NCBI GenBank assembly: GCA_016743995.1
Contig: JADGFG010000006.1
Coordinates: 1 to 49,894 of the forward strand
Length of the DNA: 49,894 bases
Origin: Kangiellaceae bacterium
GTDB taxonomy: Bacteria > Pseudomonadota > Gammaproteobacteria > Enterobacterales > Kangiellaceae
Direction: 5' to 3'
The position numbers and the translations under genes were made by a program. How positions within the stretch are numbered: the stretch's first letter is position 1; each line of letters starts with the position of its first letter. A model generated the notes under the pieces. The model did not search any database and was not told where the DNA came from. It saw only the letters and a program-made list of their open reading frames with translations. Below, in pieces: positions 1 to 49,894 of the stretch.

Positions 1-35
1 TCTTGAGCGATTAAAAGTAGGTCTTGTTTTTTCAT
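1..35 (-). CDS. Partial gene start, possibly IS256-family transposase
   Basis: Only the first 11 codons (MKKQDLLLIAQ) lie inside the window; the gene runs off the left edge. A purine-rich GGGTAGGATAG precedes the ATG. The identity is an inference: the short N-terminus resembles the start of many mutator/IS256-type transposases, and an IS-end-like sequence sits 36 bp upstream in the expected orientation. Any other gene starting here remains possible. Confidence 0.4.
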   Translation of the reverse strand, partial: MKKQDLLLIAQ

Positions 36-70
36 ATTGTCTATCCTACCCATTTCTGGGATTAATGATA

Positions 71-99
71 GACAGTTACACAGAAAAATTTACATCCTC
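71..99 (-). repeat. Probable terminal inverted repeat of an IS element (copy 1)
   Basis: This 29-bp sequence contains GTTACACAG and TACATCCTC. It matches 26 of 29 positions with 29671-29699 in the same orientation. CTGTGTAAC in the terminal repeat is typical of IS256-family ends. The element body would lie to the left, consistent with the partial gene at 1-35. The family assignment rests on recalled pattern only. Confidence 0.5.
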
Positions 100-121
100 C
101 CAATAATCAGACAGACAGTCT

Positions 122-144
122 GTCTATGGCCTGCCATTTTTTTA
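122..144 (-). repeat. 3' tag, copy 1 (diverged)
   Basis: On the minus strand a run of A is followed by ATGGCAGGCC just after the stop of the small gene at 155-304. It resembles the tags after the stops at 1255, 3616 and 4277, but is interrupted by a GACAGACTGTC palindrome that also appears near 3551-3561. Confidence 0.35.
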
Positions 145-154
145 CTAATACAAA

Positions 155-304
155 TTATTTGGTTTTGTCGATTTCGTTAGCGATAGAATAACTTAACAAT
201 TTAACTTTTTGTGCCATCCTATGAGCGTTAATTGCCGATTGCTTTTCAACCTTATCAAGTTCTTTATCAAGATATTCATTTAATTCTTCTTGTTTACTCT
301 TCAT
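155..304 (-). CDS. Small coiled-coil-like hypothetical protein (49 aa)
   Basis: This 49-residue frame starts MKSKQEELNEYLDKELDKVE and ends IDKTK. It is highly charged, with regularly spaced Leu, and looks like a short amphipathic helix or coiled coil. Its ATG lies inside the end of the 72-aa gene, an 11-nt overlap (ATGAAGAGTAA), which suggests translational coupling. It is the last member of a three-gene minus-strand unit with 294-512 and 518-1072. Both small products share acidic LDK-type segments. No family is recognised. A role as a small partner or antitoxin for the GNAT-like protein upstream is speculation. Confidence 0.55.
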   Translation of the reverse strand: MKSKQEELNEYLDKELDKVEKQSAINAHRMAQKVKLLSYSIANEIDKTK

Positions 305-512
305 TATCAATATCCCTTATTTCTTTTAAAACTCTACGGAAAGTTAAGTCATCTTTAGGGTAAAGCACTCGTCCTTCGTGGTCTTCACCATTAGTTTTAT
401 CAAGCTTATCAAGCTCTCTACCAAGTCCATCATAACAACGGCCACTTTTAATCATTTCCTTTTCGGCTTCATCCAGTTTTTTGTCTATTTCGTCAGGGTC
501 AAATTCACTCAT
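294..512 (-). CDS. Acidic hypothetical protein (72 aa)
   Basis: This is a short, strongly acidic soluble protein with no membrane segment or signal peptide. The N-terminal half looks helical (DPDEIDKKLDEAEKEM), and the C-terminal half carries a DLTFRRVLKEIRDID stretch. The ATG at 512 lies 5 nt after the stop of the GNAT-like gene, and its end overlaps the 49-aa gene. The compact spacing supports one transcript of three genes. No family is recognised; size and charge are compatible with an antitoxin or accessory protein, which is inference. Confidence 0.6.
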   Translation of the reverse strand: MSEFDPDEIDKKLDEAEKEMIKSGRCYDGLGRELDKLDKTNGEDHEGRVLYPKDDLTFRRVLKEIRDIDNEE

Positions 513-517
513 TATAA

Positions 518-1072
518 CTACAGCCTCATTATTAAATGTGTTGTTTCACCACGATAGTTCTCGTGGGGTTTATAGCCTTTTGAGGAATATAACCTAACAT
601 GTGCGGGTGATACTGGGTTGCAAAGCCATATTTCCTTTGTATTATTTAATTTTGCATACAAATCAGCAGCATAGAGGTTTATATCAACAGTATCGCCAGA
701 TAAGCCGTTACATGATAAAGGAGAACGCTCAATAGCATGCAACCTTAGTATCAGCCTGTCTTGCTGCATCATACCATAACATAATGTGATTAAATTTTCA
801 CCTTTTGATAGCGCTAAGTCAAAGCGTCTGGCTGCGCTACGAGCGCCGTATTCATGATAAAGCTTAACCCAATCCCAACTTGCTGCTCTATTGGGTTTTG
901 TCCAACGCTCTTTCCAGGTATTTGCAATTTGAGCGTGTCGTAAACTAATTTCGCTGGCGCTTATTGTTAAATGCTTATACCTTTCCTCAACCTTGTTACA
1001 TATTTTTTTTCTTAGCTCAGAATGAAAAGTAGCCATTTGCCGCCATGTCAGGCTTTTATATTCAGTACTCAT
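518..1072 (-). CDS. GNAT-like hypothetical protein
   Basis: The protein has 184 residues. The N-terminal third is helical and basic, with a Trp-rich AASWDW segment. The C-terminal half resembles a diverged N-acetyltransferase fold: a strand-rich core (LITLCYGMMQ, LILRLHAIERSP), then INLYAADLYAKL, and finally PVSPAHVRLYSSKGY, which mimics the GNAT end motif where a late-strand Asn/Ser and Tyr precede a K-GY/GF turn. A classic acetyl-CoA pyrophosphate loop is not clear, so catalysis is uncertain. AAGGGA sits before the ATG at 1072. It is the first gene of an operon with two small acidic/helical genes, an arrangement seen in toxin-antitoxin modules, although the pairing is not proven here. Confidence 0.55.
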   Translation of the reverse strand: MSTEYKSLTWRQMATFHSELRKKICNKVEERYKHLTISASEISLRHAQIANTWKERWTKPNRAASWDWVKLYHEYGARSAARRFDLALSKGENLITLCYGMMQQDRLILRLHAIERSPLSCNGLSGDTVDINLYAADLYAKLNNTKEIWLCNPVSPAHVRLYSSKGYKPHENYRGETTHLIMRL

Positions 1073-1224
1073 AGTTCCCTTTATTTGGTTAGCTTTAATT
1101 TTCGGTATTGTACCGTACTTGATTAAATAAAAAGAAGAGCCTCAGCTTATATATAAGCATTACCTCTTAATTTTATTGAGTGTTGAGATTGAATGTTTGT
1201 TAACGAATTTTCTGATGGTGTCGA

Positions 1225-1257
1225 AAATTATTTGACCGAGAGTCCACTATTTTTTTA
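1225..1257 (-). repeat. 3' tag, copy 2
   Basis: Just after the stop of the 248-aa gene the minus strand reads a run of A, then TAGTGGACTCTCGGTCAAAT. The same layout (A-run, AGCAGRCACT, TGTMAAAT) follows the genes ending at 3616 and 4277. Confidence 0.45.
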
Positions 1258-2001
1258 GCTCACGTCCTTAACCTCGAGATTCAAACCATTGTACAGCGGC
1301 GACTCCCAGCATATCGTGGCACCGCTTGAAAAGCCTTCTTTGTGTTTTTTCAGGTTATCAGTTAGTGATTCGAACATGATAAACCTATATTTTTTTACAA
1401 CATCCACCTTGGTATTATCAGTCTCGACAGATAATTCAATAATATAATCACCCGGTAACCAATTGAAGTGCTTTTCAAAAAGCTCATTAAATGGTTTCAC
1501 TAGTTGCTCATCAACAGTTACCAAGCCACTGCCAGGCAGAGCAGCTTGCTTTCGTTCAAAAATATCACTAGCAAGGAGCACTTCCGCCTCTCGATACTTC
1601 TCCTCATAATTACGATCAAAGTAATTTAAGAAACTAACATTATGACCCCATTCTTCATCTGGTTTGATGTTAAAGCTGGTTAACAATCTAAATTGATTGT
1701 TCATTGGATCGGCAATATATGACTGCGCGGGTAGGTTCATTACCTCATCACCATCTCTTAATACTTTGCCTCTGATTTTCTTAACGCGAATTGTTCGACC
1801 TCCAAGATTTCTCAGAATCACATGAACTTGAAGATTCGGGTTACCTATCTTATGTGTGATAAAAATTCTGGAGTAAACCTCGAAATCTAAATTTGCTTTT
1901 CGTATCATGATATGAACTGGCGGTAATTGAGACAAGACCAATGCAAAAAGTGAAATAACAACCGACCAAAACTTCCAATCCGTAATTAACTGCTGAAACA
2001 T
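1255..2001 (-). CDS. N-terminally anchored hypothetical protein
   Basis: The protein has 248 residues. One hydrophobic segment at about residues 11-32 (FWSVVISLFALVLSQLPPV) anchors it, and the rest is soluble. The region from about 35 to 110 looks like a beta-sandwich (VYSRIFITHKIGNPNLQVHV, then LRNLGGRTIRVKKIRGKV). A second beta region near 180-215 contains PGDYIIELSVETDN. No catalytic motif is visible. GAGGAG precedes the ATG at 2001. It is transcribed with its neighbours but separated from the alarmone synthetase by about 130 bp. The function is unknown; anchored beta-domain proteins of this sort occur beside defence genes, which is only context. Confidence 0.6.
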   Translation of the reverse strand: MFQQLITDWKFWSVVISLFALVLSQLPPVHIMIRKANLDFEVYSRIFITHKIGNPNLQVHVILRNLGGRTIRVKKIRGKVLRDGDEVMNLPAQSYIADPMNNQFRLLTSFNIKPDEEWGHNVSFLNYFDRNYEEKYREAEVLLASDIFERKQAALPGSGLVTVDEQLVKPFNELFEKHFNWLPGDYIIELSVETDNTKVDVVKKYRFIMFESLTDNLKKHKEGFSSGATICWESPLYNGLNLEVKDVS

Positions 2002-2131
2002 TTAATCTCCTCGTACGGTTATTGTGATTCGAACGCTCAATTCAAAAATTCAGATTGTAGCTTAACCTGAGTATTTTGCAATTTCTGGTTATCTTTTTCT
2101 TTATTGTTTCCAAAACCTTAATTGGCTAGAT

Positions 2132-3166
2132 TTATTTTTCAACAGGGTTATCCTTAAACCACTCTGAAAATTTGTTTCTTTGAGAGTTGTAAAGTACCCT
2201 TTGGTATTTGTTTGTATCTGATTGATATAATACATGCCTTAATTCTGTATAAGGGTTAAAAGCATGTTTTCTTGTTGGAGTTTCACCAATTGACTCTTTA
2301 TATTTTTCTACATGGGAAAAGTTTGAGTCAATTATTGATTTAAATTCACTCGGAGTAATGAAGCCATAACTTAATATTTCAGATACAAACCCGTCCACTT
2401 TATATGAATGAAACTCATACCCTTCAAACAAATCACCTGCAATAGCTAAAAACGAGAAAACATTTAGCACTTCATCTGCTGAAGGTGTGGCTATTTTAGC
2501 TTTCTCTTTCTCCTCCCTGGTTGCTTTGATAGTTTTCTCTCGAATGCTAAAAAACTCTCTATCTGCTAGTTCAAAAAGTGCAGCCAAGGTATTAATCCTT
2601 CTTTTTAGCGGCAAAGGAATAGACTTTTTATATTTTATTTTGTGATCTAGAACACTCCAAGCATCTTGAATTATTGTTCTAATTTGAACTTCAAAGCGGA
2701 AGTCGGAATATCTAGAATACTCTCGCATTTTATCTCTAGGGTCTTTTAATTTTAGATCAACATGCAAGCCTTTATATCCAAAAGAGGATTCTTTACTTTC
2801 AATGTCTTTAATTTTGTCAGTTATCTCAATCACTTCAAATTCATCAGCCAGTATATCTTTAATTTTTTCTACATCGGATTCATATAGCGATACAACCCTA
2901 AGTCCTATAAGATCAGTAATATGATCCTTTATTTCATACTCTTCTTTGTTTTCTTCTAGTTTCGATTGGTATTTCAGCGTGAATTTTTTTAGTGATTCAT
3001 CACGGTCTTTAACACGACCTGTAATAGCTGATATCGCAAAATCTTCAGCAAGAATAGAGTTTATAATGGCAATAAAAGCATTTTTAGCTGATTCTATTGT
3101 TTCATACTTTTCGTTATAAAACTCTCTAAAATTATTTTTCTCGACTTCGAAATCCAGTGATGCCAT
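2132..3166 (-). CDS. RelA/SpoT-domain alarmone synthetase-like protein
   Basis: The protein has 344 residues. The synthetase core spans about residues 40-185: GRVKDRDESLKKF at 50-62 (ATP-binding basic loop), DLIGLRVV at 85-92, GYKGLH at 130-135 (the nucleotide-stacking Tyr loop) and FEVQIRTIIQDAW with a later His at 158-175. The key residues all look intact, so it should transfer pyrophosphate to a nucleotide. It lacks the HD hydrolase and the TGS/ACT domains of long RelA/SpoT. A C-terminal extension of about 150 aa exceeds a minimal small alarmone synthetase and could be a regulatory or sensing domain. AAGGAG precedes the ATG. Family relatives include housekeeping small synthetases, toxic synthetases and CapRel-type phage sensors. 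The accessory setting favours the latter two, but this is unproven. Confidence 0.85.
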   Translation of the reverse strand: MASLDFEVEKNNFREFYNEKYETIESAKNAFIAIINSILAEDFAISAITGRVKDRDESLKKFTLKYQSKLEENKEEYEIKDHITDLIGLRVVSLYESDVEKIKDILADEFEVIEITDKIKDIESKESSFGYKGLHVDLKLKDPRDKMREYSRYSDFRFEVQIRTIIQDAWSVLDHKIKYKKSIPLPLKRRINTLAALFELADREFFSIREKTIKATREEKEKAKIATPSADEVLNVFSFLAIAGDLFEGYEFHSYKVDGFVSEILSYGFITPSEFKSIIDSNFSHVEKYKESIGETPTRKHAFNPYTELRHVLYQSDTNKYQRVLYNSQRNKFSEWFKDNPVEK

Positions 3167-3615
3167 GACTACTCCTTAGTGAATTTAACAGCTTATTCTA
3201 TTCAATAAACCACAAGTAATTAGATGAATTACTAATCAACAGTTTATAGATACCTGCTTACTTTGCAAGCGCTATTACTTTTGTATTGATTGAATATCGC
3301 TCATCTTGTATATGGTAATAATCAATAAAATCAGATGGTTACCTGGTTGTCCGCACGTAGCATGCAACCTAATTTCGACTAAAATTAATTACACAAACAT
3401 GTTTTTCATGAATTAATCAGAGAGATGACCATGATTTACCGAAAATCACCAAAGCTAATGTGAAGAGTTCTTTCAAAAATAAGGGCAATTCAGACAAGGA
3501 AACCAGCGATTTACGCAATTAATACCGCTTTCTTAACAGGAAAGCCAATATCAGACAGTCTGACTATAGAAAAACTCGCACAAATCATTTTACAAAGTGT
3601 CTGCTATTTCTTCAC
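3167..3615. other. Intergenic region with duplicated leader
   Basis: No convincing gene is seen in these about 450 bases; short frames on the plus strand are interrupted. The region holds leader copy A (3206-3329) and, at 3551-3561, a CAGACAGTCTG palindrome that recurs near 109-121. A 3' tag belonging to the gene at 3616 occupies its right end. Confidence 0.5.
3206..3329 (-). repeat. Duplicated leader, copy A
   Basis: This stretch upstream of the alarmone synthetase shares long matches with 5731-5876 upstream of the AlbA_2 gene. Shared blocks include ACAAGTAAT, AGATGAATTACT, ATCAACAGTTTA, ACAAGCGC/GCAAGCGC and TTGAATAT. Copy A lacks about 24 bp present in copy B. Its distance from the start codon (about 40-165 nt) suits a promoter or leader. 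Confidence 0.65.
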
Positions 3616-3618
3616 TTA
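3582..3618 (-). repeat. 3' tag, copy 3
   Basis: On the minus strand the sequence after the stop of the zinc-ribbon gene reads ATAGCAGACACTTTGTAAAA, close to the tag after 4277. The two share an A-rich start, AGCAG[AG]CACT and a TGT.AAAT tail. Confidence 0.5.
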
Positions 3619-4089
3619 ATCCAGGCATAAATACAGCGCTACAAACATATAGACGATTAAACTCCATAAATGAACTCTATACATAAACGGATTTTTGTTA
3701 CGCTGGTATACAACATCGTGCTGACCAAGTGCGTATCCTGTTCTATAGATGGTTAACGCATAGTAACCGGCTAAAGGTATCGAAATCAGGTAAAACCAGG
3801 TAAATATGCCATCGACTGCAAAACTTAAAGCCAATAACCCAAGAGCCGCAAATACAAATAATAATCGAGCTGACTTTACAGGCTCTGCCTCTAAAGGAAT
3901 TTCTTTCTGCGAAAACAATTTGAGTTTTTCATCAGTTGCTTTAGTTTCAACGTCTTTATTTGAATTGCGCTTCGATTTTAGAGTTAAAAGCCAGTCGGCG
4001 TAATCCTTACCACACCGAGTACAGTTCCAATTATGGCTCTTTCTAAAGTCTGATGTTTCAAATTCACAAAATGGACAAGGTGCACTCAT
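3616..4089 (-). CDS. Zinc-ribbon membrane protein, unknown function
   Basis: The protein has 157 residues. Two CxxC pairs (PCPFC at 5-8 and CTRC at 23-26) form a likely N-terminal zinc ribbon, followed by a charged linker of about 45 residues. Hydrophobic segments follow at about 74-92, 95-112 and 136-155, giving three likely membrane spans with the ribbon in the cytoplasm. GAAGGA precedes the ATG at 4089. Such ribbon-plus-membrane proteins are widespread and uncharacterised. The surrounding accessory genes point to an auxiliary or sensing role, but nothing fixes the function. Confidence 0.65.
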   Translation of the reverse strand: MSAPCPFCEFETSDFRKSHNWNCTRCGKDYADWLLTLKSKRNSNKDVETKATDEKLKLFSQKEIPLEAEPVKSARLLFVFAALGLLALSFAVDGIFTWFYLISIPLAGYYALTIYRTGYALGQHDVVYQRNKNPFMYRVHLWSLIVYMFVALYLCLD

Positions 4090-4236
4090 GTTATTTCCTT
4101 CATTACAGTTTAGCTAACTTTCCGACCATGATTGTTATGTTTTTTACTTTCTACCTGAAAATTTTTTCTTATTATTTGTTGTCAATATATTTCATAAGTT
4201 CATAAATAGTTATCTATACTCAGCAGCAACCCAATA

Positions 4237-4270
4237 GAATTATTTGACAGAGTGCCTGCTGTTTTTTCTC
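4237..4270 (-). repeat. 3' tag, copy 4
   Basis: After the stop of the AlbA_2 gene the minus strand reads an A-run, then CAGCAGGCACTCTGTCAAAT. This is the best-preserved member of the tag family found after the stops at 1255 and 3616. Confidence 0.5.
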
Positions 4271-4276
4271 TTAACC

Positions 4277-5665
4277 CTATGCCTTAATGTACCGGTAGAG
4301 AAAAGCAGATGCATTCTCATCTTCTACTTTGATTTCACCGCTTGCCCTTAACTTTTTTAAAGCAAGCTTTACTTTTTGCATATCGTCTTCACCACTTAGC
4401 TGCCTTACAAGCTTATTAGATATTGATGAACTTGGGTTTTCGGAAAAATACTGTAGTATGACATCCTCTATTGACGCTAATTTCTGATGTCTGATGGTAA
4501 CAACAAACGCATTTTCTTTTTCGTCAAATACGGGATCGACCAAGCCTGCTTTTTTCAGTTCATTCTTAGCTGTATCTAGGCCTTCTCCAATATCATGGTT
4601 AACAGGATTCGGAAGATTGTGCAGCATTCGGACCACATTAGGGTTTCTAGAAAATCGCTCGTCATAAAGGTTACCTAGTGTCATATACCCTGGTAGTTTA
4701 CCTGGGCTCTGTACTTCAACACGGTTATCAAAAACCCGAACATGAATATCATCATTTAAGCTATAGTCTCGATGAATAACAGCGTTTACTAGTATTTCCT
4801 TTAAAGCTTCTGATGGGTAGTTTAGCTTTACCAGCTTGCCAGCATCCTGAAATGAGGCACCGTCAATATATTTAGAAACTTGCTTAACAGTTTTTTCTAT
4901 TACGTTTTCTACATCACCATTTATTGTCACAGGCATTTCTTCAAGCTGCTCGCGTTTATATTCAACTTCTGTCGTTCTTAATCTATAAACCTTTACTGCA
5001 CAACGTGTTTCTAGAGTGGCTTGAGGCTCATCATCGAATAAGAGAACGGACCCAACATTTGGCACTCTTTCATTATCTTTTTTAGTTAACAGGCGTTGTT
5101 TTCTTAAGAAAGCTTCAGGGTTTAGGTGGGTGCTGACGCGATTCATGTATCCGCGTAGCAGATCGCCCTCTGTGAGGTCTTCTATATCAACGTCACCTAA
5201 TGCTCTTCTTTCGTATGGTTCTGCTCCTTTTGAATAGCCCAGCTGTGTTATCCTGTCTCCTTTAATTTTTCTTTTAGCTGCGTTGATTCTAATGTAACAA
5301 TCTTCAGAAGCAGTGTAGTGAACTTTGGGGCTTTTGGGGATGCCAAAATGCAAAACAAAGCCTTTACCTTCAACTTTTAAGAATTCGATTTGAACATTCT
5401 CAACGGCTGGATTTGTTTCTTCCAAAAGTGTTGATATTAAGCCGTTGGCATCTTCTTGTTCTCCAAAACCTACGACTCGCTCACCCGCTTCGACTTTATC
5501 CTCTATGCCTATGTATAAGTCACCTCCATCTGAGTTCGCAAAAGCGACAAATGTTTCTTGTAGTTTCGCTGGGTTAATCCTTTTGCTTTTTACATCATTA
5601 AAATGGTCTTCATTTAAGGCAAGGAGCGTATTAAGCTCACCCTGGTCTATAGTTCTAACTTCCAT
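4277..5665 (-). CDS. AlbA_2 (Schlafen-like) / HATPase-type putative regulator
   Basis: The protein has 462 residues. The N-terminal AlbA_2/Schlafen-AlbA domain is marked by FVAFANSDGGDLYIGIED at about 39-56 and DCYIRINAAKRK at 122-133. A GHKL-type ATPase-like region follows, with EALKEILVNAVIHRDYS at 286-302 (helix carrying the Asn of the N box), VEVQSPGKLP at 317-326 and GEGLD at 360-364. The C-terminal 65 residues look like a winged helix. This is the COG2865 architecture, long called a predicted transcriptional regulator and common in defence islands. AGAGGA precedes the ATG, and a duplicated leader lies upstream. Target and ligand cannot be told from sequence. Confidence 0.85.
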   Translation of the reverse strand: MEVRTIDQGELNTLLALNEDHFNDVKSKRINPAKLQETFVAFANSDGGDLYIGIEDKVEAGERVVGFGEQEDANGLISTLLEETNPAVENVQIEFLKVEGKGFVLHFGIPKSPKVHYTASEDCYIRINAAKRKIKGDRITQLGYSKGAEPYERRALGDVDIEDLTEGDLLRGYMNRVSTHLNPEAFLRKQRLLTKKDNERVPNVGSVLLFDDEPQATLETRCAVKVYRLRTTEVEYKREQLEEMPVTINGDVENVIEKTVKQVSKYIDGASFQDAGKLVKLNYPSEALKEILVNAVIHRDYSLNDDIHVRVFDNRVEVQSPGKLPGYMTLGNLYDERFSRNPNVVRMLHNLPNPVNHDIGEGLDTAKNELKKAGLVDPVFDEKENAFVVTIRHQKLASIEDVILQYFSENPSSSISNKLVRQLSGEDDMQKVKLALKKLRASGEIKVEDENASAFLYRYIKA

Positions 5666-5730
5666 ACATTCCTCTTTATATCTTTACGGAGTTCATTCGA
5701 TGAGTAGACTAACCAACTGATTCTGTTTCG

Positions 5731-5876
5731 TAAAACACAAGTAATGAGATGAATTACTGAGCAAGAATTTTTAATGACTTAAAATCAACAGTTTACAGGT
5801 GCCTACTCATTTTACAAGCGCAACTACTTTTATTCAGGTTGAATATTGCTCGCCCTTTGTATAATAGCCAATAAAT
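5731..5876 (-). repeat. Duplicated leader, copy B
   Basis: This partner of copy A at 3206-3329 sits upstream of the AlbA_2 gene in the same orientation relative to the gene. It carries about 24 extra bases in the middle (around 5760-5785). The duplication suggests shared regulation of the two genes, or that both arrived with related flanks. Confidence 0.65.
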
Positions 5877-5933
5877 ACATAGAACCCCTTAATTGTTCAT
5901 AGAATTATTTTCCAGGAAAACAGGCTTCTCCCG

Positions 5934-5939
5934 TATAAT
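5934..5939 (+). promoter_or_regulatory. Putative -10 box of the esterase gene
   Basis: A perfect TATAAT lies 46 bp before the chosen ATG at 5985. No good -35 hexamer is visible at 16-18 bp spacing. The position argues that transcription starts near 5946, after the upstream in-frame TTG at 5943, and supports the ATG start. Confidence 0.45.
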
Positions 5940-5984
5940 GCATTGATTTCATATCACTTACAGACTAAAAGCGGAAAATATTGT

Positions 5985-6647
5985 ATGCCATTATTGCCTC
6001 ATATTGAACTTGAAACGGGTGAAAACCCCGATGCCAGTGTTATCTGGTTACATGGCCTTGGTGCCGACGGTAATGACTTTAAACCGGTTGTTGCAGAGCT
6101 GGGGCTTCCAGAAAACGCAGCAATTCGATTTATATTTCCTCATGCGCCTTCAATTCCGGTGACCATTAATAACGGATTTGTCATGCCAGCGTGGTATGAC
6201 ATTCTTGATATGACGATCGACAGAAAAGTGGATGAAACTCAACTAAGAAAATCTTCGCAATCGATTGTTGATTTTATCGAAAATGAAAAGAAGCGCGGAG
6301 TTAGCACCGAACGAATTATAGTTGCAGGTTTTTCGCAGGGTGGGGCGGTCGCCTTTGAAACAGCACTCAGTTACCCGGAAAAGCTGGCTGGACTGCTCGC
6401 TCTTTCAACCTATTTTGCGACACACGATACGATGAGTTTTAACCCGGCAAACCAGACGCTTCCGGTAGAGATACATCATGGCGATTTTGACCCTGTTGTA
6501 CCGCCAGCGCTGGGCCAGTCGAGCTATCAGCTGCTAAAATCGAAAAATTATGAGGTTAATTTGAAAAAGTATCCGATGGAACATTCTGTTTGTCCTCAGC
6601 AGATCCGTGATATTTCAACATGGATAGGTAAAGTTCTCAGTCTCTGA
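5985..6647 (+). CDS. Carboxylesterase/phospholipase, alpha/beta hydrolase
   Basis: The protein is 220 residues from the ATG at 5985. An in-frame TTG at 5943 is rejected because it overlaps the promoter and adds residues foreign to the family. The family signature is clear: VIWLHGLGADGNDF near the N-terminus, nucleophile elbow GFSQGG (Ser about 117), the acid in HGDFDPVVP (Asp about 169) and the catalytic His in MEHSV (about 200). This group hydrolyses short-chain carboxylic esters and lysophospholipids in the cytoplasm. The length matches the family norm. It is monocistronic, with a hairpin downstream at 6702-6732. Confidence 0.92.
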   Translation: MPLLPHIELETGENPDASVIWLHGLGADGNDFKPVVAELGLPENAAIRFIFPHAPSIPVTINNGFVMPAWYDILDMTIDRKVDETQLRKSSQSIVDFIENEKKRGVSTERIIVAGFSQGGAVAFETALSYPEKLAGLLALSTYFATHDTMSFNPANQTLPVEIHHGDFDPVVPPALGQSSYQLLKSKNYEVNLKKYPMEHSVCPQQIRDISTWIGKVLSL

Positions 6648-6701
6648 TTAGTCTTTTGATAAATCAGGCTGGTTTGTTAATAATCAGGTTTGTTGACAAA
6701 A

Positions 6702-6732
6702 GGCCCTTCAGTAATCATTTGTTGAAAGGGCC
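6702..6732. terminator. Probable bidirectional terminator
   Basis: Inverted repeat GGCCCTTCA / TGAAAGGGCC with a 12-nt loop, between two convergent genes. AAAA lies before the stem on the plus strand, so the minus strand reads GGGCCTTTTG. The plus-strand T tract is weak (ATATTTATT). Confidence 0.6.
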
Positions 6733-6870
6733 ATATTTATTGAAAAGACTAATATTTATTGAACGGCTAAATTTTAAATCTTAAAAGTTTAAGCATGAGG
6801 CATTAAATCAGCGGTAAAAACAGGCTGCCAGCATGACCCGTGAACCTACAAAATTGTCAGGAGAACAGGT

Positions 6871-7344
6871 TTACACCACCGCTCTGAACTTACCAAACTC
6901 AAAATATTTGATATTGCTGGCCAGTTTTATCTTAGGGTAATAGTCCGGGTATAACCAGAATAGTGAGTCCTGTTCTGGCTCTACGATATAAATGGGTAAA
7001 TCATAGCTTCGTGCAGCTTCATAGGCTGCGATTACTTTGTGTCTTGGACCACCAGTAGCGTTAAACAATACATCTTGCTCGCCATTTTTCTCATAATTAA
7101 ACAACTCAAAAAAGCTTTGTAAAACCTCATCAGATGAAGTAGTTGTGGGGAGTATCCAGGATTCAATTTCAATGTCCTGGTTAGATAATGATTGTTTAAG
7201 CTGGCTAAAATCGGCGTGTTGATATTGTTCGTGAGCTACGACCAGACGAGTAACAGGAACATTTTGGCTATGAAAGGGCGTCAATATTGCGGTAGAGTGG
7301 CCTCCCATTAAATATACATGTGTTACATTATTTTGAAATTCCAT
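6871..7344 (-). CDS. Stand-alone CARF-like (Card1/Can2, DUF1887 N-terminal) domain protein
   Basis: The protein has 157 residues. It starts with a beta strand and a Gly-rich turn (VYLMGGHSTAIL). It carries NATGGPRHKVIAAYEAARSY at about 94-113 and then LPIYIVEPEQDSLFWLYP. This strongly resembles the N-TGGT-K-...-AA-E segment of DUF1887 CARF domains, which bind cyclic oligoadenylate. Full-length Card1/Can2 proteins carry a PD-(D/E)xK nuclease after the CARF domain; here the gene stops right after the CARF fold. No CRISPR array or cas gene is visible. It could be a ring nuclease, a sensor working with a partner elsewhere, or a relic. Thr to Pro and Lys to His changes in the usual TGGTK motif (TGGPRHK) make ligand binding uncertain. 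Confidence 0.65.
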   Translation of the reverse strand: MEFQNNVTHVYLMGGHSTAILTPFHSQNVPVTRLVVAHEQYQHADFSQLKQSLSNQDIEIESWILPTTTSSDEVLQSFFELFNYEKNGEQDVLFNATGGPRHKVIAAYEAARSYDLPIYIVEPEQDSLFWLYPDYYPKIKLASNIKYFEFGKFRAVV

Positions 7345-8017
7345 TGTTAATTCCAGTTATTTTCTAAAAGTTGGTCTATATTCAATCTATCCCGGGAATT
7401 CTCTTTTAAACTGGCTAACCACTTTGAAAGAATTTACTCGTACTTCGATAAATAAATGGGATTTATATTGCTTCCAGTTTAGTGTGAACAAAGCTCTGCA
7501 CTTAACAGGGTGAATTATAAATTGATTATTATCATTGAAACAAGGTTGAATAATTTCAATCAATCATTTCATGTGAGTGTTCTGATAAATCATTTAAAGG
7601 CTAGAGGCTCCTAGCGTAAGGTCGACAGGTTCAGTGAAAATGCTGCATTCTCAATGCACGATAGATTCCCTGGAAGCCTCTAAATATATACACCTGGCGA
7701 GAGTAGTAACAATAAACCTATGAAACATTAACGCGAAATATAATCATTAACCAATCGTCATGTCTAGCACTTATAATATCAAATTATATGATTAACTATA
7801 TCAGATTAATATTTACCAAAACGCTATATTGCAATCAATATTGAGAATTTGTTCACATGAAACAATTCAAAAAATGCCAATTCCAAAAGATTCTAACGAT
7901 TAAATAAAATATAAAACAGGTAAATAATACCGAAAAAGTTATAGCTGGCATTAACGAAAATCAATGAAACCTGATGTATTGAGTTTTCGGCTCAACTTTT
8001 ATCTACTTATTTTTAAT
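7345..8017. other. Long non-coding AT-rich gap
   Basis: No open frame with coding character is seen in about 670 bases between the CARF-like gene and the terminator of the deacylase. The one notable part is the structured candidate at 7600-7681. The rest is AT-rich with weak inverted repeats such as ATTGAAA/TTTCAAT around 7535-7560. Confidence 0.5.
7600..7681 (+). ncRNA. Candidate structured RNA or palindromic element
   Basis: Two mutually exclusive foldings are visible. GCTAG (7600-7604) can pair with CTAGC (7611-7615) as a local hairpin, or AGAGGCT (7603-7609) can pair with AGCCTCT (7675-7681) to close an 80-nt domain. Inside lies a second hairpin, TGCATT-CTC-AATGCA (7644-7658). The surroundings are AT-rich and unstructured. 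The strand is arbitrary because stems work on both strands. No known family is recognised. Confidence 0.3.
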
Positions 8018-8058
8018 GAAAACATGGCTATTAATCTCACCGGTTTAGCCACGTTTTC
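8018..8058 (-). terminator. Terminator-like hairpin after the YbaK-type gene
   Basis: Thirteen-base arms GAAAACATGGCTA and TAGCCACGTTTTC pair with one mismatch. The hairpin lies 25 bp past the stop of the minus-strand gene at 8083. It has no clean U-tract beyond the stem. Confidence 0.5.
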
Positions 8059-8082
8059 AAAACCTGTCTGATAAAGATGACT

Positions 8083-8604
8083 CTAAATCCACTGCCAGTT
8101 ATCTTTTCTATTAGAAATAACAGAATGAGACAGCCCTGCCACTTTATAGCCAACACTGATAATCTTAGCATCGGTAACCTTCAGATAATCTGATGTTTTC
8201 ATTTGAATAAGCTCTGAATGATTCCCGGCATTAAATATCATCATTTCGTTGTTGGTTAGCTCTTTAGCAATGAGTACATTAATACCGTACAAGTTACCAA
8301 AAGGTGGCATTGCGCCGACCTCACATTCTGGAAAGCGGTCTCTAAATTGAAATTCTGGTATCACTTTTACCCCTGGAGAACGTAAAAGTCTTGCCATAGA
8401 TTTCTGTAGTAATATGCAATTTGCCGGTATAGCAATCATCGCCAGGTTAGCTTTATCTCCCACGACAATCACTTTGCACAAGTTTTTACCTTTAATATGA
8501 GCTGCCTGTGCGGTGTGTTGTGCGGTAAATGTCGCTGAGTGAGGCAGTACCGTATAGTTTATCAGCAGAGAATCCAGGTATTTTTTTGGATTAGGAATTT
8601 TCAC
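8083..8604 (-). CDS. YbaK/ProX-type aminoacyl-tRNA deacylase
   Basis: The protein has 173 residues and consists of a single YbaK/EbsC editing domain. Visible motifs are GKNLCKVIVVGDK (about 39-51, with the conserved Lys of the substrate pocket), AMIAIPAN, CEVGAMPPFGNLYG (about 94-107) and FNAGNHSELIQM (about 124-135). The family removes wrong amino acids from charged tRNA in trans, often Ala or Cys from tRNA-Pro; the substrate cannot be fixed here. The ATG at 8604 follows a purine-rich CCGGAGGTTATTGTG leader. The gene stands alone, with a hairpin downstream. Confidence 0.85.
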   Translation of the reverse strand: MKIPNPKKYLDSLLINYTVLPHSATFTAQHTAQAAHIKGKNLCKVIVVGDKANLAMIAIPANCILLQKSMARLLRSPGVKVIPEFQFRDRFPECEVGAMPPFGNLYGINVLIAKELTNNEMMIFNAGNHSELIQMKTSDYLKVTDAKIISVGYKVAGLSHSVISNRKDNWQWI

Positions 8605-9075
8605 AATAACCTCCGGGAGAGTTCGTTAGTTACTCTATAAACATAGCGTACTGCGACTTTATGTTCATCAAATATAAGCATGATTAACTTTATGATAATT
8701 ATATAGTTTGACTAACATTCTTTTAATTACCTTTATACCCAGACCTCCCAATACCCAGACTCCCAGGTTGCGATTTTTCTGCCCAGCTTAAAGCTATTTT
8801 GCTTTTTGTCAGGTAATTTGAAAAATTCGGTGCTGTGGTAAATATTCGAATAAGAAACAGGTTCTATCAAAAATTTCTGTATATTGCTAAGTATTTAATT
8901 TCATTAGACATGAAGTGATTTGCAGATTTATTAATCAGTATTATTTCTGTATAATCACGCTTGTCTGAACTAGTCTTATTTTAGTATTTTGAACTACTGA
9001 GATATTTTAATCAGTGCAAATCAACAAACTATACTTATAATCTGATTGAAATCATCACAAACGAGGATATAGAGA
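8605..9075. other. acnB upstream region
   Basis: No gene is seen. The region is shared by the divergent deacylase and acnB genes. A TATAAT at 8950-8955 is the best -10 candidate for acnB, about 120 bp before the start; the -35 match is poor. Confidence 0.4.
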
Positions 9076-11661
9076 GTGTTACAAGCATATCGTGATCACG
9101 TCCAGGAGAGAGCCGAACAAGGCATCGTCCCAAAACCAGTATCAGCGGAACAAATGGCTGATTTAATTGAGCTTTTGAAAAAACCGCCTGCGGGAGAGGA
9201 AGCTTTTCTACTTGACTTACTCACAAACCGTGTACCAGCGGGTGTTGATGAAGCCGCCTACGTTAAAGCTGGTTTTTTAACCGCGATAGTTAAAGGAGAA
9301 GCTTCGTCACCGATTGTTGATAAACCTCACGCTGTTAAATTACTAGGCACCATGCTGGGAGGTTACAATATATCCACGTTGGTTACTTTGCTGGATTGTA
9401 GCGACCTTGGCGAACTTGCCGCAAAAGAACTCAAGCACACTTTATTGATGTTTGATGCATTTCATGATGTAGCGGACAAGGCAAAATCTGGTAACGAGAA
9501 CGCTAAAGCTGTTATTCAAAGCTGGGCTGATGCCGAATGGTTTAAATCGCGTCCAACGCTTGATAAAAAAATTACATTAACCGTTTATAAAGTGCCAGGC
9601 GAAACCAATACGGATGATTTATCTCCTGCGCAAGATGCCTGGTCAAGACCTGATATTCCATTACACTCACTGGCCATGTTAAAAAATCCTCGTGAAGGCC
9701 TGGAAGGCAATCAGCTCGAAGTCATTGAAGAATTAAAGAAAAAGGGCAACCCTGTTGCTTATGTTGGCGATGTCGTTGGTACAGGCTCTTCACGTAAATC
9801 GGCGACAAACTCTGTTTTATGGTTAATGGGTGATGATATTCCTTATATTCCCAATAAGCGTGGCGGTGGTTTTGTTCTGGGTGGAAAAATAGCCCCAATA
9901 TTTTTTAATACCATGGAAGATGCCGGTGCTCTGCCGATTGAAGTAGATGTTTCAGAATTGGAAATGGGTGATGTCATTGATATTTTCCCTTACGATGGCA
10001 AAGTTGAAAAAAATGGTTCAGTGATTGCCGAGTTTGAGTTAAAGACAGAAGTTATTCTGGATGAAGTACAAGCCGGCGGCCGCATTCCACTAATCATCGG
10101 AAGAGGGCTAACAACGAGAGCCAGAGCATTTCTTGAACTCGATAATACTGATTTTTTCCGCAAACCCGCTGAAGTTGAACAATCATCAAAAGGTTTTTCT
10201 CTGGCTCAAAAAATGGTTGGCAAAGCCTGTGAAATTGAAGGGGTTAGACCTGGACAGTATTGTGAGCCGCTAATGACCACCGTTGGTTCGCAAGATACAA
10301 CAGGACCAATGACACGTGATGAATTAAAAGATTTGGCCTGTCTGGGCTTTTCTGCCGATTTAACCATGCAATCATTCTGTCATACTGCAGCCTATCCAAA
10401 ACCCATTGATATTGATACTCAGCATAGTTTGCCCGACTTTATCATGAGTCGAGGTGGAGTTTCATTAAGACCTGGCGATGGTATCATTCACAGCTGGTTA
10501 AACCGCATGCTGCTTCCTGATACGGTTGGCACTGGTGGTGATTCTCATACACGTTTTCCAATTGGTATCTCATTTCCTGCTGGCTCTGGTCTGGTAGCGT
10601 TTGCAGCGGCGACAGGCGTAATGCCACTGGATATGCCTGAATCAGTCTTGGTGAAATTTAAAGGCGAAATGCAAGCTGGTATTACTTTACGAGATCTGGT
10701 TAATGCAATTCCTTACGCTGCTATTCAGGATGGCTTGCTGACGGTAGAAAAAGAAGGTAAGAAAAATATTTTCTCCGGTCGAATATTAGAAATTGAAGGC
10801 TTGCCCGATCTTAAGGTTGAACAGGCATTTGAACTGTCTGATTCCGCCGCGGAAAGAAGTGCGGCAGCTTGTAGTATTCAATTAGGTGAAGCGCCCATTG
10901 TTGAATACTTAAGTTCAAATATTGTCATGCTTAAATGGATGATCAAAGAAGGTTACGGAGATGCCCGTACGATTAGCCGCCGAATTGAAAACATGGAAAA
11001 GTGGTTAGCTAAGCCTGAGTTATTAAAAGCGGATGCTGATGCTGAATATGCTGCGGTTATTGAAATTGATTTAAATGAAATTAAAGAGCCTATCCTGGCG
11101 TGTCCGAATGATCCAGATGATGTTAAGTTATTATCGGATGTGCAGGGCGTCAATATCGATGAAGTGTTTATTGGTAGTTGTATGACTAATATCGGACATT
11201 ATAGAGCTGCGGGTAAGCTACTGCAAAAAACCGATAGTATTCCTACTCGTTTATGGATAGCGCCACCGACTAAAATGGATGAACATCAGTTGATGCAGGA
11301 AGGTTATTATAATATTTTTGCTAGCGCGGGCGCTCGTACGGAAATGCCAGGTTGTTCACTCTGCATGGGAAATCAGGCACGAGTCGCGGCTAATTCTACC
11401 GTTGTTTCAACATCCACTCGTAACTTCCCTAACCGTCTGGGTGATGGCGCTAATGTCTACCTGTCTTCTGCAGAGCTGGCAGCTGTTGCTGCTATCGTTG
11501 GTAAACTGCCTACGGTTGAAGAATACATGCGATATGCTGCGGATCTGGATACTATGGCTGATGAAGTTTATCAGTACTTGAATTTCAACCAGATTGAAGA
11601 TTTTAAAAAGTCGGCGGCTCAGGTCACTATTCCGGTAGAAAATAAGGTCTATGTTAGTTAA
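9076..11661 (+). CDS. acnB: Bifunctional aconitate hydratase 2 / 2-methylisocitrate dehydratase
   Basis: The protein has 861 residues, typical for AcnB. It starts at a GTG (LQAYRDHVQERAEQG) after GAGGATATAGAGA. The helical AcnB-specific N-terminal domain (LLTNRVPAGVDEAAYVKAGF) is followed by the swivel domain and the catalytic core. Fe-S ligands are visible as FIGSC and GCSLCMGNQ near the C-terminus. It interconverts citrate and isocitrate in the TCA cycle and can rehydrate 2-methylaconitate; apo-AcnB binds mRNA in E. coli. It is monocistronic, with a strong terminator 33 bp downstream. Confidence 0.98.
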   Translation: MLQAYRDHVQERAEQGIVPKPVSAEQMADLIELLKKPPAGEEAFLLDLLTNRVPAGVDEAAYVKAGFLTAIVKGEASSPIVDKPHAVKLLGTMLGGYNISTLVTLLDCSDLGELAAKELKHTLLMFDAFHDVADKAKSGNENAKAVIQSWADAEWFKSRPTLDKKITLTVYKVPGETNTDDLSPAQDAWSRPDIPLHSLAMLKNPREGLEGNQLEVIEELKKKGNPVAYVGDVVGTGSSRKSATNSVLWLMGDDIPYIPNKRGGGFVLGGKIAPIFFNTMEDAGALPIEVDVSELEMGDVIDIFPYDGKVEKNGSVIAEFELKTEVILDEVQAGGRIPLIIGRGLTTRARAFLELDNTDFFRKPAEVEQSSKGFSLAQKMVGKACEIEGVRPGQYCEPLMTTVGSQDTTGPMTRDELKDLACLGFSADLTMQSFCHTAAYPKPIDIDTQHSLPDFIMSRGGVSLRPGDGIIHSWLNRMLLPDTVGTGGDSHTRFPIGISFPAGSGLVAFAAATGVMPLDMPESVLVKFKGEMQAGITLRDLVNAIPYAAIQDGLLTVEKEGKKNIFSGRILEIEGLPDLKVEQAFELSDSAAERSAAACSIQLGEAPIVEYLSSNIVMLKWMIKEGYGDARTISRRIENMEKWLAKPELLKADADAEYAAVIEIDLNEIKEPILACPNDPDDVKLLSDVQGVNIDEVFIGSCMTNIGHYRAAGKLLQKTDSIPTRLWIAPPTKMDEHQLMQEGYYNIFASAGARTEMPGCSLCMGNQARVAANSTVVSTSTRNFPNRLGDGANVYLSSAELAAVAAIVGKLPTVEEYMRYAADLDTMADEVYQYLNFNQIEDFKKSAAQVTIPVENKVYVS

Positions 11662-11694
11662 AATTCAGTTTACTGAATAAACTGCACCTATAAA

Positions 11695-11716
11695 AGCACT
11701 CTTCGGAGTGCTTTTT
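11695..11716 (+). terminator. Rho-independent terminator of acnB
   Basis: A perfect stem AGCACTC / GAGTGCT with a TTCG tetraloop is followed by TTTT. It lies 33 bp after the acnB stop and just before folC. Confidence 0.92.
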
Positions 11717-11739
11717 AGTAACCTGGCGATTATAAAATT

Positions 11740-12972
11740 ATGGAATTGAATGAATGGCTTGATTTCATCGAAAGCTTCCATCCTTCCGAAATTAAACTCG
11801 GATTAGAGAGGATCTCCGATGTAGCGAAAAAGCTCAATTTGCTGACTTCTGATAGTCAGATTATCCTTGTCGGTGGCACTAATGGTAAAGGAAGTTGTGT
11901 AGCACTTCTGGAAAGCCTGGCAAATAATCAAAATATCAGTTTTGCCGCTTATACTTCTCCGCATTTATTATCATTTAACGAAAGAATTCGAATTAATGGC
12001 GAGAATGTCAGCGATGATGCGCTTATTGATGCTTTTGAATCAATTGAGCTGGTTAGAGGGCAGCTCCCTCTGACTTTTTTTGAATTTACGACGCTGGCAG
12101 CGCTTTGGGTGTTTAAGAAAGCTTCACCGGATCTGATTATACTGGAAGTTGGGTTAGGCGGGCGTCTGGACGCTGTCAACATTATGCAGCCGAACGCTTC
12201 AGTTATCACAACTATTGATTATGATCATATTGACTGGTTAGGGGATTCCTTAGACAAAATTGGTTATGAAAAGGCAGGAATTATGCGCAATGGTGTGCCT
12301 GCTTTTATCGGAGACAACAAAAGCTTCAAACTTTTAAATGAACTGGAAACAGTCGATACAAGTTGTTTGTTTTGTGTTCAACAAGCGGATAATGAAACAA
12401 AGGAAATTATTAATAATGACGGCATAAATATTTATCGGCTACTGGAACAAAATATCCAACTGGCCGTCACAGTATTTAAGAATATTTACCCTCAATCCGA
12501 TATTAATTTAACTGAGGTGTTACACGGCGTTTGTATTCAGGGTCGATTTCAACGGCTTAATGAACGAATTCAGACCATTGTTGATGTGGCGCATAACCCT
12601 CAGTCGGCACAAAATCTTGCCTGGCAGCTGGCTCAATTTAAAAAACAGAATAATATCAGGCAGGTTATCGCGATTTGTGGAATGATGGCTGATAAATCAA
12701 TTCAATCGGTGTTGAGCGCACTAGACCCAGAAGTTGACTGTTGGAATTTTGTTAGTCTGGATATGGAACGCGCAATTAGCGCTGAAGGCTTGCAACTCGA
12801 GTACCAAAGCCTGGATAACCAGGTCACAGCAGGCAAATATGTTAATGTCAGTGAAGCTTATCAGGATATTGAGAGAAACTGTGAGTCAGAAGACCTTATT
12901 CTGGTATTTGGCTCTTTTATTACAGTCGCGAACATGCTTCAATATATCAAACTGAAAAATAATCAGAACTAA
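11740..12972 (+). CDS. folC: Dihydrofolate synthase / folylpolyglutamate synthase
   Basis: The protein has 410 residues. Mur-ligase-type P-loop VGGTNGKGS at about 43-51, folate-family signature YTSPHLLSFNERIRING, and the central EVGLGGRLDAVN with TTIDYDHIDWLG. The C-terminal ligase domain contains VDVAHNPQS. It adds glutamate to dihydropteroate and to folates. The ribosome-binding site before the ATG is weak. It starts a folC-dedD-cvpA-purF run, the classical gammaproteobacterial order, here without accD upstream. Confidence 0.97.
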   Translation: MELNEWLDFIESFHPSEIKLGLERISDVAKKLNLLTSDSQIILVGGTNGKGSCVALLESLANNQNISFAAYTSPHLLSFNERIRINGENVSDDALIDAFESIELVRGQLPLTFFEFTTLAALWVFKKASPDLIILEVGLGGRLDAVNIMQPNASVITTIDYDHIDWLGDSLDKIGYEKAGIMRNGVPAFIGDNKSFKLLNELETVDTSCLFCVQQADNETKEIINNDGINIYRLLEQNIQLAVTVFKNIYPQSDINLTEVLHGVCIQGRFQRLNERIQTIVDVAHNPQSAQNLAWQLAQFKKQNNIRQVIAICGMMADKSIQSVLSALDPEVDCWNFVSLDMERAISAEGLQLEYQSLDNQVTAGKYVNVSEAYQDIERNCESEDLILVFGSFITVANMLQYIKLKNNQN

Positions 12973-12992
12973 TTAATTAAGCAGGGTTATTG

Positions 12993-13778
12993 GTGGATAA
13001 TAGTCTTAAACAGAGAATTGTTGGTGCTGTGGTGTTAATCGCATTAGCGGTTATATTTTTACCGGCTGTCTTAAAAGATAAAATTGAACGAGAACCATTT
13101 AAAACCAGGGTTCCTGCCAAACCCGAGTCGTTAGTAGCGCAAAATAATACTATTCAACCACAAGATGTTGAAATTAGTAAAAAGCTGGACAAAATTGAAA
13201 AACAGACTTCCAGAAAACCCAGATATTCAACACCGAGAGTTATCGAGTTAACGCCAAAAACGACCAGTACAGAAAAAATGGTCGAAAATAAAGCGTTAGT
13301 GACAAAAGAGCGCATTAAGCCTGTACCCGATAAACCCACTAAATCTGATACGAGTAAAATAAATTCGGTCAAAAAAGCAGATAAAAAAGTAAGCAATCAG
13401 GCCGTTAAAAACGTAACGAAATCTACGACAAAAGTTGCTTCAAAGGCTAAACCAAAACCACAGGTAAATAAAAAGACAAATCCAACAAAAAAGAAGGTAA
13501 AGGAAACACTAAATCCAAAGTTTAAAAGTGCTGCCTGGATTATACAGGTAGCCAGTTTTTCCAGCCTTACCAATGCTAAAAAACTGGTAAGCAAGCTAAA
13601 ATCTGCTAAATACAAAGCCTACCGAAGAAAAGCCAGAAATAAGCAAAATAAGACAATCTATCGTGTTTTTGTTGGCCCCTATATTGAGAAAACAAAGGCC
13701 ACAAATGTCCTTGACCGTGTATCCAGCCTTTCTCAAACTAAGGTGATGTTGCTCGTTTTTGACCCCGCCAGACATTAA
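12993..13778 (+). CDS. dedD: DedD-like SPOR-domain cell-division protein
   Basis: The protein is 261 residues from the GTG at 12993, chosen because AGGG lies six bases upstream and the product then begins MDNSLKQRIVGAVVL like the family. A TTG one codon earlier is less likely. There is a short cytoplasmic tail, one membrane span at about 9-26, then a very Lys-rich linker of about 150 residues. The C-terminal SPOR domain (about 182-258; WIIQVASFSS, YRVFVGPY) binds septal peptidoglycan with stripped side chains. In E. coli DedD supports septal constriction. The linker is low-complexity, which is normal for this protein. Confidence 0.93.
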   Translation: MDNSLKQRIVGAVVLIALAVIFLPAVLKDKIEREPFKTRVPAKPESLVAQNNTIQPQDVEISKKLDKIEKQTSRKPRYSTPRVIELTPKTTSTEKMVENKALVTKERIKPVPDKPTKSDTSKINSVKKADKKVSNQAVKNVTKSTTKVASKAKPKPQVNKKTNPTKKKVKETLNPKFKSAAWIIQVASFSSLTNAKKLVSKLKSAKYKAYRRKARNKQNKTIYRVFVGPYIEKTKATNVLDRVSSLSQTKVMLLVFDPARH

Positions 13779-13866
13779 CCCCACTATGGATAGAAAATGT
13801 TTACTGACTTGTATGCTTGATATTTGATAGAATTAGAGTCATCTATTTTGAATGAATTGAAAGTAT

Positions 13867-14391
13867 ATGCAGTGGATTGACTGGGCTATTTTAATTGTCA
13901 TTGGCTTATCAGCCGGTATTAGCCTGATGAGAGGTTTTGTAAGAGAAGCGTTATCTCTTGCGGGCTGGATTATCGCGTTTTTTGTTGCTAAGGGCTTCTA
14001 CCTGGAAGTTTCTGAACTTCTGACCAACCAGATTGAAACACCCAGCTTAAGATTTGGAGTCGCCTGGGCAGGGTTATTTATTATTACACTGACTATCGCT
14101 GGCCTGATTAATTACCTGATAAGCCGCATTGTTGATAAAGCAGGACTAAGTGGCATGGATCGTATTATGGGAATGGTCTTTGGTGCGTTACGCGGTGTTC
14201 TGCTGGTTGCAGTTGCAACTATGGGATTACGGACTTTTACACCTGTCGCAAAAGATCCCTGGTGGGTAAAATCGCAGTTTATTCCCCATGTTGAGATTAT
14301 CGGTAGTTGGTTCTATGATCATTTAAAGGATTCTATTCCTGATATTAACGCAAGACTTTCATTTAATTCACCAAAAAATTCTAAATCCTGA
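13867..14391 (+). CDS. cvpA: CvpA family membrane protein
   Basis: The protein has 174 residues. Four hydrophobic segments are visible at about 6-22, 30-48, 65-88 and 108-125. The family start ([27 protein letters not shown]) and the central [18 protein letters not shown] are present; the latter is the CvpA hallmark. Inner-membrane protein, needed for colicin V production in E. coli; its basic role is unclear. It sits 24 nt before purF, as in many relatives, and the two are probably co-transcribed. Confidence 0.95.
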
Positions 14392-14414
14392 CCAGAAAAC
14401 AAAGGCTTAATCAT

Positions 14415-15959
14415 ATGTGTGGTATCGTTGGCATTTATAGTACATCTCCGGTTAATCAGGGGTTGTACGATGCACTAACTGTTTTGCAACATCGTGGGCA
14501 AGACGCAGCGGGTATTGTGACGCTTCAGGAGGGTAACCTCTTTTTACGTAAAGCCAATGGATTGGTTAAAGATGTTTTTCATACCCGACATATGCGTCGG
14601 TTAAAAGGGAACATGGGGGTAGGGCATGTGAGATATCCTACTGCTGGCTGTGCCAGTTCAGCAGAAGCGCAGCCGCTCTATGTTAATTATCCATACGGAA
14701 TTGTATTAGCGCATAACGGCAATCTGACAAATCAGGATGATTTGAAAAAGGAGCTGTACGAGGCAAATCAAAGGCATATAAATACCAGCTCTGATTCCGA
14801 AATATTACTTAATGTTTTTGCGCATGAATTACAAATTGATTCAAACCAGTCACTTAGCCCAGAGAATATTTTTGAAGCAATCGAAGGCGTCTATAAACGT
14901 TGCAAAGGTGCCTTTGCCGCAGTTGCATTGATTACGGGTCACGGCATGGTATGTTTTCGTGACCCTTATGGCATCAGGCCGGTTGTTTTTGGTAAAAAAG
15001 AAGTTAATGGAAAAACTGAATACATGGTCGCTTCGGAAAGTGTGGCACTAAACGCACTGGATTTTGAACTGGTCAGAGATATAAAACCTGGAGAAGCAAT
15101 TTACATTGATGATGATGGCAATCTGCACACACAGCAATGTGCTGAGTTTCATGAGCCTGCCCCCTGTATTTTTGAGCATGTTTACCTGGCTCGCCCTGAC
15201 TCATTTATCGACGATATATCGGTGTATCGTGCCAGATTAAGAATGGGAGAAAAACTCGCTGATAAAATTAGTAGAGACTGGAAAGAACATGACATTGATG
15301 TGGTTATTCCTATCCCCGACACATCGACAACCAGCGCAATGGAGCTGGCTCACAAGCTAAATATTAAATTAAGACACGGGTTTGTTAAGAATCGTTACAT
15401 TGGACGAACTTTTATTATGCCAGGTCAACAAATGCGAAAAAAATCAGTCAGGCAAAAGCTGAACGCGATTGATATTGAGTTTCGTGGTAAAAATGTGCTT
15501 TTGGTTGATGATTCTATTGTTCGTGGTACAACGAGTAAACAAATTGTTGATATGGCCAGAGCAGCAGGGGCTAATAAAGTCTATTTTGCATCAGCTGCAC
15601 CAGCGGTTCGTTATCCAAATGTGTACGGCATCGATATGCCATCAGCTAAGGAGTTGATTGCACATGGTCGTACTAATGAGGAAATAGGAGAATTAATTGG
15701 TGCAGATAAACTTATTTACCAGGAATTAAGTGATTTGATTGAGACTTGTCGTGAAGGCAATCCAAAAATTACGCGTTTTGATACATCGGTATTTAGTGGC
15801 GAATATATCACAGGAGATGTCGATAATGATTACCTGGATGCGCTGGATAAGAAACGTAATGATTTAGCAAAGTCTGATTCAGCAGATGAAAAGTCTGATG
15901 AAGATAATGATGAAAACGATCAAACCATAATGGAGCTGCATAATGTTGGTGGCGCTTAA
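14415..15959 (+). CDS. purF: Amidophosphoribosyltransferase
   Basis: The protein has 514 residues. MCGIVGIY places the N-terminal nucleophile Cys after Met removal. HRGQDAAG and the GHVRYPTAG loop mark the glutaminase domain. The phosphoribosyltransferase half has [16 protein letters not shown] and the PRPP loop [14 protein letters not shown] (about 357-370). It makes phosphoribosylamine from PRPP and glutamine, the first step of purine synthesis. The C-terminal 25 residues are acidic low complexity beyond the usual core. The next gene starts directly at its stop. Confidence 0.98.
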
Positions 15960-16529
15960 GTGCTATCCTGGGTTTCTGGTAAAATTTTAAATTGGTGTGG
16001 CTGGTCTATTGTTGGACGGCCACCCGGTATTAAAAAATATATTGTAATAGTTGCACCCCATACGTCGAATTGGGATTTTTTTCTTTTTTTATTATTGAAG
16101 TTCAGGTTTAAATTAGACGCTCGCTTTTTGGGAAAACATACGATATTTATTGGTCCCCTGGGTTTTATCATAAGAAAAATAGGGGGAATTCCGGTAAACC
16201 GCTCTAAAACAGTGAATATGGTTGATTCAATTGCTGAAATCTTTAATTCAAATGAATCTTTAATATTAGGGATTTCGCCAGAGGGCACCAGAAGTTATAG
16301 TACTTACTGGAAGTCAGGTTTTTATTATATTGCACTAAAAGCAAAAGTTCCGATTCAAACCTGCTTTCTGGATACCAGAAAAAAAGAAATTGGTTTTGAC
16401 AGACTTCTTTATCTGACCGGTGACTCAGGCAAAGATCTAAACTCAATTCGAGCTGTCTATGCTGAAAAGTCGGGAATTAATCCGGCACTGTTTAGTGACA
16501 TTGCTTTTCAGAATAGAGACTCTAAATAA
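15960..16529 (+). CDS. PlsC-like lysophospholipid acyltransferase
   Basis: The protein has 189 residues. The GTG start abuts the purF stop with no spacer, so translation is probably coupled. The acyltransferase signature is present as APHTSNWD (His and Asp four residues apart, about 32-39) and SPEGTRS (about 102-108). A hydrophobic FLFLLLKF segment and FIGPLGFIIRKIGGIPVNRS fit the family's membrane-associated substrate groove. It probably transfers acyl groups to lysophospholipid. At 189 aa it is shorter than PlsC of E. coli but typical of the short subfamily often annotated 1-acyl-glycerol-phosphate acyltransferase. Confidence 0.88.
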   Translation: MLSWVSGKILNWCGWSIVGRPPGIKKYIVIVAPHTSNWDFFLFLLLKFRFKLDARFLGKHTIFIGPLGFIIRKIGGIPVNRSKTVNMVDSIAEIFNSNESLILGISPEGTRSYSTYWKSGFYYIALKAKVPIQTCFLDTRKKEIGFDRLLYLTGDSGKDLNSIRAVYAEKSGINPALFSDIAFQNRDSK

Positions 16530-16569
16530 AACTAATTTTAAACCAATATTAATTAAAAAGTTCAGGGAA

Positions 16570-19500
16570 ATGATTTTAATAAATAGACTAATACTAACAC
16601 TGTTAATCGCTCTTGTTGTTAGCCAGAGAGCAGAATCTAATGCGCTCGACCATCGGTATCAAATTGCCTTTAATGTGCAGTCGCTATCTATTGAAGATGG
16701 ACTTTCTCAAAGTGTTGTTAATGATATCATTCAGGATTCTGACGGCTATGTCTGGTTAGCAACAGAAGACGGTCTCAACCGGTACAATGGCTATGATTTT
16801 AAGATTTTTGATCATGTTCATAGCGATCCTGATTCAATTCATGAAAATTTAATCGAATCTTTAGCTGAGGAGCCTGGAAAAGGGATATGGGCAGGAACTC
16901 AGTATGGATTGAGTTTTTTTGATTTTAAAACAGAAAAATTTACTAACTATTCAAAAAACAAAGAATTACAGTCGAGCATTTACGCGTTAACGTTAACACC
17001 TTCAGGAAAACTTTATATTGGCTCAGATAGTGGATTATTTGTTCTGAACAAAGCAACACAAAAAATTACCCCTGTAACTATTGATAACAACAGTATACTA
17101 GAAGATGAAGTAACCTCTCTTCATTTTAGCAATGATGCACTCTGGGTATCTACAGAGTTTTGTGTTTACTCAATTAGTGAAACCTCATCAACGCTTAAGA
17201 ATTATTGTGATGCTGAGCTTGGTCGTTGGATCAAAGACAAGCGAATTTCAGTGGTCAAAGTTAAAGACAATATTCTCTGGATAGGAACAAAGAAGGGGAT
17301 GGCAAGCTACCATTTGACTTCGAAAAAATTTCAGGTTTATCAACATGACAAAGAAAACAGTAATAGTCTGGTGGCAAACTGGATTCAGGATATTGAATTT
17401 GATAACAATGGAAATCTATGGATAGGAACTAGCGAAGGACTTAGTTTATATCAAGTTGCTGACTCAAAGTTCAAGCATTTTACACATAAAATTTTCAAAG
17501 GTGACGGACTAACCTCTGATGATATTATGTCGATCTATATTGATAGTACCGGCTTAATCTGGTTGGGAACTTACACGGCTGGCGTTAATATTTTAAATCC
17601 GGAATTGGTCGGTTTTAAAAATATTCTGAGTAAATCGGATCTACTGACATTCGATATTAGTAATACAATACACGCAATAGAAAAAGACTATAATGAAACT
17701 CTCTGGTTCGCTAATTACGGAGGAGGCTTGATCAATCTGGATTTAATGACAGGCAAAATAACAAGGCCTTTCAAAGCAAAAATTCAATCATCCGGTTATA
17801 GCATGGATTACGTCTACTCTCTTCTAATTGATTATCAGAATCGACTCTGGGTTGGAACTCGAGGCGGTATTGTATTAATCGATTTAAAAGCGCATCAAGT
17901 CATTCCTTATCGCCTGATTAAAGACAATAAGCCAATTAAGGTTGAGCATTTTATTTTTCAAATTTACGAAGATCATCTTGGTACTATCTGGATTGCTACG
18001 CTGGATGGTTTATTTCAGGTAGAAAAAGAAATACAGCAGAACGGCTTGCTTGAAATTCATGTTAACGATAGACAGAAAGAAATTCCTTATAGTTTTCGTG
18101 ATATTAGTAATGTTGTCAATATCATTCTGGAGTCTGGTGATGGAAATCTCTGGATGGGGGGCGCTGGTGGTTTATTGCGTTACTCGCAGAAAAATTCGAG
18201 ATGGACGCATTATGAATATGATTCAGAGAACAATCAATCGATATCCAATAATGATATTCAAGTCATATTTGAAGACAGTAGAGCCATTTTATGGGTTGGT
18301 ACGGCTAGTGGCCTGAACAAAGTTAACAGGGCCCAGTCTGACGAAGTTTATTTTGAGAGAATTACTAAAGAAAACGGTTTACCTAACAACTCAATTTACG
18401 GTATCCAGGAAGATATCCATAAACAGCTCTGGCTTTCGACAAACCTGGGATTGGTACGTTATTCTGAACATACGGAAATCATGCAGTCATTCAAGCGTAA
18501 TGATGGTTTATCCAGTAACGAGTTTAATAAAGGGGCTTACTTTACCGATAGTAATGGCGTTATTTATTTTGGTAGTATTAACGGAGTGACCCTGGTTGAT
18601 GGCAGTGCAATTCAGGAAAAACAACAAAGCTCTCGGCTAAAATTAACGGAAGTGATGGTTGGTAAACGAGAGCTTGGTCTATATGATTTGAATCATGCTG
18701 TCGAACCAGAAATTACAAAACAGCTGAACGAATCAACAATAATGGTTTCGGTTGCAGAACTTTACTATAGAAAACTGGGTGTACAATCCTACCGATATCG
18801 ATTGAAAGGGTTTGACCAATCCTGGACCTATCTGGGAAAAGAACGAAGCATCATTCTGGCGGGATTGGCAGAAGGTAATTATCAATTAGAAATTCAATCT
18901 AAAACAACTGGCGAAGACTGGTTACCCGAATCCATAATGATCCGGATTAATGTGCTGGGTAGCTTTATAAAAAGTGACGCGGCAATCTACCTGTTAATAC
19001 TCGGCATAATATTAACCTGTATTCTGGTATTATATTTTGTGAAGCGTTATTATTCTAAAGGTTTGCTTAAAGTAGAAAATTTATTAAAAATTGAAGGAAT
19101 GCGAATTAAGGAAGAAAAACGTAAAAGTAATGAGTTAGAAGAAGAGCTTTTTCAAAAAATTAATAAAATAAACCTCATGAATGATGAAATAAACGCTTCA
19201 TCAGAATTGTTAGAGAGTCATCAATTCAGAGACAATATCACTGGATTTTATCGTTATGAAAATATACTTAAATTATTAACGGACAATATAGTTAAAGATG
19301 GCAGAGATGATAATCAATTTGACCTGATCATGTTAATTCAGGTGAGTGACTATCTCAGCATTGAAAAACTTCACGGGATAATTATTAGCGCAGAGTTAAT
19401 TAATTACGTAGCGAGTGAATTGAAGCGGCATTGTCCTGGAAACATTCATATCTGTTCTTTAAATATTGACAGTTTTATTATTTTTGCAGATATCAGTGAA

Positions 19501-19824
19501 ACACCCGCCCTTGTTAAGATACTGACAAATCTACGTAGCCAGATTATCAGAAGCCAGATTTCTGTTGCTAATGATATGAGTATACAAACTCGACTGGGTA
19601 TCACCTATCTGGAACTGGATTCTGAAGCAGCTTATGATGCTTCTACATTGATTAAGCTCTCAAAGACACTCATTAACATCCATAACCAGGTGAACCCTGT
19701 TCAGTCATCTTGCTTAATGCGAATAAAGTTTAATCGCTCTCCGGTTGAACTGGCGAATACTTTAACAAAAGATAATATTATACAGTATCTGTCCGACGGA
19801 CTTATTATTATGGAAACTCAATAA
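16570..19824 (+). CDS. Propeller/Y_Y_Y sensor with degenerate GGDEF domain
   Basis: The protein is about 1084 residues from the ATG at 16570. An upstream start at 16459 would overlap the acyltransferase and destroy the signal peptide. The order is: signal peptide (LILTLLIALVVSQRAESNA); a long periplasmic region of two-component-regulator propeller repeats (recurring LWIGT/IWLGT and GLSQSVVNDI blocks); a Y_Y_Y domain (YRYRLKGFDQSWTYLG); one membrane span (IYLLILGIILTCILVLYFV); a charged coiled coil; and a C-terminal domain with GGDEF-like spacing. The catalytic GGDEF motif is replaced around LNIDSFIIF, so diguanylate cyclase activity is unlikely. It may sense a periplasmic ligand and bind or regulate partners. 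Confidence 0.88.
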   Translation: MILINRLILTLLIALVVSQRAESNALDHRYQIAFNVQSLSIEDGLSQSVVNDIIQDSDGYVWLATEDGLNRYNGYDFKIFDHVHSDPDSIHENLIESLAEEPGKGIWAGTQYGLSFFDFKTEKFTNYSKNKELQSSIYALTLTPSGKLYIGSDSGLFVLNKATQKITPVTIDNNSILEDEVTSLHFSNDALWVSTEFCVYSISETSSTLKNYCDAELGRWIKDKRISVVKVKDNILWIGTKKGMASYHLTSKKFQVYQHDKENSNSLVANWIQDIEFDNNGNLWIGTSEGLSLYQVADSKFKHFTHKIFKGDGLTSDDIMSIYIDSTGLIWLGTYTAGVNILNPELVGFKNILSKSDLLTFDISNTIHAIEKDYNETLWFANYGGGLINLDLMTGKITRPFKAKIQSSGYSMDYVYSLLIDYQNRLWVGTRGGIVLIDLKAHQVIPYRLIKDNKPIKVEHFIFQIYEDHLGTIWIATLDGLFQVEKEIQQNGLLEIHVNDRQKEIPYSFRDISNVVNIILESGDGNLWMGGAGGLLRYSQKNSRWTHYEYDSENNQSISNNDIQVIFEDSRAILWVGTASGLNKVNRAQSDEVYFERITKENGLPNNSIYGIQEDIHKQLWLSTNLGLVRYSEHTEIMQSFKRNDGLSSNEFNKGAYFTDSNGVIYFGSINGVTLVDGSAIQEKQQSSRLKLTEVMVGKRELGLYDLNHAVEPEITKQLNESTIMVSVAELYYRKLGVQSYRYRLKGFDQSWTYLGKERSIILAGLAEGNYQLEIQSKTTGEDWLPESIMIRINVLGSFIKSDAAIYLLILGIILTCILVLYFVKRYYSKGLLKVENLLKIEGMRIKEEKRKSNELEEELFQKINKINLMNDEINASSELLESHQFRDNITGFYRYENILKLLTDNIVKDGRDDNQFDLIMLIQVSDYLSIEKLHGIIISAELINYVASELKRHCPGNIHICSLNIDSFIIFADISETPALVKILTNLRSQIIRSQISVANDMSIQTRLGITYLELDSEAAYDASTLIKLSKTLINIHNQVNPVQSSCLMRIKFNRSPVELANTLTKDNIIQYLSDGLIIMETQ

Positions 19825-19844
19825 AATTATGGAAACTCAATAAA
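19811..19844 (+). repeat. Tandem duplication across the sensor stop codon
   Basis: TGGAAACTCAATAAA occurs at 19811-19825 and again at 19830-19844, a period of 19. The second copy lies past the stop codon, a small recent slippage. Confidence 0.75.
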
Positions 19845-19914
19845 TTTAATTTACTTCGCCTCAAGTAACTTTAAACAGGCTTGAAGTGTAAATAAAATTT
19901 TAAGTTAAAAGAGC

Positions 19915-19942
19915 TTGAACCTGAAGTAATCTTCAGGATTCA
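19915..19942. terminator. Hairpin between convergent genes
   Basis: TTGAAcCTGAAG ... CTTCAGgaTTCAA forms a stem with a TAAT loop overlapping the stop of the ZIP-like gene. On the minus strand it is followed within ten bases by CTTTTAAC. It is probably a terminator for one or both flanking genes. Confidence 0.5.
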
Positions 19943-20697
19943 AACTGATGCATTAATACCAGAATAATGACGCCCGCTAGAAAACCAAGATTTTCCCAAC
20001 GGAGTAATGAAGATTTAATATTCATGCTGGATAATTTATTTTTTTGATGTGTATGTTGAACAGGGTGGTGGTGGCTATGTGTCTCACTGGTATGCATACA
20101 CCCATCGGCATGGGGCTTATGAATAACCACGTGTAAAAGCGAGCCTCCAATAAACGCCTGGAGTGCGGGTACAAAATAGCTGGCTTCAAGGTTCGCTACA
20201 TTCGAATTAACAGCATAACCCGCAAAAGTAAACAGTCCCATAAAGAGTAAAGTAATAAGCGCATACTTTTCTCCCAGCAGCGGTTTAAGCAACCACCAGA
20301 TAGTCAGCCCTACCGGTAGTCTATGGATTATAATTGCTAACGCGAGACCATTTGCCTGTTTGTTTTCTACAGATTGAATCGCCATGCCATCGATCATTGC
20401 ATGAAGCAATAGCCCACATATTCCAAGTAAAATTGTTACTTTGTGGGTTGTGTCCGCTGCTTTCTGAAAAGAACGTTCAATCAGTGTTGGGCCAACAAAA
20501 CCAATCAACGCCAGTAACAATGCTGTGAAGCCAATGTTGTGATAAGTTTCAGGCACTGTCTCAAATAGTATGGTTCCGCCAACGACAACAAGTACAATAC
20601 CGTTTACGATTTTGTCGGTGCGTCTTAAAGGTCCAAAAGTCTGATAAACCAGAGGCCCAACACAAAGAGAGAAAAAGCTGGCGATTAATGCAACCAT
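19933..20697 (-). CDS. ZIP-like metal transporter family membrane protein
   Basis: The protein has 254 residues and about eight hydrophobic segments. The metal-site helices of ZIP proteins are recognisable: LLHAMIDGMAI (His...Asp-Gly, about 117-127) and IIIHRLPVGLTIW (His-Arg-x-Pro-x-Gly, about 147-159). A His-rich loop (HKPHADGC, then HTSETHSHHHPVQHTHQ) at about 193-217 suits metal binding. The canonical ZIP motif HNxPEG is changed to HRLPVG, so substrate and mechanism may differ. Its ATG overlaps the stop of the FAD oxidase (TAATG), implying coupled translation. Confidence 0.75.
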   Translation of the reverse strand: MVALIASFFSLCVGPLVYQTFGPLRRTDKIVNGIVLVVVGGTILFETVPETYHNIGFTALLLALIGFVGPTLIERSFQKAADTTHKVTILLGICGLLLHAMIDGMAIQSVENKQANGLALAIIIHRLPVGLTIWWLLKPLLGEKYALITLLFMGLFTFAGYAVNSNVANLEASYFVPALQAFIGGSLLHVVIHKPHADGCMHTSETHSHHHPVQHTHQKNKLSSMNIKSSLLRWENLGFLAGVIILVLMHQFES

Positions 20698-22079
20698 TAA
20701 AATAGTTTTCCTGGATTAAACAGATTCGATGGATCAAAGGCTGACTTAATTGTTCTCATTAAATTTAACTCTGACTTGCTCCTGGTATAATCAAGGTAGT
20801 CTCGTTTTAATAAACCGACACCATGTTCGGCAGAAATACTGCCATTGTAGGATTGGAGTATTTTAAATATTTCAGGGTTGGCTTGCGAACATTGCTGTTT
20901 AAAGTGCTCAATGTCCAGATTGTCCGGTTTTAAAATATTTAAATGCAAATTACCATCACCAATGTGACCAAACCAGATAATTTCAAAATCTGGATAGTTC
21001 TCACTGACAAAGTTATCAACGTCTTTTAAAAAATCTCCCACTTGTGATGGCTTAACTGCAACATCATTTTTGTAAGGAGGGTAGTGTGATATTGCTTCAG
21101 AGATACCTTCTCTATACTGCCATAATTCTTCAGCCTGTTGAGAACTCTGACTGATAATGCCATCAACCAGCCAGCCATTTTCAGCGGCGGTTTCGAAAGC
21201 AGTATAAGATTTTTCCATCTCATCGTCAGACGGACAGTCGAACTCGATGAGCACATAAAAAGCGGCATTCTCAGCAAAAGGCGCTTTTAATGAACGCTGA
21301 GTCAATACTTTATCAAGTGCAGCCTGTGAAAAGAATTCAAAAGCCATTAAATCAATGTTTGTTTGAAAATGCGCTAATAAACTGGCGATATCATTAAGTT
21401 CGGGAACGGCCAGCAACATAACGGTCGGGTTCACTGGTGCGGTGGTCAGTCGCATTTGTGCCTCAGTAATAATGCCCAGCGTGCCTTCACTGCCAATCAT
21501 TAAATGGCGTAGGTCGTAACCCGTTGCATTTTTAACTAATCCATTATTAAATTCAAGTATCTCTCCATTGGCTGTTACTACAGTGAGCCCGGCAACCCAG
21601 TCTCGGGTAAGACCATATTTTAAAACCTTAATACCACCAGCATTAGTTGCAATATTGCCGCCGAGTTGACTGGAGCCTGCCGAAGCAAAATCAACAGGAT
21701 AGTATAACTCTTGCTCTTGTGCGAAATTCTGAAGTTGTTCAGTAATGACCCCCGCGCCACAAGTTACCATGCGGTCAACAGCACAAAAGTCAGTTATTTT
21801 ATTGAGCCTGTCCAGCGAGAGCACCAATTCCTGGTTACAAGCCATGGCACCACCACTTAATCCCGTTCGTCCACCGGACGGAACAATACTGACATTATGC
21901 TTAAGGCATAACTTTATTATGCTGGCGACTTCTTCACTATTTGCTGGTTTAACAATAACCATTGCATCAGGCTTGTAGAGTTTGCTCCAGTCCTGGCCAT
22001 AGGTTTCCAGTGTGCTGGTATCAGTAAATACATATTCACTACCAACAATTTCTTTTAATTGATTAATTAAATCAGACAT
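20697..22079 (-). CDS. FAD-linked oxidase (GlcD / D-lactate dehydrogenase type)
   Basis: The protein is 460 residues from the ATG at 22079; a GTG one codon upstream is also possible. FAD-binding type 4 domain: PSGGRTGLSGGAM (about 67-79), GGNIATNAGG and GSEGTLGII. The C-terminal domain carries WFGHIGDGNLHLNIL and ISAEHGVG, the histidine-bearing motifs of the D-2-hydroxyacid dehydrogenase group. It oxidises a D-2-hydroxyacid such as D-lactate, glycolate or D-2-hydroxyglutarate; the exact substrate is not visible. It is first in a two-gene unit with the ZIP-like carrier, an unusual pairing without an obvious pathway link. Confidence 0.92.
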   Translation of the reverse strand: MSDLINQLKEIVGSEYVFTDTSTLETYGQDWSKLYKPDAMVIVKPANSEEVASIIKLCLKHNVSIVPSGGRTGLSGGAMACNQELVLSLDRLNKITDFCAVDRMVTCGAGVITEQLQNFAQEQELYYPVDFASAGSSQLGGNIATNAGGIKVLKYGLTRDWVAGLTVVTANGEILEFNNGLVKNATGYDLRHLMIGSEGTLGIITEAQMRLTTAPVNPTVMLLAVPELNDIASLLAHFQTNIDLMAFEFFSQAALDKVLTQRSLKAPFAENAAFYVLIEFDCPSDDEMEKSYTAFETAAENGWLVDGIISQSSQQAEELWQYREGISEAISHYPPYKNDVAVKPSQVGDFLKDVDNFVSENYPDFEIIWFGHIGDGNLHLNILKPDNLDIEHFKQQCSQANPEIFKILQSYNGSISAEHGVGLLKRDYLDYTRSKSELNLMRTIKSAFDPSNLFNPGKLF

Positions 22080-22101
22080 CACAAGCTATATAAGGGTTGC
22101 T

Positions 22102-22305
22102 TTGAACAGTGATGGCTATTGTGACCAGCTTATTACTACTGTTCAAGCATATTTTGGCTATTTCTTAGATAAGATTTATATATACCCAAACTCCTTGAAT
22201 ATGCAGGAAACAGCAAGGCTAAAAGCCATCAGGTTCGAGGCACAAAGACGAGGGAATTGCAATTCTAATTCGAGCTTTTATAACGAAGAAGAAGATGACT
22301 TATAG
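22102..22305 (+). CDS. Short hypothetical ORF (up to 67 aa), doubtful
   Basis: An open frame with a TTG start (NSDGYCDQLITTVQAYF...), or an ATG-led shorter form from 22201 (MQETARLKAIRFEAQRRGN). The second half is charged and ends with the acidic EEEDDL. No clear ribosome-binding site is seen. The segment around 22180-22200 (ATACCCAAACTCCTTGAATA) looks like an intergenic repeat seen in other gammaproteobacteria, from memory only. It may be a chance frame through such an element. Confidence 0.3.
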   Translation: MNSDGYCDQLITTVQAYFGYFLDKIYIYPNSLNMQETARLKAIRFEAQRRGNCNSNSSFYNEEEDDL

Positions 22306-22362
22306 CCTTGCCCTGCGGGTGCCCATAGCTATCCAACAGACGGATTAACCAACAACAGACAG

Positions 22363-23088
22363 TCAGCCAAAAACAAACAGTTTTATCGCCGCGATAGTGG
22401 CCATACCGCGAATTAACCACTTAAATTGTAGAAGTTTAAGCCGCCCTAAAAGCCAATAACCCATCACAGCGCCAATAATCAGACCAGGAACCCCTTGTAT
22501 ACTTAAAGTAATAGTTTCAGTATTTAACAAACCCAGCGACCAGAGTATTGGTACTTTTGAAAAGTTAATCATTAAAAATAGCCAGGCTCTGGTGCTGACA
22601 TAAGATTCTTTTGAAAGGTTCTGTTCCATCAGGTAAAGGCTAAAAAGTGGACCAGCAGCATTTGAGGTCATACTGACAAAGCCTGCAAACAGGCCAATTG
22701 CGTGTCCGGTTGCAGGATTTTGCATAAATAGCGCTTTGCTTTTATCAAGCCAGATCCCAAGCAATAACATACTGATGATCATGGCTCCTAACAGCAGGGT
22801 AAACTCACTGATATCAATTGTTGATAACATCCAGCCACCAAGAATGACTCCGCCAACGGACAAAGGCAGGGTTCGAACGATTACCGGCCAGCAAATATTT
22901 TTTCTATAGCTCGTTATTGCCATGATATCCGTAATAATGTACATCGGAAGAATAATTCCTAGCGCCTGCGGGCCAGGGTAAGCAAACATGATCAGCGGCA
23001 ATATGATAAGCCCCATACCGCCTACTGAAAATTTTGAAAAGCCAGTCACCAGCCCGGCGGCCAGAATAAATGCTATGGTTGAATCCAT
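22363..23088 (-). CDS. TauE/SafE family anion exporter
   Basis: The protein has 241 residues with about seven to eight hydrophobic helices. The two repeated TauE/SafE halves are recognisable: GLVTGFSKFSVGGMGLIILPL at the N-terminus and GHAIGLFAGFVSMTSNAAGPLFSLYL at about 127-152, each with the family's G-x(2-3)-G-F and glycine-rich turn. Members export sulfite, sulfoacetate or similar anions across the inner membrane; the substrate is unknown here. It is divergently transcribed from a LysR regulator across about 100 bp, a common arrangement for LysR control of the transporter. Confidence 0.88.
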   Translation of the reverse strand: MDSTIAFILAAGLVTGFSKFSVGGMGLIILPLIMFAYPGPQALGIILPMYIITDIMAITSYRKNICWPVIVRTLPLSVGGVILGGWMLSTIDISEFTLLLGAMIISMLLLGIWLDKSKALFMQNPATGHAIGLFAGFVSMTSNAAGPLFSLYLMEQNLSKESYVSTRAWLFLMINFSKVPILWSLGLLNTETITLSIQGVPGLIIGAVMGYWLLGRLKLLQFKWLIRGMATIAAIKLFVFG

Positions 23089-23191
23089 CGATGTTAATAC
23101 ACCTTTCTACTTTTGAGGAAAGCTAGTATAACGCCAATAATGATAGTAAAATAAGTGCGTTTTCCTATCATATTGAAAGGTATAAGCTATC

Positions 23192-24076
23192 ATGACAAAT
23201 GAGCAACTTCGAACCTTTATCGCGGTAGTCGAGCAGGGTAGTTTTAGAGCCGCTGCAACTTCACTGTTCAAAACACAGCCGTCAGTCAGTGCTTCTGTGA
23301 AAGCGCTAGAGGATAAGTTTACTATCAGCCTGTTTGATAGAAGCAGTTATCGGCCTGTGTTAACGCCAGAAGGAAAAGCATTTTACCAACAAAGTAAGCA
23401 GCTGATTAAACAGACCAGTGAACTGGAAATGTTTGGTCATCAGCTGGCTGCAGGTGAAATTCCTGCACTGACTCTCTCCATGAGTGCAATGTGTACCTCA
23501 CCACCCGGGTTAAATATTATCAAGCAGTTTTGTAAAAATCACCCGGAGATGCGACTCAATATTAATACCCAGCATTTGTCTGGAGTGTTGGAGCAACTCC
23601 TGCTTGAAAAGTCAGATCTGGCCATTGGTCCGCATACCGGTCTGGATGATCGCTATGAATATGTCGAAATTAGTCAGATTAAAATGATCACTGTCACTGC
23701 GCCAGATTATTTGCCGGTTAAACCGAACGAGGAGGTGAGTCACAAAGTGCTACGTAGTCTTCCTCATATTCTAATTTCTGACAGTGGTTCGGTAGCACCT
23801 TTTGATCACGTAAACGTACTGACAGGCGGACAGCGATGGTACGTTAATGATTATCAGATGAAAAAAGCCCTGCTACTGGCAGGTATGGGCTGGGCGCGGA
23901 TTCCCGCGCATATTGTTGAGTATGAACTAGATAATGGTTGTCTTGTACAACATCAGGTAGAAAATTTTAATTCACAAAACCTGGTGCCAATTTACCTGAT
24001 ACGATTGAAAAACCAGGCCGTAAGCCATCTTGCAAAAGCTTTCTGGGAAGAAATGTTGCAACCTGAAAGTTCCTGA
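23192..24076 (+). CDS. LysR-family transcriptional regulator
   Basis: The protein has 294 residues. An N-terminal winged helix-turn-helix (EQLRTFIAVVEQGSFRAAATSLFKTQPSVSASVKALED, about 4-41) is followed by the linker helix and a periplasmic-binding-like co-inducer domain (about 92-290; LSMSAMCTSPPGLNIIKQF, DLAIGPHTG). It probably regulates the divergent TauE/SafE gene and possibly itself. The co-inducer is unknown. The C-terminal codons and stop lie inside a perfect inverted repeat that probably ends transcription. Confidence 0.93.
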   Translation: MTNEQLRTFIAVVEQGSFRAAATSLFKTQPSVSASVKALEDKFTISLFDRSSYRPVLTPEGKAFYQQSKQLIKQTSELEMFGHQLAAGEIPALTLSMSAMCTSPPGLNIIKQFCKNHPEMRLNINTQHLSGVLEQLLLEKSDLAIGPHTGLDDRYEYVEISQIKMITVTAPDYLPVKPNEEVSHKVLRSLPHILISDSGSVAPFDHVNVLTGGQRWYVNDYQMKKALLLAGMGWARIPAHIVEYELDNGCLVQHQVENFNSQNLVPIYLIRLKNQAVSHLAKAFWEEMLQPESS

Positions 24077-24092
24077 TAATACTTTCAGGTTG
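24059..24092. terminator. Bidirectional terminator overlapping the lysR stop
   Basis: Perfect 12-bp arms CAACCTGAAAGT / ACTTTCAGGTTG with a 10-nt loop containing the TGA stop codon. It sits between convergent genes, 24 bp from the end of the TonB receptor gene. No strong T tract. Confidence 0.65.
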
Positions 24093-24115
24093 CCGCTCAA
24101 TTTTAATCATAAAAA

Positions 24116-26212
24116 TTAAAAATAGAATCGAACACCTGCCGAAAATGACCGACCGGCTTCCGGCGCAATATCTTTAATAAAAGACATATGGTTAATGATT
24201 TCTTCATCAAGTAAATTGGTTGCTTTTAAAAATAGCAGGTGTTCATATTTATCAGATGTCAGGCGATAATTTAACTCAAGATTTACCAGTGTGTGGCCCG
24301 GGGTAGCCGTTTCATATTCACTGATATTTTCCTGTTTCATTGAGCGTATTGCATCAAAATTTATCGTATAATCATTTTTTTCATAGCTGAGCCCGCCGCC
24401 AAATCTTAATGGTGACATTCGTGGTAAGTAGTCCCCGCTGGTTAGTTTTCCGTTCACATAATCAGCTTGTCCGCGTAGCGTAATGGTTGCCGCTTTCGAG
24501 TCAGAAATAATCCAGTCGATATCAAATTCAAATCCTTTGAAAACCGCATCTTCCTGCACAAATTGATAAACCGGCAGTTCATCAATGATCTCGCCTCTTG
24601 CCTGTTCGTAGACAAATTGATTGAAACGGTTGTAAAACAGATTAAACGTAAATGTAGTATTTCCCTGATATTGCTTAAAAGCAACATTGAGATTGTTGCT
24701 GGTTTCTTTATCCAGTGTCTGGTCTCCCAGAATATATGACTGAGTTGCCAGGTGCAGCCCGTCAGAAAGCAGCTCCTCAGCATCCGGCGCGCGTTGTGCT
24801 CTGGTTAACGCGGCTGATAACGAATAACGTGCGTTTAGCTTCCATAAAGCGTTAAAAGAAAAACTAAAAGTATTATGCTCAATCTGTAATTCAGGCGTAT
24901 TGCTATTGATTCCGGGATTGTCAGTGTTTATTTTCTGGTGGCCAGAGCGTACTCCCAGCTCCAATGTTAAGTCATTAAAGGACTTTTCTTCCGTTATAAA
25001 CCAGTCCAGTGATCGAGTGATTGAAGGTGGTACGAAAGCTTCTTCGCCAATTGCAGAAAAGTCACGCTTGTTAGTTTGCATGCCCACTATGCCCAGCCAG
25101 TCTTTGACGGGGGTATGTAGTATTTCAAAACGTGCTTCATGGGCGTTATTATCAAACAGCGTCCCCGTTTCTTCACCTTCAAGTTCTACATGCTGATAAT
25201 CGGTATGACCATAACGAACTTTTAATTCCTCAACACCACGAAAAGGTTCTGACAATTTGAGTTTTGCGTCAGTTCGTTTCTGATCAATTTTAATTCTGAC
25301 AAATTCTTCTGAAGCGTCAGTTGCGGGTAATCCATATTCATTATTTTCATTACTTATTGATAAACCAATCAGTCCTTTATCTTCAAAAATCCAGGCGCCG
25401 CCAATGGTTGCGCCGTCTGACTCAGTATTACTGTTAAGTAACGTACTTCCAAGTGAAGAGGGCAGCTCAATATCCCCTGATTCCCGTTGATACGCATTAA
25501 CATGCATTGCCCAGTTTTCATGACCGATATCCAGCCTGGCAACGCCAGACTTTTCTTCTGCAGCGGAGCCATAACGTGCTTCAATAGCCCCCTGGATCAA
25601 TTCTTCTGGAGCCTTCTCTGGTATGCGATTATCAACCACATTGATAACGCCTCCAATAGCACTTCCACCATAGAGTAACGTAACCGGGCCTTTTAGAATT
25701 TCTATCTGATTTGCCAACAGTGGCTCACTGGTAATCGCATGATCGGGACTGGTTGCTGACGCATCCAACGTAGAAATACCATTTTGTAAAACCTTAACCC
25801 TTGCGCCGCTCAGTCCACGAATAACAGGTCTGCCAGCACCGGAACCAAAAGATGAAGCAGAGACACCAGGCTCCAGCGCCAGAGTTTCTGCGATATTAAT
25901 TCCTCTTTTGCTGACCAGCTCTTCTTCACCCAGCACCAGAACCGGAGTTGCCATTTCCATCGCAGATCTGCCAGAAGGACTGGCTGTAACGACAATTATG
26001 TTTTGATTTTCCTGTTGTGTTTCCTTTTGTGGCTCCTTTTGCGCTTCTGGTTGCTTGTTATTATCAAATTTATCTGTTGAGGTTTTTACGTCAGCAGATT
26101 TTTGACTGGTTTTTATCTGCGTATTATTCATTGAGGTCGCGTGCAGTTTTTCGCTGGCAACACAATATGTTGCGCTTGTAATATATATTAATGTCAAGAT
26201 CGCTCGATTCAC
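24116..26212 (-). CDS. TonB-dependent receptor, ZnuD-like
   Basis: The protein has 698 residues. A signal peptide ends near CVASEKLHA. A low-complexity Lys/Gln/Glu linker of about 45 residues follows, then the plug with a TonB-box-like IIVVTAS, VIRGLSGARVKVLQNGI and VLYGGSAIGGVINVVDNRIPE. The barrel closes with RSFSAGVRFYF, an aromatic C-terminus expected for outer-membrane insertion. LDASATSPDHAITSEPLL in the plug is typical of the ZnuD/zinc branch. It probably imports zinc or another chelated metal. The Lys-rich linker before the TonB box is unusual. A small His/Cys protein precedes it. No clear Zur box was found by eye. Confidence 0.85.
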   Translation of the reverse strand: MNRAILTLIYITSATYCVASEKLHATSMNNTQIKTSQKSADVKTSTDKFDNNKQPEAQKEPQKETQQENQNIIVVTASPSGRSAMEMATPVLVLGEEELVSKRGINIAETLALEPGVSASSFGSGAGRPVIRGLSGARVKVLQNGISTLDASATSPDHAITSEPLLANQIEILKGPVTLLYGGSAIGGVINVVDNRIPEKAPEELIQGAIEARYGSAAEEKSGVARLDIGHENWAMHVNAYQRESGDIELPSSLGSTLLNSNTESDGATIGGAWIFEDKGLIGLSISNENNEYGLPATDASEEFVRIKIDQKRTDAKLKLSEPFRGVEELKVRYGHTDYQHVELEGEETGTLFDNNAHEARFEILHTPVKDWLGIVGMQTNKRDFSAIGEEAFVPPSITRSLDWFITEEKSFNDLTLELGVRSGHQKINTDNPGINSNTPELQIEHNTFSFSFNALWKLNARYSLSAALTRAQRAPDAEELLSDGLHLATQSYILGDQTLDKETSNNLNVAFKQYQGNTTFTFNLFYNRFNQFVYEQARGEIIDELPVYQFVQEDAVFKGFEFDIDWIISDSKAATITLRGQADYVNGKLTSGDYLPRMSPLRFGGGLSYEKNDYTINFDAIRSMKQENISEYETATPGHTLVNLELNYRLTSDKYEHLLFLKATNLLDEEIINHMSFIKDIAPEAGRSFSAGVRFYF

Positions 26213-26347
26213 TTTTATATTCCTGAATTTAAATATTTAAAAGGTGCTATTCGCCACAAGGTTTGCGGAAAACAACAGCTGCATCAGATTGAATGCGGGC
26301 GTACGAATAAACCGACAGTTCAACTGAAATAATAAATTGATGTAAAG

Positions 26348-26659
26348 CTAAAGTTCAGAAATAAAGTGAGGAGGGGCGCGGATATTGAAAAGGCGATTAT
26401 CGGTCTGTGCAAAATGACCGGTTGATGAGGGAAGACTGATAAATGTTGAGTTATCAGCATTGAATAACTCGGTCGAACTATTAAAAGTGACATCTTCCAG
26501 TGCAGATAAATGTAGACATACCGCACATATTTCATTGGAAAACTCACTATTTAATTCGTGAGCATGCGTTGATAAACTAAATTGAGCAAACAGCAACCAC
26601 AACGCGATAAGCAATGGCGCTCGCGTGGTTGTTGATTTGTTCAAACGGTTTAATAACAT
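26348..26659 (-). CDS. Small exported His/Cys protein upstream of the TonB receptor
   Basis: The protein has 103 residues. A basic start and hydrophobic helix (APLLIALWLLFAQFSLSTHAHE) look like a signal peptide with cleavage near AHA. The mature part has a CAVC pair and ends with FNIRAPP, a pattern shared by short DUF2946-like periplasmic proteins found beside metal TonB receptors. The distance to the receptor is 135 bp on the same strand. A role in metal handling or in regulating uptake is inferred from these neighbours only. Confidence 0.6.
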   Translation of the reverse strand: MLLNRLNKSTTTRAPLLIALWLLFAQFSLSTHAHELNSEFSNEICAVCLHLSALEDVTFNSSTELFNADNSTFISLPSSTGHFAQTDNRLFNIRAPPHFISEL

Positions 26660-26844
26660 AGCTGTGATTGTTTTTCGTTATCTGTTTATGGGCCAAAAAG
26701 ACTATCTTTGTAAATTCTACTTATTTTTATCTGTTAAGACAAGTGGTGAGTTGTTGTTTAATCCACTAGAATGGTATGGTTTTAACAAAAGTGTTGAAAA
26801 GCGCAACTTTTACAATCAATGAAGTCAATAGCGGGACGTAGCGT

Positions 26845-27951
26845 ATGAAACTATCATTTTTTTTAGTGACTTTGATTTTTTTCAGTTCGACGGTTTACGG
26901 TACTGATAAAGTATGGACCGCGTATATTGGGGGTGCGAAAGAATTAACAGGCTTTAAGGATGAGACAGGTGCTGTAAAGATTACACCACGATTTATGGGA
27001 TTGACCACCGCAACCAGATTTCGAAACATTATTTCAGTCATGGAAGACAGGAATGGCAGTTATGAATCTTATCATCTTCTAAAAGACGGCCGAAAAGTTA
27101 AACCGGGTGAAAACTATGTCAGTGATATGAGTTTTGATTGTGAAAGTGAGAATAAAATAAGGTTCAGATCAAAGGAGTTAGACCTGGTCGGGTTTCTTGG
27201 CGCTAATGGCAAGGTTGTTATCTCTCCGGTTTATAGCGATGCCCGTCCATTTAAAAATGGGTTGTCTTCAGTAATAAAAAATGCAAAAAGAATGTGTCAC
27301 AATGATACTGAATTTTCAGAAGAGAATCGATGTGAGCATTGGCGTTGGGATGGAGGGGAAAGCCTGGTTATTAATTTGGACAATGAAGTACTCATTGAAA
27401 ATGCTTACCTGAAGCGCGAATTAGATTTGTATTCTCTGACTATTAGCAAAGCAAGCTCTAACGCGCCTGATGTTGATTCACTAAAAGGAAAAAATGGAAA
27501 GTTCTATAATTTTGTCAATGTTAAACGTAATTTTGAAAACTGGTTAAAAAATAAGTTTGTGATTAATCTGGATAAGAGCAAGCTTATCAACCATAGCTAT
27601 AAATCATTAACATTGTGGAACGAAAGTAAAGGGTGGTATCAGGTTCCTCGCAATGCAATGACAGAGAAGCAGGCAAAAATGGTTATTTCAGAATTAGCAG
27701 CGCTTCATTCAGCTGGTAGTGAACATTTTGTGACGATTAACGGGCTTAATAAATTCATCTATACAGACAAGGAATTTGAAAGGTATTTTGATGACTGTTC
27801 AAATGCCATGACTGATAAGTATCCGGTACTTGAGTTAATCGTTGAACATAACCTTGAAGATGGCTATAAGCAAAATCATTATTCTTTTTTAAAAACTGAC
27901 AGTGGTTATAAGTTGATAAGTTTTACTATAAGGACAAAAAATGCTCAATAA
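26845..27951 (+). CDS. WG-repeat-like exported protein
   Basis: The protein has 368 residues. An N-terminal signal peptide (MKLSFFLVTLIFFSSTVYG) indicates export. The first half contains diverged WG repeats: FKDETGAVKITPRFMGL and FLGANGKVVISPVYSDARPFKNGLSSV, each with the family's Gly then ...ISP-Y pattern. The C-terminal half has no recognised domain. WG-repeat proteins are thought to mediate binding and have no fixed enzymatic role. It is flanked by divergent metal-uptake genes and a TA locus, with no evident operon. Confidence 0.65.
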   Translation: MKLSFFLVTLIFFSSTVYGTDKVWTAYIGGAKELTGFKDETGAVKITPRFMGLTTATRFRNIISVMEDRNGSYESYHLLKDGRKVKPGENYVSDMSFDCESENKIRFRSKELDLVGFLGANGKVVISPVYSDARPFKNGLSSVIKNAKRMCHNDTEFSEENRCEHWRWDGGESLVINLDNEVLIENAYLKRELDLYSLTISKASSNAPDVDSLKGKNGKFYNFVNVKRNFENWLKNKFVINLDKSKLINHSYKSLTLWNESKGWYQVPRNAMTEKQAKMVISELAALHSAGSEHFVTINGLNKFIYTDKEFERYFDDCSNAMTDKYPVLELIVEHNLEDGYKQNHYSFLKTDSGYKLISFTIRTKNAQ

Positions 27952-27973
27952 AGCCTGGCTGTTTCAGTAAATA

Positions 27974-28020
27974 TTACATTTTTCAGACTTCTGGTGTATA
28001 ATTGCAGCAATATTACACCA
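27974..28020 (+). promoter_or_regulatory. parDE-like promoter with overlapping palindromic operator
   Basis: -35 TTACAT (27974-27979), a 17-bp spacer, and -10 TATAAT (27997-28002). The -10 lies inside an imperfect palindrome whose arms are TGGTGTATAATTG (27992-28004) and CAATATTACACCA (28008-28020). This is the expected geometry for autorepression by the ParD-like antitoxin. Confidence 0.75.
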
Positions 28021-28050
28021 GCGTCACAACTGAAATAAGTGAGGATTAAT

Positions 28051-28278
28051 ATGCCCAGACAGAGTATTACACTAACTAAACATAACGATGCCTGGTTGAA
28101 AACCCATGTAGAAGACATTCAGGATTATTCTAATAAGAGTGAGCTGATTAATGATCTTATTCGTAGTGCCAGAAGAGCGGAAGCAATTAATAGAAAGCTC
28201 GAGCTTGCTGAAAAAAGTGGTCTAGTCAAACAAAGTGCTGCTGACATGCTTGAAGAATTTAAATCAGAACTCCTATAA
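28051..28278 (+). CDS. parD: ParD-like type II antitoxin
   Basis: The protein is 75 residues from the ATG at 28051, preceded by GAGGA at 28041-28045; a GTG at 28039 overlaps that ribosome site and is rejected. The N-terminal ribbon-helix-helix (SITLTKHNDAWLKTHVED, then SNKSELINDLIRSAR) binds DNA. The helical tail (ADMLEEFKSELL) is the usual toxin-neutralising segment. The toxin gene starts 2 nt after the stop. The upstream palindrome fits autoregulation. Confidence 0.85.
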   Translation: MPRQSITLTKHNDAWLKTHVEDIQDYSNKSELINDLIRSARRAEAINRKLELAEKSGLVKQSAADMLEEFKSELL

Positions 28279-28280
28279 TA

Positions 28281-28571
28281 ATGATGTATGTCTACATACT
28301 ATCAAACAACGCGAAAGACGACTTAAAACGAATATATGCCTATGGGCTGGCTGAGTTTAGCGAAGCGCAGGCCGATAAGTATTTTTACGACTTCTACACT
28401 GTATTTGATAAAATTGCGGCAAATCCTTATATCTACCAGTCGATAGACCATATCAGGTCTGGCTATCACAGATGCACCTGCGGTTCTGATAGTATCTATT
28501 ACCGAATAAATGGCGCGACTATCGAAATTATGGCCATACTCGGAGGTCAGGATTTAAATGACTGGCTGTGA
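28281..28571 (+). CDS. parE: ParE/RelE-family toxin
   Basis: The protein has 96 residues. ParE-like fold markers: YILSNNAKDDLKRIYAYG, then QADKYFYDFYTVFDKIAANPYIYQ, and a C-terminal beta strand with YYRINGATIEIMAILGGQDLNDWL. ParE toxins poison DNA gyrase, whereas RelE relatives cut mRNA; sequence favours ParE. ATG at 28281, with a second ATG right after it. A 46-bp piece of this gene is repeated 213 bp downstream. Confidence 0.85.
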   Translation: MMYVYILSNNAKDDLKRIYAYGLAEFSEAQADKYFYDFYTVFDKIAANPYIYQSIDHIRSGYHRCTCGSDSIYYRINGATIEIMAILGGQDLNDWL

Positions 28572-28649
28572 AGGGATATTGGATAAGGCAATTTGTTTTT
28601 GTTTGCAGTAATCTGTGACGCTCAGCCTGCTGCAAGCTTGACCTTCAAT

Positions 28650-28695
28650 CAGTCGATAGACCATATCAGGTCTGGCTATCACAAATGCACCTGCG
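28650..28695 (+). repeat. Duplicated internal fragment of parE
   Basis: Forty-five of 46 bases match parE positions 28437-28482, in the same orientation. It lies between parE and the next TA operon and carries no start codon or complete frame. It appears to be scar DNA from a recent partial duplication or from a lost second toxin copy. Confidence 0.85.
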
Positions 28696-28740
28696 ATCCG
28701 TCTACTTTGGGTAATTGGAGTATCTTAAATTGAAGGATAT

Positions 28741-28770
28741 AGCATGGTAATGCAATTGCATTACCATGCT
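28741..28770. promoter_or_regulatory. Perfect 30-bp palindrome, putative PrlF operator
   Basis: Each half is AGCATGGTAATGCAA or its exact complement, with no spacer and no mismatch. It lies 49 bp before the PrlF-like start codon. PrlF-type antitoxins (AbrB fold) repress their own promoters through palindromes, so this is the expected operator. Confidence 0.85.
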
Positions 28771-28819
28771 AATAGTATTAAACTACCTATAAAAGATGAT
28801 GTGAATAGTGGAGGTCATC

Positions 28820-29149
28820 ATGGCACAAGTTGCTTTAGAAACTGAATCTACATTAACAGACCGTTTTCAGACAACGGTACCCAGTCCCGTTCGGCAGGCG
28901 CTGCACTTAGGCAAGAAGGACAAAATTAAGTACGTCATTCAGGCTGATGGCAGTGTCTTAATGAGTCGCGCAGAGTCCACAGACAACGACCCTGTGTTAG
29001 ATAAATTTTTGTCTTTTCTGGCTAATGATATGCAACAACATCCAGAAAAGATACAACCGCTTACTGCGAGTATGCGAAATAGTGTTGAGTCATTGATTGA
29101 CAGTATCGACATTGATTTAAATGCACCATTATCGGAAGAGGATGAATAG
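28820..29149 (+). CDS. prlF: PrlF-like (SohA) antitoxin, AbrB fold
   Basis: The protein is 109 residues from the ATG at 28820, with GGAGG at 28810-28814; a GTG at 28808 precedes this site and is rejected. The swapped-hairpin DNA-binding region is ESTLTDRFQTTVPSPVRQALHL, followed by KIKYVIQADGSVLMSR. The acidic C-terminus (IDIDLNAPLSEEDE) probably contacts the toxin. It is translated just ahead of yhaV and autoregulated through the 30-bp palindrome. Confidence 0.88.
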   Translation: MAQVALETESTLTDRFQTTVPSPVRQALHLGKKDKIKYVIQADGSVLMSRAESTDNDPVLDKFLSFLANDMQQHPEKIQPLTASMRNSVESLIDSIDIDLNAPLSEEDE

Positions 29150-29151
29150 AC

Positions 29152-29628
29152 TTGCCAGGTCAAGCACCTGTGGTAGTCAATGGTTGGACGCTTTATGTCC
29201 ATCCATTATTTGCTGAGCAGTATCATATTCTTCAAGAAAAAGTAGAGGCATTAAAGGCAAAAGATCCAAAAGGGTATATCAAGAAAAATGCGACTAAACG
29301 ACTCGCCGCAATTCACAAGCTGGCATTTGAAATCATTCCTCGGGATCCATCCAGCCCAGACTATCGTCAGGGCAAGATATCAGGTAAAAACAATAAACAC
29401 TGGTTCAGGGCGAAGTTTTTTCAACAGTACCGTTTATTTTTTAGGTATCACCTGGAATCAAAAGTTATCGTTTACGCCTGGGTAAATGACGAAAGCAATA
29501 AGCGAGCGTATGAAAGCAAAACCGACGCTTACAAAGTATTTGCTAAGCTGTTAAAGTCAGGTAATCCACCTGACGATTGGGACGCTCGTTTAAAAGCAGA
29601 CAGGGATGTTAAGCTCTCTCCTGAATAA
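29152..29628 (+). CDS. yhaV: YhaV-like ribonuclease toxin
   Basis: The protein has 158 residues and starts at a TTG two bases after the prlF stop; no ATG gives the complete family N-terminus (VVVNGWTLYVHPLFAEQY). Hallmarks of YhaV are KDPKGYIKKNATKRLAAIHKL, PDYRQGKISGKNNKHWFRAKFFQQYRLFFRY and YAWVNDESNKRAY. YhaV cleaves mRNA at ribosomes and is neutralised by PrlF. The rare start codon would keep toxin levels below antitoxin. Confidence 0.9.
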   Translation: MPGQAPVVVNGWTLYVHPLFAEQYHILQEKVEALKAKDPKGYIKKNATKRLAAIHKLAFEIIPRDPSSPDYRQGKISGKNNKHWFRAKFFQQYRLFFRYHLESKVIVYAWVNDESNKRAYESKTDAYKVFAKLLKSGNPPDDWDARLKADRDVKLSPE

Positions 29629-29670
29629 TTCTTTAAGTGAATAAAGAAGCTAGATCGTGTTTTCAATTCG

Positions 29671-29699
29671 GGCAGTTACACAGAATTAATTACATCCTC
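29671..29699 (-). repeat. Orphan IS end (copy 2)
   Basis: Same 29-bp sequence type as 71-99 (26/29 identical) in the same orientation. Here no transposase is on the inner (left) side; yhaV lies there instead. Probably the remaining end of a deleted IS element. Confidence 0.5.
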
Positions 29700-29736
29700 G
29701 CCAGCGCCGCGCCCCATATTATAATGTATGTTGTGG

Positions 29737-30159
29737 TCAAATGATTAGTAGGTTAGGTGAAAACCTTACCCCTATTAAGCGTTCCCGCCATTTTTCAATA
29801 ATGTCTTTAACAACAGCTGCAATAGCTTCGGATTGTGGATTTTTAAGATACTGCTGAACAATAGGCTGAATACTATAAATCCGTTTCCAGCGCCGAATAA
29901 CATTGGCTTCACTCCAGTTTTCTGCCTTATCAACATCGACTCTAAGTACCTGATGATAATGGTTACTCATAATGACGTAGCTGGCAATTTTGATAGAAAA
30001 GGTTCTGGCCAGATAGCTTAACCGCTCTGTAATCCACTCTCTGCGGTGTTCAAAGAATGGTGTCTTCACCACAAAGAAAAGCGCGTCTTACGCAATGGGC
30101 TATGCAGTGGTAGTAGGTGTGGATTCTAAATCGATAATGGATTGACGAGCCCTTGTCAT
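29737..30159 (-). pseudogene. Decayed REP-associated tyrosine transposase (RAYT, Y1_Tnp)
   Basis: The start is at 30159 (MTRARQSIIDLEST, the usual RAYT N-terminus). A missing base in the TPYYHC segment shifts the frame near 30110, and a further indel around 30060 removes the residues after LCGED. The frame resumes as FEHRREWITERL, followed by the HUH motif SNHYHQVLRVD and ENWSEANVIRRWKRIY. The C-terminal third with the catalytic Tyr region is absent or unrecognisable. The gene is inactive. It lies beside an orphan IS end, marking a mobile-element hot spot between the TA strip and Wadjet. Confidence 0.8.
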
Positions 30160-30214
30160 GGTCGAATTTCCTTATTTATGTTTGATTAACAATTGCTAAT
30201 TTACCTGATTATTA

Positions 30215-30403
30215 TTGGGTTGTCTATGGAGGATGATTTCTGTATATTTTAAGCGGTGGGTGTCCTGCAGTTTTGCTGCAGTTTATCTTTACGATAAGGA
30301 CAGAGAGCAGAAGAAAGACCAACATATCTATGTTATGAACAAGGATGGCTCTTCAATAAAAAAACTTATATCTAATAGCGGATATGCAGTATTTCAGCGG
30401 TAG
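30215..30403 (+). pseudogene. Fragment resembling a TolB/PD40 propeller blade
   Basis: A short frame whose second half, DQHIYVMNKDGSSIKKL, looks like one PD40 blade (hIYvmn-DGs---L). The N-terminal half has no homologous look and no ribosome site is evident. Most likely a remnant of a larger propeller protein, or a chance frame. Confidence 0.3.
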
Positions 30404-30678
30404 CTAGAAGCCTGTAATATTGCTGGTGCGGTTCTGAACGCTTGATATCCGTGTCGCGCAATGTCGATATCAGTGAACTTCGGTGATTTACTTACTTAAA
30501 TTGAGCTCTACGTCTAATAACGCAATACGAGATTAAAATACCAATATTAACTAGTTCTGATTAAAAAAACTACGCATGTGTACGAGTAGTAATGACAGAC
30601 TGAATTACTTGTAGTTTAATACGTTGCTATTGATGGTTATACATAATTCATCTGACTAGAAGGAATTATGGGGTGTTT

Positions 30679-32139
30679 ATGAGTTTTCAAGAAAAACAAG
30701 CTCGATTTAAACGACTAAATAAAGAAAGTCCTGCATGGGCTTTGCTTCGAGCTGAGAATGCTCCGCATATATTAGCTTTTGTTGACGATTTATTTGCAAA
30801 TCAAAATGACATTCCTGTCGGTCGGGCCAAAGCAGCTCTAGAGGCTGAGTTAAAAAATGGCACACTGACCGGTGTGTGGGAAACTAATTCGAAAGCCACT
30901 ACCTATTTACGTAACTGGATTGATGCTGGGTGGTTACGCGAGCTCGATGATACCCTCAGTAAAACCAATGCCTGTGAGGTCGCACTCAGATTTTGCCGCT
31001 CACTTGATCACAAAGACTCAAGTATTACGGCTTCTCATCTAAGAACTGTCCAAGAGGCAGTGAGTAGACTAGCTATTGCTGTCACCCCTAATCCAGAAGA
31101 AAAAAGAGAAATGTTGGAGGTTAAGCGAAACGTTATTCAGGCTGAAATTGATGCTCTCTTAGCGGGTAATGTTAAGCCTGTAACTGGTGGTGAAGTGCGC
31201 GATGGTCTACGGGAAATTTATCAACTAGCGTCGGTATTAACCGGTGATTTTAGATTAATAGAAGATGAAATTCGACAGATGGAAAAAGATTTACGTGTCC
31301 AGATGATTGAAGAAGGCGCGTCTAAGGGTGAAGTTTTGCGAGGCTTGATTGATAAGGAGGCGTTGGTTTCAGAAACAGATGCTGGTCAGGCATTTGAGGG
31401 CTTTTTTCAGTTAATTATGAATAACAACTTAAGCGATGAATTAAGAGAACAAATCAAATTAATATTGAGTCATCCGTCATCTAAGGATATTGCTAAAGAT
31501 CAAAGAGTCTTTCTTAGTCACATGATGAGAGAGCTATCCAAAGAAACAACACAAATCATTAAAGTCAGACGTCGTATGGAAGAGAGTTTACGATATTTTA
31601 TTGACAGTGGTGCACATCTTGAAAATCAGGCAGTCAACCATTTGTTGCAAGAGTTAGAACAAGTTGCTGTACATTTTAAAGATTCAGATATCAGTCTCCG
31701 TACCTCATTAAACATAGCGCTTGAAAGCGGCAATATTACGGTCAGGTCACCAGATGGGATCAATCTCCGTATACCAGAAGATAAAATTGATACTTCAGAT
31801 GTCGTTGAAGAAGCTAACAGTTATGAGCCGAGCACAAAGATGCTAGGTTATCTTAATGCGGTGCAAATTAAAAAAGTGGCTTCCAATATGAAAAGCAACT
31901 TAATCAAACACGGACCAATGACAATTTCTGATCTCGCTAATCGAGTACCCATCAAGCAAGGATTAGAGGAATTAGTGGCCTTAATTCGTGTGGCGAAATC
32001 GGTTAATGCGACTGAATTGCCTGATACAGAAGAAGTTAGATTGACCGATCGTAATGGTGAGGCCATTAAAGCCAAGATACCTAAACTACTTGTTTCTGTT
32101 AAGCAGTTTCCAGATGATCTTGAGGAACTAGAATTATGA
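30679..32139 (+). CDS. jetA: Wadjet protein JetA (DUF3375)
   Basis: The protein is 486 residues from the ATG at 30679; a GTG at 30673 is less likely because GGGGTG serves as the ribosome site. The family start is clear: FKRLNKESPAWALLRAENAPHILAFVDDLF. The rest is mostly helical, with winged-helix-like parts near the C-terminus (SNLIKHGPMTISDLANRV). JetA is the kleisin-like subunit that bridges the JetC SMC heads. The stop overlaps the jetB start (ATGA). Wadjet as a whole traps small circular plasmids by loop extrusion and cuts them; this is well established for other Jet complexes. Confidence 0.93.
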   Translation: MSFQEKQARFKRLNKESPAWALLRAENAPHILAFVDDLFANQNDIPVGRAKAALEAELKNGTLTGVWETNSKATTYLRNWIDAGWLRELDDTLSKTNACEVALRFCRSLDHKDSSITASHLRTVQEAVSRLAIAVTPNPEEKREMLEVKRNVIQAEIDALLAGNVKPVTGGEVRDGLREIYQLASVLTGDFRLIEDEIRQMEKDLRVQMIEEGASKGEVLRGLIDKEALVSETDAGQAFEGFFQLIMNNNLSDELREQIKLILSHPSSKDIAKDQRVFLSHMMRELSKETTQIIKVRRRMEESLRYFIDSGAHLENQAVNHLLQELEQVAVHFKDSDISLRTSLNIALESGNITVRSPDGINLRIPEDKIDTSDVVEEANSYEPSTKMLGYLNAVQIKKVASNMKSNLIKHGPMTISDLANRVPIKQGLEELVALIRVAKSVNATELPDTEEVRLTDRNGEAIKAKIPKLLVSVKQFPDDLEELEL

Positions 32140-32891
32140 GTGAAGATGATAAGTCCAATGCCAGTTTTTTTGATCAACAGATTTCCCAGACAGAAGTGTT
32201 AGATGAGCCAACCGGTGAACACCATTTTGAATCTGATGAGATGACTCAAGTAGAAGCTGAAGTTGCAGAAACGGCTCGTACGGGTTATTTAGAACCGGAT
32301 GCAAGGCAAGCGCTAGTTTATATATTAAAACATGGCGTTATCCTTGCTGACCAAAAACCGGTGTTGTATGAGCATATTGTCAGGTATACCAAGGAAATCT
32401 CTCACTACTTAGCTGATTTGTATTTAAATTTATTGGTTGATGAGGCAGCCGGTGTTGCCTTAATTCTACAGCAAAAGCTCGCTGAAGAAGAGGACCATGA
32501 AGAAGATATATTCTCCTTGGTCAGTCGTCGTACTTTAACTTTATATGACACGCTGCTTTTAGTTGTATTGCGAAAACACTTTCAAGATCGCCAAGCCATA
32601 GGTGAAACCAAGATTATCATTGAGATTAGTCAAATAGAGCGGGGCCTTGTGCCTTTCTTACCACTAACGAAGTCAACTAAACGAGATCGTTCTCAATTAA
32701 ATGGCGCTCTCAAACGAATGGTCGAACGGAAAATATTAAGCCGAGTGCGCGCTGATGATGAACGATATGAAGTAACCCAAGTGATCCGTTATGTTGTTGG
32801 AGCTGAACTTTTAAGTCGGCTGTTAAAGGAGTATCAAGCGTTAGCAGAAAGTGCTGACATTGTTGAGCAGGGAGAAATGAATGAGTCATAA
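32136..32891 (+). CDS. jetB: Wadjet protein JetB (DUF4194)
   Basis: The protein has 251 residues. An acidic, flexible N-terminal tail of about 45 residues precedes the DUF4194 core (YLEPDARQALVYILKHGVIL, TLYDTLLLVVLRKHFQDRQ). The second half is winged-helix-like (RSQLNGALKRMVERKILSRVRADDERYEV). JetB is the KITE subunit that binds JetA and stabilises the SMC dimer. It overlaps jetA by 4 nt and jetC by 11 nt. Confidence 0.92.
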   Translation: MSEDDKSNASFFDQQISQTEVLDEPTGEHHFESDEMTQVEAEVAETARTGYLEPDARQALVYILKHGVILADQKPVLYEHIVRYTKEISHYLADLYLNLLVDEAAGVALILQQKLAEEEDHEEDIFSLVSRRTLTLYDTLLLVVLRKHFQDRQAIGETKIIIEISQIERGLVPFLPLTKSTKRDRSQLNGALKRMVERKILSRVRADDERYEVTQVIRYVVGAELLSRLLKEYQALAESADIVEQGEMNES

Positions 32892-35800
32892 TCCGGAGAG
32901 CTTTGAATCGTTATTTGGCGTTGATCAAATAAAATTATCCGAGTTATCGGTTTGTAACTGGGGTTCATTTCATAATATTCACACTGTGGCCATTGATCCT
33001 GATGGAACGCTTATTACTGGTGATAATGGTGCCGGTAAATCGACACTTATTGATGGACTTATGGCGTTATTGCTGCCACCAGGTAAAGCTAAGTTTAATG
33101 TGGCCGCGGCTCAGGGGGATTCTTCTGATCGTAATTTAATGTCGTATATTCGCGGTAGCTTTGGGTCGGAACAAGATGGTAATCAGACAAGTACAATGAA
33201 TAAAAGAACGGGGGCCACTTCAACGGTCCTACGGGCAGTCTATCGCTCTAATGATGGTAAGGTCATCACCTTAGCGGCAATGTTCTGGACCACTAAACCA
33301 ACGAGTAGTCTCTCCGATCTCAAGCGCATATATTTAGTTGCACAAAGAGATATTAAAATTCAGGAAATACACAAAGCTTTTGCTGACAATAACCCACGGG
33401 CTTTAAAACAGTATTTGAAGTCCGATAAAGATATTCAACCTTATGCGGATAGTTTTAATGAGTATCAGGAAGCATATTGCCGTGCGCTTCATATTGAAAA
33501 TCGAAATGCGCCGGGTTTATTAGCTAGAGCGTTGGGATTAAAGAAAATTGAAAATTTAACTTCATTGATAAGAACATTAGTATTGGAACCAAGTAACATT
33601 CGAGAAGATGCTCAAGGTGCTGTCGAAGAATTTGAAGAACTGAATAAGATTCATGACCTCTTATTGGACGCCCGTAAACGTGAAGAAACGCTCATAAAAT
33701 TACCACAAGTGAACCAACGCTATGAAATTGCAATCGCTAAAAGTGAAGCTTTAGTACAGCAAAGAGAAAACTTGAGTTATTTTATCGCGAAACAATGTTT
33801 TACTCTCCATGGTATTCGTTTAAACAAAATTTCAGAAATTATTAAGCTACATGAAGTTTTACTGCATCAGGCCAAAGAAAAAGAGAAACTGGCTCAGACA
33901 AAAATGACTCAATGTTATGCTGACTATCATGGTGCCGGTGGCGATCGCATTGATGCAATTAAAGATAATGTTGAACGCGCAAAGGAAAAGCTGGCACAGG
34001 CAACCAAAAATGCCTCGGCTTATCAAAAGATGTCTCGAGAGCTAGTGTTGAATCATGACTTAAAGCTTCAGCAATTTACCATAAATCAAAAAACGGCTAA
34101 TGACACACTCGCGCGCTCAGAAGAATTACTGGAACCGGCAATGGAAAAAGTTGGAACCTCTGCAGGTAATCTTCAAAACAAGAATACTGAATTTCAAGAA
34201 GCGAATACTGAATATCGTGAAATCAAATCCCGACCTGATTCAAATATTCCTGCTAAGTATCAGCACTTGCGAGAGGAAATCTGTTCATCGTTAGAGATCC
34301 CAAAAGATGAACTGATGTTTGTTGGGGAATTAATTGATATTAAAGAAGAGGAGAAATCCTGGCAGGGAGCAATTGAACGTGCTCTAGGGGGTATTAAGCT
34401 TACGCTTGCGGCACCAAGTCATAAATACCAACTAATTACCAAGTGGCTAAATATTCGTCATACAAGTCTTCATGTGCGGGTTCAGGTTGTCAAAAAGGTA
34501 TCAGGAACAAGTGACTTTAAAACAGATGGTTTTCTGAGGAAACTCCGTTGGCGAAATCATGCTTACAGGGAATGGACGAAGCAATTTTTAGCTTACCATG
34601 ATTTACATTGTGTCGCTGACGTTGAGGCGCTCAATAAAACGCCATACTCCATGACCCAACAAGGGTTAATGCAATTGCAACAAGGCCGTTTTGAGAAGAA
34701 AGATAATGCTCGGATTGACGATACGAAAAACTGGTATCTTGGATTTTCAAACAAATCACGATTATTGTCTCTTGAATCGTTAATGCAAGAATTGGGTGAA
34801 ACAATATCAAAACTGACCGATGAGAAGCAACTTGCGGATAAAGAATATAGAGCACTCAATGATAGGTTATTAAAATTGAGTCAATATGTTGAGTACAGCT
34901 GGTTTGAGATTGATACTAATGCGCGACAAGTCGCTGTTAAAGAGTTTCAAACAGAATTGCTTGAGCTTCAAAGTATTGGTGGTGAGCTGAATAAAGCGGA
35001 GCGATTGTATCATGAGTCTGTAGAATGTCTAGATGATTGTAAGAAGAAAGCCAGTAACGAGCAAAGAATGCTAGATACTAAAATACAAGAGCATGTGCGG
35101 TGCGGTAGTACCATTGAGGATTTAAAGCATGACGCAGAAGTTGAGATTGACACTGAGGTTGATAAGCAACTGTTCGACAAGGTGGGGCTTTTAGTCGAGG
35201 ATGATTTGAAAGTCATTGATAGAAAAAAAGATAATATTCGCCTCAAAATTGAAAAGCAGCATGACAAGTCCAGTGAAGATGTTAGGATTTGCACCAGTCA
35301 AGCGACAGGGATCATGGCAAAATTTCTGAACTCATGGAAGGCTATTGCAACTGATTGGGGAACTGATTTACGCAGTATTCCTGAGTACATGACCTATTTA
35401 GACGAATTGCAAAATGAAGGTTTACCAGGTTTTGTTGAAGAGTTTAAGCAGCGCCTGAATAAGAATTCCATTCAAACACTGGTGAATATTCGCGGAAAGA
35501 TAAGTTCTGAACGAGAAGATATTGTCGAACGTATTTCAATCATTAATGATGTCCTTGGCAAAACCGAATTTCGTCGGGGAACTTACTTAAGACTTGAGTC
35601 ACGGCGTGAAAATTGGCCGAATGTTGTATGGTTTGAAAAGAAGTTACAGATGATTATTGGTAGTGTGAATAACTATGAGCATGAAAAGCGTTTTGCACAA
35701 TTAAGAGAAGTGATTGATATCTTACAAAAGGCCAGTGATACAGCAAGCTATCAACTGCAGGATAGTCAGCGTCTTTTAGATCCGCGTCATCAAATGAGCT

Positions 35801-36249
35801 TTTCTGCGAAAGAGCTTGATAAGGAAACGGAAGAGGTCAAAGATATCTGGGATTCATCAAGCGGTAAGTCAGGCGGGGAAAAAGAATCATTTGCCGGCGT
35901 TATTGTGGCTGCTAGTTTGGCTTATGTGTTGACCCCTGATGGCTGCGATCGCCCAATTTATAGTACTGTCTTTCTGGATGAAGCATTTTCAAACACCTCT
36001 GAAAGTGTTAGTCGCCGGGTATTAGCGGTATTTAAGGAGTTAAAAATTCATGTGAACCTGATCACGCCTTATAAAAACTTAAATCTTGCTCGTGAGTCTG
36101 CTAATTCTTTAATTATTGCAGAGCGGGATAAGAACCTGCATGAGAGTCGATTGTCAGAAGTGACCTGGGAAACAATTGATGAAAAGATAAGAAATGAGCA
36201 AGAAGCTTTGATTCGTGATGAGGGGATTGTGATTGAGGAGATTACATAA
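32881..36249 (+). CDS. jetC: Wadjet protein JetC (MukB/SMC-like ATPase)
   Basis: The protein has 1122 residues. Walker A GDNGAGKS at 47-54, ABC signature region SSGKSGGEKESF at about 992-1003, Walker B VFLDEA at 1030-1035; heads are separated by two long coiled coils and a central hinge region around 480-600. It carries the MukB-type WGSF start. It is the loop-extruding motor of the complex. All catalytic motifs look intact. It overlaps jetB and shares one base with jetD (TAATG). Confidence 0.96.
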   Translation: MSHNPESFESLFGVDQIKLSELSVCNWGSFHNIHTVAIDPDGTLITGDNGAGKSTLIDGLMALLLPPGKAKFNVAAAQGDSSDRNLMSYIRGSFGSEQDGNQTSTMNKRTGATSTVLRAVYRSNDGKVITLAAMFWTTKPTSSLSDLKRIYLVAQRDIKIQEIHKAFADNNPRALKQYLKSDKDIQPYADSFNEYQEAYCRALHIENRNAPGLLARALGLKKIENLTSLIRTLVLEPSNIREDAQGAVEEFEELNKIHDLLLDARKREETLIKLPQVNQRYEIAIAKSEALVQQRENLSYFIAKQCFTLHGIRLNKISEIIKLHEVLLHQAKEKEKLAQTKMTQCYADYHGAGGDRIDAIKDNVERAKEKLAQATKNASAYQKMSRELVLNHDLKLQQFTINQKTANDTLARSEELLEPAMEKVGTSAGNLQNKNTEFQEANTEYREIKSRPDSNIPAKYQHLREEICSSLEIPKDELMFVGELIDIKEEEKSWQGAIERALGGIKLTLAAPSHKYQLITKWLNIRHTSLHVRVQVVKKVSGTSDFKTDGFLRKLRWRNHAYREWTKQFLAYHDLHCVADVEALNKTPYSMTQQGLMQLQQGRFEKKDNARIDDTKNWYLGFSNKSRLLSLESLMQELGETISKLTDEKQLADKEYRALNDRLLKLSQYVEYSWFEIDTNARQVAVKEFQTELLELQSIGGELNKAERLYHESVECLDDCKKKASNEQRMLDTKIQEHVRCGSTIEDLKHDAEVEIDTEVDKQLFDKVGLLVEDDLKVIDRKKDNIRLKIEKQHDKSSEDVRICTSQATGIMAKFLNSWKAIATDWGTDLRSIPEYMTYLDELQNEGLPGFVEEFKQRLNKNSIQTLVNIRGKISSEREDIVERISIINDVLGKTEFRRGTYLRLESRRENWPNVVWFEKKLQMIIGSVNNYEHEKRFAQLREVIDILQKASDTASYQLQDSQRLLDPRHQMSFSAKELDKETEEVKDIWDSSSGKSGGEKESFAGVIVAASLAYVLTPDGCDRPIYSTVFLDEAFSNTSESVSRRVLAVFKELKIHVNLITPYKNLNLARESANSLIIAERDKNLHESRLSEVTWETIDEKIRNEQEALIRDEGIVIEEIT

Positions 36250-37430
36250 TGGAATGGGGTTTGACACCAAAGAAGTGCCAACAAAAAGTTGAAAACTTGG
36301 AATGGGATAATAGCGCCAACTTAAGAAAACGGCTTTCTGGAGAACGTGCATTTCCAATCACTCTGTCATTGAAGTCGCCAACGAGCTCTGAAGCTTTATC
36401 CGACATCAGCCAATTTACGGATTTCGTAAAAGTGTGGCGTGATTGGCCTAATCAGCACCAGGTCGAATGGAAAAAGGTGGCTTACCGAAACAATGGTACC
36501 CATGAGGTGCCGACAAAATTAGTTTTAAATACATTTCAAGAGTTTGTTGATTTTCTCGGTCATCATGCTCAATTAAGATCGGCTTCTTGGCAACAATTAA
36601 TTGAGCCTATACTAGCGTACGATCGTTCTCTTTATCCTGTATTGGTCAAAAACCTCACAACGATTGAAAAACTGACTATCATTGATGTTAACTTACTGGT
36701 GTTAGTGTTACCGCAATTAAAAAGAGGTATAGGGAGTGACATGTATTTGCGTGCACTCCCATTGATTGGCGCAGACACCAAATTTCTTGAAGCCAACATA
36801 AAATTGTTCGAGTTGATTTTAGATCACTTAATGTGTGGTCAGGTCATGAAATGCGACGGGATTATTGGTTGGTTAGGTTGTAAAGAAAACCCTAAAGGTT
36901 TATTGAGTGTGCGGCCGTTGTGCTTGCAAACAAAAAAAGCGATGGCAGGAATCCCTTTGCTGCAAATGTACAGTCAGGACTTATATGAGTATAAGTTACC
37001 GGCGTCAAACATTCTTGTGGTTGAAAATATGCAATCTGGTTTGGCGTTACCTGAAATGGCAGATACAATCGCAGTTTTTGGTGGTGGAAGAAACCTTACT
37101 TGGATGAAAGCAAATTGGCTTAAATCAAAAAGAGTAGGGTACTGGGGTGATATTGACTCCTGGGGCTACGTACTATTAAATGACGCAAGAAGAAACTGTG
37201 CTGGTGTTGCTTCTCTAATGATGGACAAGAGCGTACTTGATGAGCATTTTGAACGAATTGTTGAGGAGAAAACACCTTATGATGGCACCCTTGGACTTCT
37301 AACTGCTCCAGAGGAAGCTGCCCTAAAGTGTTTGATGGAGAACAATGGATTTGTGGCTCGATTAGAGCAGGAAAGGCTTTCTTCAGATTATATTTCAACA
37401 CAACTTAAAAAATGGCTGTATTTCAAATAG
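36249..37430 (+). CDS. jetD: Wadjet nuclease JetD (DUF3322/DUF2220, TOPRIM)
   Basis: The protein has 393 residues. The N-terminal DUF3322 arm (MEWGLTPKKC...) binds DNA. The C-terminal TOPRIM-like domain has ILVVENMQSG with Glu at about 259 and GYWGDIDSWG with the DxD at about 301-303, so metal-binding residues are present. JetD relates to topoisomerase VI A subunits and makes the double-strand cut. Last gene of the operon; 156 bp after its stop lies the dif site. Confidence 0.94.
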   Translation: MEWGLTPKKCQQKVENLEWDNSANLRKRLSGERAFPITLSLKSPTSSEALSDISQFTDFVKVWRDWPNQHQVEWKKVAYRNNGTHEVPTKLVLNTFQEFVDFLGHHAQLRSASWQQLIEPILAYDRSLYPVLVKNLTTIEKLTIIDVNLLVLVLPQLKRGIGSDMYLRALPLIGADTKFLEANIKLFELILDHLMCGQVMKCDGIIGWLGCKENPKGLLSVRPLCLQTKKAMAGIPLLQMYSQDLYEYKLPASNILVVENMQSGLALPEMADTIAVFGGGRNLTWMKANWLKSKRVGYWGDIDSWGYVLLNDARRNCAGVASLMMDKSVLDEHFERIVEEKTPYDGTLGLLTAPEEAALKCLMENNGFVARLEQERLSSDYISTQLKKWLYFK

Positions 37431-37832
37431 TTTTATCACTTGTAACGGATGTTTAGTTGAACTGTATAGACCTTTTTACCGTTGTGTAGTTAATGCTAAT
37501 CTGAGCTCAATTTCTAACATATTCCCAAAGGTGCAAACTATGAGAATTTCGTGGAAGGCGCACGAACAAAAACTATACCTCACTCTATTTAACATAATAT
37601 ACATTATGCGTAATCAAAGTTATTTAAAGTCGTTCAAGATGAATGACTGGCCAAACCTGCAAAATCTAGTCTGACGCTTTATTATCAAGGCTTATGTTTA
37701 ATCCCTAAATTACGTTATTTTTTCTAACTGTCGGGTTTCTTTCTGTTTCCTTTCGGTACAGGTTAAATGGCAGACATTATAAATTGACATATTAGACGAC
37801 AATTATGTGTCTCGAATTTATGGTTTATAAGG
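37431..37832. other. Intergenic region containing dif
   Basis: About 400 bases between the convergent jetD and CPBP genes with no coding frame. It contains the 28-bp dif site at 37587-37614. No clear terminator for jetD is visible. Confidence 0.7.
37587..37614 (-). other. dif: Chromosomal dif site (XerCD target)
   Basis: On the minus strand the site reads XerC arm ATTACGCATAA, central hexamer TGTATA, XerD arm TTATGTTAAAT. The last 24 bases equal the E. coli dif sequence; only the outer four bases of the XerC arm differ, which is usual between species. XerCD resolve chromosome dimers here, activated by FtsK. The replication terminus is thus within this window. No second full copy is present, so there is no direct sign of a Xer-integrated element. 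Confidence 0.93.
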
Positions 37833-38570
37833 TTAAGGAGCCAATACCAATCCTGCATCGATAAAGAAATGAATCAAAATCATTATCTCTAATCTTTTCA
37901 GGCCCATTAGAATAAATGGAACACCAAATGCTATCCCTCCAATTACATAAGGCATCACTTGCTCTATACTTCTGGGTTCGCCATGTATTAATACAAATGA
38001 TGCAACGGTAACAGGCAGAATAAGCCAGGGATTTGAAATCCATCGTTTTAACCGTGTAAGAGCAAAGCCTCTAAACAAGACTTCTTCCGTCACTGCAGCG
38101 GTTAATGCGGTAATAATCATAAATAATCGCTCTACAGTACTAACTGGACCGATAAAATGGGACTGGGATTTCACAGGAAGTTGTTCACCATAAAGTATAC
38201 CTGGCATTACAATGGCAGATATAGACAAAAGTGCGAAAAGAAGCATAAACCATAGCTTATATTTAATAAACCATTGCCAGTTAACACCAATTGAATCCCA
38301 ACTCTGCTTGTTTTTACTAAGAGCCATCCAGACAAATAGAAAGGATATCCAGTGAAAAATAAAGTTTGATAAATGAAAGTACCACCATTCAGTTCTAAGA
38401 TTTTCGTCTAACAATGACATCAAAAATTCTTCAGGCACCAGGGGTAGAAAAATACGACCAAAAAAATCCGTACTATAAAGTAATGGATAGGCGACAAGCA
38501 CAGCAAAAAGCGCGATCAATGTCGTTTTATCGATACCCTGTTTCAGGGCGCTATTAATGGCTGATGACAT
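37833..38570 (-). CDS. CPBP (Abi/Rce1-like) intramembrane metalloprotease
   Basis: The protein has 245 residues and about seven hydrophobic helices. The three CPBP motifs are present: EEVLFRG (about 162-168, catalytic Glu pair and Arg), FVLIHG with its His (about 191-196) and HFFID (about 234-238). Family members cleave membrane-anchored peptides and can confer bacteriocin self-immunity or process prenylated proteins. It is monocistronic, next to dif and pointing towards it. Substrate unknown. Confidence 0.88.
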   Translation of the reverse strand: MSSAINSALKQGIDKTTLIALFAVLVAYPLLYSTDFFGRIFLPLVPEEFLMSLLDENLRTEWWYFHLSNFIFHWISFLFVWMALSKNKQSWDSIGVNWQWFIKYKLWFMLLFALLSISAIVMPGILYGEQLPVKSQSHFIGPVSTVERLFMIITALTAAVTEEVLFRGFALTRLKRWISNPWLILPVTVASFVLIHGEPRSIEQVMPYVIGGIAFGVPFILMGLKRLEIMILIHFFIDAGLVLAP

Positions 38571-38757
38571 TCGACTACCTTAAATAATTGACTCTACTCT
38601 GATTCCATCAATCATGGTTCTTCAGATAACGGATTAAGTCGTTGATTGATTTTGTAAAGAAGATAAATTAGGCTGGCTATACAGAGCAACTCTTAATGCG
38701 TGAGAACGGTGAAATTAGTCGTGAATCACACCTCAAAAAGGCAAAGTACCATTGACG

Positions 38758-39555
38758 ATGCGTGAATTCTTCAAAACCTATACCGTAAATGCGCTAGCTT
38801 TAAGCAAAAAAAACAGGCTTTTTGACTATATTCTTCTCACAGTTGTGGTTTTTCTTCTAATTTTAGTTAAACCTTTTGGACTTGACCAAATTAGCCTTGA
38901 GACAATTGGTTATTGGATAATTATTTGTATCGAAGGTTTTTGTCTGTATGCATCCATATTTTATTTCGGTGAGAAATATTTACTGGCCCTGAAACTACCT
39001 TATCCGCTTGTGCTGATTCTTTTAGCCTTAGTTGCAGGGTTTTTAATGTGTTTCGTGGTTACTTTCACTATTTCCGTTTATTTTGATGTGCCTACTGAGT
39101 ATTGGGCAAGGTTGCCTGTTCTTTTCCCGCAGACGCTTATCATTGGTGGAGTACTTATCTGTGTCTCTATGGTTAGAGACTACATAAAGCACCAGAATGA
39201 TTTACTCAATAAAAATCGCCAGGAAAAAAAGAAACAAGATTCCCTGTATAAATTCATGCAGAAACTACCAAAAGAGTTACGTGGCGAACTTCTCTGTCTT
39301 GAGATGGATGACCATTATATTAAGGTTCATACGGATAAGGGACGACATATGTTATTGATGCGAATGAAAGATGCTATTACCGAGCTTGAAGGACATAAAG
39401 GACTCCAGGCCCATCGCTCATGGTGGGTTTCTGAAAACGCGATAATGAGTAGCGTGAAAGAAGGAAGGAATACTTTTCTCAATCTTAAGAGTGATATTAT
39501 TGTGCCGGTATCAAGAACTTACCTGCCAGAATTTAAAGTAAGAAACCTCTTATAA
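38758..39555 (+). CDS. Membrane-bound LytTR-domain transcriptional regulator
   Basis: The protein is 265 residues from the ATG at 38758 (a TTG two codons upstream also exists). Four hydrophobic segments at about 22-42, 52-70, 80-105 and 120-142 form a membrane domain, then a basic linker. The C-terminal LytTR DNA-binding domain spans about 165-262 (LLCLEMDDHYIKVHT, LQAHRSWWVSENAI, VPVSRTYLPEF). Such one-component regulators control nearby genes, often transporters or proteases; the divergent CPBP gene is a possible target. Confidence 0.87.
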   Translation: MREFFKTYTVNALALSKKNRLFDYILLTVVVFLLILVKPFGLDQISLETIGYWIIICIEGFCLYASIFYFGEKYLLALKLPYPLVLILLALVAGFLMCFVVTFTISVYFDVPTEYWARLPVLFPQTLIIGGVLICVSMVRDYIKHQNDLLNKNRQEKKKQDSLYKFMQKLPKELRGELLCLEMDDHYIKVHTDKGRHMLLMRMKDAITELEGHKGLQAHRSWWVSENAIMSSVKEGRNTFLNLKSDIIVPVSRTYLPEFKVRNLL

Positions 39556-39691
39556 AGAAATATTCTCAGTTAGTTAATGTGTAGCCTATCTGGGTTAATA
39601 GCCTCAAGAGGGCTGAAAGCTTAGATAAAATAATAATATACAGCGAGCACAAGCAACATAATCTGTAGTGTAAATCAGAGTAAATATGCCT

Positions 39692-39737
39692 ATAACTATA
39701 ACATCCCATAATTACAGTTATGGGATGTTATAGTTAT
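39692..39737. repeat. 46-bp hairpin (20-bp perfect inverted repeat) before the integrase
   Basis: ATAACTATAACATCCCATAA is followed by TTACAG and its exact reverse complement. The arms are perfect. It ends 49 bp before the recombinase ATG. It could be a terminator, an operator or a recombination site; no T tract follows. Confidence 0.85.
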
Positions 39738-39786
39738 TTGCGAAAGATTGTGTTATAAATGTTTCTAGTTTATTCAAAGGCTCGAT

Positions 39787-40941
39787 ATGACTAAAACATT
39801 ATCAAAATATGATTTGCTGGGCGATTCGGCTGAGCGTTCTCTTGTACAGGCTCAGGTTGAACAACGTCTGGATGACTGGTTAAGAGTCACGCGGCACTCT
39901 GTTGCTGAAAATACACTAAAAGCTTACAAACGTGACTGGGAGATATTCTCTCGCTGGTGTTTTGATTCAGGAGTAAGTGCTTCTGATAATTGTAATTCTG
40001 ATAGTAAAACCATCAGACATCCTTTACCGGCATCACCGTCAACCATTATTGATTTTATTCAGTCCCAGATTGGGTATCGAGCCCCCGCTTCTATCAGGCG
40101 ATGTTTATCAACTATATCTAAAATTCATAATGCGGCAGGTGTTGTTAATCCATTGCTGGATGGTCTGGTGATCACTGCAAAAAATGAAATTGGTCGTGGC
40201 CTCAGGGATGAATTTAAAAAGCGTCCACATCATAATTATGCTGGCCAACAGCGTCAGGCCTCTGGTTTAACATGGAGTCACCTGTTAAAAATTAAAGAAT
40301 TACTGAAAGTTTCACCTTTAGTTGAAGCGACAAATTTACCCGTGGTAAAAGCTAAAGCAGTACGAAGACAAAATGGAATCTGGCTCAAAAACGCAAGGGA
40401 CCGTGCTTTAATCTTTCTCGGTTACGATACTTTATTAAGAGTGAGTGAGCTAATCTCCGTATCAGTTGAAGCTATTAATTTCGAAAACGATGGTTCAGCC
40501 ATTGTCACCATTGGTAAGCGGAAAGATAACCAGGAGGGTGAAATTGCGAATAGCTATGTTGCACCCGATACGGTTAAAGAGATAAAACGCTGGATGCTTT
40601 ATTCTGGTATCAATACAGGCCCCCTCTTCTGTTCAGTGACTAAAAGCGGAACGCTAAGGTTAGATAAAGAATTTCAGTTACCCAAACCACTCACTCGTCG
40701 AAATGTTGCTGATTTATATAAGGCAACCGCAGATAAAATTGGAGAATCGTCAGAATTATTTAGCTGTCATTCGACCAGAGTTGGCGCTACGCAAGATATG
40801 CTGGAAGAAAATATTGGTATGCTTGCAGTAAAACAAGCTGGCAGGTGGAAATCAGATCGTATGCCTTCTCAATATGCGAAAAAGGTAGAGGCCAGGCGCG
40901 GTGGTATGGCTCAGCTTTCTATGAAAAAAAATCGAACGTAA
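39787..40941 (+). CDS. Tyrosine recombinase / site-specific integrase
   Basis: The protein has 384 residues. A core-binding domain (about 24-130; SVAENTLKAYKRDWEIFSRW) precedes the catalytic domain. Active-site residues visible are Arg218 in LLRVSEL, Lys near 244-246 (GKRKDN), His328 and Arg331 in CHSTR, Trp354 in GRWKS and the nucleophile Tyr363 in PSQYAKK, so it looks active. It is longer than XerC/D and has a polar insertion around 62-80. Its location about 2 kb from dif is suggestive but it is not XerC or XerD. The 46-bp hairpin upstream may be its target or operator. Confidence 0.9.
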   Translation: MTKTLSKYDLLGDSAERSLVQAQVEQRLDDWLRVTRHSVAENTLKAYKRDWEIFSRWCFDSGVSASDNCNSDSKTIRHPLPASPSTIIDFIQSQIGYRAPASIRRCLSTISKIHNAAGVVNPLLDGLVITAKNEIGRGLRDEFKKRPHHNYAGQQRQASGLTWSHLLKIKELLKVSPLVEATNLPVVKAKAVRRQNGIWLKNARDRALIFLGYDTLLRVSELISVSVEAINFENDGSAIVTIGKRKDNQEGEIANSYVAPDTVKEIKRWMLYSGINTGPLFCSVTKSGTLRLDKEFQLPKPLTRRNVADLYKATADKIGESSELFSCHSTRVGATQDMLEENIGMLAVKQAGRWKSDRMPSQYAKKVEARRGGMAQLSMKKNRT

Positions 40942-41001
40942 AAGATACCCAAATGCCTGTCTGGTATTAAAAGCCATTATTACGCCAATGGAATTGAAAA
41001 A

Positions 41002-41023
41002 GCCCGAACATTACTGAACGGGC
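41002..41023 (-). terminator. Terminator of the vWA gene
   Basis: On the minus strand GCCCG-(12 nt)-CGGGC is followed directly by TTTTTC. It lies about 57 bp after the stop of the vWA gene and also faces the end of the integrase gene. Confidence 0.65.
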
Positions 41024-41079
41024 GCTGGCGGGCATAAAATCCATTTCTATCGCTATACGTCAAGCGATAAAAAACTAAA

Positions 41080-41775
41080 TTAGTCCTTTTTAATATCACT
41101 TATCGCATAAGTTGCATCTTCACCTCTTTCCAGAGATGATTCCAGAGTTTTTGTTACTGCGGCCAGAAATGTACGAAAGTGAGCTTTACCCGCGTTAACT
41201 CTAAAAAAGTGCTCATCTGTTGAAGCGATTTGTTTCAATACCGCTTCATCAGCATCGCTACCGTAGGCAACGCTGACAATATCAGAAATTTCTTTGAGGT
41301 CGACTAACAATTCATCACTCACATTACTGTGTCCATCAGAAAGAAAAAAGCAAACTGGGCGAAGGTATTTATATCCTTGATCTCTCACTTGATTAAACTG
41401 ATTAACAGCCTCTATACAATGCTGAATCGCGCAATTAAAGTTTGTGCCACCTACCGCATCAAGCGGTTTGAACAGATTGTTCAAGTCCGCTGCAGCAATA
41501 CCTGAGTGGAGTAAATCTGCATTGGTATTGAAACTGACAATGGATAAAAAGTAACCATTCTTATTCTGGCTCTGGGCCAAGTCATTAATGAGTACCTCCT
41601 GAACTGAGTCATTCACATCCTTAATATTTTCACCAGCCATAGAACCACTAGTGTCTATACAGGCAATAACATGCTGCTTACAGGCTGAATTGACGCCTAA
41701 TGGCGTTTTTCGTCTTGGTTTTTTTTCCTCTACTTTGAAGTTATTTTCAAAAGGAACATTGATCATCTCGGTCAT
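41080..41775 (-). CDS. TerY-like vWA-domain protein of a TerY-P triad
   Basis: The protein has 231 residues. A von Willebrand A domain with a complete MIDAS: DTSGS at 41-45, the Thr in GGTNF and the Asp in SDGHS. No signal peptide, so it is cytoplasmic. The family belongs to tellurium-resistance (Ter) associated vWA proteins, which form a conserved triad with a PP2C phosphatase and a Ser/Thr kinase. Here the other two lie just across a divergent promoter region of about 280 bp. TerY-P triads have been reported as anti-phage systems. The MIDAS probably binds a phosphorylated partner or scaffold. Confidence 0.85.
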   Translation of the reverse strand: MTEMINVPFENNFKVEEKKPRRKTPLGVNSACKQHVIACIDTSGSMAGENIKDVNDSVQEVLINDLAQSQNKNGYFLSIVSFNTNADLLHSGIAAADLNNLFKPLDAVGGTNFNCAIQHCIEAVNQFNQVRDQGYKYLRPVCFFLSDGHSNVSDELLVDLKEISDIVSVAYGSDADEAVLKQIASTDEHFFRVNAGKAHFRTFLAAVTKTLESSLERGEDATYAISDIKKD

Positions 41776-42053
41776 TTTACAATCCTCGTCGTTGATTACA
41801 GTGACGAGAATAAATTTAACATCAGGTTAGCAATTTAACGATCCAGAAACCTGGAAATTACACATGGCATTAATTGCTTATTACCGTGTTATTTTTCAAG
41901 TATGCATGTTTTAACTGTAATAGTGAAAACCCGGTTTTACAGATTCCTGGAATGCATATGCCTTCAAAAGGTATAAGATTTGAATATTGAAGTGCAGCTT
42001 TAAATTGTTGATATCAGACAACTTTGAGTCTCAGTTACAGGAGCGTTGCCACC

Positions 42054-42221
42054 ATGAAAATTAATACAAAAAAACTAACGGTGTCAGATGAGTTTATCAA
42101 ACACTGCCTGGAAATTGGTGTTGATATAGAAAACGCAATGCTTAGTCCATCAAAAAACAACACCGATGTTCAAAAAATACTAGCAGCACTGCAGCAATTG
42201 AAAACAACCCACAATAAATAA
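42054..42221 (+). CDS. Small hypothetical protein ahead of the PP2C gene
   Basis: The protein is 55 residues from the ATG at 42054, with GGAG at 42040-42043; an upstream frame from 42024 lacks a ribosome site. It starts MKINTKKLTVSDEF and continues with a short helical pattern (FIKHCLEIGVDIENAM). It ends 23 bp before the phosphatase gene and is probably first in that operon. No known family. It is an extra component compared with the minimal three-gene triad and may be a substrate or small regulator. Confidence 0.55.
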   Translation: MKINTKKLTVSDEFIKHCLEIGVDIENAMLSPSKNNTDVQKILAALQQLKTTHNK

Positions 42222-42244
42222 ACCTGACTGGAAGGAATAAAGTT

Positions 42245-43111
42245 ATGACGACTAGAAGACAACACATCGCCACCCATAAACCCAGATTAATTTGTGCGAA
42301 ATCAAAGCGCACGACAAATAAAATGGAAGAAAAAAATATTAAATCAACAACTCGGATTTTTTCACTGAAAGGCGGTGCCTCAGAGTGTGGCCTGTACCGA
42401 GAAAAAAACGAAGATGCGGTCAGACTCGGCAGAAGCTCAGAGAATGCTACTTTTATGGTGGTGTGTGATGGTTTGGGCGGAATTGTTGGCGGTGACGAAG
42501 CTTCTCAATTTACCGCTAAAAAAATCGCAAAACTACTCATGGAACTACCAGCAAAAGTCAATGTACTTCACTACATCAGTGAGGCTATCTATAAGGTTGA
42601 AGCTGAATTTAAACGTCAGAACATTCCGGGCAGAACGACACTTATTGTTGCAGTAGTGCATGACCAGTTTCTTTATTACGCTTATATAGGTGATGGAGCG
42701 CTGAATGTTTTGTACCCTAATGGACAAATACTTCAGCTGCTTACACCTCAGCGCCCCGCTTCCGCACCCGATAATTTTCTCGATTCCAGTTTTGGCAGTG
42801 AAATTCATGGTGAGCCTGTTCTTGGCTCTCTAAAGCTCAGCGATGGCTGTGCCGTATTTGCAATGACTGATGGCGCTTCAGATTTAACTGATGGTATCTT
42901 TCCGGCAAAATTAATAGGCAAGTTTAGAACAGAACAAATTCCCCTGAAACAAATAGCCAGAGATTTTGTGATGGAATTAATCAATGCAAAAGATGATTCA
43001 GGTATACATCTACATTCTGATAATGCGAGTGCCGCTTTCATTGTTTCCTCCAGCTTAACAATGATGAAAAATCTGGGAGCCGCTTATGAAGCGCATCATC
43101 AAACTGAATAG
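42245..43111 (+). CDS. PP2C-family protein phosphatase (TerY-P triad)
   Basis: The protein has 288 residues. PP2C motifs: REKNEDAV (Asp57), VVCDGLGGIVGGDEAS with the DGxGG metal site at 75-79, AYIGDGALNVLY, FAMTDGASD and a late SDNASAAFIV with metal-binding Asp. It has a basic 40-residue N-terminal tail. It should remove phosphate from Ser/Thr, opposing the kinase encoded next; the genes overlap by 26 nt, so they are translated together. Confidence 0.9.
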   Translation: MTTRRQHIATHKPRLICAKSKRTTNKMEEKNIKSTTRIFSLKGGASECGLYREKNEDAVRLGRSSENATFMVVCDGLGGIVGGDEASQFTAKKIAKLLMELPAKVNVLHYISEAIYKVEAEFKRQNIPGRTTLIVAVVHDQFLYYAYIGDGALNVLYPNGQILQLLTPQRPASAPDNFLDSSFGSEIHGEPVLGSLKLSDGCAVFAMTDGASDLTDGIFPAKLIGKFRTEQIPLKQIARDFVMELINAKDDSGIHLHSDNASAAFIVSSSLTMMKNLGAAYEAHHQTE

Positions 43112-44357
43112 TGGTGGAGAACTTGCTTTTAATACTGATGATTTGCTCGGTGAGCCTGGTACGCAAGGAGCTGTTTACAAGACTGAGTTATTTAATCTCT
43201 CTGTGGCGGTAAAGGTCTACCACGCTAACGCATGGATAAAAATTGAAGAACGAACCCGGTATCTGGTCAAACAGCATGATGTCCAGTTGATTCCAAACTT
43301 ATGTTTACCCTTATCAATCGGACAGTGTAGCGATACCGGTGATTTTGCAGTGATCATGCCTTACGTCGATGCAATACCGTTTGACCAGTTTCTTGAAGAG
43401 GAGATGCCAGATATTGTAAAGCGCGTTGAAATGTCCATTCAATTTATGCAGTTATGTAACCTGCTAGAGGAAAAAGGCATAGCACATGGCGACCTGAGTT
43501 ACAGTAACGTGGTAGTCGACCGGGCAACTCATCAGATATATTTGATCGACCTTGATAATTTTATCTGTTGTGATAATACTATTTGTTATCCTCCCGCCTT
43601 TGGTACGTATGAACTCATAAGCCCAGAGCTACGACAGGGTTTCCATAATAACAATAATAATTGTAATCGTAATAATCATCAAACACCGATTCCAACTATT
43701 TTTAGTGAACGTTTCAGTTACGCAATTGTTCTGTCTGAACTTTTACTAAATCAACACCCCGCGGCTGATGCGAAAGATCCCGGTGATTTTTTCAATTTGA
43801 TGGTCGCCGGTGATTTTCCAACTTTTGACTCGGCGAATGAAAGATTATCGACTGAATTGTTTGAATTGTTTCATAACAGCTTTTCATTAAAAGTAGAAAA
43901 TAGACCAACTGCAAAACACTGGTTGAACACACTGTTAGTTATTGTCGCTAACCAGTCGTTGGTAATTCACAGCTGTGGAACACCGCAGTTTATTTCAAAA
44001 GAAGATGAGCTTTGTCGACATTGCGGTAATTTATTAGTTTTACAACATGGTATGACATTAGTGTTGCACGAGGGAAATGGAAACCTGAATACAATTGAGG
44101 CAGATTGCTTTGTTGGTAGAAATGATTTTATCGATTCACCGCTTACCATTAGCTCCAGGCACCTTAAATTCAGGTGTAATGGCATTGACTGGTTTATGAC
44201 ACCCGTTGGTCGAAACCAGACCGGAGCATGGACAGCGAGAGCGCTAGACTGGGTGCCGCTCGAAAATGGGAAAGAATATCGTTTAGCTAAACAATACTTC
44301 CCTCTCAAATTATGGGTTGGTGGACATAAAGCGGTCCTTGAGCAGACAGCGGTTTAA
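43086..44357 (+). CDS. Ser/Thr kinase with zinc-ribbon and FHA domain (TerY-P triad)
   Basis: The protein has 423 residues in three parts. Kinase-like domain about 20-285: AVKVYHA (Lys43), IAHGDLSYSNVVVD (Asp136, Asn141), LIDLDNF replacing DFG with Asp at 155 or 157. A small zinc-ribbon-like insert follows at 297-313 (CGTP...CRHC). The C-terminal FHA domain, about 320-415, shows CFVGRND and SSRHLKF, the canonical GR and S-x-x-H. FHA binds phosphothreonine, so the kinase may read its own or a partner's phosphorylation. An Asn-rich stretch around 188-198 is a short low-complexity loop. ATG overlaps the PP2C gene. Confidence 0.88.
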   Translation: MKRIIKLNSGGELAFNTDDLLGEPGTQGAVYKTELFNLSVAVKVYHANAWIKIEERTRYLVKQHDVQLIPNLCLPLSIGQCSDTGDFAVIMPYVDAIPFDQFLEEEMPDIVKRVEMSIQFMQLCNLLEEKGIAHGDLSYSNVVVDRATHQIYLIDLDNFICCDNTICYPPAFGTYELISPELRQGFHNNNNNCNRNNHQTPIPTIFSERFSYAIVLSELLLNQHPAADAKDPGDFFNLMVAGDFPTFDSANERLSTELFELFHNSFSLKVENRPTAKHWLNTLLVIVANQSLVIHSCGTPQFISKEDELCRHCGNLLVLQHGMTLVLHEGNGNLNTIEADCFVGRNDFIDSPLTISSRHLKFRCNGIDWFMTPVGRNQTGAWTARALDWVPLENGKEYRLAKQYFPLKLWVGGHKAVLEQTAV

Positions 44358-44359
44358 AA

Positions 44360-44383
44360 ATTCGAGTATTCGAGTATTCGAGT
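44360..44383 (+). repeat. Tandem 8-bp repeat (ATTCGAGT x3)
   Basis: Three exact copies of ATTCGAGT start 3 bp after the kinase stop. A microsatellite of no obvious function; copy-number variation could alter spacing to the next gene. Confidence 0.85.
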
Positions 44384-44405
44384 AGCCATTTTTAATATCA
44401 ATAAA

Positions 44406-44456
44406 GGTTACATAAATTGAAAGATTACATAAGTTGAAAGGTTACATAAATTGAGG
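44406..44456 (+). repeat. Tandem 17-bp repeat (x3) before the membrane protein
   Basis: Three near-identical 17-mers, each GRTTACATAARTTGARR, occupy 44406-44422, 44423-44439 and 44440-44456. The last copy ends in GAGG, which becomes part of the ribosome-binding site of the gene at 44466. They could be iterated regulator sites. Confidence 0.8.
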
Positions 44457-44465
44457 TGAATAATT

Positions 44466-45536
44466 ATGACCATAGCACTTAACAAAGCATTTAGGATACC
44501 GACAGATGAAATAACTCGAACCAATCGAATTATTTTAATGACCACAATATTTATTGTAATCATCGGGCTGTTTCCCAACTTTTATTCCTGGCAAATGACT
44601 GCTACAGGTATGCTTCTTTCTGGTTTTATACCACCGGATACAACATTGATACAGTCAGAGGGAATCACCCTCATTCTCGCGGCGGTAATTCAACTGGGAA
44701 TATTTCTACTATTTAACTTGATCCCCGTTTTATTTAAATGCACTAACATGCGATGGTGGTCAAAATCGATTTCCTTTATCGTACTGATATTCTTTTTAAG
44801 CGCGCTTATACTAGTGAGCTGGGGATATTCATTATTTTCCACTACCTTGAACTCCGTAGGTGGAGAGATAGCGCTTAATATGGAAGGTAAAGTTGAAAAT
44901 TACTTTCAATCACTTAAAAACATCGATCAGCAAATTATAGGAAATTATCAGAAACACCTGAATAATCTCACTAAAATGGCAAATCAGGCAGCGCAAGGCA
45001 AAGACGGTACAAACATCGCCAGATGTGGTTCAATATGTAATGGATTTCTCAGAAATAGATTAAGGTTGAGCCAGAAGTATCTGATTTTATCGAGTCAATC
45101 AGTGTCATCGCTTTTCTCCTACTATGAGAATAAAGCATTACCCGTAGTATTAGATGCGATTAATCAAAATGAATACCCTGACATCTTAGCAAAGGTAAAA
45201 CACTACAAACACTTCTTACTTGAAATTGGCGCAGCAGATGATATTTCTATTCAATTAGAACAACTCATTAAGCAAAAATCTGAACTGACAAAAAAAATCG
45301 ACTCCTCCAGCAGTAACCAGCAAGATTTACTGATTGATTATATTAAAGAGCAATTGAACAGATTATGGCAAGGTGATCACAGGTTTAATTCAACGCTAGT
45401 TTTTAGTCTGGTGATGGCTGTTATTCCTGATATAGTTAATTTGTCGCTGATATTTTGTATATTTATCATTATGCATATTGACGCTGCTGTTTTTGTCAAT
45501 CGAAAAAGAAAGATTCAAGTTGCTATTAATCCATAA
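44466..45536 (+). CDS. Four-TM membrane protein with coiled-coil extracytoplasmic loop
   Basis: The protein has 356 residues. Hydrophobic spans at about 24-44, 65-88, 100-122 and 312-340, with a large central region (about 125-310) that is helical and coiled-coil-like and contains a Cys pair (ARCGSIC). The C-terminus is basic. No enzymatic motif. It follows the kinase gene by about 110 bp including tandem repeats and GAGGTG before the ATG, so it may be co-transcribed with the triad. Plausible role: the membrane sensor or effector of the phosphorylation module. This is inference from position. Confidence 0.65.
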   Translation: MTIALNKAFRIPTDEITRTNRIILMTTIFIVIIGLFPNFYSWQMTATGMLLSGFIPPDTTLIQSEGITLILAAVIQLGIFLLFNLIPVLFKCTNMRWWSKSISFIVLIFFLSALILVSWGYSLFSTTLNSVGGEIALNMEGKVENYFQSLKNIDQQIIGNYQKHLNNLTKMANQAAQGKDGTNIARCGSICNGFLRNRLRLSQKYLILSSQSVSSLFSYYENKALPVVLDAINQNEYPDILAKVKHYKHFLLEIGAADDISIQLEQLIKQKSELTKKIDSSSSNQQDLLIDYIKEQLNRLWQGDHRFNSTLVFSLVMAVIPDIVNLSLIFCIFIIMHIDAAVFVNRKRKIQVAINP

Positions 45537-46017
45537 AATAGTTTTGTTATACGTCGAAAAGCACAAGGTATCTGCTATAGCGAATGAAGAAAAATATCAG
45601 TATTGAACTTATCCTTTTCTTTACCGCAAACAAATAGTTGAAGCAGCACTTAAATCAGAACTTGTTCTTATAGAATAAATGTGCACTACAACTGTAAGTC
45701 TCTTTTATCTAGCCAGCAAATAATTCAGTCAATAAAACTTGTCGTCACACAATTAAACCGCCCTGCCTTAGTCGTAATACTGGCCAATTTGTCATAAAAG
45801 CATTGATTATTAAACAAGAGAACCGTTTACTTATATTGATTGTTTCTTGTTAACTCTGGCTTTTTGAAATACGGAATATGCGGTGATATTGCTAATGTCT
45901 GTATGTGCGAGCTATCTCAAAGGTAAGCGTAGAAGACTTTTGATATTGAGTTAACTCGCGTATTCTGTCAAGTACTGCATACACCAATAGCGATAACAAG
46001 TCATTGTATTAATAGTA
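45537..46017. other. Intergenic gap between convergent genes
   Basis: About 480 bases with stops in all frames and no strong hairpin or repeat. Nothing is recognised. Confidence 0.5.
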
Positions 46018-47727
46018 CTATATTCTTATTTTTGACAAGCCCTTGATAACCATCCGGGTTAGTTTTTTTAACAAAGGTACCTTATGTTCATTACTGCTAT
46101 TGAAGCTTTTGACGGGTAAATCATTATAATAGTTTAAGCGTTTTAATTTTAAAGGTCGCGAACCACTCAGGTCTACAATAATATTACCCCGTTCAAAATT
46201 AAGAAAACGTTTAACCTGTTCAGGATCCATCACGTGAGACTCTTCAAATATTTTCTCGTTGTTCTTGTCTTTTGTTTTTATGCGACACTTACCTAAGCGT
46301 CTTGAAACTGTTTCTATCGTCCCTTCGTGATTGCCAGGCATATAAATAATTGCATCTGCATTTCCAGAAAAGCCATCAGCAGTCTTATTGTAAACAGCAT
46401 CAAGACCACCACGATCCTGCACCACATACACTGCGAGAATTCCATAACCACGCATCAGCGGCGCACTGGTTTCAATATATTCGTTATATCCTTGTGATTG
46501 AAACTCGTCGATAGCAAATAAACAGGGAATCTTTTTATTACCAGGAATTGACTCAAATGTATAAGTTATCAAATTGGTCAATAATCTGCTGAATCCAGAA
46601 AGCTCCAGCTTGATTGAGGTTGCCGGTGCGACAAAAGAGAGATAAACATCATCTTTATATTTTAACTCTTCACATAAAAAGGTTGATTTTCCCTTTAAGA
46701 TGGGTAGCATATCAGGATATCCCAACCACTCTAACTGGCCCTGTGCAGTTGTTAAAACATTACCTCGCGTAGCTGGATTTTCACGCAAAATAGTTGACGC
46801 CTGTTTGGCAATAAATCCGTTGTACGCCGGATTTTTTTCCATGATGCGTAACAGAGTTATAATCGGATCATCTTTACCGCCTCCTTTGCTCTTATCAGGC
46901 TTAATCCACCAGTAGCCTCTGCACAGAAGGTCATAACAGGTTATCAAATCATGATCTTGTGGTTTGTGAGCTGTGTAAACATGCAATATTATTGCCTTCC
47001 ATAAATTACGGGCATGGACAGTAAATATTGGATTCTTCTCCCCCTCTTCCTTTTTGATTAAAGCTTCTGCTATTTTAACGGCTACTCGAACAGCAACGTC
47101 TTTGTTACCCACACGTTTTTCAGCAGCTTTCATTTCATCAAACACATTCCAGATAACATTATTCAGGTTTGAATCATAAGGCGCAATAATATGTAACGTT
47201 TTTTTAAGTAACCCTTTAAGAATACGAGTGATTTCTCCTTTGGGATCAATATAAAACGCACTCGATGACCAGCAGGATAACACTAATGTAAGGTAAGCGC
47301 TTTTCCCTGAACCTGTTTGACCTAACAGGACAATATGCCTTTTTATATTGATTCCCACTGGCATCAACCAGCCAATTCCAAAGATCATTAATCGCCCAAT
47401 TGGAAAATAGGATGGCCGGTACATTAATGTACAGGTAAAAAGAGGATGAAGAAATCCACCCGACGCGCCTTTTCCAAACACAAAAACTTCCTGCCACCAT
47501 TCAGAAATTTTCATCCAGCCTCTAACTACAACACGCCAGGGTATTATATTTGGCCAGCGGCTAAACTGGTTAATATGATACAACCCTGAAAGTCGAGCTA
47601 TTCCCAGTACTAGTGAACGCAACATACTTATGCCGAAAGCGATGTCGAGATAGATAATCACTGCATAAAAAGGGTCTATTGATTGAACTAAATCAACCAG
47701 TCGCTGTAGTATTTGTTCCAGGTTCAT
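46018..47727 (-). CDS. Orphan VirD4/TraG-type coupling ATPase
   Basis: The protein has 569 residues. N-terminal membrane spans at about 18-45 and 108-127 match a type IV coupling protein. Walker A GQTGSGKS at 136-143, FYIDPKGE at 158-165 (a VirD4 hallmark), Walker B LFAIDE at 403-408, then YVVQDRGGL. Both ATPase motifs are intact. No relaxase, pilus or mating-pair genes are in view, so classical conjugation seems unlikely from this locus. It follows the Asn/Gln-rich gene by 39 bp. It may use the fold to move DNA or proteins for the neighbouring system. Confidence 0.87.
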   Translation of the reverse strand: MNLEQILQRLVDLVQSIDPFYAVIIYLDIAFGISMLRSLVLGIARLSGLYHINQFSRWPNIIPWRVVVRGWMKISEWWQEVFVFGKGASGGFLHPLFTCTLMYRPSYFPIGRLMIFGIGWLMPVGINIKRHIVLLGQTGSGKSAYLTLVLSCWSSSAFYIDPKGEITRILKGLLKKTLHIIAPYDSNLNNVIWNVFDEMKAAEKRVGNKDVAVRVAVKIAEALIKKEEGEKNPIFTVHARNLWKAIILHVYTAHKPQDHDLITCYDLLCRGYWWIKPDKSKGGGKDDPIITLLRIMEKNPAYNGFIAKQASTILRENPATRGNVLTTAQGQLEWLGYPDMLPILKGKSTFLCEELKYKDDVYLSFVAPATSIKLELSGFSRLLTNLITYTFESIPGNKKIPCLFAIDEFQSQGYNEYIETSAPLMRGYGILAVYVVQDRGGLDAVYNKTADGFSGNADAIIYMPGNHEGTIETVSRRLGKCRIKTKDKNNEKIFEESHVMDPEQVKRFLNFERGNIIVDLSGSRPLKLKRLNYYNDLPVKSFNSSNEHKVPLLKKLTRMVIKGLSKIRI

Positions 47728-47765
47728 TTTCTTTCCCCCATTTTACCCAGGTATAATCTACCGTA

Positions 47766-48377
47766 TTAATCCAGATTGAGATCGATGCCAACTTCCTGAT
47801 TCATTGTCACCTCACTTTCACTCATGATAATATTTTTATTAGTGATATTATTTTCATGAGTGATAGAATTTTCATTAGTTACAATATTTTCAATCAGCTC
47901 ATTTTCCTCCCCTTGTGCTATTGAAAGTTCTGTTTGTTGATTGATATCTGCCTGCTGATAAAGGTCATTTTGTAAAGCGTCTTGAAGGACTTCATTGTGA
48001 TTATCAATAATCGTCCCATTGGGCATAGCAATTGCCTGCTCAACTCTTTCCTCTCTGGCATGCTGGTATTGCTGCGACATATCCTGAACCGATTGAGCAC
48101 ATAATATTCCGCCGAGCATTAATGCATTGATTGCATCCTCCTGATGTAGTTGAGTCGGTTGTTGCAACTCATTAAAATTATTTTCTGTACCGACTACGGC
48201 CACATTATGATTTAAGTCATGCTGAATCTCGTTAAGTTTTTCTACGGCTTCACTGCGACTATGTTCTGTTGATGCGCGTTGCATCGAATTTTCCATTTCA
48301 GTTTGCAGTGCATATTCACGTTTATCTTCGAGCGTACAATCGAGTGACTGGTTGCTGGTGTTTGTATCATCGTTCAT
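47766..48377 (-). CDS. Asn/Gln/Glu-rich hypothetical protein with hexapeptide repeats
   Basis: The protein has 203 residues, acidic and polar, with no signal or clear membrane segment apart from a short ALMLGGILCAQSV. The C-terminal part contains four hexapeptide-like units (NIVTNE, NSITHE, NNITNK, NIIMSE), matching an 18-bp tandem at about 47822-47900. Overall disorder is likely. It is located directly upstream of the VirD4-like gene with 38 bp between them, so it may be a substrate, adaptor or scaffold of that ATPase. No family recognised. Confidence 0.6.
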   Translation of the reverse strand: MNDDTNTSNQSLDCTLEDKREYALQTEMENSMQRASTEHSRSEAVEKLNEIQHDLNHNVAVVGTENNFNELQQPTQLHQEDAINALMLGGILCAQSVQDMSQQYQHAREERVEQAIAMPNGTIIDNHNEVLQDALQNDLYQQADINQQTELSIAQGEENELIENIVTNENSITHENNITNKNIIMSESEVTMNQEVGIDLNLD

Positions 48378-48523
48378 GGAAACTACCTCTATTGTCTGGT
48401 TAATTCAGATAGACAATAGCAGTGTTGAACCGATGAACAAATCCAATAAATTGGAAGATTTGAGTTTCAGAAAGAATTGAAAAATTAAATAGTTACTATT
48501 ATTGGAGGTAAGAATTTCCTATA

Positions 48524-49510
48524 TCAATCTATATCCACGACTTCATAATAAACAGTTGCAGCCCCAAAATTAAACGTTGAAGCTTCTGACGTCCTCTTGA
48601 CCTCTCTACTGTAGCATTCAACCAGGTTATACAGATCACTTCGTGTCAAAAAATAGCATTTTTGAGCGGTATCCAGGCTCGCTAGATTATCAAATTGAAT
48701 AAATGGCTTTTTCAGCATGAGAAAATATAACTGTTGTGCGCCACTAAAATAAGCTTGTAATCTGGGTGATAAGATTAATCGATCATCTTCGGGGTTAATC
48801 TGATAATGATCGTGCTGGTCTTGTTCATTGACTATGAGTACACCATGATATTGTTTGTCTTCTTCATAAATTGCAAAGCCGCCGGGTATTGCACAAAATA
48901 GCGCTGAATAATATTCGCCAGCCGAGACCGTGTCAGGTAGATCGATACCTACGGTAAATTGTTCACCCTTTTTGTAGGTCGGCACCGGTGGGTTATCAGC
49001 GGTATCAATCGTATCGCCTACATTTAGCATTCGAAAAGAACTAGTTGATAGTGAGTAGATATTCAGTTTACCAAGATTGTTCAGTAGCTTAGAGTTTAAT
49101 TTTGATAAAGCGGTGGCATCTTCAAAGCTCCAGCCCAGCAGCACTTTAAGATCGGCATAGGAAGCGTTTACCAACTGGTTTAATGTGAGAGTAATGCTTT
49201 TTTCTTCTGCTAAAAACTGAAGAAACTGATCAATTTCGTCACGGGTAAAGGGAATTGGAGCTTTGCTTAAGAATGGATTTCGTAGTACTTCATTGAACAA
49301 GCGGTCGTGTTTACTCCAGTACATTTTGTTGTTTCTGGATAAATCTAAAGTGCCATCACCATCACATAATTCTGGATAGATAGCCAGTAATAATCGAGTT
49401 TTATTATCTTTGTCTATTCCGAGCGTATCGAGTATCAACTTCATTTTTTCATGTTTTTCTTCAATACTTCTGAAATAAACTTTTTTATCATCGTAAAGTA
49501 TACTTGACAT
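48524..49510 (-). CDS. Uncharacterised 328-aa protein, possible DUF4384-like domain
   Basis: The N-terminal half (to about 150) is helical and charged. Residues from about 168 to 285 look like an all-beta domain: TYKKGEQFTVGIDLP, GEYYSALFCAIPGGFAIY, RLILSPRLQAYFSG and QLYFLMLKKPF. This order (Gly then hydrophobic strand, P-x-strand, G-x-Q-x-L late strand, pf) resembles DUF4384 ligand or peptidoglycan-associated domains, but the match is by eye. No signal peptide. It is first of three minus-strand genes facing the TerY-P triad. Function unknown. Confidence 0.55.
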   Translation of the reverse strand: MSSILYDDKKVYFRSIEEKHEKMKLILDTLGIDKDNKTRLLLAIYPELCDGDGTLDLSRNNKMYWSKHDRLFNEVLRNPFLSKAPIPFTRDEIDQFLQFLAEEKSITLTLNQLVNASYADLKVLLGWSFEDATALSKLNSKLLNNLGKLNIYSLSTSSFRMLNVGDTIDTADNPPVPTYKKGEQFTVGIDLPDTVSAGEYYSALFCAIPGGFAIYEEDKQYHGVLIVNEQDQHDHYQINPEDDRLILSPRLQAYFSGAQQLYFLMLKKPFIQFDNLASLDTAQKCYFLTRSDLYNLVECYSREVKRTSEASTFNFGAATVYYEVVDID

Positions 49511-49894
49511 TATAGTCTCACTTGCTTTTTCTATTTATATTAATAGTGATAGAGTATATCAGGCATTATTCTGTCAGGAATTCCAGAATCCTGGATTGAT
49601 TTCCTGAAGGATACCCTTTAAGCGCACAGCCATTATTAAAACTCTTTGAAAAGAATGTTCCGAAAAAAGTTCCGCTTAATCTAATGCCTGTATTCTTGAG
49701 TAACCCGGGATAATCATATTTCGCACGCCGTACGACTGGTCTGGCCTCTACGCCATAAACTGGGTTTAGTCGTAACAACACTGGCAGGCTCTCCCTTGAT
49801 ATCAATCAGTTCTATTTATTGTTTTTTGTATTGATTGTCTTTTCCCGCGCTGCGACGAAGGATTACTGCTTTTACTGTTTACCAGTAGTCCTAC
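49511..49894. other. Right-edge region without a confident gene
   Basis: About 380 bases up to the window edge. A TTG-started frame at 49566-49805 has no ribosome site and an unusual composition, so it is not called. Nothing else is recognised. Confidence 0.45.

Follow-up and report, generated by a model that had tools for sequence, protein, structure and literature searches.

A TerY-P triad and a VirD4-type ATPase operon face each other in a Kangiellaceae genome: a possible phosphorylation-controlled system

In type VI secretion systems (T6SS), the threonine-phosphorylation pathway PpkA/PppA/Fha controls the secretion machine through a kinase, PP2C and FHA logic. The TerY-P triad, in turn, is reportedly due to Anantharaman et al. 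(2012). According to PMC11090510, a TerY-P triad consists of a vWA protein, a PP2C phosphatase and a serine/threonine kinase (STK) with a C-terminal zinc ribbon, and this source and PMC4978471 already describe triads next to secretion ATPases of the FtsK/HerA superfamily, both EssC-like and VirB4-like. Type III-A CoCoNuT extensions combine TerY-P with EssC-like, SpoVK-like and EccE3/VirB4-like ATPases. In PMC4978471, the Helicobacter pylori TerY-P cluster is of the FtsK/T7SS type and has WXG100 partners and type IV restriction genes. Passages of PMC10853773 and PMC5704250 contain nothing decisive for the locus considered here.

This locus belongs to a Kangiellaceae bacterium and lies at the end of the window, that is, the whole analysed stretch of 49,894 nucleotides. 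Its resemblance to the CoCoNuT extensions consists in a triad beside a ring ATPase, with a VirB4-type domain in one CoCoNuT variant, and its resemblance to the H. pylori cluster in a triad near a secretion-type ATPase on a genomic island. In contrast to the type III-A CoCoNuTs, the ATPase is of the VirD4 type and is accompanied by four-TM, Asn/Gln-rich (N/Q-rich) and 328-aa partners. The initial annotation had not recognized the locus, if its two sets are linked, as a described system. This holds for the VirD4-type triad partner, which was not found in the literature searched, but not for the placement of a triad beside a secretion ATPase, which is known. A Pfam scan of 20 window proteins detected no McrB- or McrC-type matches, the sequence ending at 49894. 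Because the contig stops at this position, the locus may extend further.

All the open reading frames were confirmed at their annotated positions and the genes look intact, including their catalytic motifs (Table 1). The triad-side and ATPase-side sets are convergent, and the gap of about 480 bp noted between them measures 481 bp. A complete type I Wadjet system, JetA-D, is located upstream at 30673-37430.

Table 1. Features of the locus and the adjoining recombinase gene
Feature	Position	Strand	Evidence or remark
Tyrosine recombinase, 384 aa, adjoins locus	39787..40941	+	PF00589 1.8e-14; phrog_1 integrase 4.3e-17
TerY-like vWA protein, 231 aa	41080..41775	-	PF00092 VWA 5.5e-11; full MIDAS DTSGS, T, D (D41TSGS, T111, D147)
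Divergent intergenic region, 278 bp, between vWA gene and + strand set	41776..42053		Gene spacing
55-aa ORF, coding status uncertain	42054..42221	+	ORF call
PP2C-type phosphatase, 288 aa	42245..43111	+	PF13672 PP2C_2 3.5e-13
Serine/threonine-type kinase, 423 aa	43086..44357	+	PF07714 PK_Tyr_Ser-Thr 4.5e-09
18-nt motif, three tandem copies, 17-nt step, just upstream of four-TM gene	44403..44454	+	Repeat family D1
Four-TM protein, 356 aa, long stretch between TM3 and TM4	44466..45536	+	Hydropathy; homologue P0004
VirD4-type coupling ATPase, 569 aa	46018..47727	-	PF02534 T4SS-DNA_transf 9.9e-31; PF12696 4.7e-14; tree
Acidic Asn/Gln-rich protein, 203 aa	47766..48377	-	23.6% N+Q, 18.7% D+E
328-aa protein	48524..49510	-	Homologue P0002

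Judged by their predicted products, the vWA, PP2C and kinase genes supply all three parts of the published triad definition, so that their original assignment to TerY-P is borne out by Pfam domains, motifs and the zinc-ribbon cysteine set. The acidic metal-binding motifs of the phosphatase (NEDA, DGLGG, TDG and DN) are intact, as are the kinase motifs AVK41-43, HGDLSYSN134 and IDLD154, and the two genes overlap by 26 bp. The C-terminal zinc ribbon of the kinase is represented by C297, C310 and C313, with a weak PF13248 match (0.0087) below the cut-off of this model. In addition to the standard triad composition, the kinase probably carries an FHA-like tail, a weak call that draws on GR344, SSRH356 and GarA as the best PDB matches (E 0.025); no Pfam FHA match was obtained for the tail. 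The kinase/PP2C/FHA logic would be shared with T6SS, with a probable kinase-FHA fusion in the window where T6SS has a separate Fha protein.

The triad is divergent in other respects. Its vWA protein, which has no TM segment by hydropathy, is short and lacks the TerY_C domain found in two other triads (G087 and G136). No Ter families (TerD, TerB or TerC neighbours) were detected among the 20 Pfam-scanned proteins of the window, which ends at 49894 and whose other ORFs were inspected by eye. Across 149 relatives' genomes, the best match reached only 34% over 110 aa. The intergenic region between the vWA gene and the plus-strand set likely holds the promoters of both. The 55-aa ORF that opens this set is preceded by GGAG; three of the five alternative frames surpass it in codon-usage score, and neither a Pfam family nor any other domain or homologue support was found for it. 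For the kinase, four-TM and N/Q-rich genes, one alternative frame outscores the annotated one in each case; the first two are backed by a domain or a homologue and the N/Q-rich gene by neither.

On the opposite strand, the domain content, intact Walker A (GQTGSGKS) and Walker B (LFAIDE) motifs and a membrane part with two N-terminal hydrophobic segments (17-36 and 108-126 by hydropathy) place the predicted ATPase in the VirD4/T4CP family. Directly upstream of its gene lies the small acidic N/Q-rich gene, the product of which has no Pfam family above cut-off. Its earlier description as an Asn/Gln-rich repeat protein was right in composition but not as to repeats, since no ungapped repeat family of its own was found. 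The 328-aa protein has no family match in the libraries searched and no TM segment by hydropathy.

The ATPase had been described as an orphan T4SS coupling protein, and the genome scan agrees. The genome (98.9% complete) contains one PF02534 gene over cut-off and no matches to VirB4 (PF03135), VirB10/TrbI (PF03743) or the MOBP relaxase (PF03432), which was the one relaxase family searched; the latter three models were positive in one, two and one of 14 control genomes, respectively. Judged by the VirB4 and VirB10/TrbI models, the genome has no conjugative system, and we rejected the VirD4-like gene as part of a local T4SS because neither these two families nor the MOBP relaxase gave a match in the scan.

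A protein search, which yielded 57 VirD4 matches among the best 7,995 candidates by shared words, supplied 16 rows of a tree that also includes the window and the genomic loci L006, L007, L010 and L011; a near-copy (L008) and a locus with a broken VirD4 reading frame (L009) were left out. In this tree the ATPase falls into a clade of 10 rows with 100/100 support, where it pairs with P0005 (100/100), the closest VirD4 homologue among the matches listed. For alignment A4, 8 of the 10 rows of alignment A3 were retained, omitting the truncated P0012 and P0013.

Genomic relatives of this clade could be read in at least four loci from two lineages, namely three near-identical betaproteobacterial loci (one of only 5.3 kb) and one from Alteromonas. 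Four is a lower bound, as the contig scan picks up only sequences in which either of two short peptide patterns occurs without mismatch. In the three loci that are long enough (L006, L007 and L009), the VirD4 gene is followed by a four-TM gene and a vWA-like gene, with a serine recombinase also present. The Pfam scan of relative loci covered 25 proteins of L006 and L009 and nine of L021 and L022. A 10.9-kb block with this cassette is 94% identical between two Nitrosomonas MAGs whose flanks are almost wholly different, which indicates that the block moves. It includes a serine recombinase (PF00239 2.9e-25), and no relaxase or mating pore was recognized there among the proteins scanned. The Alteromonas cassette encodes MobC (PF05713 7.7e-08), a relaxase (PF03432 1.4e-17) and a serine recombinase.

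The mobile appearance of these closest readable relatives, together with the tyrosine recombinase that adjoins the locus in the window, is in favor of another role for the VirD4 operon. The operon, perhaps with this recombinase, could serve an integrative mobilizable element as its mobilization module, the mating pore being borrowed from another element and the triad being cargo or a transfer regulator. We consider this rather unlikely. Against it, no MOBP relaxase was detected in the genome, the repeat search of the window revealed no convincing att-like repeat pair, and no end of the element is visible before the contig stops. Such a module is compatible with the two halves forming a single system as well as with their being unrelated. 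The recombinase itself may belong to the same element as the locus.

Other carriers were also considered. A phage-borne locus was rejected, as the 328-aa protein was unmatched among phage records and six viral-contig scans with the VirD4, four-TM, kinase, 328-aa and L006/L009 four-TM and vWA-like queries returned no relatives. Plasmid-borne relatives were likewise not found for the 328-aa and four-TM proteins or for the Alteromonas four-TM and vWA-like proteins. The VirD4 query matched 730 plasmid records, all below 60% identity, with the best 20 of the 730 at 22-27%; MobC and relaxase are annotated near the T4CP on plasmids H13 and H14, while the genes of H9 are mostly hypothetical. In a genus comparison, TonB receptor homologues occurred in five of six other genomes at only 38-42%.

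The central question is whether the triad and the VirD4 operon constitute one phosphorylation-controlled machine, which we put at slightly short of even chances. The initial annotation had linked the halves by proximity and looked to repeated co-occurrence across genomes for support, and this expectation failed in the loci that could be read. With ORFs of at least 60 aa and E <= 0.01, the vWA, PP2C and kinase queries from the window found nothing in all four VirD4-clade loci, and the VirD4 query likewise failed to match in any of the nearest triads' five loci that could be read; the silence of the PP2C query carries little weight, since it misses even the PP2C genes of those five triads. The window is alone among readable loci in having both halves together. 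The linkage itself gains some indirect support from the only foreign homologues found for two of the partners, P0004 for the four-TM protein (59%) and P0002 for the 328-aa protein (56%), one from each side of the locus. The contig given for each has a length of 5,674 bp and the source is shared, so that the two are probably on the same contig. P0005 is listed with a 5,579-bp contig, so the layout there may differ.

Several other observations argue for a single system: the relatives' VirD4 cassettes hold a four-TM and a vWA-like protein, part-types that the triad side also supplies in the window; the genome has one T4CP-family gene over cut-off and no VirB4, VirB10 or MOBP matches; the triad agrees with its definition; the ATPase clade is fully supported; and Wadjet JetA-D lies upstream. 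The cassettes of L006, L007 and L009 share with the window the ATPase clade and the presence of these two protein types. They differ in that their vWA-like protein has a signal-like N-terminus, a serine recombinase is present, no kinase or PP2C was found, and the Alteromonas copy includes a relaxase. Speaking against a single system, the halves do not form one operon, and the relatives' four-TM and vWA-like proteins have no detectable similarity to those of the window. As homologues of their L006/L009 counterparts, the latter were rejected at hhalign probabilities of 0.3 and 0.2%, values of low power because each profile holds one or two sequences. The long segment also differs in position, following TM4 in the relatives' proteins by hydropathy.

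The alternative is that a divergent TerY-P triad and a VirD4 mobile-element cassette are unrelated neighbours in a defence or mobile island and face each other by chance. It agrees with the separate occurrence of each half in readable relatives and with the convergent orientation across the gap, and the nearby Wadjet and recombinase genes suggest a region prone to accretion. This explanation does not readily account for the four-TM and 328-aa homologues appearing on a common contig elsewhere, the only foreign ones that a search of ~5.8 billion proteins could find at its sensitivity. We regard it as a tentative possibility, somewhat below an even chance.

If the halves do form one machine, the vWA/PP2C/kinase trio would act as a phospho-switch that turns the inner-membrane ATPase on or off. 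The kinase and phosphatase would set the phosphorylation of a partner that the FHA-like tail reads, while the four-TM protein may anchor or gate the ATPase ring. The ATPase would move or hold DNA, or possibly a protein, at the inner membrane, incoming DNA being the first guess, and the complete upstream Wadjet system suggests that the response may be related to defence or stress. In its full form, this proposal describes a phosphorylation-gated DNA pump independent of any secretion system, in which a VirD4 ring taken over from mobile elements, a dedicated four-TM holder and a vWA/PP2C/kinase-FHA switch grab or expel incoming DNA at the inner membrane; we regard it as improbable in this complete form.

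PMC11090510 proposes effector export for EssC-like ATPases that accompany TerY-P triads. By analogy, the ATPase might instead export an effector, either the N/Q-rich protein or the 328-aa one. The position of the N/Q-rich gene fits this idea, but no secretion-channel partner was identified and the libraries searched yielded no effector-type domain for either protein. We regard export as a very doubtful explanation. The AlphaFold2 model of the 328-aa protein is poor (mean pLDDT 44, two-row alignment), and Foldseek returned no match under E 0.001 with it; the four-TM model, also from a two-row alignment, has a mean pLDDT of 41.

The search brought to light a small group of related VirD4-type ATPases in which a cassette of four-TM and vWA-like proteins recurs beside serine recombinases. 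If the two halves of the Kangiellaceae locus are one system, the TerY-P signalling theme would extend to conjugation coupling ATPases, and the locus would provide a testable example of a DNA pump under the control of Ser/Thr phosphorylation.

All eight open reading frames that the initial annotation had placed at the locus are present at its coordinates (table below), and the last of them ends ~0.4 kb before the contig end at 49894. The TerY-P triad that it named stands as well: relevant passages of PMC11090510 define such triads by a TerY-like vWA protein, a PP2C-like enzyme and an STK carrying a C-terminal zinc ribbon, and all three features are found in the vWA, PP2C and kinase genes. The 55-aa ORF matched no Pfam family and has no coding support from codon usage, a weak check since three larger genes also score under one of their other frames. 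Three tandem copies of an 18-nt motif, in 17-nt steps, directly precede the 4-TM gene (44403-44454) and are a possible operator.

Genes and intergenic gaps of the locus
Feature	Coordinates or length	Strand	Support
vWA	41080-41775	-	Pfam over cut-off, catalytic motifs intact
Divergent gap, vWA vs 55-aa ORF	278 bp		
55-aa ORF	42054-42221	+	ORF call
PP2C	42245-43111	+	Pfam over cut-off, catalytic motifs intact
Kinase	43086-44357	+	Pfam over cut-off, motifs intact; 26-bp overlap with PP2C
4-TM protein	44466-45536	+	ORF call
Convergent gap, 4-TM vs VirD4-like	481 bp		
VirD4-like	46018-47727	-	Pfam over cut-off, catalytic motifs intact
N/Q-rich	47766-48377	-	ORF call
328-aa protein	48524-49510	-	ORF call

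The kinase in the form seen here is rare, with matches in 3 of 149 relatives (E <= 1e-8, own genome counted) and, at E <= 1e-10, in its own genome only among 369 of the class. Both other relatives, G087 and G136, have vWA and PP2C genes adjoining the kinase and a TerY_C domain on one vWA gene per locus; G136 additionally has TerD. Three plasmid matches (Hymenobacter, Polaromonas, Azospirillum) adjoin annotated vWA, PP2C and TerD genes. C-terminal to the ribbon, the kinase carries ~100 residues with a GR...SSRH pattern, which at E values up to 10 matched seven PDB sequences (five of GarA/Rv1827, one of uncharacterised Mb1858 and one of ORF067; best E 0.025). GarA is an FHA protein, and the tail, in which Pfam has no match, is likely FHA-like.

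On the facing side, the VirD4-like protein is the sole PF02534 protein over the cut-off in its own genome (98.9% complete); a second match, at 16 bits, falls below. That genome has no matches for PF03432 (MOBP-type relaxase), PF03135 (VirB4) or PF03743 (VirB10/TrbI), found in one, one and two of 14 control genomes, respectively, which agrees with the earlier description of an orphan coupling ATPase. Among the 57 homologous proteins in the matches listed, eight (P0005-P0012) share 36-68% identity with it and the others at most 28%. A maximum-likelihood tree pairs it with P0005 (support 100/100) within a ten-row clade (100/100) that also holds P0006-P0011 and two Nitrosomonas proteins. Counting the own genome each time, the VirD4 profile matched (E <= 1e-20) 4 of 369 genomes of the class and 28 of 398 of the phylum; the top scores apart from that of the own gene (913 bits) are 145 and 135 bits, respectively, and therefore none of those matches was counted as close kin. 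Among the 149 relatives, three matched at E <= 0.001, namely the own genome and two weak cases.

Scanning of genome contigs gave four loci of VirD4 kin: L006 and L007 from Nitrosomonas MAGs, L008 from an uncultured betaproteobacterium (5.3 kb, ending inside the 4-TM gene) and L009 from Alteromonas sp. a30 (37% by tblastn), whose VirD4 reading frame is broken into two ORFs and which was left out of the tree. L006 and L008 are 91% identical across 5.3 kb, so the four count as two lineages. L006, L007 and L009 have one gene order in common: VirD4 follows a gene for a small TM protein and is itself followed by genes for a ~100-aa protein, for a protein of 304-326 aa with four hydrophobic segments (hydropathy analysed in L006 and L009), for a DxSxS-containing protein of 207-213 aa, for further small proteins and for a serine recombinase, ahead of which L009 has MobC and a relaxase. 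From its DxSxS and TDG motifs we read the 207-213-aa protein as vWA-like, with no Pfam vWA match and no hit from the window's vWA query; its N-terminus reads as that of an exported protein, with hydropathy over threshold in L006 and not in L009, the two tested. L006 (5375-16283) and L007 (5435-16341) have a single block of 10,920 bp in common (93.8% identity), and outside it a single 436-bp match is the only BLAST similarity; the cassette therefore moves as a unit. This Nitrosomonas block encodes a Fic protein, VirD4, the 4-TM protein, the vWA-like protein and the serine recombinase, and no relaxase was recognised among its genes. A family of 62-90-aa proteins recurs near differing VirD4-type genes (L006 13793-14059; L009 9905-10177; L020, another VirD4-type locus, 7754-7942). 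Plasmids L010, L011 and L064 (16-39 kb) each have their own VirD4-like gene, and in L010 and L011 MobC and relaxase genes are also annotated.

Whether the two halves form a single system stands at near even odds, because lone homologues of a shared source favour it, while the contig of P0005 and the separation of the halves in kin oppose it. At the sensitivity of a search of ~5.8 billion clustered proteins, the 328-aa and 4-TM proteins have exactly one foreign homologue each (56% and 59%, respectively), and the database rows of both give source lgn, one contig and a longest contig of 5,674 bp. In the window the 4-TM gene lies on the triad strand and the 328-aa gene on the ATPase strand; if both homologues share the 5,674-bp contig, the facing layout or a similar one would be conserved across 40% protein divergence. 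Against linkage, such a layout, spanning 5,045 bp from 4-TM to 328-aa gene in the window, would place VirD4 on that contig, and the nearest VirD4 homologue, P0005, is listed with a different one of 5,579 bp. The co-occurrence proposed initially as a check also failed to appear, as readable kin of each half (four VirD4 loci, five triad loci) are without the other. In L006-L009, nothing matched the vWA, PP2C or kinase of the window at E <= 0.01; the PP2C result is weak, since that query missed the PP2C genes in the five triad loci too. A kinase query of the four whole genomes of VirD4 relatives, run without a positive control, gave no match at E <= 0.001, and Pfam scanning of 25 L006 and L009 proteins gave a single kinase-type match, a RIO kinase encoded in the flank of L006. 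Conversely, the VirD4 query matched none of the five triad stretches (18-20 kb; ORFs >= 60 aa, E <= 0.01).

Judging from family knowledge, in a single system the kinase and phosphatase would together control the phosphorylation of at least one partner, a phosphorylated partner would be docked by the vWA protein and FHA-like tail, and the 4-TM protein and VirD4 ring would work at the inner membrane. Upstream lies a complete type I Wadjet (JetA1, JetB1, JetC1 and JetD1; 30673-37430), separated from the locus by genes for a CAAX-protease-like protein, a LytTR protein and a tyrosine recombinase, which together favour a defence or mobile-island setting. Between the LytTR and recombinase genes, a perfect 20-nt inverted repeat with a 6-nt loop (39692-39737) is probably a terminator. 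Elsewhere in the window are a YhaV-type toxin domain (29152-29628; 1.4e-56) ~1 kb ahead of the Wadjet genes, a 157-aa protein (6871-7344) matched by Csx1/Can-type models in the CARF part only, its ORF being without a nuclease domain, and a 344-aa protein (2132-3166) with a RelA_SpoT domain (4.5e-16) that matches the candidate defence model PDC-S33.

In type III-A CoCoNuTs, TerY-P triads adjoin EssC-like, SpoVK-like or EccE3/VirB4-like ATPases (PMC11090510, section 10), and the H. pylori triad described in a passage of PMC4978471 adjoins WXG100/FtsK, whereas the partner here is VirD4-type; the VirD4 passages seen in the latter paper concern separate conjugative elements. Among the matches listed from open-licence PMC literature, going by titles and abstract openings, a triad beside such an ATPase is described in these two papers only; TerY and VirD4 occur together in the H. 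pylori paper and in two others, both on colistin-resistance genes. We thus rate a triad beside a secretion-type ATPase as already described, and the VirD4-type partner as a variant on that theme.
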